NCBI RefSeq assembly: GCF_026151205.1
Contig: NC_087079.1
Span: 3,553,230 to 3,617,229 of the forward strand
Length of the DNA stretch: 64,000 nt
Source: Bolinopsis microptera
Taxonomy: Eukaryota; Ctenophora; Tentaculata; Lobata; Bolinopsidae
Direction: 5' to 3'
The first letter of the stretch is position 1. Each line of letters begins with the position of its first letter. The notes beneath the pieces are model-generated. The model searched no databases, was not told the origin of the DNA, and was given only the letters and a program-made list of their open reading frames with translations. Made by a program: the position numbers and the translations under genes. Shown one piece after another: positions 1-64,000 of the stretch.

Positions 1-1849
1 AGGGGGACTGTTAAAATATTAAATTTGGACACTACCGTTATTTCATGCTCCTAGCTACAGTTTAGTGGGGCACTATGCATCAAATTAGCAAGCAGTAATT
101 ACACAATTAAACAATTAACAGATGAAAGTCGCGGCCTCATTAACAGAAGCTGGCCCAAAGAGAACCTCTAGTTCCCTAGCATAAAACTGAACGGTAACTT
201 CCACGGTTAGGGAGCCCAACAAAAGGATTAGCTAACATTTGATACGTGAGGTGTCGAGTGAAGTGCACCACACTGTTCCGACGAGTTGAGAGTGCGAACT
301 GAGAAGGGGCCAGGGGGGCCCAGAGTCTATATTAACAGAGGTGAAAGGCTGGATTACCAGGCCCCCCTTTTTTCAGCAAGACTGTAATGGCGGTGGGGAA
401 GTTCATGTAGCAAGCTCAATAATCACGAACTAGAAAATTAGGACACAAACCACCAGAAGGAGAGTGCAGAACTTGAACATTCCCGCGCAGCCCCGGGGAT
501 CATCAAACACACTGAGGGCCGAGGGGTACAAACCGACAAACGTATCAGTGAGAACTCAATATATCGACTTCCTAAATTTTCATTCCACGATTCATAGTAT
601 CGCATGACGGTGGATTACTACCGTCACTAAGTCACAGTTAAGTGGGGAAACTAAACGTGAAGTGCCAAGACAGGGATGCAGAGTAGACGGACTTCAGAGG
701 AACTGCCCGGATATCAGTAATATTACATATTATATTCGACATAATATTCCCGCGCCAATGTGAACATGTAGGAAGTAGTGTAAGAAAAGAGAGGGAGAGA
801 AGGGGTATTTTCGAATGAAGCGGGAAATTAGAGACGATTTGGACCTAGCGGTGCAATTCTTCTAGGAAGTGAATCGGTTCTTCTTAAAACAATAGATGCG
901 ATTCGTAGAATTTCTTTAAATTATCTTTTGTTTAACAATTCAACTCTTCAAGAGTTGAAGGGCGAATCGTGAATATTCAAAAGATATACTTGAAGCCATG
1001 TGCAGAGAGTGAACATTTTCAAATTATATTCAAACATTCAACTCAAGCAACATCTAGAATCCTAGATTCAGGATAATATATAGGATGAATTCTACAGAAC
1101 ACCATCGTCATAAAAAAGTAAAAAATTGTTGTCAGTATCAAGAATAAATTTGTCAAACCAAAAATATTTCAGTCTACTTTAACCGGATATCAGTAGTATC
1201 ATTAACTATGCATAGACTTGAAATTGTGCAGCCACTATAAATTTCGACTCACAAAAACGCCCAAACCAGGCACAGATTTCCGGTCTTTCCAAGAATAGAG
1301 GAGGAATTTTTCGATGGTTTTACGTTTATAATAGAATAAACGCGTTAGCGAGGTGTCTCACGCGTTAGCGTGATTAGCACACTTGAGTCGAGATTCCAAT
1401 GACCATCTTAGTGGTCACTACGATCAAGAATGGTGGAGAGGAGTGAGGTGGAGGGTATTAAATAGTCCTGTTAAACTGTGGAGTTCAATGATGTAACGAG
1501 ACTCTAAACTGCGGCTGAACCGCAACTAACTCGATAACTCATAATTAGTCTTTAATCATTATTACTTTATTAACTGGGAGGAGACAGTGATATTGGGTAG
1601 AGAGGTCCCGACAGTCCACTAATGAAGAAGGATTAATGAAGAGGGGTTAATCACCTCTACTTAGATTAACCGGTTAATCGTTCTGAGGTTGGAGCCAAGG
1701 TGAACTTGCAGGCGAGGCTCAACACCTTCACAGCGTGAGAGTAGAGAGTACCACAACCAAATAATTAGTAAGCAGTAAAAAATATGCAAATGTCAGTATA
1801 TTTTACTGCTAACCAAATATATTACTGCTACCCAAATATATACCACGAT
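1..1849. other. non-coding stretch, no gene recognised
   Basis: AT-rich sequence with many short stops in all frames. I see no exon of a recognisable protein, no RNA gene and no clear TIR element. Only short local palindromes and simple repeats are visible, such as paired copies of CGCGTTAGCG near 1340-1370. Confidence 0.5.
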
Positions 1850-1960
1850 TCAGAGTTTAAGGTCAAGGTGTTCTGACTTTCTGAGGAAAGCTCCCCCTGC
1901 TTCAAAGACACAACCTGCTGTAAAACTGCTCCGAAACATGGCAGACATTCTCATCCACTT
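1850..1960 (-). pseudogene. possible hAT transposase C-terminal remnant
   Basis: Read on the minus strand, about 35 codons up to a TGA at 1850 give a peptide with FRSSFTAGCVFEAGGAFL followed by RKSEHLDLKL. This resembles the hAT C-terminal dimerisation motif (a serine/Ala-Gly core, then R-x-x-L and a terminal Leu-rich end). The segment is too short for certainty, and nothing upstream on the minus strand continues the similarity. The assignment is an inference from the motif alone. Confidence 0.25.
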
Positions 1961-2360
1961 TATATTATGTAACCAAATGTGACAACTATGGTGCAGCTTA
2001 CGGTGATTTCTGGTTTAGTAGGACTGTTTGATCTTTACCCGACCACTGTCACCTAGTCTAGGGAGTAGCTAACGATCCATTGGATCTATGCGATTTCAAG
2101 AAACTTCCTAGGATACCCCTTTAGTACATACTGTACAATATTACTATTATTGTCCTAAAACTTACCTTAAAATAAAATAATGTTCTAGACTTCTAGAATT
2201 CTACTCAAAACTTGATGCACTTAATATTTAATTGAAACCATGACTGGCATGGGGGTAAGATAACAAATTTATATTATATTACTCTAATGTTATTATTGAA
2301 GTAATTTATTTACTTTTATCTCAACTGCAAATCAATTCATTATCTAGGCATATAAAGTGG

Positions 2361-2440
2361 TATCTTTAATAGTTACGTTTAAATTAAGTGTTATCTTTAA
2401 TAGTTACGTTTAAATTAAGTGTTATCTTTAATAGTTAAGT
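2361..2440. repeat. 31-bp tandem repeat, about 2.6 copies
   Basis: A unit beginning TATCTTTAATAGTTACG recurs at 2361, 2392 and 2423, a period of 31 bp. The first two copies are essentially identical and the third is partial. Just downstream (2447-2513) lies a G-run/C-run hairpin whose ends carry GGCCAGAGG and CCTGGCCTCTGG. Confidence 0.85.
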
Positions 2441-3535
2441 AAATCAGTAAAGGCCAGAGGGGGGTAAAAATATTTTTTCAGTTTTCACCCCCCCCCCACC
2501 CCCTGGCCTCTGGTAACTTTTTTCTTTTTCACTACTTTCTGACCCATAAATTTTCAAATCAAATAGTCCTTAGCTCAACTATAAAATCCGCGTTTTAACC
2601 ATTTATAACTTTTAGAATTCAGAGTTCAGATACCTTATAACTTTATAACCCTATCTCAAAATAACTATCCTGTGGAAAGCTTTGCCTCACATCAACTCCA
2701 AACGACCTAATTGGTCTACCAGAACGAATTGGAGCAGAACTGCGGGGTCTTAATTATCCAGGGTGTCCCGAAAAAGGTTAAGATAATTAATCAAAATCAA
2801 CTCAAAAGCTAATCAAAATATCGATTAAGGGCTCCAATTTTTCGGTCAACCGTCTTACTTTCAGGCCAGGTCTTAAACAATAGCAGTCTGACCTGGAGAC
2901 TGGAATAAATATGGTGGGAGCCAGCACTATCGATCAGGCACGATATAGTAATAATGGCATAATATAGGAATAATTATGCACTCAGTGCAGTCCGAGGAAC
3001 AATGAACATTGCGTCAGTTACTTAACCTAGACTTAGTCACAGCAAACACCAGCCATGGCGACCAACCATCTTTAATTTATGAATTCTTTCAACATAATTT
3101 CGCTACAAAACTAGTAATGGGATATTGGAAAGCTGGTTGATTGAAGTTGCATATTATATAGTACATATGCATGTAGTTATGTTTCGGGTTGCTAGTTGTG
3201 ATGCAGTTTAAAAGTTACCAGATTTACGCCATTTCAGGTATTTAATGAAGAGTACCAACGGTCCGGTTAAAGCGAGCAGAATAATCTTAAAACAGGAGCA
3301 TTTAATGAAAAGGACCTCTAGCACGTAGCAGCGGGTACCATTGTTATGTTTGCTTTTTTTCAGGGGGAGTTTTCATCGTGAGCATCGTAGAACGATCCTT
3401 TTCGCATCTTGGTTAGATTCATTGAAACCTGCCTACAAAATATACAAAATATACAACATATTATGTAGCATGAATACGTCAAATACGTCATTAGTAGCCT
3501 AAATGTTTTAAATAACTTGATATAGACCGTCTATT

Positions 3536-3711
3536 TCACTTGGCTCCAAATTGTGCAGCAATGAGGACATAAAAAGGCACTGTATCCTAGCAAACCTTGC
3601 TGTTCAAAACTACAAGAAAATTTGGAAACAAGGTAAACGCATACCTCTTAAGACCAGACTTAAAATTTGTGTATCCATATTACTTTTTTTTCTGGCTACT
3701 TATCAGATCGT
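3536..3711 (+). pseudogene. LINE reverse-transcriptase C-terminal fragment
   Basis: The plus strand reads SLGSKLCSNEDIKRHCILAN, then a segment containing NYKKIWKQGKRIPLKTRLK. It aligns with the same part of the longer RT fragments at 4369-5553 and 39023-40482, which read SLGSLMCTVKDIKNRIFL and SLGSLLCTEKDIQRRRILAE. So it is a third, short member of that LINE family. It is cut abruptly on its 3' side by the G-rich element at 3712. It carries no catalytic motif and is dead. Confidence 0.7.
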
Positions 3712-4058
3712 TAAGGCCAGAGGGGGGGGGGGGGGTTAATGGTCATTTTCTACACTTTCTCGAGATAAAATGAAGTAAATAAATACTCAATCTATTTAGA
3801 AATTTGTATGTCGTAATCTTACGATGAAAATAACAACTCTATCATTTAAATTATTTTCGCTATATCTAAATTAAGAGGTTAACCTCATTTATAAACGTTC
3901 AAATATCATTTTTACTGATAATTATTAATCTAGAATTTAGAGTTAACGTTTACTGACCGAAATAACAAAAATCTTGGAGTGCAATAAAATCTTACCTCAA
4001 TTTTATCAACCTCAATGTTGTATAGTCAATTTTGTAAGAACCGGTTAACCTCAACCCC

Positions 4059-4091
<33 letters not shown>

Positions 4092-4122
4092 TCGTGGGAG
4101 TAAAACGCACTCTGGCCCTAAT
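3712..4122. mobile_element. G-rich MITE-like element with short TIRs
   Basis: The left end reads TTAAGGCCAGAG followed by 14 G (3722-3735). The right end has 30 C (4060-4089), then a spacer and ACTCTGGCCCTAA. Inverted, the right terminus matches the left at 11 of about 12 bases. No coding capacity is seen between them. The smaller hairpin at 2447-2513 has similar GGCCAGAGGGGG ends and may belong to the same family. The class is not assigned. Confidence 0.5.
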
Positions 4123-4359
4123 ATTATGTTCCTTTATGTTATATTTTTTTTATTTAAATAAAGTTATATAATAAACACAATATAATAGTACAAACTTCGT
4201 AAGTTTTAACACACTTGCAGTTGTAACACTAGAACAAAACTAAGTAAGTTTCAATATCTACAGAACTGGTGAGTTTCATAACAAATAATTTGAGATAATA
4301 TGTTCAATATCTTTTCGATGAAGTTAAACGTACATTTTAGGTAAATTTACATTATATAC

Positions 4360-5553
4360 ATATTATCAGTGGTACTTAGAAAGCATTGGAGCTACCACAG
4401 AATGAGTATAGACATGTCAAGTGCCTTTGACACCATCAGCAGAGAAACAGTACTCAATGTTCTTGAAGATGCTGGCTGTACTAGTGATGAAATTAGGATG
4501 GTACGGCTCCTACTATCAAACACAGTGTTGAAAGTAAAAGTCAATAATACTGTATCAATTGAGTTCCAAAGCACAACTGGAGCATTTCAAGGAGATGCAC
4601 TATCAGGTAATCTATTTACTGTTGTTGAAGCCGCTGCACTTATTCACCTCAGATCTGTACTCTCCCAAGTATCATCAACACCTTACCCAGTGAATCATCC
4701 AATCCCTAATCCTCCTATCTCAGAAGAATTCATGCCACTCGAAACAGGATACTCTGATGATATTGACTTTAATAACACTGAACTTGCTCCACTCAAAGAA
4801 ATGCTTCCTATCGCTAAAGATATATTCCAGCAGTGGGACCTTCATATCAATTCTTCCAAGACTGAATTTGTCCATTTTTATTTAGCAGATCCTAAACCCA
4901 CTGTTAAACGCAAGGTGATTGTTGGAAAAGTGTATAGAGGTGATGAAGAGTGGCGCTCTAACAAAACTTTAGGATCGTTGATGTGCACTGTTAAGGATAT
5001 CAAGAATCGAATATTCCTTGGTAATGTTGCCTTTAGTAAATTTCAGAAAGTTTGGATGAAGAGCAAGATTTCAGTCCAAAGGAAGATCAAAATCTACGAG
5101 GCACAAGTAGTCTCTATTCTACTCTACAACTGCAACTCCTGGGCTGCACCACTAGCTTCGTTGAATGAACTTGATATTGCTCATCGCAAACACCTCCGAA
5201 GAATCCTCAACATCAGATGGCCTACTGGGGTTATTTCTAATGAGGCACTCTATGCTCGTTGTTATGTCACTCCCTTGTCTGTGAGGGTCTCTAAGTTTCG
5301 ATGGAGAATGTTAGGACATATCTTAAGAGGACAGGAAGACTCACCAGCATACACCTCTATGTTATTTGCTATAAATTCTGATATTTTTATGGAAGGGAGA
5401 CGGGGTAGACCATGTTTAAACTTATTAGATGTTATTAGAAAAGACTTGACTAGTAGAAATCTTGATATTAGACTTAAGAATTTGACTGATTTCGAAGACC
5501 TTAGATTTTTAGCTTTAGATAGGGAGGAGTGGAAGAAGTTAGAAGATGGTTGA
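4360..5553 (+). pseudogene. 5'-truncated LINE: reverse transcriptase fragment
   Basis: About 394 codons of the palm, thumb and C-terminal part of a non-LTR reverse transcriptase. Visible motifs are the first catalytic block (SIDMSSAFDT), the GAFQGDALSG block, and the catalytic YSDD about 127 residues in. The C-terminal part reads RWRMLGHILRG then GRRGRPCLNLL, as in other LINE C-termini. Fingers and endonuclease are missing, so the copy is 5'-truncated near 4360. The stop at 5551-5553 is followed by about 85 bp ending in a (TAC)n tract at 5641-5663, probably the 3' tail. It is closest in this window to 39023-40482. The catalytic aspartates are intact, but it cannot act alone. The LINE clade was not determined. 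Confidence 0.85.
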
Positions 5554-5663
5554 TGTTTTTGTTTTCTTTTTTATGCGTTTTGATATCTATAAGGTGCCTA
5601 GGATGCTCTTTTCAAGAGATATTTCGTACTTTGAAAGATTTACTACTACTACTACTACTACTA

Positions 5664-6346
5664 CATATTATCTCAAGCGACAATATTAAACCAAAACAGT
5701 AAATAATTCCTCTCGACGGAGAATTAAATAAAAGGTTTAATAACTAAATAGCATATTTCTAAAAGGTATCACGGGATAGGATATCGATACAGAAAAACCG
5801 TTCTGAGGATAAACACAGGTATTGACTAGTAGGAGTCGGACATACTTCTTAACAATAAGATATAAATTTACAAGAATCTGGTTCAATGAACGTGTGAACA
5901 AATGACTTGGTCAGTTAGTCAATAGTCATGGTCACCACCAAAGCGACTCCTTTCTAAGACAAAACATATCATAACATTAAACATTATTGGGTCTATTCAT
6001 AAAAAATCAGAAATTTTCCTCAGAAATGAAGATACGTCAATGAAAAGGTGACACGGATACTCCAAGTGAGGTTACAGACATGAATGACAAGTTTGACTTG
6101 CAGTTGTTAAAAATAAAGTTCAGAAATGTTGATCAAACAATCGGACGAGACCTCAACCCAAACTGATAGTTATGGTCCAATGTACAAGAAATAATCAATC
6201 TTTGGCACAACTAAAAACGGCAAACCCAAAAATGAGTTCAGCAAATCATCCAGGTGGTGTAACAACAACAAATATGCTCGCTATTAAATAATACGTAAAT
6301 ATTAAAATTAAAATTAAAATAAGGATACAATTTCGCACTTCGAATT
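5664..6346. other. non-coding, nothing recognised
   Basis: AT-rich DNA with frequent stops in every frame and no repeat structure that I could define. Confidence 0.5.
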
Positions 6347-6500
6347 ATGACAAATCAAAAACTAATTCGATTATATACCTACCACGTACGGGTTACACTT
6401 GACTGGAACACATCATTAACTCGAACATTGCGAGCACTTCTCGGCAAGAACAGGCAAGCAGTCCGCCTTAGCTCGGAAGTTCATAGGACAAACAAGCTCG

Positions 6501-6570
6501 CTGATTGGCTGGTTGAAAGTGACCAGCGCCGTGATTGGCTGCTGGAAACAGAGCAGCTCTTTGATTGGCT
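6501..6570. promoter_or_regulatory. three CCAAT boxes (reverse) at exact 30-bp spacing
   Basis: TGATTGGCT occurs at 6502, 6532 and 6562, which on the minus strand is AGCCAATCA, the full NF-Y consensus. The spacing is exactly 30 bp, about three helical turns. The intervening bases are only partly conserved. The same stretch is open in one plus frame and encodes a 10-residue repeat (DWLVESDQRR, DWLLETEQLF, DWLLSADERK), so it could instead be a decayed 30-bp minisatellite. No gene start was identified next to it. Confidence 0.45.
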
Positions 6571-7046
6571 GTTGAGTGCAGACGAAAGGAAGCAGCATAG
6601 CATTAAGCAGGATAAAGTAATTTACATACTCGCAACAACACGCACATAATATACAAAACACACACAGCATTATACACACGGTACAAGTGTTGCAGTGCAG
6701 GTCAGAGTTCCAGGAAGTTTAAAATACACAACCACGTACTCTGTTGTACCACCGGCACCTGCACTTCCACACGTATCGTGGCTGCTACATGGCATGTGTG
6801 TATAATATTGCACATATTATATCGTATTATATATTATAATAATTCAACAAACAACCTTCTTATTTTGGACGGGATTCTCAAATCTTAACATAAAGTGATG
6901 CTAATCCTGCGTGTAGTGCACATAATCTGTTTCATAACCAGTACTAGGTTTATAGTGTTTGCGGGGATATTGAGATGTTTAGTTCAGCACAACCACATAC
7001 AGACTAGTACTAAAATATTTATTAACTATTATTTAGTAACTAAATA

Positions 7047-7200
7047 CAGTGAAACCCCAATTTACCGCGGAGTTTGGGGAAAGGTAACATCCGTGGTAAA
7101 TCGGGGTTCGCGGTAAATCGGGATTTTGTTTGTTTACATTATGAATGTTAAGCCCTACTTGGGGGAAAGGAAATGGCCGCGGTAAACCGGGGTTTAACTG
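7047..7200. mobile_element. 154-bp MITE flanked by TA
   Basis: The left end CAGTGAAACCCCAATTTACC and the right end, inverted, CAGTTAAACCCCGGTTTACC form imperfect terminal inverted repeats of about 24 bp. TA stands on both sides (7045-7046 and 7201-7202), as in Tc1/mariner/pogo insertions. There is no ORF, so it is non-autonomous. A degraded relative with GGTAAATCGGGGTTTACAG lies near 15245-15336. Confidence 0.8.
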
Positions 7201-7202
7201 TA

Positions 7203-8929
7203 CCACCATCACCTGCACAGTGCACATACCTGCACAGGGTGAATACGTACCAAAAGAAAAAACAGCCGCAGCTGTTATAAATAATACCATATAATACGCG
7301 AATCAAACTGTATGGTCACACTAAGCCTCATAGGCTCTCAGAGTCTTAGAGTCTCAGAGAAGGAATACTTTGCGACGTGACCTGCGTTCTGTCAAGATGA
7401 TTCGTTCTTGTGACTCACACGTGGCTCTTTATTGACACTATATTTTTGAGCTATATTATTATGCCCGTGCAACTAGAAAATTGTTGGTCCAAAATATACA
7501 TTAAAAAGGGCAGAAATTTAACTCATGTAATCGTTCTTTAAGGCTGAAAGTTGAACCTTTGTAAAAGATTGATTTTTCTAAATTCTAAATTCCAAAATGT
7601 AATATAATATCATAAAATGGTATAAAGTGGCATAAAATGGCATAAAGTGTCAATTGGCATAACATAGCATAAAGTGACATATATTTCTATGGCATACAAT
7701 GGCATAAATTTCTTTCGAGAAAAAAGCTTTGAGTAAATTGACATAAATGCCATTTTAGGTCATTGGATTTCTGATATTGTTTAGGACAAATACAGCTTGG
7801 CCCAGAATAAGCTACAACATTAATGTGTATAATACATAATAGGACCCTTAAAAGTTTAGTAGATGATTTAAAGGTAGTTTATTTAAAACACAAAACATAT
7901 ATATAAAACACTAATATTACACTAATATCACCAAACAAAAATATGTGTGAACTCTACCAGACCCGATAACCAAAATGGTGAGTCTCCCTGACTTATAAGA
8001 ACTTAAGAAGCACTTATAATAATTATAAAAGGTTGATCATAACTTATATTGATACGATAATACTAATTCTACCAGCTACACACATCCATGACATACGTGA
8101 TACGAACTACGAATAAGAATGACAATGGACTTGTTCTTCTACACCTTCTGATACAATAGATTGGGAGGTTGGCCATAAACCCAGTTTATTAGGCCACAAA
8201 GCAAGGAACATGAGGGTAAGTCATTCTATGTAGCATATTGTCGGGGAGAGAGTTGGAGAATAATTGCCATTGTATGTAATATGCAGTGTCATTCTTTTGT
8301 GGTTAAATAATTTGACTAATGTCGTATCGTTTTAATGAGAGAAATTAGATGATGTGGGTGATGTGCAGCTGGTAGTATTTACTGACGCGTTTCCGAGGAA
8401 ATTGAAAAATATATGTAACTCTATTGAAGATAATCTTAATATTCGTTATTCAATCAAGTCTGACTTATACAGCGATACAGCGATACAGGATACTAGTAAT
8501 ACGTAGTAATGCGAGCCCCCTTAAAATAAGTTAGAATAATTTTTAAAAAGGAGACGAATGAACGAGAAATAAGTTTAAACTTATTCCTACGCTACCTGCA
8601 AATCGTGCGTTTCCAGCAACAAGAATAATTGTACTATTACATTTTATGACTATTTATTTTCACATTCCATCTAGATTCCAGTTGGTTCCAGTCAGATTGA
8701 AGAAGAATACAGATGGCCATCTGGTGGTATAATGGTGTCATAAAAATCACGAACTACACTACTTCTAAACCTTCCAGCAGGTTCTACAACAAACTTCAGA
8801 ACTATAGGGACTATCTAGCTAGGGGACATCCGAGTCTCCACGTTTGTGATCTACGCAGACCATTTCAGCGGATAACGTCACGCTCAGCCAATCTTCATTA
8901 GTTGGACGATACAAGAACGTGTCTGGGGG
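7203..8929. other. non-coding stretch with a degenerate CATAAARTGG repeat
   Basis: Between about 7607 and 7700 the motif CATAAARTGG recurs irregularly every 10-20 bp. The rest is AT-rich with no gene that I can support. Confidence 0.5.
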
Positions 8930-8930
8930 G

Positions 8931-9042
8931 AAGCCAAGGGGTATTTTGTGGTATTTTTTGATATTATGTGGGACCTTTTTATGGGGGAAATTCCAAAATT
9001 CATTAAGGCATTCCCAAAATATCACAAAATACCCCTTGGCTT
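8931..9042. repeat. inverted repeat, 27-bp arms
   Basis: The arm AAGCCAAGGGGTATTTTGTG (8931 onward) returns inverted as CACAAAATACCCCTTGGCTT, ending at 9042. The 27-bp arms differ at one position. The loop is about 58 bp and carries no ORF. A second perfect small hairpin, GGTGATC-AAAAA-GATCACC, sits at about 9065-9083. It could be a miniature foldback element. Confidence 0.8.
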
Positions 9043-9099
9043 CTCCAATGGTTGTAGATGCGTAGGTGATCAAAAAGATCACCGCTGACTAGCAGTTCT

Positions 9100-12000
9100 G
9101 TGCTCTCACTATAAAAGCCAGGGCTGTGAATCGGAGGTACCCCGCTAGTGCCCCCTGTCAGTACCTAGTCGAATAAGTCGACCTTAGCCTCTCTGCAACA
9201 AGTCCTCCTGATGCCTCCACGTGGTGAAGACTGGATACTGGACGATGGATGGTGGTGAACTCCAGGCAAGAATCAGGATGGGCGACGGGTAGATAGCTGA
9301 CCCCCGGAGAGACAAGATAGGAACGCCAGTTGTCTCTCGAACTCCTAGCCTCTGAAGAAGAGAGGTGCGGAGAATCAGCCGGAGGTGTTGGTCATTATAT
9401 CCTCTGACTTTCCACTACGACCCAAATGATTGGACCACGCTCTGGTGGAAAGGATGACCCCCCATACCCGGGGTAACGGGCAGTCAGGGAGAGGGCTAGC
9501 TCCTGCAAAAGTTTAGCTTATGCTGACACCCTAGCCCCCCTAGCTCAGGGACAGGAGTGGCTACCTTCGGGTAGTGTCGGTGAAGAAGAAGAAGAAGAAG
9601 AAGAACTCACCACATCATTTACCCTGAGCAGACAGTTCGATTGGTTAAAGTCTGATAAAAAGTTCAACTCAAGTTGATGTTCCTGCGGTTCAAACCCAAA
9701 TGTTCCGGTAGCGTGGCTTTGGGAAATGACCATTTGCCACCATGGAGGGGACTCCATGGGGTCATTTAGCTATTTGAAAAACAACTATGATGAATTTAAA
9801 CAGCACTAGGGTTAAAGCCCCTAACACGAATCTTGTGGAGGGTCGGCAGTTTTATGACTTGGTTGGCTTAAAACCCAATCTGGGAGGGCCAGGCGATGAT
9901 GTACTGTCGTACCCAACACAACACAACAGGATAAGTACAGAACCGGAAAAGAAGAGCAGTAATAGTGGCAGCGTTGTGTCGTGTAGTAGGAAAACGTTCA
10001 TCGGGACACTGAACGTTCGTACTGTTAGGGAACAGTATAAGAGGATAGAGTTAGCATCGCTCTTCCTTGAGAGTAGAGTTGCAGTTTTAGGGGTACAAGA
10101 GCACCGGATTGTGCATGAGGAGGAGATCAAGATCCAGAGTTTTGAGAAGGGTGTGCACCTGGTGACCACACCTGCTTGGAGAAACACCCGACAAGCTGCT
10201 ACTGGCGGAGTTGGGTTTATGCTGACCAAGCAGGCCTACAAAGCAGTGAGTCTCATGAAATCGTTTGGGAAGCGAATTTTTCTCATATCCTTTGATGGAA
10301 ACCCACGGCTTACAGTAATAACGGTGTACAGTCCCACTGAAGCAGCATCAAATGAAGAGGCAGAGGACTTTCACGAGGGACTAAGATCTGCATTAGGAGA
10401 GGTACCAGCCCATCATCTGCTAATGGTTGTTGGTGATCTTAACGCCCATCTTAGCAGATTGAATGAGGAGGATTCAGGTTGGTACTGGCATCGAGTATCC
10501 AACAGAAACGGATCGCTTCTCAGGGATACTTTGTTGGAGGGAAACCTTGAGGCAACTAACCACCGATTCCAGAAACGTCCCGGTAAACTATGGACGTATC
10601 TCTCTGACGGAACACTGAGCAAGAGTCAGATTGATTACATCCTGATAAGGAAGAAGTGGCGTAACTCAGTCAAGGACACTGTTGTCTCCAATTCTTTTAA
10701 CTCTCTTGGGTCGGACCACCGTCTAGTAGTTAGTTCAGTCAAACTCAGCCTGCGAAAGTGCCAGAATGCACCTAGAGTAGTAAGATATGACTACAGACTG
10801 CTCAAAGAGAATAAGGAGTTGCAAGCCTTGTATTCTGTGGAGGTGAAAAACAGATTCTCTATGCTACTGGAGGAAGAATCTAGTGAGCAGAACGATCCCA
10901 CGATTCAGTACGGAAAGCTTATGGATGCCGTGAAAGCAACCAATCATAAGTTGCTTAAGCCCATCCCAAGAAGACAACGTAACAACCCCTCCCAAGATCC
11001 TAGGGTATCGGAGAGGAGGAGAACTCTGTTTCAGGCCAAAGACGCATATCATGAGAATCCTACAGAGGAGAGTAGAGAGGTAGTTAAGGAGTGTAAGGAT
11101 GCACTTGCAGTGAGCTACAAAGAGGTTGAGGAGGAGACTCTTGTTTCTCGGATCAGGCGGGCTGAGGATGCTGCTGACAGGTGTAAGAATAAGGAAAGTT
11201 GGGACCTTATTAATGACATAAATGGCAGGAAAAGCAAGCCATGCAGCCTGGTTGATGGAGGTAGTGCAGAGGGGAGATTGAAGAGCTGGAAGGACCACTT
11301 CACTAAGCTCCTGGGTCAACCACCATCTGTACCTGACCAGGAAATAGTTATCCAAACCATCCACCCCCAGCAGGATATAGAGACTGGTCTGTTTTGCAGG
11401 GAGGAGTTAGCGGAGGCGAGGAAGCAGATCAAGGAGGGTAAGGCCTATGGTGATGATGGCATAGCTCCAGAGATTCTCAAAAGAGTGGACATGGACGACC
11501 TGATTCTAGAGTTCTGTAACAGCGCTCTGGTTGATGGAAAAATCCCTGATCAATGGCGGCAACTCAACATCGTGCCTGTGCCAAAGAAAGGAAATCTAAC
11601 TAAAGTGGATAACTACAGAGGAATCGCTCTTACGTCCATTGTTAGTAAGACCCTGAATCGTATGATCCTTAACAGAATCAAACCAGCGATGGAGAAAATC
11701 CTGAGGATCAACCAAAACGGATTTCGGGAAGGACGCAGTACCACCAGCCACATTCTGTGTCTAAGGAGGATCTTGGAGGGGGCTAGAGACAAAAACCTGA
11801 CCGCCCTTCTCTTGTTCATCGATTTTAAGAAGGCCTTTGATAGCATTCATAGGGGTATATTGATGAAGATACTCCTGGCATATGGGATACCAGAGCCCAT
11901 TGTTAGGCTGATAGATGCTATGTACAAGGACACCATGGCACGAGTCATCACGGAGGATGGTCTGACTGAAGCTTTCCTTATACTTGCTGGAGTTATGCAG

Positions 12001-12960
12001 GGAGATACACTGGCGCCCTACCTCTTCGTGATTGTCATTGACTATGTGATGACAACAGCACTTAGAGGCAAAGAACTGGGCTTCACTGTCAACCCCAGAA
12101 GAAGCAGGAGATACCCAGCAGTTAAGGTGACAGATGTCGACTTTGCTGACGATCTTGCACTGACAACAGACACCGCAGAGCAAGCGCAAGATCTTCTCCT
12201 CAGTGTGGAGCTGGCTGCTAACTCCGTTGGACTCCACCTCAACGAGAGTAAGACGAAGTACATCAGAGTCAATCTCTCTGAGTCTGACTCTACCGTCATT
12301 AAAGCAGCAAGTGGGCAGGAGATAGAGCAAGTAGATGACTTCGTCTACCTTGGAAGCAGAATAATGAGTGCGGAGAAGGACTTTGATGTTAGGAAAGCAA
12401 AGGCATGGGGGGCCTGTCATCAGTTAAAGACAACCTGGAAGTCTGGAATGCGCAGGGACTTAAAGATCCGTGTCTTTCGAGCAACGGTTGAGCCCGTACT
12501 CCTGTACGGCTCTGAAGCTTGGACGATAAGCCAATCCATGACTAAGCGGATCAATGGATGCTACACTAGAATGCTCCGGATGGCCTTGAACATACGTTGG
12601 CCACAAATCATCAACAACAGTGATTTATACGGCAACATCCCCAAGCCATCAGCGATGATAGCCTCCAGAAGAATGAGACTGGCTGGACATGTAGCCAGGC
12701 ATGACGACCTTCTGGCAAACCAACTTCTGTTCTGGGACCCTCAGCATGGATACAGGAGACCGGGGAGGCCCCACCTTACGTTTCTGGACATGCTAAAGAA
12801 GGACACCAGCCTTTCCTGTGTTGAAGAGATAAGATCTGTTATGCTTGACCGCGACGTGTGGCGAGGAATTGTAGTTGCTCGGACCAAGAAGCCGACTTAA
12901 GTCAGTAAGTCAGTTCTCCCCGTGTTAGCATTCCTTGATTATTGCCTGGATATTGGCCGG
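9100..12960 (+). mobile_element. RTE-type LINE retrotransposon
   Basis: The intact 1037-aa ORF (9787-12900) is preceded by about 650 bp of GC-richer, stop-rich leader that includes a (GAA)n tract at 9580-9604 and a CCCCCCATACCCGGGGTAACG segment. That leader is probably the 5' UTR. Neither end could be fixed, because no target-site duplication or tail repeat was seen; the limits given are approximate. The single long ORF suggests a young insertion. Confidence 0.75.
9787..12900 (+). CDS. LINE ORF: endonuclease and reverse transcriptase (RTE-like)
   Basis: A 1037-residue polyprotein for target-primed reverse transcription. The N-terminal exonuclease-endonuclease-phosphatase (EEP) domain spans roughly residues 70-320: LNVRTVRE at the start, VQEHRI with the metal-binding Glu, VVGDLNAHL near 217 and LGSDHRLVVSS near 310. 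The RT follows: DNYRGIALTSIVSK near 605, FIDFKKAFDS near 678, GVMQGDTLAPYLF near 737 and the catalytic VDFADDLAL near 786. The C-terminus has RRMRLAGHVAR and RRPGRPHLTFL, typical of RTE/BovB-type proteins. All catalytic residues are present and there is no internal stop or frameshift. The ATG at 9787 is the first in frame. It is the only complete ORF of its family here. RTE assignment follows from domain order and the single ORF; the exact clade needs a tree. Confidence 0.9.
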   Translation: MMNLNSTRVKAPNTNLVEGRQFYDLVGLKPNLGGPGDDVLSYPTQHNRISTEPEKKSSNSGSVVSCSRKTFIGTLNVRTVREQYKRIELASLFLESRVAVLGVQEHRIVHEEEIKIQSFEKGVHLVTTPAWRNTRQAATGGVGFMLTKQAYKAVSLMKSFGKRIFLISFDGNPRLTVITVYSPTEAASNEEAEDFHEGLRSALGEVPAHHLLMVVGDLNAHLSRLNEEDSGWYWHRVSNRNGSLLRDTLLEGNLEATNHRFQKRPGKLWTYLSDGTLSKSQIDYILIRKKWRNSVKDTVVSNSFNSLGSDHRLVVSSVKLSLRKCQNAPRVVRYDYRLLKENKELQALYSVEVKNRFSMLLEEESSEQNDPTIQYGKLMDAVKATNHKLLKPIPRRQRNNPSQDPRVSERRRTLFQAKDAYHENPTEESREVVKECKDALAVSYKEVEEETLVSRIRRAEDAADRCKNKESWDLINDINGRKSKPCSLVDGGSAEGRLKSWKDHFTKLLGQPPSVPDQEIVIQTIHPQQDIETGLFCREELAEARKQIKEGKAYGDDGIAPEILKRVDMDDLILEFCNSALVDGKIPDQWRQLNIVPVPKKGNLTKVDNYRGIALTSIVSKTLNRMILNRIKPAMEKILRINQNGFREGRSTTSHILCLRRILEGARDKNLTALLLFIDFKKAFDSIHRGILMKILLAYGIPEPIVRLIDAMYKDTMARVITEDGLTEAFLILAGVMQGDTLAPYLFVIVIDYVMTTALRGKELGFTVNPRRSRRYPAVKVTDVDFADDLALTTDTAEQAQDLLLSVELAANSVGLHLNESKTKYIRVNLSESDSTVIKAASGQEIEQVDDFVYLGSRIMSAEKDFDVRKAKAWGACHQLKTTWKSGMRRDLKIRVFRATVEPVLLYGSEAWTISQSMTKRINGCYTRMLRMALNIRWPQIINNSDLYGNIPKPSAMIASRRMRLAGHVARHDDLLANQLLFWDPQHGYRRPGRPHLTFLDMLKKDTSLSCVEEIRSVMLDRDVWRGIVVARTKKPT

Positions 12961-13589
12961 TTAAACCTGGGTTAAACTGCTTCTTAATCCTGGAACAGGG
13001 CAGGGCATGCTAAAAGGTCCTTCCTAGTGCTCATTCAATCTTGTAAAGAAACAATTCCGGGGAAACGGTCATGTCATGGTGTGCCGTATTTCTAGTTCTA
13101 TTCCAAGGGAGCGGCTACAATTCCTGTGTTCGTCCCAAAGTTTGGTTTTCCAGAACCGGAAAAAGTATTTCTCGGGCCACCAAGCAGCTGCTTCATTCAC
13201 CTTCGGTAGAACTCAGACATAGGATTTGAAGAGTAACTATTCAACCACGGCCGAAATGGGTTCCACCCTCGTCGTAACTCCTCACTGTCAAAACAGGATG
13301 TGGATTACCCCGACCACCCACCTCGCCCTACCGCGCCCTACAGAACTATGAAGCCTTCATCCAACAACCAGATCGGTAATTATTCTACAGTTTTACTATA
13401 AGACTTAACACTACCCAGTGACTACGCTATAAAACTAACCAATCAGCCACTGGCAAAATGGGCGCCTGGTCCAGCTCTGGCCCCACTTTCTAGCCATAAT
13501 ACACGCCATCTACCCCCGCTCCAACTAGGATCATTCTAACAGCGCTTACAGCTGCAACCAACCCGATCAACTCGCACAAACCACCTAAC

Positions 13590-13657
13590 CACGTGACAAA
13601 ATAGCCAGTCACGTGTCAAAAATAGCCAGTCACGTGTCCAAAATAGCCAGTCACGTG
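13590..13657. promoter_or_regulatory. four CACGTG E-boxes at about 21-bp spacing
   Basis: CACGTG stands at 13590, 13610, 13631 and 13652, within a unit reading AAATAGCCAGTCACGTGTC. The spacing of 20-21 bp is two helical turns, so the sites face the same side of the DNA. It may be a small minisatellite that happens to multiply a palindromic E-box, or a regulatory array for bHLH-Zip factors. No adjacent gene was identified. Confidence 0.5.
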
Positions 13658-13687
13658 TCAAAACAAATGTGTCCCACCTTTTAGCCA

Positions 13688-14044
13688 AGTCTATTGGATG
13701 TAGTATAGGATGTAGTATTGGATGTAGTATAGGATAAACAAATCAAAATACGAATAAAACCTCGGACATAATTACAGTAGAGATTAGAGAAACACCTGGG
13801 AACAACAGACAAGCTATTCATGTAATTACAATCAAGTGTAAGTCTAAGTTATATTTTAAATAATATCTTATATTAGCTTACTTAACACATTATTATCATC
13901 CTCTGAGTGACCTGACCGAGCTAGGTAAGTTACTACATGTTGCTGAACTATCGTACTTGTTACTGCTAGGGTGGTTCCATGTCGGAGCAGTGTGGTGCCG
14001 TGTTAGTGCCGTGTCGGAGCAGTGTGGTGCCGTGTTGGTGCCGT
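13688..14044. repeat. short tandem repeats (14-bp and 32-bp units)
   Basis: GGATGTAGTATA/T recurs three times at about 13697-13735. A 32-bp unit starting GTCGGAGCAGTGTGGTGCCG is present twice, at 13981 and 14013. Sequence between and after them to about 15240 shows no gene. Confidence 0.75.
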
Positions 14045-15593
14045 GTTTCACATCCAATTGGGTGCCCTTCTGGAGTCGCGGCAAAAGAAAGCGTGAAAAT
14101 CTATTTTAAAGGTTTGTTCGTGCATGACCAGTAACAGGATAATGGTGTGATATATTCGGCAGATTTTCCAGGCAATGGCAATCATCTGAGGCTACTAGCA
14201 TGTTGTGCGAACTGCGACGTCACTTGACAAATCTTTTAATGTAACGGACATAAACAAAGTTGTGTTTTTGAGGTTAAAGTCAAATTGAATTATCTTGAGC
14301 CTGTTCACACAGTGAACCACGTGACTAAGTAAGCTGTGTTCAAATGTTTCTCACAACAGCGTAAAACACTTAGCAGATTTGAATAAAAGCGGGAAACTGT
14401 CCAAGCTACTGTAAATGTCCGCACTTCGAAGCGGTAATATTGTTTTCATGTTTTCAGCATAAATTTGAGTGAATTTAAGTTAATACTGGTAATTTTAGTA
14501 AGTGAATAATATTCACTAGAACTGATATTCGCTGAATTTAGCATCCGGCTTTATGAGGAGGTCACTGTAACTGTAAGTGTAACTACAACAAATCTTTACA
14601 GAAATGTTTAACATACTTTCCATGAAATATTATGTAAAATTATAGTGTACGTACAATAGTGTTAATAAAGATCTCGTAGTAACTCATGTAAATATTAAGC
14701 TGTAGGAGTTCTGAACGTTTTCTAGACGGCCAAAGAATAATAATTCAATAAATATAATTGTTGGTTACGTATAATGAAAATGAAATAAATATTGAGCTTT
14801 TTCGAACCGCTAGCACAACGCAGCGTAACGGTGTTTGAAACTAAACTGGGGAGATGTGGGAGCTTGCCAAATAGCAGCTGCATTTAAGTTAACTCGCTTC
14901 TCTTATAATATAACCTCACCGTATCACCTGGCTTCACATTTCACAACTCAAAAGAAAGAGCAATAGTTGTTGGGTTTGAGAATTAAATGTCAAAAGAATA
15001 TCACCCGGGAAGGCAGACTATATTTGGAATTCCTAATACCATGGTTGCATATTTTCCAACATTTTAATCAAAGATTAACCATAGATTCTATGCCAATGGA
15101 AGGTTATAGAAGTAGTATGATAAACCAACCATATATAGTATCAGTGAAAGAGAAATATCGAAGCAATATCTGAGTATCAACCCCGGTGGCAAAAACGCAA
15201 GGATGTGTTAAAATATTGATACCTGGTCTTTAAGTTTATGTAAAGTAGAGAGGTTCGCGGTAAATCTTGACTTAGGTATGTTAAGCCCTCATTTGGGGAG
15301 GGAACTAGCTTCGGTAAATCGGGGTTTACAGTTTTAAAAAAAGAGACAGTTTCATCCCGGTTGACACACTAAAACAAGAATATTATATCGAAGAATGGAG
15401 GTAAAACAGAGTGGAAGCTAAAGAGAACGAACACCCGACACAAACTAAGAAACTTACAAACTCAATTTAATATCGTAGTATCACACTGTAATACCCTCGC
15501 CGAGATTATCGTAAAATATTAGATTTATTAACTAACGAGTTGGGTAAATTTTTAAGTTGGCAGTTTTGCAGAGGTTGAGACATGTTACACTTA

Positions 15594-16126
15594 ATTCTAG
15601 GATTAGCAAAAATTGGAACAGGTTAAACCTCAGTCTAGAATTAGCAGAGGTTGGGAGAGGGTAAACCTCAGTCTAGAATTAGCAGAGTTTGGGAGAGGGT
15701 AAACCTCAGTCTAGAATTAGCAGAGTTTGGGAGAGGGTAAACCTCAGTCTAGAATTAGCAGAGTTTGGGAGAGGGTAAACCTCAGTCTAGGATTAACAGA
15801 GGTTGGGAGAGGGTAAACCTCAGTCTAGAATTAGCAGAGGTTGGGAGAGGGTAAACCTCAGTCTAGAATTAGCAGAGTTTGGGAGAGGGTAAACCTCAGT
15901 CTAGAATTAGCAGAGGTTGGGAGAGGATAAATCTCAGTCTAGAATTAGCAGAGGTTGGAAGAGGGTAGACCTCAGTCTAGAATTAGCAGAGTTTGGGAGA
16001 GGATAAACCTCAGTCTAGGATTAGCAGAGGTTGGGAGAGGGTAAACCTCAGTCTAGAATTAGCAGAGTTTGGGAGAGGATAAACCTCGGTCTAGAATTAG
16101 CAGAGTTTGGGAGAGGGTAAACCTCT
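15594..16126. repeat. 38-bp satellite-like array, about 14 copies
   Basis: The unit contains GGGTAAACCTCAGTCTAGAA followed by TTAGCAGAGKTTGGGAGA. The CTCAGTCTAG landmark recurs every 38 bp from about 15627 to 16084. Copies differ at a few positions, with G/T alternation in GAGGTTG versus GAGTTTG, so homogenisation is good but incomplete. There are no unique spacers, so it is a plain tandem array. No ORF continues through it. Confidence 0.95.
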
Positions 16127-16629
16127 TTAACAAGTAACAGTTACAAATTAAAACCTTCAGACTTATTTCAACATTTAAACTTTAATATCTCTACCTGCTT
16201 TCAAGCCATGCATATTGTATGTGTGATACAAGCATTTCTCTTTAAAAAGTCACGCAAATTATATAACATTAATTCATTAACATTTGTTAATTTTATTGAT
16301 TTGTATACCAGGTACAACGTAGCGAGTTCTTGGAAAAACAAAGTACGGGCTTTTAAAGTCCTCAACATAAAAACACCTTGTAAATCAAGTTTTAATATTG
16401 AATATCGATTAGAGGAAAATGAGGCTGAGCGTCTGGGTGTAGCAGCAAACGGGGCAGGTTGAGTTGATATGACCTAATAAATGTGTTTCAACACTAAACA
16501 TGTTCTGATATTACCAGCCACGTGAAATGGAAGATTAGAGGTTTCACGCGACTGAAATATACGTGATAAGAAACGAAAGTGTGCGTGACGGTGAAACTGT
16601 GTTAATAACAGCGTGATAATAACATCATT

Positions 16630-16740
16630 TTCCGGGGGGATAGCTCGGGGGCTAGATCACTGACAGTTTGAATTGAGACACGTTGTGGTGGCCGGTTAGG
16701 GGCTCCGGTGGGGCTACATGTCGCTCCTGAGCGTGACTGG
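16630..16740 (+). repeat. possible tRNA-derived SINE head
   Basis: GGGGATAGCTCGGGGGCTAG resembles a tRNA 5' end and A-box, and AGTTTGAATTGAGAC about 30 bp later resembles a B-box. The acceptor-stem pairing is not preserved and no tail or target duplication was found. It is therefore a weak SINE candidate, not a tRNA gene. Confidence 0.3.
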
Positions 16741-18805
16741 AAACGGAACTATGCGTGATGATTAAATGAGCCCACATCCAGAAAACACGGCAGTCTGGCA
16801 GTCTTACTACCAGAATTATTTCTGATTGGTTCAAATAATGAATTGTTTCTAAAGGCCATAAGAAAATGTGTAGGGTGGAGACATTGGACTGCGAGGAAAT
16901 TAAAAACCTTGAGGATGTGGGTAAAAGAGTCAGTAATCTTGTGTAGTGAAATCTAGGTCAATTAACACGTCTAACTTACACATGCACTGTCTAGTATTCA
17001 GAATCATTGGTACATCCTCTTATTCGTACCCAAGGTTATGGATAAAACATCCGATGCACAAAACTTAAAAACGATGAATTCAATGAAAAGGTTAATGTTT
17101 GATCCAAGAGTTTATTTTTACACTTACACGGTGAAGGTTAAGGTGAGCTGGAGCAGGGCTGTAGAGGGATTGAGGGGGTCGATCCCCCCAATACTCCAAT
17201 ATTTTTGGCCAAAAATTTAAATTTTCTTTGCAGTTTGCTACAAATGATAAACTATAATTAAGATCGTTGGTTAGAAAATGCATAGGAGATGGTCCCACAA
17301 CGAGATACAGTGTAAACGTAAAGATGCTTAATCAACATGCGCAGCGGTGTCAAATAATTCCACGGGAATTTCATACAAAAGTACAAAATGATTCCTAAAT
17401 GCTAAAAATGCATACCCTGACCCGCGCTTCACGCGCTCCAGTTGGCAAACCTGAAACCGCAGCCGGCATCGCTTCGCTTGGCCATGATCCCCCAAGTTCG
17501 AAAACGGGAGTCCGCTGGTTTGACACAAGTTTGGCACTGGTTCGGCGCCGGTCTAGCGCCAGTTTGGCACCAAACCGGCGTCGGAATTCCTTGGTGAGCC
17601 CGTTCTAGAAGCAAGGTTAAATACAAAATTAATTGTGCTTACGTATTCTACTGCTAAATTTAACGGATCCGTGCCCGTAAATATCGATTTTAGAGAAATT
17701 TGATGCCAGGTTCATGGCTGTAAACAGATAAATAGCCTTATAATCCACATTCCACATAATTACTACAAACTCTTACTATGAGTAGTTACCACTAAGTTGT
17801 GGCCTATACATCTAGCCGACCCTGGTACAATGGCAATCATTTTTACTTTTGGCTTTCGACATTGTTAAAACAGTGAACAAAGTATAATTGAATCTTGTTG
17901 AACCGAACAGGTTGAAGCTGGTAAACGGTGAGCTGGGGTGTAATTTAACCATTTTAAAAGTCATTATCAGTAACATACCTAAACTTGACTGTTTAAAATC
18001 ATAGGAATCTGTAATCTACTCCTAGTAAAGTCTGGAGGAAGACCAATATAAATATTATGTAAATAAAATGGAAACTGCGGGCAAAAAATACCATGCTCAT
18101 AAACATTGTAATTGAGTTACAGCACCGAGTTACAGTACCCAGTTTTGAAGTACAGTAAACATGTTTTGGGCGCCGGTTTGGTTACATTTGTCTTGCTGGT
18201 CGGAGCCCGAATTTCCATGATAATTGGAGCACAATGACAAGCGATCCGGTGAGTAGATAGTGGAGGAAGATCATGTTAATGAGGCATGAGGAGGAGTCCG
18301 AAGTTTAGTGAGCCCCATTACTAGCTCATGAATATCTAAAGAATATCAAGTGAACGTTTGGTATATGTCTAAGGAGTATCGAGTAAATATCCTAGCCTGA
18401 TGAATATCAGGTGAAATTGAGGTTATTTTAAGTGGACCTGACTTTGATATGTTAACTTTTATATGTATCCGATGAATAGTCAAGGAGTTTAGGGTAAGTT
18501 TAGTGGACATAACCTTGATACGTAAACTAAACCATCCGATATATATAATATATGTATATATTTATCAATTTTATTGGATATATCCAATGAAATTGAAGTT
18601 TCTTAAGTGGTCGTATCTGTGATACGTATTCTTTATCCTGCTTTAAATTCTTTTCTGAAGAAAAAACCATTAGCAGTTCAACGAGAAAGTTCGACTGAAA
18701 ATGATCGTCATGGAATAGTAAGTGGTTTAACATCTACAATTTTTATCAACAAATTTGAATATATTATATGTATGAGAACTAGCTGCAAATTTTCGGAAGC
18801 GAGTA
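16741..18805. other. non-coding stretch with GC-rich patch
   Basis: No supported gene. A near-palindrome GGATTGAGGGGGTCGATCCC lies at about 17169. A GC-rich patch (17420-17610) contains degenerate GTTTGGCAC/GGTTCGGCGCC repeats. From 18320 to 18620 there are irregular repeats of GATGAATATC and TTAAGTGG. Confidence 0.5.
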
Positions 18806-20024
18806 CCTTAGTTCCCAAAAATTTGTGTGCCATTATATTGAGCACAATTTATTTGAGCCCGAAAAATTTGGGCAGAAAATTTGAACTCATTTGGGCGACC
18901 GAAAATTTGGGCACAAATTCTTCGAAAAATGAACGATTTTCCACTAAAATTTCAGTTAGATATTTGCCTTAGTTCATTATTATTCCTTATTATTCCAGTC
19001 ATTTTGCTTTCAATTTTAAGCATGTAGGTGGTAGTCTGAGTTGTTTCACATTATGAAATTTACGATCTGCCCCGTTGTCGGGAGAATTCTTGCCTGTTCA
19101 GATAATCTATCAGGGTAAAACAAAGCGTTGTGAGCCCAAATTCAAGTTCCCATCCAGCTTCCAGGTTACCCATACCCACAACCATTAGTCTAATACCCTA
19201 ACCAGTGTCCAGTTCTTGGAGAAAATCCTTCTTCCCCACATAGAATCAGTTCGAGCCTCCATCAACAACCCTGAGCAGAAAGCGCTACTGATATCAGATG
19301 TGTTTCGGGCCCAACACACACAGACACTAAAAGATCTGATGACAGCCAACAACTGCATCCTACAGAAAGTTCCAGCTAATATGACCCATCATCTACAGCC
19401 CCTGGACATATCTATCAATGGACTGGCTAAGAAATTCATGCGCAATAAGTACGTAGATTGGTACGCGAAAAACATAGTGTGTCAGCTCAATGGAGGAGTT
19501 TCATCAGACAATGTGAAAATTGATACCTGCTTGACAGTGATCCGTGAAGTACACGCTCGTTGGATCAACGAACTTTTTGTATATTTAAAAGGGAGGCCAG
19601 ATGACATAAGGAAAGGCTTTGAGAGGTCGGGTATAACTGATGCTTGTAGATCAGACTTTACGGTGGATGATAATCCATTTGCAGATATTGTTTAAATCTC
19701 TAGCCATCCGTACCTCTAGCCATTTGTTTTATTGGTAGCTGTTAGTTATTCCAGTTATTTCTATTCATTTAAAATATAAGCCTTTTTACTTGGTCAAGCC
19801 ATGAATGACAGATTAGAAAACTAAAATTTCAAATATTATTTCACTTGGATATGAAGAAAAAGCCATCTTTCTATAGATTTCAGGGCCACAGGCCAAATGC
19901 CAAAAGTTTGGTTAGCAAAAAATTTAGCAGACGGAAAAGATTTATGCAATTAATTTGGTCTGCAAAAAATTTGGGCGAGAGGCCCGCTCAAATTTTTTGT
20001 CGCCCAAATTTTTGGGAATTAAGG
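18806..20024 (+). mobile_element. pogo/Tigger-like DNA transposon, defective
   Basis: The left end CCTTAGTTCCCAAAAATTTG (18806-18825) is matched, inverted, by CAAATTTTTGGGAATTAAGG (20005-20024) with one mismatch. TA flanks both ends (18804-18805 and 20025-20026), the expected target duplication of the Tc1/mariner/pogo superfamily. Subterminal AAAATTTGGGC motifs are scattered inside both ends. The element is 1,219 bp and holds only the C-terminal half of a transposase, so it is an internally deleted copy. Confidence 0.85.
19186..19695 (+). pseudogene. truncated pogo-like DDE transposase
   Basis: An open stretch of about 170 codons covers the C-terminal half of a DDE_1-type (pogo/Tigger/jerky-like) transposase. 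The segment LLISDVFRAQHTQTL contains the second catalytic Asp in the family's usual aspartate...His setting. The run KVPANMTHHLQPLDISING carries the third acidic residue in the family signature (P-x-x-x-T-x-x-x-Q-P-L-D). It then continues through KKFMRNKYVDWYA. The N-terminal DNA-binding domain and first catalytic Asp are missing, and the frame is closed before 19186. The family call is secure; the element is not autonomous. Confidence 0.8.
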
Positions 20025-20045
20025 TATGTCCGGAAACGTTTTCAT

Positions 20046-20172
20046 GTCAATGACATTGACCCGATGTATATTCAATAGATGCAAATCTTCAGAAGTAAGT
20101 TGGTCTCGAGACATTTCTCTGTCAATGATATTGACTGGATGTATATTCAACAGATGCAAATCTCTGGAGGGA
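20046..20172. repeat. 75-bp direct duplication
   Basis: GTCAATGACATTGACCCGAT at 20046 returns as GTCAATGATATTGACTGGAT at 20121. Both are followed by GTATATTCAAYAGATGCAAA. The duplication starts just outside the right end of the pogo-like element. Confidence 0.75.
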
Positions 20173-20783
20173 AGATGATCTTAGAGGTCCGTAGTTAGGT
20201 GTTTCTGTGTAAGTTTTGGTAAATATTTTTTTCGCTATCTTACACAATGTTAGAGGAATGGTTAAAATACAATTTTAGCGGAGGTATTATTTCTTATAAT
20301 ACGTTCCGGTTCCGATTGGAAGGGGTGTAATCCGATACGTGCGTATGATACAATATAGTGTCTTATATATAGAACGCCAGTGTTATTTGTTTTAATACTT
20401 GCCGCCAGCCAGTCTGAGTCTATGCTGATAATACCTTCGCTTCCCTTGCGGGAAAAATGTGCAAATTATCTGCTCTCGGTGTCCCCGAGTTTTAGTGGAT
20501 ATAATTCCCGGAAGGTATTATAACAGTTTAATCAGGTGCCAAAAACTATTGAGCGCAACCTTAAACGGTGAAGAGCTCTATGAGTGATAACATCTTAAAT
20601 AAAAAGCTTTTTCACGATCGGGAAGAGGCGAAACGGCCATAAAAAGTGGTCCGTAACACTAACTAGACTCTAGTAGATAACTTCTCGCTGATACAAGAAG
20701 GTGCACGGCCTAATACCTTCCAATGTTTAGTAGAAATAAGACTGTCTTTTGAAATAGGGCAGTCTGCACAAAGGCAGCGGCTT

Positions 20784-21108
20784 ATAACACTAAACTCAAA
20801 ACTGTCTAGGAGATACAGGACAATGTCTTGAAGCAGCGCAGCCTACAACACTAAACTGTCTAGGAGGTACAGGACAATGTCTTGAAACAGCACAGCCTAT
20901 AACACTAAACTGTCTAGGAGGTACAGGACAATGTCTTGAAGCGGCGCAGCCTATAACACTAAACTGTCTAGGAGATACAGGACAATGTCTGGAAGCAGCG
21001 CAGCCTATAACACTAAACTGTCTAGTAGGTACAGGACAATGTCTTGAAGCGGCGCAGCCTGTAACACTAAACTGTCTAGGAGGCACAAGACAATTTTCAG
21101 AACTACCC
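20784..21108. repeat. 54-bp tandem repeat, about 5.5 copies
   Basis: The unit reads CACTAAACTGTCTAGGAGGT followed by ACAGGACAATGTCTTGAAGC and AGCGCAGCCTATAA. Its length of 54 bp is 18 codons, so the minus strand stays open across the array, encoding a repeated PRQFSVIGCAASRHCPVP. There is no recognisable domain and no good start, so this is probably a minisatellite. Confidence 0.85.
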
Positions 21109-21109
21109 C

Positions 21110-24100
21110 GGTTGATAACAATGAACCTACTCCACAGAGAAAGCCGCCAAAGCTCCCTTCTGATTTGCACGTGACCAGGTCAACCAGGAGATCTCACTTT
21201 ATGATAACATAAATAACGATTACGTAAGGGTAGCTAAATATATATAATATAAATGCGCACTTAACACGGCAACTGCTTGCTCATCTCTCTTCAACGCATC
21301 TCCCATTGGATGGTAACACTGGCCATTACAACCACGTGCAACCACCACAACACGTGCAAATAAGTGAGAGTTGTCAGTATCACGCCTAGTAACCTGGTAA
21401 CTTAGTTTCCTAGTAAGTCTGAGCACCCACATTAGGTATAACGAATGTGGCACTGCCGATATTACATTATATATGCGAGTAGAGTACATGCATATTGCAT
21501 AATTAGCATGAATTCGGCATAATGGTACATGGTGTAACGCGATTATATGCAACACCAAGAGAACGTTTCCAACTATTGCTATTGAAGGCTAGCTTTTAGC
21601 GAATATACAACTCTCAACAACACAAGTGTGTAACTTACAGTGTGAATGGGCATCTTGGTGAACTGAGGAATTGTCTTGTATGGGGTTCTGTAAAAAACCT
21701 TTGACGTGGCAGTCACATACCTCAGATGGGAAAGTAAGACCTATATTTCGTTATCATTAACGGAATAACCTAATGACAAACAAGCGAATTACCCTCCCAA
21801 TAAGATAAAGATGTAACTTTGATCTTATGCTTTATTATATATCGTAAGGTATGCAGTATATTCTAGACATAATTATGCTAGATGGAATTATCAGATCTAT
21901 TTACAGTCGTCGAAAGAATTTTCCTTAAATCGATTGAATTGCGGCCCCAAGCAGTCCCTGCCACAATTCTTCCATCATTTAGAGCCACAATTATGGATTG
22001 ATATTTGTAACATAATGACAGCTCAGTTTTCCAATATAACGACGATGAACTAATGATGTAATAGGGTTTTCAAACAATCTGGAGTCTCATTAGTATGAAT
22101 TACAAGCATAATTACGTATACAATAGAAACTTAAAGGTTGTATATCTAATCACCAATTCGATAGCAGTATCTATAATAATAGAAAAAGAGTTCCTTTAAA
22201 AACATTTTTTAAGATGCACCTTATAAAATATCAGTGATGAAGAGCAAGTGCACTGTCTTGCAATCGCGGCCGCAATTATTAAGTGCAGCCACTTACTGAC
22301 TTACATAGCACCAAGGTACGTCTATATACAAACCAATCAGAATGTGCTATCATAACGTTTAGTGAAACCTGGACATGCAATCTTAACGGAACACCGTTTC
22401 ACACTTTTCATATTTCATAATTTTTTTACTAGGTGGAGGTGATGTTATTGAGACTTTGGGCGGCCATAAAACTCCTGTTTTGAAAGTTGTCCTCTGTACT
22501 TGTTTCACTGACCCACGCTTTATAGCATTTATACATTTCGGCCCATTTTATATGTTTGTTCGACTTGCTGTACATTTGTATATTTGCTATTTTGTAAAAG
22601 TTTCAAATCAAATCAAGCAAAGTGAACGGTTTATAAATACCAGTATCAGATAGCTGTTCATATGGACTAGAAATTAAAATATGTCATTTAAAAACATAAC
22701 CCTCATGAAGTCCTTTTAAATTTAAATTATCCATAAGCTCTCTAGCTATACGGTTAAATCCACTGGTTAATGTCAAGATTTAGGAGGCATGCTCTTGACA
22801 CGATCCAAATTATGATGTATAACCCCCGAACTTTGTTACAGCGGGTAACTAACGCTCAGAACTCACAGACATATCAACTTATTAACATTCCACAGAAAAA
22901 GAATGCGGATGCTAGGTAGGTTGCAACACTCTTGCAGGTCGGTGAGGTTCCCATGTTGCTCAGAGTTGCTCAGTTATCAAGAGACTAATCAAGATTTAAA
23001 CTCCTTGCTATATTGAGCCTTGTATCCTTGCTATAATAATAATATACTTATGACAAACATTCGATTTTTTTAGTGAAATAAGAACAATTCCAGGTTGGAT
23101 CTATGACCAAAACTGGAGCTTCAGTATCAGAATCGGGTTAGAAATCATTTTCCAAATTTAAAATCATACTTTGATAAAATGTTATCTTGAAAAGCATGGT
23201 CCCAGCACATTTATTTATGAGCTGCAAAACACTGAGCTGAACACAGTGAAACAAAATCAAAGCTATTACTCACACTACAGAGAGAAGTAAGAACCAGTGG
23301 TTAAATTTTCTTGACATGGCCAAATCATTTAACTGCCTATCTGAAATTGGTTAATTTGTAACATGATGATATTCAAAAATATAAATATAAGTAAGATTTG
23401 AAGCAATATTAAAGATACATAGTGGGTAGGAAGGATCAGGAGAAAAAAATATTACACAAAATTTGAATGATCAGAATTCATAATAAGGCACTTTTTTGTA
23501 TAAATATGAATAAATATATTCGAACATTTATTACACACTTCAACATTAAAAATGTACCCACAAAAGACACTTTTAAGTCTCTTAAGATATGGAAATATCG
23601 AAATTTAAATGAATGATATAATATGTCATAATATATATGTCATTGCTTTGTTAATATTATATAGCATATTATATAATAATGTGACCATCATAATGATCCA
23701 AATCCTTATATAATTTAAAAGTGACGAAACGTTTAACGTAAAAATTGCAAATAAAAGGGAAATCTACCCAAAAATAGGGCTAAAATTATTCAAGATTAAC
23801 TGCACGAACCTAATTGTTGCATATTTAATAAAGATTCATAGAACTACTAAAATTTAGCCATGTATTAGAAACATGTTTTGTAGATTAATTAGTGTTTTTC
23901 TTGCAACATCATAATGGTCGTCATTAGGAGACTACTTAATAGTATTTTACTTCAATAGGCCCGGAGTTATTCTAAAGACAATGCATAAGATTTGACAATT
24001 TGACGTTTGAAAGAAGTTATGTTAATATGAAATCAGTCTGTATCCCAATCAAATAAATATTGTGGAACTTAAATATGCCGTAAATTTGTCCGGGTTGCTA

Positions 24101-24294
24101 AGAATGGGCAGATAGGTATCTCATCAGGAAAATTTTAAAAAATAATAATAATTATAGAATATTAATAAAAAGCATGATTTTCAACATAACACCTTTCTTA
24201 CAGGAAGTTATTGTGTAGTTACAAACAATTAATAGTAAAATCAGACTTCATTAATTTATTGAATATGTTCATGATAATTATACTATTAGGAATA
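21110..24294. other. AT-rich non-coding stretch
   Basis: No supported gene over about 3.2 kb. A short exon-like piece at 22434-22485 (after a TTTTTTTACTAG acceptor) reads GGDVIETLGGHKTPVLK, but I could not connect it to any protein. The remainder has stops throughout. Confidence 0.45.
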
Positions 24295-24546
24295 TCATAA
24301 GATAGCATGTTTCCACGACAGCTTTAAAATATCAGACTGCCTAATAGCACATTGATCGATGGAATCTGTAGGAGTCTTCACTTGTGACAATATTACATAA
24401 TCTGATGTCGGTGAAATGGACTGGAATGTTCCTGTTAGATTGGTCCTCTCGTGACAGTTAAGAAAGCATTTCTTACCTTGCATTTTTAACAGCATGTTAA
24501 GGTATCTTGACCTTAACTCTGTGTTCACGGCATGTATTTCTTCCAT
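24295..24546 (-). CDS. GEMIN7: Gemin7-like protein (SMN complex)
   Basis: An 83-aa protein whose central part reads LRSRYLNMLLKMQGKKCFL, then a segment with TGTFQSISPTSDYVILSQVK, then a C-terminal CAIRQSDILKLSW. This matches the Sm-like fold of Gemin7, in which an LRxRYLxxLL helix is followed by five strands ending in a C-x-D-I motif. Gemin7 pairs with Gemin6 inside the SMN complex, which loads Sm rings on spliceosomal snRNAs in the cytoplasm. It is shorter than the vertebrate protein because the variable N-terminus is nearly absent. An AG acceptor (GATATAG) lies only a few bases before the ATG, so a spliced or trans-spliced leader is likely. A possible upstream exon is listed separately. Confidence 0.8.
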   Translation of the reverse strand: MEEIHAVNTELRSRYLNMLLKMQGKKCFLNCHERTNLTGTFQSISPTSDYVILSQVKTPTDSIDQCAIRQSDILKLSWKHAIL

Positions 24547-24652
24547 TGTGCCTATATCAAATTATACAATAATTACAATTGATAGATGTTCTGTAAAATC
24601 GGAACAGTTGCATAATTTAAAGTGGTAGTGATGAAATTTAAATTCAAATCAC

Positions 24653-24749
24653 CTTGAACAATTTCTGAAGCTACCAAGCCAGTTACAAGAGTAAAAATAA
24701 GAATAGCACCCAATGCCACTTGCTGAAAACTGCCCTTCTTACTCTTTCT
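24653..24749 (-). other. possible exon with a transmembrane helix
   Basis: On the minus strand, between an acceptor (TTTGATAG) and a donor (CAAG|GTGATT), one frame reads KSKKGSFQQVALGAILIFTL, then VTGLVASEIVQ. This is a short basic start followed by a hydrophobic helix. Splicing to the acceptor just before GEMIN7 would keep the frame (Q-G-T-M-E-E). It has no ATG of its own and no recognised homologue. It may be an exon of another small membrane protein, an N-terminal exon of the Gemin7-like gene, or chance. Confidence 0.25.
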
Positions 24750-24759
24750 CTATCAAATA

Positions 24760-25560
24760 TGAAAAATTATAAAACCTACTGTGAAGATCTGTCAACATTA
24801 TCGAAAATCTCTCAGCATTTAAGTCAGCTCTAGGACTGCTAATTGTTAAAGTTCTTGACAAGTTTCGGTATATTACGTCAATACTTCAGTGTTTGATATC
24901 CCATGAAATAATTTAATTAAAGTTGTCGTTGGTTTAGCTCATAGCTGTGGTTGCAAGTAACATTATTTGATGCGCAGCGTAGCCAAAAAGTGGTTCGCGC
25001 TGCAAGCTCAACTGGATGTGAATATACACACTACACAGGTGCTGGCCAATACAAGTCTTGGCAGTACTAGCAGGATATAAAAGCCTAATTGCGACTATAT
25101 CCTTTCACCAGCTGCATTCAAGCTTGTCTCAGTTAGCGCTTATTTATAAGTTTTGAAAAAGAAATAAAATCTATCTCGTGGGATATCAACAGAAATTCGT
25201 TGAATTTATTTTGCTAATATAAATGCGATTTGTCGTAGGGTGTATCTTTATTTATTAGTGCAATGTGTATTAACATATTAATAATCCTTCTTTTGATTCC
25301 TGTAAGTATATTATGTTACTTTTGAAGAGTTTTCTGGGGGTTTATTGTTAATCATAGTGTGGTATATAATATCAATAAATCTTCCTATGATTACTATATG
25401 ATATATTTAAAGTTTTAATTTTTCCTAAATAGATTTGTTTTTGAGATTATTTAGTTGTTTGTTGCTGGATATTTTCACCTCACCCTTAAGAACCGCTCTG
25501 ACATGGTTAGTACCTGGCACTTGTTTCAGTTGCTAACCATATGGGCGGTATACAAGCACA
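24760..25560. other. non-coding AT-rich stretch
   Basis: No gene supported between the GEMIN7 locus and the pentanucleotide array; stops occur in all frames. Confidence 0.5.
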
Positions 25561-26150
25561 TCATTTCATTTCATTTCATTTCATTTCATTTCATTTCATT
25601 TCATTTCATTTCATTTCATTTCATTTCATTTCATTTCATTTCATTTCATTTCATTTCATTTCATTTCATTTCATTTCATTTCATTTCATTTCATTTCATT
25701 TCATTTCATATCATATCATATCATATCATATCATATCATATCATATCATATCATATCATATCATATCATATCATATCATATCATATCATATCATATCATA
25801 TCATATCATATCATATCATATCATATCATATCATATCATATCATATCATATCATATCATATCATATCATATCATATCATTTCATTTCATTTCATTTCATT
25901 TCATTTCATTTCATTTCATTTCATTTCATTTCATTTCATTTCATTTCATTTCATTTCATTTCATTTCATTTCATTTCATTTCATTTCATTTCATTTCATT
26001 TCATTTCATTTCATTTCATTTCATTTCATTTCATTTCATTTCATTTCATTTCATTTCATTTCATTTCATTTCATTTCATTTCATTTCATTTCATTTCATT
26101 TCATTTCATTTCATTTCATTTCATTTCATTTCATTTCATTTCATTTCATA
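25561..26150. repeat. pentanucleotide microsatellite: TCATT / TCATA / TCATT blocks
   Basis: An essentially perfect 590-bp array: 29 units of TCATT (25561-25705), 34 units of TCATA (25706-25875), then 54 units of TCATT (25876-26145). The middle block differs from the outer ones by one T-to-A change per unit and its edges are sharp. Because five is not a multiple of three, each frame cycles through the same residues, so long open frames here (ISFHF repeats) are not genes. Confidence 0.98.
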
Positions 26151-26157
26151 AACATCA

Positions 26158-27726
26158 TCACATATGGACACCTTCAACAAGACGTTGTCTCACGTTTTGA
26201 CTTTTTCTAAATTGATTTTTAGAGTCTCATATAGTCTATTGGCTATGATAGACTCGATTGATTGGTTGCAGAATCTTCATAGCTTTATGACTATGAAATC
26301 AAAATCATGCTATCACATAAATTGACAGAGCTAGACCACGTTAAAGTCGAATGATACAAATATCACATTTTCTGAGATGTGATAATGATACAAATGGGTC
26401 TGGAGAGACCGAATGTTATCAGTTTTTTATGAAAATTTCTTAACATGATGCCTGTCTCCTAAGGAAGCAGTGTACAAAAGGAAATCGTTATTTAGGCTCA
26501 TTATGATACAAATATCACACATTTTCGTTTCAAAATTGTCCGTTTTATGATGTGATTATTGAATCCCCTTGACCTCTTTTTTCTGTTTCTTTGAACTCAA
26601 ACTGTACCAGAGGCAATTCCAAACAGAATTAGTAAAAAGTATGATACAAAAATCAACCTCCCGTTAGATGTACTACAATTATCACATTGTATTTTAAAAC
26701 AACGAAATATAGCTATTTTTCGGGTCCAGTTCTCTGGGTGGCTGTTTGAAGGGTACATAATTCATTAATAAAGATGAAACTTCATTCACACCTACAAAAA
26801 TGGTAACTCAGTATGGATACAAGGATGAAAAATTGTTCCAACCACTTGAAGGATACAAATATCACATTTTTTGTGAACCAAATTTTACAAGTGTAACATT
26901 CGTGATAAATGTATCAATATGGGTCTATAGAACGAGATTCTTTTTGATACATGTACAATAAACATTATTGCTCCCTGAACATCTTACACAGCACATCTAG
27001 GAACCAAAATAGGATACGAATATCACAATTTCAATTTAAATTATTTTTTATTTTTTTAAATTTTTTTTAATCAAGTGATATTTGTATCTGAAAAGTGCTT
27101 ATTTAATGAAATGCCTATTACTTATTGACTATGTTTAATAATATTGGATGAATTGATCTTTAAAAACAACATTCACACATTATTGACATTGATTCGTGAA
27201 AAATATTGAATTTAATGTGATATTTGTATCATTTACAGGTCATTTATTGAATGTCAATCATTACAACATTATTTTACAGCCTAAAGCACCTTGAATAGCA
27301 TTCAAAAAATCAAAATAGTCCTCACTGGTTCTCATTATAGCCTACCCTAAGTGATGTGTGATAATCGTACCATATTTCGTACATTTAACCATTAATCGCG
27401 GTACATATAACACCCACATGCTTCAGAAAGGTTTGATGGTCACATCTATCACGATAACTCACTCAAATCATGTAAATTCGATTTTACACAGCCATAAACA
27501 AGTTTCCCTGTGATATTCTTATCATAAAGTGTACAAATAACAAATTTAGCTGTTTCATGTTGATGAATGAGTGATTATTGTATCCTTCTTGACCAAACTA
27601 CAAATTTTTGTGGTAATTGGTTTAAAATTGGCCGAGTAATAACTATCACATGATTTGGCAGTCAAAATTCGAGCATGTGGCAGTCAAAACGTGAGACAAC
27701 GTCTTGTTGAAGATGTCCATATCATC
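26158..27726. mobile_element. non-autonomous TIR element with repeated GATACAAATATCAC sites
   Basis: The left end ATATGGACACCTTCAACAAG (continuing to CGTTTTGACT) returns inverted at 27684-27724 with one mismatch over about 41 bp. Inside, GATACAAATATCAC or close variants occur in the plus orientation at 26353, 26505, 26852 and 27013. They occur inverted (GTGATATTTGTATC) at 27075 and 27217, with degenerate copies near 27357, 27510 and 27571. Orientation switches near the centre, so the element is symmetric. It has no ORF of note. The left TIR begins within about 10 bp of the pentanucleotide array. I do not recognise the family. Confidence 0.75.
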
Positions 27727-27759
27727 AAAAATTTTGGGCCCCCCTTGTTCAAATTTGTT

Positions 27760-28034
27760 ATTATAACTGGGTTGATTTCTAAGTGATAACACTGCTTATC
27801 TATTAACAGCAACACATTTTCTGGATTACATGACCGATAAGAAGTTTGTTAAGTAGATACATACAACGGTTTTAATATCATTACATGACACATTATAGGA
27901 ATGAATTAATATTGTTATTAAAATGCTCATTGTAGCCATATATTTTAGATTTTCATCATCATCATCAAAAATATATCTACTAAAGTTTTAAAATGATCTT
28001 AAATCTATTGGCCTAGACAACCAAGTTAAAATGA
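27760..28034. other. non-coding
   Basis: Short AT-rich interval between the TIR element and the antisense LINE fragment; nothing recognised apart from a short (ATC)n tract near 27955. Confidence 0.5.
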
Positions 28035-28563
28035 ATCTAATTTGCATACTTTCCACTACTATATAAGTTGATAAAGCGTTTTTTAGCAACATGAGGATTA
28101 CACACTAGATATTCATTGTGCTTCTCTTTATTAGTAGCATAATTTAATCCCTCAATCTTTCCTAATACTTCGTCCGAAACATACCAAAAATGACTATCAT
28201 TTACAGATCCGTTTAAAATAGTCTCTTTTTTGAAAGCCTCTAATCTTATTTTAAAACTTAACACAGTCCCACAATTCTTGACATCCGAGGGGAGTTTGTT
28301 CCAATATGGTCTCACCCTCTCCGGAAGAAAAGAACTGTGGGCTTTCTTCATTTTACTGCTACTTTTACTGCATCTACTGTTTGATACCACATTAAGACCA
28401 GATCTGCTCATACTGAACAAACCAGCTCCGTAATTGGCCAAACCACTTATCATTTTAAAAGATTCAATGAGGTCCCCACGTATTCGCCGCTCTGCCAGCG
28501 TTGTTAAATTGAGGATTTCCAGTCAACGACTGTATGGAAGAGTACCCACCTCGTCAATTTTTT
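28035..28563 (-). pseudogene. LINE RT C-terminus, downstream half (split by insertion)
   Basis: Read on the minus strand, the segment begins KKIDEVGTLPYSR, has a stop, then LEILNLTTLAERRIRGDLI, and continues to RVRPYWNKLPSDVKNCGTV. This is the standard C-terminal end of a CR1/L2/Jockey-type reverse transcriptase. The piece that should precede it, ending SVQRRFTRLI, is found at 35515-36130 on the same strand. The two halves were therefore one LINE, now separated by the 28564-35510 insertion. One in-frame stop at the former R/LE junction shows it was already decaying. Confidence 0.8.
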
Positions 28564-28708
28564 TAATACTTTCAGCGCTGCTATATAACAAATAATTTGA
28601 GTTCAGGGATAGCATGTACTAGTACCCCCAAAGGGGAGACGTGAGTTATTTGTTGCTTGATTTGTTTGCTGTGCTGTCTTTATTAGCTGTGTGTTGCTTG
28701 GCTGTGCG

Positions 28709-29467
28709 ATGTCAGGTACAGGTATAAAAACACCATCTACCGGAAATAGACGTGGCTCTGTGACAGGAACAGGGCCAACCGCTAAAAAAGAGCATCATAA
28801 TGTTGATAAATGCCCATGCAGCCAATCGAATGCTGGAAGCTTCAAGCTAATATGCACAGGATGCAAACAGAACTGGCATGCAGATTGTCTGGGACTAAAG
28901 GGTATCACGAAGCCGTCAATAATGAAGCTGGAAAAGTGGTTATGTCCATTTTGCTACGTTGCACCCGTACCAACCACCATCAAAGATATCTCATACGACA
29001 ACTTCTGCTACAAATGTCGGAACACCTTGAGTCTACAACAGTCCAATAGTGATTATGAGGTGCACTCTGCCTGTCAGAATCTCAAGGACATAGAAACCTT
29101 GACGAAATCACTATCAACAATTGATGTTGATAAAATGAAAGAGTCGATCCAGGTGATCCAAAACCTCGACCTTCACATGCAACACCTGCTAACCAATGAA
29201 CATGGTTTGAAAGACCATCAAAACCGAGTCAAAAACATAGAAGACCATTGTAAAGGAGAACTAAGTGAAGATGTAAGTGGTGTCAAAAAGGCTATTAAAG
29301 ACCTTCAGAAACAAATCACAGATCTTTCCACCAAAGGTCTTGTCTCATCTACTGCTCCCAAGCTTGACACTGAGAAATTGATACATGATATCATAGACCA
29401 GCTTGATGAACATACTCGGCAGGAACCGCATATTTCTCTTGAACTGAAGGAATCAAGCAGTCTCTAG
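28709..29467 (+). CDS. LINE ORF1, N-terminal part with PHD finger
   Basis: About 252 residues from the first ATG. Residues about 30-80 form a C4HC3 PHD finger: CPCSQS, then LICTGCKQNWHADCLGL, ending KWLCPFC. A central segment (VIQNLDLHMQHLL; KKAIKDLQKQITDLS) looks like coiled coil and could trimerise or multimerise ORF1. The frame stops at a TAG (29465-29467), but the next frame carries on without a break from 29443 into the AlkB-SGNH region. A single-base loss near 29443-29464 therefore probably split one ORF1 protein. PHD fingers are known from ORF1 of CR1-like LINEs, where they may bind histone tails. No slippery heptamer is visible, so programmed frameshifting is unlikely. Confidence 0.8.
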   Translation: MSGTGIKTPSTGNRRGSVTGTGPTAKKEHHNVDKCPCSQSNAGSFKLICTGCKQNWHADCLGLKGITKPSIMKLEKWLCPFCYVAPVPTTIKDISYDNFCYKCRNTLSLQQSNSDYEVHSACQNLKDIETLTKSLSTIDVDKMKESIQVIQNLDLHMQHLLTNEHGLKDHQNRVKNIEDHCKGELSEDVSGVKKAIKDLQKQITDLSTKGLVSSTAPKLDTEKLIHDIIDQLDEHTRQEPHISLELKESSSL

Positions 29468-30789
29468 ACCAACTATCTTCCCAACAGACGACAATTCCTC
29501 ATGATCAGCCATCATCTGGTTCTGCATTAAATGATAAGCACCTTCTATCAAAGACCACCTTTAAACATGAGGAAAAACCTGTGGTAGACACCGTGGAAGA
29601 ATTCATCGACAGTGATGCTGAATCAGACCTTCTCCAATACTGCGAATCTCTTCAGTTCAGTCAGGAGAATGGGCATTCAGTATGTTCTTTTGGAGAGAAG
29701 TACAAGTATAGCGGATCCAGAGATGAGAATAAGAAAACCGTGGAGATCCCTGATAAAATTGCTGCACTTGTCCTGAAAATCAATGAGGAGTTCTGTGCAG
29801 AAGGAAACCCTGTAATGAATAGCGTGTTGATCAACCGCTATGAAGAAGGCGAGGGTTATCTGCCTGAACATTCAGACAATGAACCGGTGATACATCCAGA
29901 GTCTAGCATATTGACTCTTTCCATTGGAGGTGAATGCAAAGTCCTCTTCACTGAAATGAACAACCCAGTTCACACGCACAAGTGTACTCCAAGATCAGTT
30001 TACAGGATGACCAGAAGGAGTCAGGCTCACTACAAGCACTCTATCCAGAAGGGGTCAGTCACTGGTGCAGTACGATATAGTTTCACCTTCAGATCAATAG
30101 ATGGAAAGAATCGTGCCAGTACTTGTATCTTCTCTGATTCAAATGGAGCAGGTATGAAATTTGGAGAGGATCACAAAAGGAGCTTTGGTAAGTGGCTGCC
30201 TGGTCGGAATGTTTGGACTCCTACAATAGATGACATTAACCCATATCTTGCATGTGGATACAAGAACATTGTTATTATGTGTGGTATAAATGATGTTAGA
30301 AGACCATCTGTTAAATCTCAGCGTGAAATTTTTGCTATATTTAGTCATCTAGAATTCAAGATTGAGCAAATTCAAGAGGCCAATCCAACTGCCCAAGTAT
30401 TTCTTTGTCCTCTTTTACCAACTCGAAATGCTGATTTAAATAGGAAAGTTCTTTACTTTATAGAACTTATTCGTCGTGAGCTACTCCCCAAAAACTTTGG
30501 TGTCCAGTTCGTTGATGGCTTTGATGACTTCCTTGACAATAACACTGGCTTACTTTGCCTAACCTTGTCCAGGGAGTTTGACAGATATGGCCGAACGGAT
30601 TACCTGCACCTTAATTGGAAGGGAGTGGCCAAACTTGCTACTTTAATCCGTAATACTGTCCTTGTTAGGATGCATGGAGGGACTGATAGGAGGAAGAGGG
30701 GGAGGAGGGACGGTAAGGTTGGTTCAACACTTTATTCTCATGCCGCCGGAGGACAGCCTCGTGTTGAAGGCTATCAGCCTCCAACATGA
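29443..30789 (+). CDS. LINE ORF1, C-terminal part: AlkB-like dioxygenase and SGNH hydrolase
   Basis: Two enzyme-like domains in one frame. Positions are counted from the GTG codon at 29581. AlkB-like 2OG-Fe(II) core: NRYEEGEGYLPEHSDNEPV gives the iron ligands H97 and D99, HYKHSI gives H153, and RYSFTFR gives R165 and R171 of the RxxxxxR 2-oxoglutarate motif. SGNH-like hydrolase: block I FSDSNG (Ser187), block III CGINDVR (G235, N237), PLLPTRN near 280, and block V DYLHLNWKG (D340, H343). AlkB enzymes remove alkyl groups from nucleic acids, and SGNH esterases occur in CR1-like ORF1. The frame opens after a TGA at 29440-29442 and is presumably the continuation of the PHD-containing ORF. Its stop overlaps the ORF2 start as ATGA. 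Activity is not shown, but all signature residues are present. Confidence 0.85.
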   Translation, partial: TEGIKQSLDQLSSQQTTIPHDQPSSGSALNDKHLLSKTTFKHEEKPVVDTVEEFIDSDAESDLLQYCESLQFSQENGHSVCSFGEKYKYSGSRDENKKTVEIPDKIAALVLKINEEFCAEGNPVMNSVLINRYEEGEGYLPEHSDNEPVIHPESSILTLSIGGECKVLFTEMNNPVHTHKCTPRSVYRMTRRSQAHYKHSIQKGSVTGAVRYSFTFRSIDGKNRASTCIFSDSNGAGMKFGEDHKRSFGKWLPGRNVWTPTIDDINPYLACGYKNIVIMCGINDVRRPSVKSQREIFAIFSHLEFKIEQIQEANPTAQVFLCPLLPTRNADLNRKVLYFIELIRRELLPKNFGVQFVDGFDDFLDNNTGLLCLTLSREFDRYGRTDYLHLNWKGVAKLATLIRNTVLVRMHGGTDRRKRGRRDGKVGSTLYSHAAGGQPRVEGYQPPT

Positions 30790-33700
30790 ATGTTCTTAAA
30801 AAAGAGGTCTGTGCCCACTGTCTAAAAAGTATTTACTTAGGTCAATCTATAATTGAATGCTACCACTGTAATTGTCCCATTCACTCTAGATGTTTTAACA
30901 CCAGTGACAAACAAAATAAAAAAGTTGACTTGTACTGCAATAATTGTATCCACCTAGCAGTAAACCGTTATAACCCATTTAAGCTTCTGAATGATGACAA
31001 TGATGACAACACTGATGCAGATGATGTAATACGTAAAATCTCTGAGGTACTTGAAAGCTGTGACTCATATTCTGTAAAAGACATAAACCGCACCTTTGCT
31101 AACGAATTACAAGTGCAAAACTCACTAATATTTCAAAATCTTGATGGCAACAAATCAAACTTTGACTCGCTGGCAATTGAAATAGCTAGGTTTACTAACA
31201 AATTCTCTGTAATTGGTCTTGCTGAAACGAATGTAGGCCCTGAAATGAAAAACTTGTACGAACTCACAGGCTATGAGAGCTTCTATCAAGATACCTTCGA
31301 CTCGAAAGTAAAAGGCTCAGGAGTAGCTCTATATGTCCTGAACTCCTTCAATGCTGTCAAAAATAACAACCTTTCACAAGTAACAGAAAATCTAGAAACC
31401 CTCTTTGTAACTATAGGTAGTCTAGGAAATTCTACTTCTATAGGAGTAATATACCGCCCTCCAAGTGGCAATGCTGAGCAAGCTCTCCAAGAACTGTCGT
31501 CAATACTTGATAAAGCACCAAAACATACACACATTGCAGGTGATTTTAACATTAATCTCCATAGTAACCACAGTAGCATTATTGCACAGTATGAAGATGT
31601 CCTATTTAGTAGAGGCTTCTTTCCATTGATATCATTAGCAACTCATGAAAAGCCTGGATGTAATGCCTCGTGCATCGACAACATCATTACAAATGACCTA
31701 GACTCTGTTACTGCCTCTGGAGTCATAACTGATCACATATCTCATCACCTCCCTATATTTACAATATTTGACTGGGAAATTAGCAAGACCAAAAATATTC
31801 ACAAGCACACTCAATATTATGACTATTGTAAATCAAACACTGATAAATTTGCTGAAGTCTTGGGTAACAAACTAGACAATGAACCAATTATAGATTTTAC
31901 TAACTTTCATGATATCTTTAAAAACAGCATTGACGAAACCTGCAAACTAGCTGTACCCAAAACCACTAAGCGCACTATCCAGAACAACCCATGGATTACT
32001 GGCGGGATTATAGCCTCAGTAAACCACTGCCATGGGCTGTATGATGACTGGGCGAAAGTCAGGAAAGTTAAGTGTAAACAAGGCGAAACTGACACAAAAG
32101 GGGGCACATGCCTGTGTTCTATCTGCTGTAATAAAAGAAACCGTTATGATGACTACAAAGAATATAGAAAGGCTCTAAAAAAGGTTCGTAAAAAAGCTGT
32201 ATCTGAATATTATTCTGACAAGTTTCTTGAAACTCAGGGAAATTCCAAGAAAACCTGGGAACTGATAAATAAAATTCGTGGCAAACAGAAACGTGATATC
32301 AGACCTATATTTACCATAGACAATGAAAAGATAACTGATCGCAGAGTTATAGCTAATGAATTCAATAAGTATTTTGTATCCCTAGCATCTAACCTTAATG
32401 CAGCCTACACAGAACTAGGAGAGATACAAATAAATCAGCTTCCAAGTTTCTGTGACTTCTTACCTAAATCGAATACAGCTAATATATATCTACATGACTG
32501 CTCACCTGAGGAGGTGGCTAAGATCATATCGGAACTTAAGAATGGCAAGGCTAGCGACATACCAGTACATATAGTAAAGGCAGTATCAGGCAAAATTAGC
32601 CCACTACTATCGGTATTGTACAACGAATGTATGCAACAGGGATTTTTTCCAGACGACCTAAAAGTAGGTAAAATAAGTCCAATATATAAGAAAGAAAATG
32701 CTGAGCTTCTTGAAAATTACAGGCCTATCTCAACCTTAGCGATATTCGGTAAAATACTTGAAAAAATCATATTCTCCAGGCTTTACAGTTTCTTTCAGTC
32801 GCAAGGATTATTATATGAAAATCAATATGGCTTTAGAAAAAATCACTCGACAAGCCATGCACTCAACTTCTCTGTCGACTACATTGAAAAATCTTTAAGA
32901 GATAAAAATCACGTACTAGGCATCTTCATTGATTTAAGTAAAGCTTTTGACACAATCTGTCATGATAAACTGCTTAAAAAACTGAATGATTATGGAATTC
33001 GAGGGACTGCAAATAAATTGATAGCCAGTTACCTTTCTAATAGACAGCAATATGTTTCAGTACTTGGAGAAGAATCCGAAAAACTGTCTGTAATATTTGG
33101 TGTTCCTCAGGGGTCAGTATTAGGTCCCTTGCTTTTCATTATCTACATCAATGAAATATATAGAGTATCAGACCTAGGTAAGTTTATACTTTTTGCCGAT
33201 GACACCAACATATTTGTTGTAGATAAATGTATAAAAACACTTTACTGCAAAGCTAATAAAATTCTTAAACTTGTTCATCAGTATATGAAGAGTAACTTGC
33301 TGCATATCAACATAAAGAAATGTTGTTATATCCACTTTAAGCCGAACTGTAGAAATGAACCAGATTCAAACACCAATGAATTAGAACTGACACTAAATAA
33401 TATAGTAATTAAAAAGGTGGAGGAAACTAAGTTTCTTGGAGTCATTATTGACCAAAAACTGAACTGGGATGCTCACTTAAGAGCGTTAAACCGTAAATTG
33501 AAATGTGAGATAGGTAGACTATGTGGAATTAGACGCTGTGTACCTAAAAAACTATATAAGGACCTGTACCACACCCTTTTTGAATCACACCTATGTTATG
33601 GAATATCTGTTTGGGGAGGTGTATCAAATAATAAACTAGAAGCCATATTTAAAACACAAAAGAAATGCATAAGAATTCTCTTTGGTGATAATGATGCATA

Positions 33701-34169
33701 CTTCAATAAGTTCAAAACATGTGCCAGAGTAAGGCCTATCACTAGGGATAAGACCGGTAAAGTTATCAAGCAGATGTTAGGCAAAGATTTCTTTGAACTA
33801 GAACACAGTAAACCAATCTGTAACGAGTATAACTTCCTGACTGTCCACAATCTTCATAAGTTGCACTGTTTACTGGAAATGTTTAAAATTAATAAGTTCC
33901 AATCACCAGTCTCAATGTTCTCTTTATTCAACAGGTCACCAAGACGAGACAACTACTTCATCCCACCCACTCCATCCTCACTATTCATCTATCAATCAAC
34001 TAGTATTTGGAATCACTGCCGTAAGTCAACAAGTGAAATAGACTTCTCCACTCCCATCAGTATATTCAAGAATAATCTTAAGAAATCTTTGTTAGAACTA
34101 CAATCTAAATATGACCGACAACTTTGGTGCAGTTACAACTTTGATGCAAATGAATTATCATTGAAATAG
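30786..34169 (+). CDS. LINE ORF2: zinc finger, endonuclease, reverse transcriptase
   Basis: An intact 1127-residue protein. Residues 9-58 form a PHD/RING-like Cys-His finger (VCAHCLKS, IECYHCNCPIHSRCFN, LYCNNCI) and are followed by RYNPF. The EEP endonuclease spans about 115-335, with FSVIGLAETN, GVIYRPPSGN, AGDFNINL near 250, CIDNIITND and SHHLPIF. The RT spans about 620-880, with ENYRPISTLAIFGKILE, GIFIDLSKAFDT, GVPQGSVLGPLLF and the catalytic LFADDTN near 803. The thumb has TKFLGVIIDQKLNWDAH. Domain style is CR1/L2-like. The ATG lies inside the ORF1 stop (ATGA), suggesting translation by termination-reinitiation. No disabling change was seen, so the copy could still supply RT. Confidence 0.92.
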   Translation: MNVLKKEVCAHCLKSIYLGQSIIECYHCNCPIHSRCFNTSDKQNKKVDLYCNNCIHLAVNRYNPFKLLNDDNDDNTDADDVIRKISEVLESCDSYSVKDINRTFANELQVQNSLIFQNLDGNKSNFDSLAIEIARFTNKFSVIGLAETNVGPEMKNLYELTGYESFYQDTFDSKVKGSGVALYVLNSFNAVKNNNLSQVTENLETLFVTIGSLGNSTSIGVIYRPPSGNAEQALQELSSILDKAPKHTHIAGDFNINLHSNHSSIIAQYEDVLFSRGFFPLISLATHEKPGCNASCIDNIITNDLDSVTASGVITDHISHHLPIFTIFDWEISKTKNIHKHTQYYDYCKSNTDKFAEVLGNKLDNEPIIDFTNFHDIFKNSIDETCKLAVPKTTKRTIQNNPWITGGIIASVNHCHGLYDDWAKVRKVKCKQGETDTKGGTCLCSICCNKRNRYDDYKEYRKALKKVRKKAVSEYYSDKFLETQGNSKKTWELINKIRGKQKRDIRPIFTIDNEKITDRRVIANEFNKYFVSLASNLNAAYTELGEIQINQLPSFCDFLPKSNTANIYLHDCSPEEVAKIISELKNGKASDIPVHIVKAVSGKISPLLSVLYNECMQQGFFPDDLKVGKISPIYKKENAELLENYRPISTLAIFGKILEKIIFSRLYSFFQSQGLLYENQYGFRKNHSTSHALNFSVDYIEKSLRDKNHVLGIFIDLSKAFDTICHDKLLKKLNDYGIRGTANKLIASYLSNRQQYVSVLGEESEKLSVIFGVPQGSVLGPLLFIIYINEIYRVSDLGKFILFADDTNIFVVDKCIKTLYCKANKILKLVHQYMKSNLLHINIKKCCYIHFKPNCRNEPDSNTNELELTLNNIVIKKVEETKFLGVIIDQKLNWDAHLRALNRKLKCEIGRLCGIRRCVPKKLYKDLYHTLFESHLCYGISVWGGVSNNKLEAIFKTQKKCIRILFGDNDAYFNKFKTCARVRPITRDKTGKVIKQMLGKDFFELEHSKPICNEYNFLTVHNLHKLHCLLEMFKINKFQSPVSMFSLFNRSPRRDNYFIPPTPSSLFIYQSTSIWNHCRKSTSEIDFSTPISIFKNNLKKSLLELQSKYDRQLWCSYNFDANELSLK

Positions 34170-35514
34170 GTTGATTTAGTAAACATAATCATATGAGTAA
34201 ACCACGGTGTTATTGCAAAAAACCATGACAAGGGTATCAGAGGTCTATATTAATCTAAGAGACGACACAAAACGAATCATCATACAACAAATTTTAAAAT
34301 CCTGCGGCACAGGATCCTGTTGTTTTCCTACTCTACCTCTCCCAAACCCCTCTCTCCTTCTCCTCTCTTCAGGTTTATTCTTCAATTTTTTTAAAATTAG
34401 ATAGCAGATATATTTTCATTTAAATGAAGTAATGGCATTATACATTGTTTGTTATCGTATGTATGTTGTGTATAGTGTTTGCTGACTGGGTATATGCTAT
34501 ATATTTTGAGGCTCACGACGTCTCGTCCCATGGGTGGAGTTGTAGGCTGAGTATGTGTTCAAATCTCCTTACTTCGTATGGTGAAACATTGAAAGGTTTG
34601 CCTTAGCCTTTGGGACGAGTGTTTGCCCACCGGGGATCCAAATATATGATTATCATGGACATTACTTTGACACATAAACTAATCAAACGACTTTAATGAT
34701 TCCAGAAAATTTTACTAACTGCATTTAGCTAGTTTATAGTAAATACACACGATCGCAGAATAGAGGAGCACAATTGGGTTCCTTGTTCTGCGACTGTGTT
34801 TCCTCGGTGGGCCGACAGGTTTTTGTTGTGTAGTAGTGCTGGGAAAAAAAAAACGCTTTAACTATCATGTATCAATGAGAGTACAAATTTTTAATTCTTG
34901 ACCTTAGTGCCACAGTTTCTGTGGTAAAAACAAATTTATAGTTAAACGTTATATATTGTAGAAGGGCATGATTTACTCACATCACTAAGCATCTGGATGG
35001 ATAATTAGCACACAAAGATAAACTGACCTTTAAACATGACCACCAGCTATACCACGTAACCATAGCTCCGAAATAAATAAATTGCTCTACATAGAAACAT
35101 CTGGCCTGATCCTATCACATTGTGGTCCCCAGGGGTTCGGTAAAGCCCTTACAGGCAACTGGGTCCTTTTACCAGCCACAATAAAATTGATCATGCCAGT
35201 ACTGTCATAAACTGTAACCAACTATTTAAAAATTAGGTATCTTTTGCTAAATTTTAAATTTTAAGTCATAGAGCAATCTTCTCAATTTTAAAATTTTTAA
35301 GAATTATATTTTACCCTAACTATGATGTGGTGGCATTTCATACTTAACTAAATTTCAACTTTGAAAGTAAATAGATTATTAGTGACAACAAAATTATAGT
35401 TTAAGACATCCATTCTGCATTGTGTTTCCAATATTAGAATTTATGATATGTATTGATTGAATAATTGGTAATAAATTTAACTTTTGTTTTATTAACTTTT
35501 GTTTTATTAAATCA

Positions 35515-36170
35515 GACGGGTAAACCGCCTCTGGACGCTCTCCAGCTCCAAGGTGATCCCCCAGCTTCCATGAGCTGCAACTGGACTCCACAATTCAACA
35601 CAATACTCTAAATGGGGTCTTATCAAAGCTTTGTAAATGGATATCATCACAGATTTTTCCCTGATAATCAGATTTCTAACAATCCAACATATCATTCTGT
35701 TGGCTTTAGATATTGAAGCCTTAATCTGTTCAGTGGCGTAACTTAGGGCCCCGCAGATCCCGCTGTGCGGGGGGGCGCCGTGTAAGGGGGGCGCAATTTT
35801 CCTGAATTTTAGGCCCTTTCACTGAAAAAACGCCTTGTTTGTGTATTTCCCTGTCCAATTTAGCGTTCCGTCGACGCGAAAAAAATATTTGGGGTACCCT
35901 TTTTTACTTCAGGGGGGCGCAAAAAGCCTTAAGGGGGGCAAGAAAAAAGTACCCGACCTTTTTTTTTTTTTTTTTTTTTCTTTTTTTTTTTTCTTTTTTT
36001 TTAGGGACACAAAAAATTTTAGGGGGCGCTTTTTGTCACTGAGCGGGGGGGCGCCAACAGGCAAAGTTACGCCACTGAATCTGTTCATTCCAAAGCAGAG
36101 AATTATGGGTTATAACTCCCAAGTCTTTTTCCTGTACAGATTAGCACTGTTAAGTTTAAGATATTTATAG
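35515..36170 (-). pseudogene. LINE RT C-terminus, upstream half (split and MITE-interrupted)
   Basis: On the minus strand this reads EKDLGVITHNSLLWNEQ, then after the inserted MITE IKASISKANRMICWIVRN, then IYKALIRPHLEYCVELWSP and finally ELESVQRRFTRLI. These are consecutive motifs of a CR1/L2-type LINE thumb region. The natural next motif (GTLPYSR, AERRIRGDL) is found at 28035-28563, across the copy-1 insertion. A frameshift just upstream of EKDLG, together with the MITE, shows it is inactive. Confidence 0.8.
35731..36077. mobile_element. hAT MITE with perfect 8-bp target duplication
   Basis: The 347-bp element starts CAGTGGCGTAACTTAGGG and ends AAAGTTACGCCACTG, a 12-bp perfect TIR. AATCTGTT stands directly on both sides (35723-35730 and 36078-36085), an 8-bp duplication diagnostic of hAT elements. 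The interior is G-rich with GGGGGGCGC runs and a long T/C-interrupted tract and has no transposase. Removing the element and one duplication rejoins the LINE reading frame (NEQ|IKAS), which confirms the boundaries. Confidence 0.95.
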
Positions 36171-36279
36171 CTTATTATAACCATTGATACAAAGGCCAAA
36201 ATCTTTCGAGCCAGCTCTTCAATAGATAATATCCACCCTGAAGTTGCATTTTGTATCCTCGACTATACAATATCATAGT

Positions 36280-36754
36280 GTAGACTTGGGAGGACCTAAA
36301 AGATCACGGTCCCATGTATGGGTATTACCCAAAGCCCAGCAAGACATGGTTGATAGTGAAACCAGAGCATGCTACCAAAGCTAAGGAGCTCTTTTCAGAT
36401 GTACAAATTACTACCAAAGGCCACCGTTATCTTGGGTCATATATTTGATCACAAGAAGGGGTAAAAGAGTTCATTTTAAAGGAGACAGAAAGTTGGAAAG
36501 CAGACATTCTAGGGCTTGTCGATGTAACTGCAAACGAACCCCAGCTAGCATACTCCGCTTTCATTTACGGAACCTCCAAAAGGTGGAACTTTGTTTGCCG
36601 TACCACCCCAGGGATTTCTAATCACCTAAAACTCTTGGAATATTGTGTCAAGGAAGACTTTATAGCAGCTATTATGGGCAAAAGTTTTGTGCCTGATCAG
36701 ATCAGAAAGATAGCTTCACTTCCCGCAAGAATGGGAAGTGAACAGTGTAAGTAA
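36280..36754 (+). pseudogene. reverse-transcriptase-like fragment with an in-frame stop
   Basis: One plus frame reads DLKDHGPMYGYYPKPSKTW, LIVKPEHATKAKELFSDVQI, then a TGA at 36446-36448, and continues EPQLAYSAFIYGTSKRWNFV and TTPGISNHLKLLEYCVKED. The YYPKPSKTWLIVK signature is one I associate with retroelement-type RT proteins common in marine invertebrate genomes. The clade is uncertain. The stop codon and the missing catalytic core show a dead fragment. Confidence 0.6.
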
Positions 36755-36789
36755 AACAAAATTTTATTGCCATTTCAATGAATAATGGA

Positions 36790-37669
36790 GTATTATTTAT
36801 GAGTCGCATTGTCTTAATGTATTCTGTGTAAAATTGTCTTTATCCCAGTTGTTGCGACAGGTGAAAATGCTCTTATTAGGGAAAGGAGTTTACTCGACGT
36901 TTCAATGTAACTACATCGTATTATTTGTATATAGTCATGATCTAAAAACAAGTGTTAAAAATTCAAAACGTAAAAAACATATATCTGAGTAGGGCCTGTC
37001 GTGATATCATGGATCGCTTAGGTTCCACCAGGATCTGGTAGTCCTCATAATTCTGCGGCCTCTATGTGTCGTCATCTCGCACAACTCTTTAAGAATCTTG
37101 TGGATTTGGCATGTGAAAATTTGCAGCCTTCCAGACATTGATTGGGTTAACGAGGTGTCGTACGTCACCTCAAGATCGGGTGACAGGGGGCTGACCAGGC
37201 CAGAACCCAATTGATTGGGCCTGAGGTCACACGTGATTATGAGCCTGAGGTCACGTGACTATGACGTCACCAGACCTTCCTCTCCGTTTCCCGCTCATTG
37301 GACCAGGTGAGCTTGCATGCATGTGAATGTGGGTGTAAGTATAGCTGTACTGTAGTTTATACCTAATTAAACCCCTATAGAAACCGACAATTTATTTTCT
37401 GGCAGAAAGCTAGAAATTTACCAAAATATCGTCATTGTTTTAAATTTATTTTGATGACCATTCCTGACCTAAAATCGCACGAGAAATCGATTAAACTTGG
37501 TTTCAGAACTCAACAATGCTTCCTTATGCCTCAAAATCCATGTTTTATCGATACAATCAACATATCGATCCTGTAGTTCAACTTATTACTTAAAGGGTTC
37601 AAGTATAGTTACTTGTATAGAGTCGAAGGTAATATTTGGAACAAATATTTTACGAGTATCACCCGTTAA
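36790..37669. repeat. large inverted repeat, left arm
   Basis: Pairs with 40749-41585. Over 37000-37669 the two arms are nearly identical when one is inverted, including GGGTTAACGAGGTGTCGTAC and CCCAATTGATTGGGCCTGAG. The right arm carries about 60 extra bases near its inner end. The outermost 200 bp are more diverged but still recognisable (GTTGCGACAGGTGAAAATGC against its inverted partner). The inner end is TACGAGTATCACCCGTTAA. There is no ORF of substance. Confidence 0.9.
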
Positions 37670-37910
37670 AAACAAAACACCAGTTTAATTGTCCTTTTGT
37701 CTGAACCATATGGTTAAGTGTTAGCTGTATACAATACGTCAAAAAATCATATCAACAAATCGTATCAAAGTCCATCATCAGTTAATAACAGAGTAGAGAT
37801 CAGAGCAGAACGAAGGAACATGCTTGCTTGCGGGAATCTTTTCTGAAATATTGTCGACAGGTTAAAATCAATTGCATTTCTGTTACTTGGGTGTGGGATA
37901 TAAAGCATTA

Positions 37911-38698
37911 CCTTACTCGGGATTATTATGACCGGGATAAAGTGGCGGGTTTAGGGTAATTTCGCCATATTTTACCCGAACCACATTTTCACCGGTCGTT
38001 AATAAACCCGCCGTCTCAGCTTTTAGGGTTCCCAAGGGTTATGGGTGCTCATATTTTAATCGTTGTCTTATATTCACTAAAGAAGACTATTGGGACACTT
38101 GTTGTACGTTTTTCGACTTTATTTGGCTAAAATTGCAAAAAATTCACCTTTTTGCCCAATTCTTGTCATATATCCTTATTGTCAAAGTTGATTTAAATAG
38201 GCCAATTTTTAATTTCTTACGTATCGACTAACTCTACATAATGAAATAGGACTCAAAGTAAAAGTAACAGTTAAATTAAAACTTGAATTAATTAAAACTG
38301 TCAATAACATGAATCAGTTTCATCAGTCATTTATTCATAATTCTAAACAATGTGAACGATGCATTCTTTCGAAGATTTTCTACAAATTGAGTCATAATGG
38401 TTATTTGATACACGTAAACATTTAATGCTAATTCAAAACAACGAATTTGCTAGAGTGCTAGACTACCAACACGTTACTACCAGCAGAAAGGGGATCACAA
38501 AAAATTCCTATAAGTAACAACAATCTCACTATCAATTACATCTGAGACAAAATTTTTGAATCTAAAATTGAAAGAATGGACACCGGTAAAATGGCGACTG
38601 GGAAAATGTGGTGGGTTTTGAGCAATTTCGCCATATTTTTCCTGAACCATATTTTAACCGGTCGTTAATAAACCCGTCGTAATAATCCCGAGTAAGGT
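37911..38698. mobile_element. about 790-bp TIR element (MITE)
   Basis: The left end TACCTTACTCGGGATTATTA and the right end, inverted, TACCTTACTCGGGATTATTA form a TIR of about 20 bp starting and ending in TA. Both halves contain a copy of AATTTCGCCATATTTTWCC followed by CCGGTCGTTAATAAACCCG, giving an internal direct duplication. No transposase is present. The element sits inside the spacer of the large inverted repeat. Confidence 0.8.
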
Positions 38699-39022
38699 AT
38701 ATGGTTGTTAAAAGCCTACATAATACTCTTCACTTAATATGGCTAATGTTTAGCATTATTTATAATCCATTACAATGATGTGATCTGAAATTAAGTTAAG
38801 CTACAGACGTTTTTTGTGACAATACAAGAAATAATGGATGAGCTCCTACTTGTGAGCCACTTAGGAAATACAATATATCTGATTTATTGTACCTTCACTT
38901 CTTCTGCTTTTTCGTTTGCTGTCTGTGCTCTGCGACAGCAATTTGTTGCCCAGATTTCCTATCCTCCCCTACCACCTTCTTACCACATTGAGCCTCACCA
39001 GCGCAACTTGAATTATATTAGA

Positions 39023-40482
39023 AATCGTTAACAAAATATATCACTTTTGAGAAGTATGCTGAGGCAATTAACGAGTCATTTAGTGGGAACAAATACATAA
39101 GTTCAATAGGACAAGGTATTGTGACTCCTCTACAGAAGCCCGGTAAACCTAAAGGTCCCCTCACAAGCCTTAGACCACTTACACTGTTAAACGGATCAAG
39201 GAAGATGCTCACTCAAATTGCCTTAAAACGGGTTGAGAGTAGAATTGACAACTACACCATGCCATGGCAGAGTGCTTACAAGAGAGGTAGGAGCTGCTCT
39301 GACATTGTGTGGGCTCAGAGAATGCTAATATCTGTTGTGATGAGGAAGAAATGGACATTTAGCAAAATGGGTATTGATATGAGTAGAGCTTTTGATACCG
39401 TGAAAAGGGACACTATCATCAATGTTTTGAAGGATGCTGGTTGTTCGGACGACGACATTCGCTTAGTTCAATACCTTCTATCGAATACTCTCCTTAGAGT
39501 TCGTGTTAACTCCTCACTGTCGGAAGAGTTTGAAAGTTTACTCGGAGCCTTTCAAGGTGACAGTTTATCTGGAAAGCTATTCACACTTATTCTTGCAGCA
39601 GCCTTACACCACCTCAGAGCTGTATCTGGGAGACCAAACCCACCAGTATCAGAACTAGGTTTTCCAACTGAGTGGGAATATTCAGACAATTGTGACTTTG
39701 CTGACGAGGACATCGAGAAACTGAGAATTTTCCTTCCTACAGTGAAGGAGATTCTCAAAGACTGGAACCTCCAAGTAAATGAAAGTAAAACTGAATTCAG
39801 TACCTTCTACCTGGCGAAAAAATCTGATAAAGACACAAACGGTCAGCCATTAGCTAATAACGAACCATGGCGAAGTAACAAGTCACTAGGTTCCTTACTC
39901 TGTACTGAGAAGGACATTCAAAGAAGGAGAATCCTAGCTGAGATTGCTTTTAAGAACTTTGGAAAAGTATGGTTGTCCGGTAAGAAAATTTCCCTTGAAA
40001 GAAAGCTGAGGTTATATGATGCTCAAGTTGTATCTGTATTGATTTACAACTCAAATAGTTGGAGTCCTAAGAAAGCAACCATGGAGAAAATGGACACACT
40101 CCATCGTAGACACCTCAGGTCCATTTTAAACATCAAATGGCCTAAAGGTATGATAAGCAACAAAGCATTGTATGAAAGGTGCAAAGTTGAAAAGTTATCC
40201 AAGCGTATTGAACACCAGCGGTGGAAGATGTTTGGACACATTCTCAGGAGTATGGAGAACACCCCAGCCCAAACGGCTCTCTCTTTTGCTATTGAATCAG
40301 ATAATTTATTCATTGGTAGATTGGGGAGACCTAGAATGAACTTGTTATCGGTTTTAAGAAGTGATTTAAGTAGTAGAAATTTGCAAATGGACAACTTGCA
40401 TGAATTGAACGAAATTAGAGATATAGCTGCATGCAACAGATGTTGGGAAAATCTTTTTCAAGGGTACAGTTTACCGCATTAA
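39023..40482 (+). pseudogene. LINE reverse transcriptase fragment, catalytic YSDD altered to YSDN
   Basis: The open frame runs from after a TAG near 39020 to the TAA at 40480-40482, about 485 codons. It covers the RT fingers (GIVTPLQKPGKPKGPLTSLR), the first catalytic block (MGIDMSRAFDTVKRD), GAFQGDSLSGKLF, the catalytic site and the thumb. The C-terminus reads RWKMFGHILRS and RLGRPRMNLL. The catalytic box reads YSDN instead of YSDD, a single G-to-A change that should abolish polymerisation. There is no endonuclease, so it is 5'-truncated. It is the same family as 4360-5553. Confidence 0.85.
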
Positions 40483-40748
40483 GGTATTTTTAAGAATCAT
40501 TTTTGTCGGTAAGATCCTGTTTTATAATAATATAATAATAACAAAATATTTTACGAAAGTAGATCTGCTGGATTAGCAAAGTGCTAGTAATAACCAAAGA
40601 TGGTCACCTTTTTATTTCATTACATTCCCAGGTAGTAGGTTTACGAAAATTGAAATAACAGACACTTTAAAAAAGCTGCCCAACTGAAATTGCACAAATT
40701 GCAATACAACTGCCACATAACACAAGGTTTTTATACATATAAGTTTAT

Positions 40749-41585
40749 TTAACGGGTGATACTCGTAAAATATTTGTTCCAAATATTACCTTCGACTCGA
40801 GCTTAACTCGGCACACGTCCTGGTAGGTTATAAACCTACAATTTTGTTTTAGTTTGTCTACCGCGTAACTATACTTGAACCCTTTAAGTAATAAGTTGAA
40901 CTACAGGATCGATATGTTGATTGTATCGATAAAACATGGATTTTGAGGCATAAGGAAGCATTGTTGAGTTCTGAAACCAAGTTTAATCGATTTCTCGTGC
41001 GATTTTAGGTCAGGAATGGTCATCAAAATAAATTTAAAACAATGACGATATTTTGGTAAATTTCTAGCTTTCTGCCAGAAAATAAATTGTCGGTTTCTAT
41101 AGGGGTTTAATTAGGTATAAACTACAGTACAGCTATACTTACACCCACATTCACATGCATGCAAGCTCACCTGGTCCAATGAGCGGGAAACGGAGAGGAA
41201 GGTCTGGTGACGTCATAGTCACGTGACCTCAGGCTCATAATCACGTGACCTCAGGCCCAATCAATTGGGTTCTGGCCTGGTCAGCCCCCTGTCACCCGAT
41301 CTTGAGGTGACGTACGACACCTCGTTAACCCAATCAATGTCTGGAAGGCTGCAAATTTTCACATGCCAAATCCACAAGATTCTTAAAGAGTTGTGCGAGA
41401 TAGCGACACATAGAGGCCGCAGAATTATGAGGACTACCAGATCCTGGTGGAACCTAAGCGATCCATGATATCACGACAGGCCCTAATATCTGAGGCAAAA
41501 TTTGTGTACATTAATTTATTTGAGAGCATTTTCATTTGTCGCAACAACCGGGATAAAAATAATTTTACGCAGAATACAATGAATA
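40749..41585. repeat. large inverted repeat, right arm
   Basis: Inverted partner of 36790-37669, with a 3.1-kb spacer containing a MITE and an RT fragment. It starts TTAACGGGTGATACTCGTAA. The same terminus appears once more, in direct orientation, at 41794, so this end belongs to a repeat family of more than two copies. The extra segment AACTCGGCACACGTCCTGGT is also present after the 41794 copy, showing that the right arm keeps the longer form. Confidence 0.88.
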
Positions 41586-41699
41586 ATGATATCATAATAA
41601 ATATAAGTAGACATCCGATAATAAACTTGTTACATCCAGTACAACCCAAGACTAGATGTCAGCCGACTAACAAAAATAAAAAAAGCTAGCATGTTCATA

Positions 41700-43400
41700 G
41701 TTTTTCTAACGAGCATACGTAGATTGTAGCATGATGCACTATTGGGTCGCGCAATGCACTACTGTGTCGCGCGCGCATCCAACAATGCTTTCGTTAACGG
41801 GTGATACTCGTAAAATATCTGTTCCATATATTGGGACCGTCGACGAGTCAAACTCGGCGAGTCAAACTCGACGAGTCAAACTCGGCGCGCGTCCTGGTAG
41901 GTTGTAAACCTACAACTTTCGTACATCGGCAAAATGCACCACTGGGTCCCGCCAAGCTAGAAAGGCTTGACATCGTCAATCAAATAATTATGCTGTACGG
42001 AAATAGCTTTAATTCTACGTTATATTAAAAACTTTACATCATTTTTGAGATACAAAAATAAATTTTAAAATAAATAACTCTTTTGCTGCTTAGGTTTCTC
42101 AAACCAGAGCTTTCTCGCTTGCAGTAGCGCCCAACCTACTTGTGAAACAAGCGCGTCTCACAGTATGCGTAGACACATGGCTATGTGAAATGCTTAGGCG
42201 CGGCACCGCGCTTGACCCACATGCTATATAATACAGCGTCTAGCAACACAGCGCTGAAAACAAAAAAATGAAAAAGCTTTACCTGTTGGAGGACTTCGCC
42301 GCTTCGACGCGCCGCGCAAACTAGCATTCTTGCTTTGCAGAGCAACGATCTTGATTAATTGACGATGTCAATTCATGGCAGATCGGCGCGGCACAGCTCA
42401 GTAGTGCATTTCGCCGATCTAGCCAGTGTCGCTGTGAGAAGCCTCATTGAGTACGCGGCGCGGCACAGTAACGCATCGCGCTACAACGATCTCGACGGAT
42501 TGAAATCGTCATATAATCAACTTTACCTGGGGACCTCAGGCTATCATGTTCATAAACAACGAGATTCGGCGGAATGACAGGCTGAGCTTGGCCCAGTAAG
42601 AAGAAGCTATAATATATAAGCGGTGCGCCGCGCTTAAACCTAAAACCATAAACTTTAAATATTGTTAAGATATTAAACGAGTTTTTCGAGACTTCGTAGG
42701 ATATTAAAATTATACCCGTGCCAGTTCCAAATGTGAGTCAGCGCTTAAACTTGACCATTTTTAATGGTCTGGCCCGGCGCGCGAGAAGAAAGCAGCGCGC
42801 ATTACTTCGAAGAAATTTAGACGGGTAACATCAGTCAACGCTTAAACCAAAACACAAAAGCAGTTGGCAAAAGGAGCCAATTGCCTGCAAAAGCTTTACT
42901 AGCACCCGATTTACCACTTTTGAAGCACAAACTCAAACCTAAAACCGGCCAAGCACAAAAATTTGTTATCGCCACAATTGGGTTGATTGATTTCTAGTTA
43001 TTTATCAGCACGCGGCACTAATAATATAAAGTTCATTATTGAATTTCATATAGGCCATGGATCGTTTAACACATATAAAAAGGTTATTAGAGAATAACTT
43101 GTAGCGCGATGCACTACTGGGCCGCGCCGCGCATATTCTCGCAACCACAGATCGGCGAGATGCACCACTGGGCCTTGCCGAGCTAGGAAGGATTGACATT
43201 ATGAATCAAAAGAATAACTAATGCTGTTTGTAATCGATATTAATCAATTATTTAAAATAGTATTTGTGTTTGTTATTATTAACTATTGAGTTACGTTTAA
43301 TTAAAATATTTAAACACTTGCTCTAACCAGAGCCCTCTCGCTTGCAGTAGCGCGCGACCGCCGAAGGCAGTACGCGTATACACATGGCTATATGAATTTA
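41700..43400. repeat. GC-rich direct repeat pair with CpG-rich motifs
   Basis: Two related units can be aligned. 41930-42180 contains AATGCACCACTGGGTCCCGC and TCTCGCTTGCAGTAGCGC; 43090-43400 contains GATGCACCACTGGGCCTTGC and TCTCGCTTGCAGTAGCGC. Both carry ACACATGGCTATRTGAA shortly after. Between them, 42355-42420 has part of the motif inverted (CTCAGTAGTGCATTTCGCCG). The patch is much richer in CpG than its surroundings. No ORF has recognisable content. It may be a composite of one unknown transposon family. Confidence 0.55.
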
Positions 43401-43975
43401 AACACGACTACATTTCACAAAACAAAACGACGGGGACGCAGAAAGGATAAGGACAGTACACATTATTACGGACGGACATTATATACGGACGGAAGCTGCT
43501 ACTGAGTTGACGAGTATCTGATTGTTTTGATTATGGGTTTCTTGTTCATTAAAATAAGTGTGATCATACTTGTAGAGTATATTAATAATAAAACAAATAT
43601 TTATTTTTACGGCACAATCAAACAATATCAATAATAAATAAATCAGGGGAGGCCGAGGTTTGAAGATGTTTGAAGTGCCGAAGGCCACTGCTTATCTTTA
43701 GGATTTGAGAGTGACCTGTGCTTGAAACCCCCTCAACCATCCACTACGTCAATATACTTATTATACAAATATAGAAAAATATAATTATCTAAAATTGCTT
43801 ATTGGTCTAGTTTGGTGACACAGGAGAGCCCATTTGAGTTTTAGTTTCGGTTTTGGTTTTAAATCATATTTTAAAAGGTTAGCCATGTTTCATGGCAGAG
43901 AGAGATATCATGTGTGCAGAGCCGTACTGGATGTAGAATTTGAGATATAATATAGATTAGTTACCATGTATTAGG

Positions 43976-44324
43976 GTCACCAACTCCAACTCGTTCAGAA
44001 TGCAGCTGCTAAAGCTATAGTAGGACTATATAAATATGATCATCTAGGAGACACTCTGAAAGACCTTCATTGGCTGCCTATTAGTTACAGAATTCAATAG
44101 AAGTTATTGCTTCTCGTCTATAAATGTATTAATGGTATGGGACCAGATTATTTAAGTAACATGTTTAAATATGCCAATTATAATCATCTTATCTATTTGA
44201 CTGAACCTAGAGTATATTCACAGTATGGAGAAAGATCGTTTCAGAAAGTTGGCCCTAAATTATGGAATGAGCTGCCTCTTGAAATTAAGAACTGCATGTC
44301 ACTGGAATCTTTTAAAGTGCAAAA
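43976..44324 (+). pseudogene. LINE RT C-terminal fragment A
   Basis: Reads QLQLVQNAAAKAIVGLYKYD, DLHWLPISYRIQ, a TAG at 44098-44100, then KLLLLVYKCINGMGPDYLSN and GERSFQKVGPKLWNELP. This is the conserved C-terminal end of CR1/L2/Rex-type LINEs (HWLP...RI...LLL..YK...G...YL). The stop codon and lack of an RT core mark it as a dead fragment. It runs straight into fragment B. Confidence 0.8.
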
Positions 44325-44816
44325 ATGAAACCATTCCTCTCTGAAACTCAAATGCAAATCATCGTGCAATCTCTTATCATCAGTTCCCTTGACTACTGTA
44401 ATGCACTTTACTTTGGAGCTAATCATTCTGTTTTGAAACAGCTACAATCTCTGCTAAACAGAGCATGCCGCTTAGTCAAAGGTCTAAAGAAGAGAGAAGA
44501 AGTTGATCCCTACATAAAAGAACTTCATTGGCTCAAGGTACAAGAACGTATTGAATTTAAAATACTCCTGTTAACTTTCAAACTGCTCCATGGGCTAGCA
44601 CCTTCATACCTGTCAAACCTTGTTAAGTACAATTCCAGTGGTGGAAGAGATGGATCTCTTCATTGCCCCATAAACAGTCCACCCAGAGCCTTCTCATTAT
44701 CTGCTCCAAGATTATGGAACAATCTTCCTCAAGAAATCACGAAATGTGTAAACATCAAGGACTTTAAGGGAAAACTTAAAGCTCACCTGTTTAGAAAGTC
44801 CTTTGATTTGTACTGA
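44325..44816 (+). pseudogene. LINE RT C-terminal fragment B
   Basis: A 163-codon open stretch beginning MKPFLSETQMQIIVQSLIIS, with SSLDYCNALYFGAN, QSLLNRACRLVKGL, ELHWLKVQERIEFKILLLTF, APSYLSNLVKY and APRLWNNLPQEI, ending KAHLFRKSFDLY. It is the same region of a CR1/L2-like LINE as fragment A but diverged from it, and the two lie head to tail without a gap. It lacks the polymerase core. Confidence 0.8.
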
Positions 44817-44819
44817 GTA

Positions 44820-46256
44820 ACTAATCCTTTATTGAAGGTTAAAATTTAATTAAAATGTTTATTGTTTATCTTATAGCAGGTCAATTTCACGCTTTAAATT
44901 AAATTATTTTAGGCCATTAGTTTTCAAGGAGTTTTGGGCAACATTTAAGACAATAATCTTTTTTTTGCGTTTCACTGTGTCTGCCAACAAAATTGTAGTG
45001 CAGGTCGGAAAAGGAGGCTCTATCCTGGGACACCAACATTTTTTGGGTTGGCACCCGGGAGAAAGCTACCTTATTCTTTGTATTTTGTCTCAAGTACTAG
45101 AGCATCTTTTTCTTCTCTTTTTTACTGTCTCTACTTTTATGTTGCCCAGATTGTTTGGTATGACTGTATTGGATTTTCAGATATAATCTTTATCATCAGT
45201 TACTGTTCTGCAGTAAACTTCTTCAATCAATTTTTATAGTATATTGGAAACTTCAGATTGTTTGTATATTTGGAGTCTATAGAATTTCTATGGATTTTTT
45301 AAGGAATTTTTATTGAGTTTTTATAGAATTTTTAATATATCAGGGAATTTCATTTTTATAAACCTGATTTTTAAATTTGTTAGGCTGTTAAGTTTCATAC
45401 TGCGATTTCTTGTAGTCATTATCCTTTCCTCTAGTCCTCTGTTAGAAAACCTGCTAACCCTTCTTGGATATCTGCTTGTTAGGTACATCTGCCTTACTTA
45501 CTCACGTTATATTTTACAGTTTTTATCGCCTGTTTTCTGAACAGTTTCTTGTTCCACCACCGTCTAAGGCAAAGATGCACACTCTCGTTAATTTAAGTAT
45601 CATTTACAGCTGTGCATAAGGGTTAAATTTAAATTATTTAACCTTTTGGTGCTGTATAAAAATAACATTAATTTATTATTATTATTATTTATCTGAAAAC
45701 GTTTCTTTTTAAACACAAGATTATTCTCAATTTTCTTGTTGTGTTCCACAACTATGATATTAATTAATTTACTATTTTTTCAACGTTTCTACTGTTAAGT
45801 GCATACCCTTAACCTTGTAATTTAGTGTATCAAGTCTTTACAATTTTCTATGGTTTGGAACCTAAATGTGGATTGCTTTTCAGGTTTTCTTGTACCCTGA
45901 CTTGTTTTCGTGGCACACCTGTGCATTTTAAGTTGTTGTGCCACTATAATCTATAAGTTTAAATTATTATTATTTTTTATCTCGATTTTGAAGGGATAGC
46001 AAGTGCTTTTTAAGGTTAGATTTAATAATACCTGACGAGGCTGATAAGTCTGAATTTTTGGAAGAACCCGGGATTATTATCCATCTTCATTAGCATCACT
46101 TATTTTGAATACATAGGGGATGAGATCATTCCAAATTTTCGTAGAGGTGTACAAAAAGTTCTGTTGTTTTCTTGAAAAAATTTGTTGTCTTCTTGATTTA
46201 TGATTAAGGGAACTTAAAATAAAACTTATTGTCTCATTGAAAACTTATTATTTCAT
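44820..46256. other. non-coding, T-rich
   Basis: No gene supported. T-rich DNA with short open frames of hydrophobic residues that have no recognisable content, and short (TTA)n tracts near 45676 and 45967. Confidence 0.5.
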
Positions 46257-46301
46257 TGAGTACTGAATACTTCTTTACAATAAAACTATTGTAGGATTGT
46301 C

Positions 46302-47678
46302 ATGTCAGAGCATAGTAACATATCCCCAACTGCAGCTGAAGAAATGTGTTATCAGGACTTTGACAATTCAACTCAGATAAAACAGGAGTCTATAACTGAT
46401 ACTCAGTATTGTGACATTTCAACTCAAATAAAGTATGAGATAAAAACTGAGCAGAATTCTGACAATGTAGTTCAGATAAAACAGGACATTGAAACTGAGC
46501 AGGATTCAGATAATTTAACTACAATAAATCAGGCAGTTAAAACTGAGCAGGAAGAAAACTTGAACAGTTTAATTTGCCCGAAATGTGAAGCATATTTCCT
46601 CAATATTCATCGCTTTGTTAAACATATAAGAGCACACCATGAAAACAATATCAGTACAAATTTTAACTCTGATAAGTTAATGAGTGCTGAATCAGAAGAA
46701 ATGTTTAATCATTCAAGAACAACAACAAATGTGGAAAAGCCTTTTCAATGTAATGTTTGCTCTTATTGTTGTTCGTGCAGATCCAAACTTTTTACACATC
46801 AACGTATCCACATGGGAGACAAACCTTGTAATGGAAGCTCATCATCTTTTGCTCAGAATTCTTCTATCACAAAACATAATTGTCTTCATATGGGAGAAAA
46901 ACCCTTCAAGTGTAATGAATGCTCCTCATCTTTCTCTTATAAATCTGAACTCAGAGCACACCAGCGTGTACACACAGGAGAGAAACCGTTCAAGTGTAGT
47001 GAATGCTCCTCATCTTTCTCTCAGAAATCTCATCTCAGAACACACCAGCGTATCCACACAGGAGAGAAATCTTTCAAGTGTAATGAATGCTCTTTGTCTT
47101 TTTCTCAGAAATGTAGTCTCAGAGCACACCAGAGTATCCACACAGGAGAGAAACCGTTCAAGTGTAATGAATGCTCCTCATCTTTCTCTCAGAAATGTAC
47201 ACTCAGAAGACACCAGCGTGTACACACTGGAGAGAAATCCTTTAAGTGTAATGAATGCTCCTCATCTTTCTCTCAGAAATCTAATCTCAGAGCACACCAG
47301 CGTATTCATACAGGAGAGAAACCGTTCAAGTGTAGTGAATGCTCCTCATCTTTCTCTCGGAAATCTAATCTCGCAACACATCAGCGTATTCATACAGGAG
47401 AGAAACCGTTCAAGTGTAATGAATGCTCCTCATCCTTCTCTCAGAAATCTAATCTCAGAGCACACCAGCGTATTCATACAGGAGAGAAATCGTTCAAGTG
47501 TAGTGAATACTCCTCATCCTTCTCTCAGAAATCTAATCTCAGAGCACACCAGCGTATTCACACTGGAGAGAAACCGTTCAAGTGTAATGAATGCTCCTCA
47601 TCTTTCTCTCGGAAATCTAATCTCGCAACACATCAGCGTATCCACACAGGAGAGAAACGGGAAAACCTTCAAGTGTAG
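46302..47678 (+). CDS. C2H2 zinc-finger protein, copy 1
   Basis: A 458-aa probable DNA-binding regulator. The N-terminal 90 residues are acidic and hold several SUMO-type motifs ([16 protein letters not shown]). A divergent finger ([10 protein letters not shown]) follows, then about eleven C2H2 units joined by HTGEKPFKC linkers. One unit lacks a cysteine pair (CNGSSSSF) and another has its second Cys replaced by Tyr ([10 protein letters not shown]). Finger helices are nearly uniform (QKSNLRAH). The protein ends EKRENLQV because the last finger, intact in copy 4, is frameshifted: [18 protein letters not shown] can be read in another frame directly downstream. An AG acceptor lies 7 nt before the ATG. 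No KRAB, BTB or SCAN domain is visible. Confidence 0.9.
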
Positions 47679-47990
47679 TAAATGCACCTTAACTTTTTCT
47701 CAGAGTTCAAATCTAAAAACTCATCAATGTATTTACACATTGAATGATCCATTTATTTTTCATTTATTTATAATTAACCTAATCTACATTTTATGGCATT
47801 TCATTTATTATTTTTGATATTCATGCGTTTTCTTATTGAAAGTTATTTCATTTACCATGACGATTGATTATAAATTGTTGTTGAACAATAAAGGGTATCA
47901 ATTTGAATTAATAATAAGATTGGCATTATTTATCATTTGTCTATGTGAGTACTGAATACTTCTAAACAATAAAACTATTGCAGGATTATC

Positions 47991-49184
47991 ATGTCAGAGC
48001 AAAGTAACATAATATCCCCAACTGCAGCTGAAGAAATGTGTTATCAGGACTTTGACAATTCAACTCAGATAAAACAGGAGTCTATAACTGATGCTCAGTA
48101 TTGTGACATTTCAACTCGAATAAAGCATGAGATAAAAACTGAGCAGAATTCTGACAATGTAGTTCAAATAAAACAGGAAATTGAAACTGAGCAGGATTCT
48201 GATAATTTAACTATGATAAATCAGGCAGTTAAAACTGAGCAGGAAGAAAACTTGAACGGTTTAATTTGCCCGAAATGTGAAGCCTATGTCTTAAATAATC
48301 ATCGCTTCTTTGAACATATGAGAGAGCACCATGAAAACAGTATCAGTACAAATTTGAACTCTGATAAATTAATAAGTGCTGAATCAGAAGATCACACAAG
48401 AGAGAAACCGTTCAAGTGTAATGAATGCTCCTCATCTTTCTCTTATAAATCTAATCTCATAGCACACCAGCGTATTCACACTGGAGAGAAACCGTTCAAG
48501 TGTAATGAATGCTCCTTGACTTTCTCTCAGAAATCTAATCTCAGAACACACCAGCGTATTCATACAGGAGAGAAACCGTTCAAGTGTAGTGAATGCTCCT
48601 CAACTTTCTCTCGGAAATCTCATCTCAGAACACATCAGCTTATTCACACAGGAGAGAAACCTTTCAAGTGTAATGAATGCTCCTCATCCTTCTCTCAGAA
48701 ATCTAATCTCAGAGCACACCAGCGTATTCACACAGGAGAGAAACCGCTTAAGTGTAATGAATGCTCCTCATCTTTCACTCAGAAATCTAATCTCAGAACA
48801 CACCAGTGTATTCATACAGGAGAGAAACCGTTCAAGTGTAGTGAATGCTCCTCAACTTTCTCTCGGAAATCTCATCTCAGAACACATCAGCTTATTCACA
48901 CAGGAGAGAAACCTTTCAAGTGTAATGAATGCTCCTCATCCTTCTCTCAGAAATCTAATCTCAGAGCACACCAGCGTATTCACACTCGAGAGAAACCGTT
49001 CATGTGTAGCGAATGCTCCGTATCTTTCTCTCAGAAATCTACTCTCACAAGACATAATCGTTGTCACACAAAAGAGAAACCTTTCAAGTGTAGAGAATGC
49101 TCCTTATCTTTCTCTTGGAAATCTAATCTCACAACACATCAGCGTATCCACACAGGAGAGAAACGGGAAAACCTTCAAGTGTAG
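47991..49184 (+). CDS. C2H2 zinc-finger protein, copy 2
   Basis: A 397-aa paralogue of copy 1 with the same SUMO-motif N-terminus and the [10 protein letters not shown] finger, followed by nine C2H2 units. A two-finger block ([14 protein letters not shown] plus [14 protein letters not shown]) occurs twice, a sign of unequal exchange within the array. The penultimate fingers FMCSECSVSFSQKSTL and FKCRECSLSFSWKSNL are the most divergent. It shares with copy 1 the frameshift that truncates the terminal finger (ending EKRENLQV). The poly(A) signal AATAAA of copy 1 lies 99 nt upstream of its ATG, and an AG acceptor (ATTGCAG) 7-8 nt upstream. Confidence 0.9.
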   Translation: MSEQSNIISPTAAEEMCYQDFDNSTQIKQESITDAQYCDISTRIKHEIKTEQNSDNVVQIKQEIETEQDSDNLTMINQAVKTEQEENLNGLICPKCEAYVLNNHRFFEHMREHHENSISTNLNSDKLISAESEDHTREKPFKCNECSSSFSYKSNLIAHQRIHTGEKPFKCNECSLTFSQKSNLRTHQRIHTGEKPFKCSECSSTFSRKSHLRTHQLIHTGEKPFKCNECSSSFSQKSNLRAHQRIHTGEKPLKCNECSSSFTQKSNLRTHQCIHTGEKPFKCSECSSTFSRKSHLRTHQLIHTGEKPFKCNECSSSFSQKSNLRAHQRIHTREKPFMCSECSVSFSQKSTLTRHNRCHTKEKPFKCRECSLSFSWKSNLTTHQRIHTGEKRENLQV

Positions 49185-49499
49185 TAAATGCACCTTAACT
49201 TTTTCTCAGAGTTTAAATCTAAAAACACATCAATGTATTTACATAGCATTGAATGATCCATTTATTTTTGATTTATTTATAATTAACCTAATCTACATTT
49301 TATGGCATTTCATTTATTATTTTTGATATTCATGCGTTTTCTTATTGAAAGTTTTTTCATTTACCATGACGATTGATTATAAATTGTTGTTGAACAATAA
49401 AGGGTATCAATTTGAATTAATAATAAGATTGGCATTATTTATCATTTGTCTATGTGAGTACTGAATACTTCTAAACAATAAAACTATTGCAGGATTATC

Positions 49500-50696
49500 A
49501 TGTCAGAGCATAGTAACATATCCCCAACTGCAGCTGAAGAAATGTGTTATCAGGACTTTGACAATTCAACTCAGATAAAACAGGAGTCTATAACTGATGC
49601 TCAGTATTGTGACATTTCAACTCAAATAAAGCATGAGATAAAAACTGAGCAGAATTCTTACAATGTAGTTCAGATAAAATAGGAGATTGAAACTGAGCAG
49701 GATTCAGATAATTTAACTACGATAAATCAGGCAGTTAAAACTGAGCAGGAAGAAAACTTGAACGGTTTAATTTGCCCGAAATGTGAAGCCTATGTTCTAA
49801 ATAATCACCACTTCTTTGAACATGTGAGAGAACACCATGAAAACAATATCAGTACAAATTTGAACTCTGATAAATTAATAAGTGCTGAATCAGAAGAAAT
49901 GGTTAATCATCCAAGAACAACAACAAATGTGGAAAAGCCTTTTCAATGTAATGTTTGCTCCTATTGTTGCTCGTGCAAATCTTAACTTATTGCACATCAA
50001 CATATCCACATGGAAGACAAACCTTGTAATGGATGCTCATCATCTTTTGCTGAGAAATCTTCTCTCACAAGACATAATTGTCTTCATACAGAAGTAAAAC
50101 CCTTTAAATGTAATGAATGCTCCTCATCTTACTCTCAGAAATCTGAACTCAGAGCACATCATACAGGAGAGAAACCGTTCAAGTGCAGTGAATGCTCCTC
50201 ATCTTTCTCTCAGAAATCTCATCTCAGAAAACATCAGCTTATTCACACAGGAGAGAAACCTTTCAAGTGTAATGAATGCTCCTCATCTTTCTCTCAGAAA
50301 TCTAATCTCGTCTCACATTATCGTTGTCACACTGGAGAGGAACCTTTCAAGTGTAATGAATGCTCCTCATCTTTCTCTTATAAATCTAATCTCATAGCAC
50401 ACCAGCGTATTCATACAGGAGAGAAACCTTTCAAGTGTAATGAATGCTCCTCATCTTTCTCTCGGAAATGTACTCTCAGAAAACACCAGCGTGTACACAC
50501 AGGAGAGAAACCTTTCAAGTGTAATGAATGCTCCTCATCTTTCTCTCAGAAATATGATCTCAGAGCACACCAGCGTATTCATACAGGAGAGAAACCGTTC
50601 AAGTGTAGTGAATGCTCCTTGTCTTTCTCTCAGAAATCTCATCTCAGAACACACCAGCGTATCCACACTGGAGAGAAACGGGAAACCCTTGACTAA
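49500..50696 (+). pseudogene. C2H2 zinc-finger gene, copy 3, two nonsense codons
   Basis: Same gene structure and a single continuous frame, but interrupted by TAG at 49680-49682 (after VVQIK, where copies 2 and 4 have a sense codon) and by TAA near 49983 (after SCKS). Beyond them, fingers read normally from CNGCSSSFAEKSSLTRH to [18 protein letters not shown]. One linker/helix is shortened (ELRAHHTGEKP). It ends EKRETLD, again missing the last finger. Promoter-side sequence and AATAAA are preserved, so it may still be transcribed. A truncated 60-residue peptide is the only product expected from the first ATG. Confidence 0.9.
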
Positions 50697-51008
50697 GTTT
50701 AGTAAATGCACCTTAACTTTTTCTCAGAGTTCAAATCTAAAAACATATCTGCATCAGTGTATCTACACAGCATATGAATGATCCATTTTTGTTGATTTAT
50801 TTAGATAATTAATTTAATCTGCATTTTATGGCATTTTATTAAAAGTTTTCGTATTTTATGTTATTTCTTTCAACATGACGATTGATTATAGATTTTTGTT
50901 GAACAATAAAGGGTGTCAATTTGAATTAATAATAAGATTGGCATTATTCATCATTCGTCTATGTTAATACTGAATACTTCTTTACAATAAAACTATTGCA
51001 GGATTGCC

Positions 51009-52601
51009 ATGTCAGAGCATAGTAACATATCCCCAACTGCAGCTGAAGAAATGTGTTATCAGGACTTTGACAATTCAACTCAGATAAAACAGGAGTCTAT
51101 AAATGATGCTCAGTATTGTGACATTTCAACTCAAATAAAGCATGAGATAAAAACTGAGCAGAATTCTGACAATGTAGTTCAGATAAAACAGGAGATTGAA
51201 ACTGAGCAGGATTCAGATAATTTAACTACGATAAATCAGGCAGTTAAAACTGAGCAGGAAGAAAACTTGAACGGTTTAATTTGCCCAAAATGTGAAGCCT
51301 ATGTCCTAAATAATCATCGCTTCTTTGAACATATGAGAGAACACCATGAAAACAGTATCAGTACAAATTTGAACTCTGATAAATTAATAAGTGCTGAATC
51401 AGAAGATCACACAAGAGAGAAACCTTTCAAGTGTAATGAATGCTCCACATCTTTCTCTTATAAATCTAATCTCATAGCACACCAGCGTATTCACACTGGA
51501 GAGAAACCGTTCAAGTGTAATGAATGCTCCTCATCTTACTCTCAGAAATCTAATCTCAGAAGACACCAGCGTATTCACACAGGAGATACACCTTTCAAGT
51601 GTAATGAATGCTCCTTATATTTCTCTCAGAAATCTAATCTCATAGCACACCAGCGTATTCACACAGGAGAGAAACCGTTCAAGTGTAATGAATGCTCCTT
51701 GTCTTTTTCTCAGAAATATAATCTCAGAGCACATCAGCGTATTCATACAGGAGAGAAGCCGTTCAAGTGTAATGAATGCTCCTTGTCTTTTTCTCAGAAA
51801 TATAATCTCAGAGCACATCAGCGTATTCATACAGGAGAGAAACCGTTCAAGTGCAGTGAATGCTCCTCATCTTACTCTCAGAAATCTAATCTCAGAAGAC
51901 ACCAGCGTATTCACACAGGAGATAAACCTTTCAAGTGTAATGATTGCTCCTTATCTTTCTCTCAGAAATCTAATCTCAGAACACACCAGCGTATTCACAC
52001 AGGAGAGAAACCGTTCAAGTGTAATGAATGCTCCTTGTCTTTTTCTCAGAAATATAATCTCAGAGCACATCAGCGTGTACACACAGGAGAGAAACCTTTC
52101 AAGTGTAATGAATGCTCCTTGTCTTTTTCTCAGAAATCTAATCTCAGAACACACCAGCGTATTCACACAGTAGAGAAATCCTTCAAGTGTAATGAATGCT
52201 CATCATCTTTCTCTCAGAAATTTAGTCTCAGTGCACACCAGCGTGTACACACAGGAGAGAAACCGTTCAAGTGTAGCGAATGCTCCTCAACTTTCACTCT
52301 GAAATGTCATCTCAGAGCACACCAAAGTATTCACACAGGAGAGAAACCTCACAAGTGTAGTGAATGCTCCTCATCTTTCTCTCAGAAATCTACTCTGAGA
52401 CAACAGCAGCGCATTCACACAGGAGAGAAACCGTTTAAATGTAATGAATGCCCTTCATCTTTCTCTCAGAAATCTAATCTCAGAGCACACCAGCGTATTC
52501 ATACAGGAGAGAAACAGTTCAAGTGTAGTGAATGCTCCCTGTCTTTTTCTCAGAGTTCGAAACTAAAAACACATCAGTGTATCTACACAGCGTATGAATG
52601 A
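51009..52601 (+). CDS. C2H2 zinc-finger protein, copy 4
   Basis: A 530-aa, longest and probably most ancestral member: acidic SUMO-motif N-terminus, [10 protein letters not shown] finger, then about fourteen C2H2 units. Helices are dominated by QKSNLRxH and QKYNLRAH. One unit has lost its first His (STLRQQQRIH), and the last ends in Tyr instead of His (KTHQCIY). The terminal finger [18 protein letters not shown] is in frame here, unlike in copies 1-3. The downstream signal corresponding to AATAAA in the other copies reads AATAGA. The uniform fingers suggest binding to a short repeated, adenine-rich site, judging from Q at -1 and N at +3. Confidence 0.9.
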   Translation: MSEHSNISPTAAEEMCYQDFDNSTQIKQESINDAQYCDISTQIKHEIKTEQNSDNVVQIKQEIETEQDSDNLTTINQAVKTEQEENLNGLICPKCEAYVLNNHRFFEHMREHHENSISTNLNSDKLISAESEDHTREKPFKCNECSTSFSYKSNLIAHQRIHTGEKPFKCNECSSSYSQKSNLRRHQRIHTGDTPFKCNECSLYFSQKSNLIAHQRIHTGEKPFKCNECSLSFSQKYNLRAHQRIHTGEKPFKCNECSLSFSQKYNLRAHQRIHTGEKPFKCSECSSSYSQKSNLRRHQRIHTGDKPFKCNDCSLSFSQKSNLRTHQRIHTGEKPFKCNECSLSFSQKYNLRAHQRVHTGEKPFKCNECSLSFSQKSNLRTHQRIHTVEKSFKCNECSSSFSQKFSLSAHQRVHTGEKPFKCSECSSTFTLKCHLRAHQSIHTGEKPHKCSECSSSFSQKSTLRQQQRIHTGEKPFKCNECPSSFSQKSNLRAHQRIHTGEKQFKCSECSLSFSQSSKLKTHQCIYTAYE

Positions 52602-53257
52602 TCCATTTTTTGTTGATTCATTTAAATAATCAATTTAATCAGTATTTTATGGCATTATACATTTATTATTTTTTGATATTTGCGCTAAAAGTTTTTGTAT
52701 TTAAAGTTATTTTATTTACCATGACGATTGATTATAAATTGTTGTTGAACAATAGATAAGAGGCTATAATTGGAATTAATAGTAATATAATAATATATGG
52801 CATTATTTATCATTTGTCAACGTGATTACCATACCTTGTCATAGAACATTTAAATATCTAAACTACCTATGTGATATCATCTAGTCTGAGTGCAAAATGA
52901 ATAAATAGGTTTATTAGTTTTATAGAAATTTTATAGAAAGTTTATTGAAATTTCTATACATTACCAATTTTGTATCCTTGTATTCTGGAGATGTCCAACA
53001 TATCTTGCATGAGTAATTTTCTCATTTTCTGGAAGGTGGATTTGCCACAACACGTTTTAATTTCATATATTTATTAATTTATCTATAAATATTTAAATCT
53101 ATTAGAAACTAGTGATAACTGATAAACCTCTATACCCCCTCTATCTTACTGTTTATTTCCATATTTCTTTGTACACCCTTGAGACCCTTAAAATCTTATG
53201 AAGTTAGTTCTAACCACATCTTAAAACCTTTCTCTAAGGAAACTTTATTATTAAAGG
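52602..53257. other. intergenic, AT-rich
   Basis: The first 220 bp are the 3' end of the last zinc-finger unit; the rest is AT-rich, with no ORF or repeat that I can support. Confidence 0.5.
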
Positions 53258-54416
53258 ATGGGGTCGATGGCTGACAGTTTATTTGAGTTCTTTCACTCCC
53301 AAATGATACTCTACTTCGAGGTAATTTGATTGTAATGCCTACATTGTAATCGTTATTTTGCCTCTTTCATTTCATTTACTCTAAACTTAGCAGCACATAA
53401 GTATTAAGTAGGTTACGCCGCTGTGTCCGCCATTAAGTTTTCAAATTATTGCATAAACCTTGATAAAACTTGTCCTCAGGAAACATTCGGTGAAGAGCAA
53501 ATACAATACAATATGGAAAAAATAGGTTACAGAGTTGGGTTTAGCTTAGTTGAAAAAGCGACAAAGGAAGAGGCTAGGTTCAAGGAAAATGTAGAGATTG
53601 TGAAGTATATTTGCAAGGTGAATTACGGTCTTGTTTGGTGATTAACTGCTTGGATTATAATCATATTGGAAAGATTAAACTTGATATTCCTTTCGTGGTG
53701 ATTTGAGATTTCATGTTGTACGGCTTTCAGATTATAAATATAGAAATACGTTATCTAACCCACTCATTTGTTCAGGATTTGTGGCAGATGTTGTTCAGAA
53801 AACAAGCAGACAATCTTAAGACAAATCACACAGGAACATTTGTGATACAGGACAACAGATTTAGGTTTCTCAACAGAGTCAGCCAGGTTAGTGACTCGCG
53901 GTAATCATTATCCAATAACAAATGAAATTGCGTGATTTTATTGAAACTTTAAACTAATTACAACACTACAGATATAATACATTTATGCTTTTATGGAGGA
54001 AGCGATGTAAGAGAGTCGACATACTTTAATGTTGCCATCAGCCATGGGCTGGCAAGTCCCCATTCATCGTAGTCCGATAGTTTCACTGCATCCTAATATC
54101 AAATAACCCTCAGTCTAAGCAGTACTTGGACAGAGGGCAGCAGTACGCAGCCTTCACGTGTGGTGTAGTTAGAGGTGCCCTTACTAACTTTGGTATGCCC
54201 TGTACCGTCACCTCGGAGGTAAGATTTATTGGTGGCCGTTTTTTTTGTTTCTAAATTTGATGTCTGACATTAAATACTCAATATATTTTATCCCTTGATT
54301 CTTGTTTTGATTCAAAATTTAAATATAGGTAGGTTTTTTGAACGACCCTCTCACTTTTTCAGGTGAACGTCAGTCCTACATGCAAGTTTCAGATATCTAT
54401 ACAGGGGATCAGCTGA
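53258..54416 (+). CDS. TRAPPC6: TRAPP complex subunit 6 (five exons)
   Basis: Trafficking protein particle complex subunit 6, a Bet3-family core subunit of the TRAPP complexes that activate Rab1/Ypt1 on ER-Golgi membranes. Exons, all phase 0 with GT-AG borders: 53267-53320 (MADSLFEFFHSQM), 53480-53617 (NMEKIGYRVGFSLVEK), 53776-53886 (ADNLKTNHTGTFVIQDN), 54114-54218 (QQYAAFTCGVVRGALTNFG) and 54363-54416 (SPTCKFQISIQ). The joined protein is 153 aa, close to vertebrate TRAPPC6 (about 158). An in-frame ATG at 53258 adds three residues and is equally possible. AAAG directly before that ATG could be a splice acceptor. Introns are 104-227 bp. Whether the paralogue is A or B does not apply outside vertebrates. 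Confidence 0.93.
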
Positions 54417-56598
<2,182 letters not shown>

Positions 56599-56958
56599 AT
56601 GCTGCTGTCCGCTTGGATTGATGTGAGCGGATAAATTATACTGATTACTTAATCATGTTATCATAACTAACTCAACATTTTCTATTTAACGACTGTTCAA
56701 AATAGGTAATACGACTATCTTACTATATATAAAGCCAGACGATATATATATATATATAGCCGTACCATTTTACTCACACCACGGCATCAACTTTAACGCG
56801 ACTTTCCGCAAAAACTGTAAAAGATATACAAATAAAACCTTTTTGACTGGGTCAAATGCTTTAATGGCCTCCAAATCAGCATGAAAAAATAAAAATTGGC
56901 CAAGGAATAGGAGTTTTAGAGCCCAAAGTGGTGTCAAAAACGCGAATTAAATAGGTAA

Positions 56959-57004
<46 letters not shown>

Positions 57005-57514
57005 AAAACAACAAATTTTTATTTAAATCAATTATAGCAACAATTTGAAAAACTTTAAAGCTCTTCTATCACCATGGAATATACTACGGGTATGGTGACT
57101 TGGGCTATTGAGTTGTTAAGTAGATTAAGATTAGTAAACCTGCACTTGCATTGTATATTTTATAAAAACTAGAAATTAGGCTTCACGGTAAAATGGAGAA
57201 GCAGGCTGATCTTGGAGAGAGCAGACCGTAAAGTTTACGCACCCACCAGGGCTACCTACCTACCCCAGTTGTTCTTTTTGGTTTATCAGCTTGTATTGTT
57301 ATATTTATGGACCCCAAGTCACCACACTAAGAAGGAGTATGTAAAAAAAAAAATAATAATTATAAATTAAGTTAATATCATCATATCTGTTTAAAACAGT
57401 AAAAGTCAAGTTGAGGATTGACTTTCCTAGTTAATTTAAAGGTTCAAACGTTTGGGAATATAATAATGTTGGTATTTGTATCTGCTGCAGCAATAATATC
57501 GAAATATCATTTGT

Positions 57515-60500
57515 CTAGAAAATTTTCGCCACTTCAATAGATATTTGGTCGGCAATTTGGTGAGTGAGTGATGAGATGGTTAGGTCTGTGATTGAGTGAG
57601 GGGCGATGTGAAAGTTGTGGTAAGTCCAGGTGTTATTATTGTTGATGGATTGAGATCCCAGGATGATACTTTTACAGCGTAATTTAACCAAAGATACAGA
57701 AGTAGTGAGGATTTCCCCATTCTCATTTAGAATCCGTTTATGTATGCTATTCCACAATTTGGAGGCTATATAAAGAAAAGTGTTGGTTTTTCTTGGGAGG
57801 ATTATGACATTGCTTGTATCACGTTTTGATGAGTCTATAGTACAATACAACGAGTATGGAGTGCGAAATTTCATAATTCGAAATATCTCAGATATACAGT
57901 GGTATTTGTACAAGTTTTGAACAGTAAGCAATTTTAGTCGATTAAAAATGGGCTTGGTGTGCTCTTTTTCGAAAAAAGCAGCTCCTAACCTCTGTTTTGT
58001 ATAAGGTCTGGCTCGTGCACAAGTGGCATGTTTGTCGAGGTATGCATTTAGGTCTCCAAAAAGGATTCTTATACAACGTTTCTGAGTTATGAACAGCTTA
58101 TCGTTTGGTTGGTCTTTGAGAGCTGAGCCCCAAACACTTATTCCGTAAGCAAGATGTGATTCCAATAATGCAGAGTATATTTTTTGGTAGTGTTCCCCTG
58201 GAACTGAATGTTTAATCCTGTTAAGTGCTCCTGTAGTGGATCTAATTTTTTTTCTTAGATATTCTATATGTGGGCCCCAGCTAAGTTTTTCATCAATTAC
58301 TACACCAAGAAATTTGGTGTTGCTAACCTTGACAATTTTGTGTCCATTTATAAATATTCCTTGTGATTTGTCATGTTCATTGGCATACGGCCTAACCCTG
58401 GCGCAGGTTTCATCAGATTCGTATGCAGGTAGAAAATGTATGTAGCAGCATTTAGACATATTTATATGTAAGAGATTACTTCTCATGAATTTGCATACGA
58501 AATCAAGAACTTTATTGGCCTTCAAGTATGTTGCTTCTTTGGACGGTCCAGTGATAAATATATTTGTGTCATCAGCATAGAGCACAAATTTGCATTCATC
58601 GCCTTTGTAACAGTTTATTATGTCGTTCATATATAATAAGAAAAGTAGAGGGCCTAGTATGGAACCTTGGGGAACTCCATATTTTACATTCATAGTCTCT
58701 GATGTAGTGTTGAGAAATGAAACATACTGTGATCTATCGGATAAATAGCTTTTTAGAAGTCCTAGAGCTAGACCTCTAACCCCATAATTTTCCAGTTTCC
58801 TCAGGAGAATGCCATGGTCAAGAGTATCAAAAGCTTTGCTTAGGTCAATAAAGATTCCTAGAACATGATTACCACTGGATGTTGATGTTGTGATTGAATG
58901 AACTGATTTGTGGAGTGCATGTGAGGTTGAGTGGCCTTTTCGAAAACCAAATTGTTCATTACTGAGAATGTCATTAGCAGTGAAAAAGGTATAAAGCCGT
59001 TTGTATATTATTTTTTCAAATATTTTACCAAAGATTGGCAATATTGACACAGGTCTATAATTTTCAATATTTTCTTTATTATCTTTTTTATGGATAGGAG
59101 TTACTTTGCCTATTTTGAATATGGATGGGAACGTGCCTTTTTGAATACATGTATTATACAAATTTGCTAATATGTTGGATAAGAGATGAGCCGGTTTCTT
59201 GATAACTGCTATTGGTATATCACTGGCTTTTCCGTTAACGAATTCTTGAATTATTTCAAGAATCTCCTCAGGATGAGTTTCTTCTAGATGTATTGAACTG
59301 TTGACTGATTTCGACATAAACTCAACAAATGATTGCATTGGTTGGATAGACAGTTGGTTCTCGGACAAAACCTTCTCATTTAAATTACTAGCTAAAGATG
59401 TAAAGTAACTATTGAATTTGTTTGCAATAGTCCGCCTACAAATTACTCTAGTTCCATCTATAATGAAGTCATCTTTTAGCTGATTCTTCTTTTTGCCACG
59501 AAGCTCGTTAATTATTTGCCAGGTTTTTTTGGAGTTATGGCTATTTTTCTCAAACTTTTCAGCATAATACCTGGTTTTGGCAGTTTTTATGGCAATTTTA
59601 AGATATTTTGAGTAGTCCTTGTAAACATTATGTCTTTCCAGATCCCCATCTGGAATTAACAATGTTTTTGTTTTTTTCCATTCAAAATAAAGTCTGGCTT
59701 TTTTCTCCACAGAGTTGATAAGGCCGTTTGTGATCCATGGATTTGTTATATTATTTCGTTTGGTGGTTTTTGGTGAAGCCAATTTGCAAGATATATCTAT
59801 CTTTTCTTGAAACAGATCCATGAAGGATTCAAAAGAGTCACATCTGTGGTAAAATGTATCTATGTCGTTTTCAATTTCTTCACAGAGCTTATCAAGGTTT
59901 GCATTACTATAGTTATAATAAATGGTTGTTTTTTCAGGTGATTTATTCTGTTCCGAACTAGTATCAGAATTCATTACTTGAAGGCAGAAAATGGGCTGGT
60001 GATGTGAAGCACTATCCTGAATTACTCCAGATATAGTTGATGAGTGAATGTCATTAGTGTGTATGTTATCAATGCACGTTTTTGAGCAGTGGGGCATTTG
60101 GTGTGTGGGAATGGATATTGTGGGCGTGAACCCGTGACTATAAATAACTTCTTCGAATATATCTTCATCTGGGCCTGATAAATTGGTTATGTTAACATTG
60201 AAGTCCCCTAATATGTATGCTTTATGTCCTTTCAGTGCAGTAAGAACTTCTTTATACTGTGCATTGAAGTTAGCAAGTGGATTGCTTGGTGAGCGGTATA
60301 CAACTCCAACTGTTACTGGTTCTGGAGCATTACTTATTGTTATGAATAGGGACTCAAATTGCTCTGTACAAACAGATAACTTTTCAATCACACTAAAGTT
60401 AAAGGAGTTGTGAATGTAGAGAGAAACTCCACTTCCTTTACTTTTTACCTGTTTTGTCTTATTAGAAACGAAGCGTTTTTGGTAACATGAAGTATAGTCT

Positions 60501-61018
60501 TTAATTTGGTACAGCTGACTATTACAGGGATCAATGTTTGTTTCTGCTAAACCTATCACAGAAAATTTGTGGTCTATGCAGGCTAATTCTAAGGCCAATT
60601 TGTCAAAGTTAGTACCATTTCCATCAATATTTCGAAAGTAGTGTGAGAATATGCGCTTTGATGTTGTTTGAGGAATCTGCTTTATGAGGTTGTTGAAGTT
60701 TTTAGTAGAATATGATTGACAGTTCTCAAGAGTTTTTGAGATTGTACTTATTGAGTCTATATAGTCGTGAGGTTCATTGTCAAGTAGTTCGTTGTTTGAA
60801 AAGTGAGGTGCTTGATAGAATGGATTATAACGAATTATATCATGATTTTGAATACAATTTGAGCAGTAAGTTTTTTCTCTAAAAGTGGCAATGTTTTCCT
60901 GTGTTTTACATCTCTTGTGAATGATGCAATCACACTTATTGCAATTTATAAATGGGTGTCCAGCACGAATAGGTTTGCTGCAGCAGATACAGTTCTCACA
61001 TATATTTGTTCTATTCAT
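57515..61018 (-). CDS. LINE ORF2: zinc finger, endonuclease, reverse transcriptase (copy 2)
   Basis: An intact 1167-residue protein, collinear with the ORF2 at 30786-34169. Residues about 7-60 form the N-terminal Cys-His finger (ICENCICCSKPIRAG, INCNKCDCIIHKRC, TYCSNCI) and are followed by RYNPFY. The EEP domain has FSVIGLAETN, VGVVYRSPSN, LGDFNVNI and CIDNIHTND. The RT has ENYRPVSILPIFGKIFEK, GIFIDLSKAFDTLDHG, YGVPQGSILGPLLFLLY and the catalytic LYADDTN near 814. TKFLGVVIDEKLSWGPH marks the thumb. A short motif, TCARxRPY, occurs twice in the C-terminal third. The ATG overlaps the ORF1b stop as ATGA. All catalytic residues are present and no frame damage was seen. Confidence 0.92.
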   Translation of the reverse strand: MNRTNICENCICCSKPIRAGHPFINCNKCDCIIHKRCKTQENIATFREKTYCSNCIQNHDIIRYNPFYQAPHFSNNELLDNEPHDYIDSISTISKTLENCQSYSTKNFNNLIKQIPQTTSKRIFSHYFRNIDGNGTNFDKLALELACIDHKFSVIGLAETNIDPCNSQLYQIKDYTSCYQKRFVSNKTKQVKSKGSGVSLYIHNSFNFSVIEKLSVCTEQFESLFITISNAPEPVTVGVVYRSPSNPLANFNAQYKEVLTALKGHKAYILGDFNVNITNLSGPDEDIFEEVIYSHGFTPTISIPTHQMPHCSKTCIDNIHTNDIHSSTISGVIQDSASHHQPIFCLQVMNSDTSSEQNKSPEKTTIYYNYSNANLDKLCEEIENDIDTFYHRCDSFESFMDLFQEKIDISCKLASPKTTKRNNITNPWITNGLINSVEKKARLYFEWKKTKTLLIPDGDLERHNVYKDYSKYLKIAIKTAKTRYYAEKFEKNSHNSKKTWQIINELRGKKKNQLKDDFIIDGTRVICRRTIANKFNSYFTSLASNLNEKVLSENQLSIQPMQSFVEFMSKSVNSSIHLEETHPEEILEIIQEFVNGKASDIPIAVIKKPAHLLSNILANLYNTCIQKGTFPSIFKIGKVTPIHKKDNKENIENYRPVSILPIFGKIFEKIIYKRLYTFFTANDILSNEQFGFRKGHSTSHALHKSVHSITTSTSSGNHVLGIFIDLSKAFDTLDHGILLRKLENYGVRGLALGLLKSYLSDRSQYVSFLNTTSETMNVKYGVPQGSILGPLLFLLYMNDIINCYKGDECKFVLYADDTNIFITGPSKEATYLKANKVLDFVCKFMRSNLLHINMSKCCYIHFLPAYESDETCARVRPYANEHDKSQGIFINGHKIVKVSNTKFLGVVIDEKLSWGPHIEYLRKKIRSTTGALNRIKHSVPGEHYQKIYSALLESHLAYGISVWGSALKDQPNDKLFITQKRCIRILFGDLNAYLDKHATCARARPYTKQRLGAAFFEKEHTKPIFNRLKLLTVQNLYKYHCISEIFRIMKFRTPYSLYCTIDSSKRDTSNVIILPRKTNTFLYIASKLWNSIHKRILNENGEILTTSVSLVKLRCKSIILGSQSINNNNTWTYHNFHIAPHSITDLTISSLTHQIADQISIEVAKIF

Positions 61019-61911
61019 GGTTTCGGAGCTCTTTGAACACGTGAATTGAACATCCCAACTTTACTCCTAGCAATATCACTAAATTGGCGCCCATCTATTG
61101 GATTGCGCTGTATTTTATCCACTATTAGCCTAGACAACTTAAAGATACCAGTAGACCCAAGATGGATGGCATCACTTTTATCCTTGAAACGACCGAACTG
61201 GTCAGCTAGTTTACCATCTTCACCAACAAATTCATTAAAATCTAGAGTTCCCACCCTTGGGTTCATGTCAACATATTGAAATATAAGTTTGTTAAAATAT
61301 AATGCTTTCTCGTTCAACCAGCCAAACTTAGTGGGTAGTACTGGCGAAACGGTAACCTTGGAGTATGGACATTTACGACATATATCATCAAGTTTTACCT
61401 TGAGATCACTGGCACACTGCTCGATATTTGAGCTCCGTTTCTTAATATCATTTACTCCACAATGAATAAAAATATTTCTGTAACCTTCACACAAACTTGG
61501 GTTAATCATATCAATAGTAAAACATTCTACCCTTTTCCCTGGCATTCTATGACCAAAACGTCCTTTCCCACTACCGAATTTCAAGAATCTAGTGTTGGAG
61601 TCTCCTATTATTATTGTTGCATTTTCGTTGTTAGATGTAACATAACGAAATGTAACACTATATCTTTTCTCACGTGTGGTTGGAGATTGATCTATTTGAT
61701 GTTGCCAAACAGACTGAGATTGCTTACTCATAACATATAGACTTTTTCCAGTAGCTGATACAGTTTTGGTTTCAGATCCTTCGATTTTACTGAATAGAAC
61801 ATCACAGGTACTGCCTAGTGATATAGTGAAGATGTTACTATCAAACATTAGTGAGGCTTCGTTGTCCGAATGCTTCGGCAGCTCTGATTTCTCGTCAAGG
61901 TAGCGATTCAC
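61015..61911 (-). CDS. LINE ORF1b: AlkB-like dioxygenase and SGNH hydrolase (copy 2)
   Basis: Counting from the GTG codon at 61911. AlkB-like core: NRYLDEKSELPKHSDNE (H14, D16), VWQHQID (H71) and RYSVTFR (R83, R89). SGNH-like domain: IIIGDSNTRF (Ser105), HCGVNDIK (G152, N154), PVLPTKFG near 192 and DAIHLGSTG (D247, H250). Here block I keeps the canonical GDS, where copy 1 has SDS. The frame stays open somewhat further upstream, to a TAA inside a 20-bp tandem duplication (61921-61960) that throws the domain out of frame with its own N-terminus. No true ATG begins the ORF, so it is the C-terminal part of a broken ORF1 protein. Confidence 0.85.
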   Translation of the reverse strand: MNRYLDEKSELPKHSDNEASLMFDSNIFTISLGSTCDVLFSKIEGSETKTVSATGKSLYVMSKQSQSVWQHQIDQSPTTREKRYSVTFRYVTSNNENATIIIGDSNTRFLKFGSGKGRFGHRMPGKRVECFTIDMINPSLCEGYRNIFIHCGVNDIKKRSSNIEQCASDLKVKLDDICRKCPYSKVTVSPVLPTKFGWLNEKALYFNKLIFQYVDMNPRVGTLDFNEFVGEDGKLADQFGRFKDKSDAIHLGSTGIFKLSRLIVDKIQRNPIDGRQFSDIARSKVGMFNSRVQRAPKP

Positions 61912-61920
61912 TAAACACTG

Positions 61921-61960
61921 ATTAATGACACTTTCAGGGGATTAATGACACTTTCAGGGA
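61921..61960. repeat. 20-bp tandem duplication inside ORF1
   Basis: ATTAATGACACTTTCAGGGG is followed at once by ATTAATGACACTTTCAGGGA. Twenty bases is not a multiple of three. With only one copy, the AlkB frame would extend upstream through LTELVSLIQAKFPESVINQ, which aligns with the equivalent N-terminal part of the domain in copy 1. The duplication is therefore a recent lesion in this copy. Confidence 0.9.
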
Positions 61961-61990
61961 ATTTGGCCTGGATGAGCGAAACAAGTTCAG

Positions 61991-62914
61991 TTAGTTTGCA
62001 TCAAACTGTTCACTGAATGTGTCAAGGTATTCAGTGAGTTTATCCAAAAGTTCTTGGGCAACAAAATCTGGTGTGAATGACTCAATGTGACCAATGGAGG
62101 TGTCTATAGGATTTTGCACTGTATGTAAGTCAATCTTAGGATCTGGTTTTTCGATATTGATATTAGGAAGGCCTATTGGGAAAGAAGGAAATGCAGTGTT
62201 ACGTGGTACATCTGGAGTTGACATATCTGATGGTTTCATGTACTGATCAATGGAGAGAGTCAGGGTGTTAAGCTGGCCACTGATTGATTTGAGAGTGTCA
62301 TTGTGCACCTTATCTCTCTTAAGAATGCTATTTTGAATAGCCTGAAGGGATTCATGGAGGGTAGCATTTCCAGAAATGGAGTCAGCAGCTACGGAAGAAG
62401 CAACTGCTGCTTCATCGATGGGGTTGTCACCGATAGACAACCTTTTACCCCCTATTACTGCACATACTTTCTCTGACAGAGAAAGTAGGGACAGAAGGCC
62501 GTCTGCCAGGGTATATTTGTTAAGTGTTGAACAGTTTTTGATGATTGTAGGGGTCAACGTTGCAAATTGGTCTACTTCTACTTTCAAAGTACTACAAAAG
62601 TTCAGTTTGATATTGTCTACTTCAGATCGTAGGTTTTTTGAATGGGCCAAAAGAATTGTATCAAAAGGTGTTGAAGCATTGGTACAAAATGAAACAAAAC
62701 TGCTTACGTCTGCTTCACAGTCCTCAGGGGTTCTGTTCTCTGCAACAGCTTCTGAGGATTCAGGTGCAGCAGGGGCAGCTGATGTCTGATTGTCTTTAAT
62801 CTGGGACCCCAAATCATGCCTTTCATTGTCATTTCCTTTGTTATCTTCCTGAAAGACATAATTTGAGGTACCCAGCCCCACTGGCTGTTGATCGGTTTGA
62901 CCGGATTCCACCAT
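61991..62914 (-). CDS. LINE ORF1a: N-terminal part of ORF1 (copy 2)
   Basis: About 307 residues from the first ATG (62914). No PHD finger is visible, unlike copy 1. The sequence is rich in Ser, Asp and Glu, with heptad-like stretches (SLQAIQNSILKRDKVHND, LDKLTEYLDTFSEQF) that could form a coiled coil. It lies immediately upstream of the AlkB-SGNH frame, and its end (ELLDKLTEYLD) resembles the start of the AlkB region in copy 1 (DLLQYCESLQF). A stretch of about 30 residues present there appears to be missing here, suggesting a deletion at the junction. Its function as an ORF1 RNA-binding or multimerising region is inferred from position only. Confidence 0.6.
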   Translation of the reverse strand: MVESGQTDQQPVGLGTSNYVFQEDNKGNDNERHDLGSQIKDNQTSAAPAAPESSEAVAENRTPEDCEADVSSFVSFCTNASTPFDTILLAHSKNLRSEVDNIKLNFCSTLKVEVDQFATLTPTIIKNCSTLNKYTLADGLLSLLSLSEKVCAVIGGKRLSIGDNPIDEAAVASSVAADSISGNATLHESLQAIQNSILKRDKVHNDTLKSISGQLNTLTLSIDQYMKPSDMSTPDVPRNTAFPSFPIGLPNINIEKPDPKIDLHTVQNPIDTSIGHIESFTPDFVAQELLDKLTEYLDTFSEQFDAN

Positions 62915-63332
62915 TCTCAAAGTGAGATGGGGTTGAGCAAGTTCGAGATAGAGACTGCTCAGCGGTTTCGGGTCCTCAAATTATTTGTTATATAGTAGTG
63001 TTGAAAGTATTAATTATTAGTCTCTTGAGTCTTGACACTATTTTAGGGTTATACGGGTTCCTGCTAGTGTCTGATAAATTGACAATGAAATCATACAAAT
63101 CACATGCGAAACCCTCAGTATTATCAGCGAAGACTGAGGCAGACCATTCCGACGTATCATATATTCCTACTGAGACTTTAAAATTGTTGATAAATTCTTT
63201 CGATGTACAATATTAAATCTCACGTCTTACTCACAAATAAAGTATGTTAAAATGATATTAAAAGACAACAAAATCCTTAAGTACGAACTTTGTCTCTTCT
63301 GTAAACAGTATCTTTCTATTATTGTCAGTCAG

Positions 63333-63993
63333 TTAACCGCTTTGGCTGACAGTAACTGGTTCAGAAACTCTGAATGTATTCTTTAGAGCTTGATAAATAA
63401 ACTTCTGGTATCCTGGCATTCTTAATAGGTAGAGTAGTGGGTTAATCGCTGCATTCAGAAACATCGAGAAGTTCTGCGTCAAGAGTTGCCCATAAAGATC
63501 GAATTTGGGATTGTCGATGTGGTTTGACTGTAGGACAATTTTCCATATCTCATAAATAAAGCATGGGATGTTGAAAACCAGAAACACCGCCGTGAAAATG
63601 CTGATGGTGACAGAAACCTGGTGGAATTTGTCGTCGTTATTGTTGCTTACCCTTGGGCGAGTCATTAAAAACCAAGTTCCGACTACAAAACTGGCAAATG
63701 TAGCCAAGGCAGGTAAGAAAAGCTCTATGGGGATGGAAATAATTGAAAAATGATATGCAATGACAGGCATTTCTAATTTGTTAGGATACAATGTACAACA
63801 GGATATCTCTTGACTGTATCTACTATAATTCCATCTTTGAGTAAAGTAGATCAAGTATATCCCGATCATGTAGGCAGTGTATCCAGCGATTGCACCGATC
63901 ACCACAGATCGCTTTATAAGGTGGTGAGGAAACGTTATGGAAATAGTGCGAGTTACACTGATCATCATAACAAGAAACATTGACATCCTTGCA
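63333..63993 (-). CDS. rhodopsin-family GPCR, C-terminal part (cut by window edge)
   Basis: A class A seven-transmembrane receptor from TM3 onward; the frame remains open to the end of the window, so the N-terminus lies outside. Numbering starts at the Met at 63986. TM3 ends ISVTRTISITFP, with TRT in place of the usual DRY. TM4 (about 24-46), TM5 (about 75-105) and TM6 (about 125-150, with VFNIPCFIYEIW where most receptors have CWxP) follow. TM7 has the canonical NPLLY (N182, P183, Y186), then helix 8 (MPGYQKFIYQAL) and a short tail. Intronless over the visible part. A ligand cannot be inferred. Short loops and a short tail suggest a peptide- or amine-type orphan receptor of an invertebrate expansion. 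Confidence 0.85.
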
Positions 63994-64000
63994 GTAAAAT

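Follow-up and report, generated by a model that had tools for sequence, protein, structure and literature searches.

An AlkB-type oxygenase domain between the PHD finger and the SGNH hydrolase of a LINE ORF1 in the ctenophore Bolinopsis microptera

PHD fingers and SGNH esterase domains are known, within the accessible text of two sources, from the ORF1 proteins of CR1 and L2 LINEs (PMC4120745; PMC3905857), and the abstract of the former places the esterase-type ORF1 in vertebrate groups only. The accessible part of a study of bdelloid retroelements describes a GDSL esterase as ORF3 of LTR retrotransposons, and mentions neither AlkB nor oxygenase (PMC5408684). As for AlkB itself, the available text of PMC9289625 reports that Ty3/Gypsy elements of the orchid Phalaenopsis carry an AlkB ORF with m6A demethylase activity in vitro, and that viruses of the Alphaflexiviridae, Betaflexiviridae and Closteroviridae have AlkB domains for which a role in RNA repair has been postulated.

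The element described here, a LINE of the ctenophore Bolinopsis microptera, can be set against each of these systems, as far as the accessible parts of the sources describe them. It is like CR1 and L2 elements in having an endonuclease and a reverse transcriptase in ORF2 and a PHD finger and an SGNH domain in ORF1, but the AlkB domain lying between these last two belongs to the ctenophore LINE only. With the orchid elements it has in common an AlkB-type domain in a retrotransposon; those, however, are LTR elements of a plant in which AlkB is a separate extra ORF, whereas here we deal with a LINE of an animal, in which the domain is fused to SGNH and PHD and is nearest to ALKBH2, ALKBH8 and ALKBH3. 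The plant RNA viruses likewise place AlkB on an RNA-templated element, although they are viruses and not LINEs, and the bdelloid elements likewise have a captured SGNH hydrolase, although they are LTR and Penelope-like and AlkB is unreported in them. A sequence-only reading of this locus had supposed that LINEs do not as a rule carry a demethylase-type domain. The literature covered fits this: AlkB, dioxygenase and oxygenase do not occur once in the accessible text of the survey of Jockey-superfamily ORF1s (PMC4120745), and no report of AlkB in a LINE was found among the open-access titles and abstract beginnings listed. The PHD and SGNH modules of this LINE are known ones, but their combination with an AlkB oxygenase is apparently unreported in the open-access literature.

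The window that we analysed is a stretch of 64,000 nucleotides, and the first of its two LINE copies lies on the plus strand. In this copy ORF1 is broken; its start codon is the ATG at 28709. Its N-terminal part (28709..29467), made of a PHD finger (28811-28954; PF00628, E 4e-6) and a linker, is read in the frame 28661-29467, from which the frame switches, within the overlap 29443-29467, to a second one of 448 aa (29443-30789) that encodes AlkB and then SGNH/GDSL, just 5' of an open ORF2; position 29443 is not a start codon. The sequence-only reading had taken the span 29443..30789 for an AlkB-SGNH fusion inside a LINE ORF1. Both domains are encoded there, but the span is only the second part of an ORF1 with the order PHD, linker, AlkB and SGNH, and in this copy that ORF1 is not intact. 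Elsewhere in the genome ORF1 is a single open frame, measured from stop to stop, of 709 aa in three copies (L002, L006 and L007) and of 716 aa in five others (L010-L013 and L016). Pfam recognizes all the parts in one protein of L002, with PHD at residues 51-98, AlkB at 344-478 and GDSL at 528-655.

The AlkB-like 2OG-Fe(II) oxygenase domain occupies 29575..30117 of the plus strand (limits from the A3 profile, residues 45-225). Its match to PF13532 (2OG-FeII_Oxy_2) covers residues 83-217 of the frame 29443-30786, or 29689-30093, with E 6.2e-15 and 56.4 bits against a cut-off of 31.2. The SGNH/GDSL hydrolase region that follows (30118..30660, plus strand, ends approximate) matches PF13472 (Lipase_GDSL_2) at residues 267-394 of the same frame below the cut-off (E 4.4e-6, 27.8 bits against 32.9), and its best match among PDB sequences is weak (E 0.087). 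Residue conservation was read from an alignment of 72 sequences, namely both window copies and 70 relatives that a similarity search with the window protein had brought up. The HxDxE motif (HSDNE, 29869..29883), with two iron ligands and a conserved E, has each of H, D and E in 67 of the 72 rows, the other five being gaps; the distal iron-ligand His (30037..30039) is present in 70 rows with two gaps, and the two 2OG-site arginines of the RxSxTxR motif (30073..30093) in 71 rows each with one gap. Iron ligands and 2OG arginines are invariant wherever these sequences align, and the N-x-Y/F motif has its Asn in 66 of 67 filled rows. Behind them, in the same frame, the SGNH residues are kept as well: Ser (30139) and block III Asn (30289) in 71 of 72 rows, Asp (30598) in 66 and His (30607) in 68, gaps making up the rest. 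The AlkB-type set of HxD, distal His and RxxxxxR and the SGNH blocks that had been picked out from the letters of the window are both upheld, the latter by their residues, with a profile match below the cut-off, and further genomic copies keep the AlkB residues.

At least 70 relatives of the window protein were found in the protein database, 46 of which are 580-770 aa long, and a 25-row profile retrieved 42 relatives, 26 of them new. When 25 full-length relatives, hand-picked from the 70, were scanned with Pfam at E<=0.01, PF13532 was found in 25/25, GDSL in 15/25 and PHD in 10/25. One relative from Mnemiopsis leidyi (P0044) is annotated as a protein that lacks the AlkB core, which is possibly an artefact of the gene model.

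The domain is also under selection. We aligned the codons of 28 full-length copies, computed dN/dS by the Nei-Gojobori method, and retained the 42 of 378 pairs with an ORF1 dS of 0.1-1.2. The AlkB part, for which the sequence-only reading had proposed this very comparison, gave values of 0.06-0.15; the 42 pairs are non-independent and amount to about three family contrasts. The SGNH part gave 0.08-0.11 where its dS was unsaturated. Between L002 and L010, the AlkB part differs at 10 of 338 nonsynonymous sites and at 32 of 90 synonymous ones (Fisher p 4e-16). We hold it to be practically certain that the AlkB-type domain is a real and selected part of the LINE ORF1, and the selection on it suggests that the element uses AlkB on its own RNA or on the host.

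Downstream, the position that had been claimed for the fusion, immediately before an intact ORF2, proved correct. The frame 30768-34169 is open over 1133 aa and matches RVT_1 above the cut-off (E 5.7e-36), and Exo_endo_phos_2 (E 1.1e-4) and Exo_endo_phos (E 1.3e-3) below theirs; its best PDB match is L1 ORF2p, across the reverse transcriptase part. ORF2 proper (30786..34169, plus strand) has an APE-type endonuclease and a reverse transcriptase, preceded by an N-terminal Cys-rich finger recognized by eye. At its 5' end the copy begins with 41 nt (28561..28601, plus strand), 38 of which are identical to the spliced leader of the host; other LINE copies open with the same 41 nt. The 3' end is a 15-bp tandem tail (35477..35510, plus strand) that is common to L058 and L059, the flanks diverging past it in these two copies. 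Shared 3' ends, tails (the 15-bp repeat in copy 1 and poly(A) in copy 2) and shortened 5' ends, similarity beginning later in L003, L004 and L005, are the marks of RNA-mediated insertion. By its architecture this is a candidate CR1/L2-group LINE.

We searched the genome (264.65 Mb, 232 contigs) for further copies, and all match counts are lower bounds. The window protein gave at least 94 scored matches out of 940 candidates. By hand count, 30 of the 94, the window copy included, have an identity of at least 94%, and 53 lie in frames of 640 aa or longer with no stop inside the match (one 1003-aa frame was excluded from this count); stops were present in five. With the protein of copy 2, the second LINE of the window, at least 128 of 872 candidates were scored, 15 of them, itself counted, at 98% or more. 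The two queries overlap, by eye, at 29 places, and one copy is listed as two pieces, so that together they point to about 192 distinct places. A spider ALKBH2-like query gave at least 150 scored matches of 683; the top one (E 3.6e-37) is the host ALKBH2-like gene, and the open frames that hold the other 149, at 1.2e-14 or weaker, measure 252-2459 aa, most of them 330-890. None of the matches to this query was seen by eye among the places found with the two LINE proteins. Finally, the Pfam family as query gave at least 151 matches, with 150 candidates scored of 587. The places found with the spider and Pfam queries may not all be LINEs; those that were read are the host gene (L055), L056 and L060, and part of a giant frame (L061). 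L056 and L060 represent a 593-aa family in which AlkB (PF13532, E 4e-20) is followed by an SGNH region and, in a separate downstream frame, by a Cys-rich finger resembling that of the window's ORF2. AlkB matches in this genome number in the hundreds.

Could the resemblance to AlkB be due to chance, to a fragment of a host gene or to an artefact of the assembly? The broken ORF1 of the window copy would fit such an explanation, but we give it practically no chance. A chance motif match is contradicted by the Pfam E-value, by the conserved active site and by the profile matches to PDB chains given below, and a single-copy fusion or assembly error by the many copies in the genome; the explanation as a whole is refuted by the recurrence of this architecture at many places of the genome and in more than one family, together with the relatives in other data sets.

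ALKBH2 and ALKBH3 share with the LINE domain PF13532, the HxD, the distal His and RxxxTxR. A single-sequence search of the PDB has ALKBH2 chains as its best matches (E 1.5e-4), and a 12-row profile of the domain matches ALKBH2 (3.4e-13), ALKBH8 (4.5e-11) and ALKBH3 (1.2e-10) and, further down, bacterial AlkB (1.6e-4) and ALKBH6 (5.5e-4). The PDB also holds ALKBH5 and FTO chains, and none of these is among the 35 matches of this sequence profile at E<=1. The LINE domain is unlike ALKBH2 and ALKBH3 in being embedded in an ORF1 and in forming a clade apart from the host ALKBH2. The host ALKBH2-like gene lies at C5:18690415-18690990 and matches ALKBH2 chains with 3.6e-60. For the tree we chose by hand, from 177 domains, 55 rows, 31 from LINEs and 24 labelled cellular according to length and absence of the SGNH part. 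In this tree 28 LINE domains are one clade (99/94), which P0069 adjoins, and the host ALKBH2 stands among the cellular rows. Two rows on long branches cross the labels: P0107, labelled cellular, is found beside LINE rows, and P0178, which has AlkB and SGNH, is placed with cellular rows. Given this last placement, there may have been a second capture of AlkB; the test does not reject a single origin for the full set of 31 LINE rows (p-AU 0.379), and the 30 rows other than P0178 are grouped with a support of just 51/0. A clade of these 30 rows and the host ALKBH2 is rejected (p-AU 0.0075), which speaks against the LINEs having recently captured ALKBH2 from their host, and the tree, by the same test, gives no grouping that would make the domain an ALKBH2 orthologue. 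We also looked for a viral source: 20 IMG/VR stretches fitted a pattern, and none was confirmed as a relative of the LINE domain.

We predict that the AlkB domain works as a demethylase of the ALKBH2/3 type, dependent on Fe(II) and 2-oxoglutarate. ORF1 proteins sit on the template and mainly bind the RNA of their element, and the substrates of ALKBH2 and ALKBH3 are of the m1A/m3C type. We propose, with slightly less than even confidence, that ORF1p clears base methylation of the m1A/m3C type that blocks reverse transcription from the RNA of the element before target-primed reverse transcription. ORF1p would hold the AlkB domain within the ribonucleoprotein, where it would strip methyls from the Watson-Crick face (m1A, m3C and like lesions) of the element's own RNA, leaving a cleaned template of about 7 kb for the reverse transcriptase of ORF2 to copy in target-primed reverse transcription. 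Of the other domains, SGNH would work like the esterase of CR1/L2 ORF1s, for which a membrane or RNP role has been proposed, and PHD would anchor the particle on chromatin. According to the accessible text of PMC12140624, m1A impedes the R2 reverse transcriptase used in OTTR, and treatment with AlkB removed m1A and m3C and improved the capture of 3' tRNA halves. The AlkB pretreatment of tRNA sequencing would then have its natural version in the clean-up by ORF1p. Against this role, AlkB gave modest changes only in the capture of whole tRNAs (PMC12140624, accessible text), Jockey-superfamily LINEs, as far as the available part of PMC4120745 describes them, do without AlkB, and the Mnemiopsis protein P0044, as annotated, has no AlkB core.

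The enzyme could instead erase m6A from the RNA of the element, which would escape reading or decay by the host; for the AlkB of the orchid Ty3/Gypsy elements this has been proposed. The in vitro activity of the orchid protein (PMC9289625) favours this, as does the finding, in the accessible part of PMC7873242, that m6A writers and ALKBH5 alter the activity of L1. The direction of that effect does not, since L1 is helped by m6A and suppressed by ALKBH5, the opposite of what would be in the interest of the element. Template repair is better supported than m6A erasure because the domain profile matches ALKBH2, ALKBH8 and ALKBH3 and no ALKBH5 or FTO chain, and because of the m1A/m3C substrates of ALKBH2 and ALKBH3; we regard m6A erasure as unlikely. 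ALKBH8 is a tRNA-wobble enzyme, and as it scores between ALKBH2 and ALKBH3, the profile does not fix the substrate class. That the top match, ALKBH2, is a DNA repair enzyme, and that a PHD finger belongs to the same ORF1 protein, would suit an activity on DNA, in which the target or the nascent cDNA is repaired or demethylated at the insertion site and PHD brings the particle to chosen chromatin. We give this possibility a small chance, given the preference of ORF1 proteins for element RNA and the rejection of a clade that joins the LINE domains to the host ALKBH2. A domain without catalysis that serves only to bind nucleic acids seems very improbable to us. ORF1p needs to bind RNA, and Pfam found neither an RRM nor a CCHC knuckle in the ORF1s scanned, but a binding-only fold need not retain the ligands of iron and 2OG, and here HxD, distal His and both arginines are invariant, and the Asn of NxY nearly so.

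If the domain is active, a LINE ORF1, a member of a class of proteins with poorly understood roles, would contain a nucleic-acid demethylase. Several LINE families keep this enzyme domain by purifying selection, and their host lineage is placed as sister to the other animals. The case makes it testable whether RNA base methylation limits target-primed reverse transcription in vivo, enough for an element to keep its own eraser, and it provides natural examples of such an enzyme fused to an RNA-packaging protein.

The second LINE of the window (57.0-63.0 kb, minus strand) is diverged and has the same AlkB-SGNH pair. Its ORF1 is in two pieces, an N-terminal one (61991..62980) and one with AlkB and SGNH (61015..61941; 37% identical to P0001 across 289 aa), followed by an ORF2 (57515..61060) that is 44% identical to that of copy 1 and by a poly(A) tail (56962..57003), all on the minus strand. 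Near-identical copies elsewhere in the genome have open frames of 679 aa. The 5' end of copy 2 (62975..63015, minus strand) is, as in copy 1, a 41-nt leader, 39 nt of which are identical to the spliced leader of the host. The latter is encoded on C3 by a tandem array of SL-RNA units, at least 20 with a period of 591 bp, and in both units read GTAAG comes directly after the GAG of the leader, which is similar to that printed for Hormiphora in the part of the source available. An Rfam scan of the 64-kb window gave no match; within the spliced-leader unit there is a sub-threshold one to the SmY snRNA (26 bits vs 39).

Among the 28 full-length LINE copies, 15 keep 36-37 of the 37 leader nt, at a distance of 102-692 nt upstream of the first Met of the frame, and the other 13 have no leader or a piece only. 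A wider picture, which strikes us as possible but rather doubtful, is that of a radiation of ctenophore LINEs that has long run with its own base-demethylase, ORF1p cleaning the template and trans-splicing of the host SL re-making the 5' end of the RNA. Two families have two leader junctions each. In one, GAG is followed by ttcagggaaag in L031 and L033 and by ggaaag in L047 and L048; in the other, it is followed by tgttcaggaatgg in L038 and L044 and by gaatgg in L043. The shorter forms look, from their sequences, like fresh trans-splicing onto a CAG just behind an older leader.

Both LINE copies in the window carry the host spliced leader at their 5' end, at 28561-28601 on the plus strand in copy 1 and at 63015-62975 on the minus strand in copy 2. 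The genes encoding this leader form an array on contig C3 of the host genome (13511056-13523060), in which they are spaced by 591 bp and have a GTAAG donor. The presence of two different leader junctions inside each of two LINE families suggests that the LINE RNA is trans-spliced anew. Judging from its flanks, at 28037-28522 (minus strand) and from 35511 onward, copy 1 seems to have inserted in reverse orientation into the end of ORF2 of another LINE.

In the ORF1s of the pairs L036/L045, L030/L048 and L033/L036, all LINE copies from the host genome, dS changes abruptly from one domain to the next, being 0.02-0.10 in the linker, 0.31-0.34 in AlkB, and saturated in SGNH and the endonuclease. 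These jumps look as if domains had been swapped among LINE families. P0178, a database relative of 516 aa that combines AlkB with an SGNH part recognised by eye, is placed apart from the clade of LINE AlkB domains in the 55-row tree and may represent a second capture.

Among the matches listed in a Pfam-family search of the host genome are giant open frames of 2225-3388 aa with an AlkB domain inside (C10:16875843, C3:14441692, C12:8338315, C9:15868177, C12:2469580 and C9:11092850). The single piece read, L061, contains HKDDE and, downstream of AlkB, Ser/Pro-rich repeats, and in this differs from the LINE ORF1s. The spider Larinioides sclopetarius has several ALKBH2-like proteins (P0100-P0103, P0105 and P0125), the P0105 cluster comprising 83 member sequences; this set is possibly another mobile or amplified AlkB.

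Elsewhere in the window, RT-like open frames lie on the plus strand at 4345-5553 (recognised by eye), 9778-12900 and 39022-40482, the last two matching the window ORF2 at 29% and 24%, respectively. Four tandem frames of C2H2 zinc-finger arrays cluster at 46284-52601 (plus strand), and a simple repeat at 25455-26210 produces long spurious frames in all three plus-strand frames.
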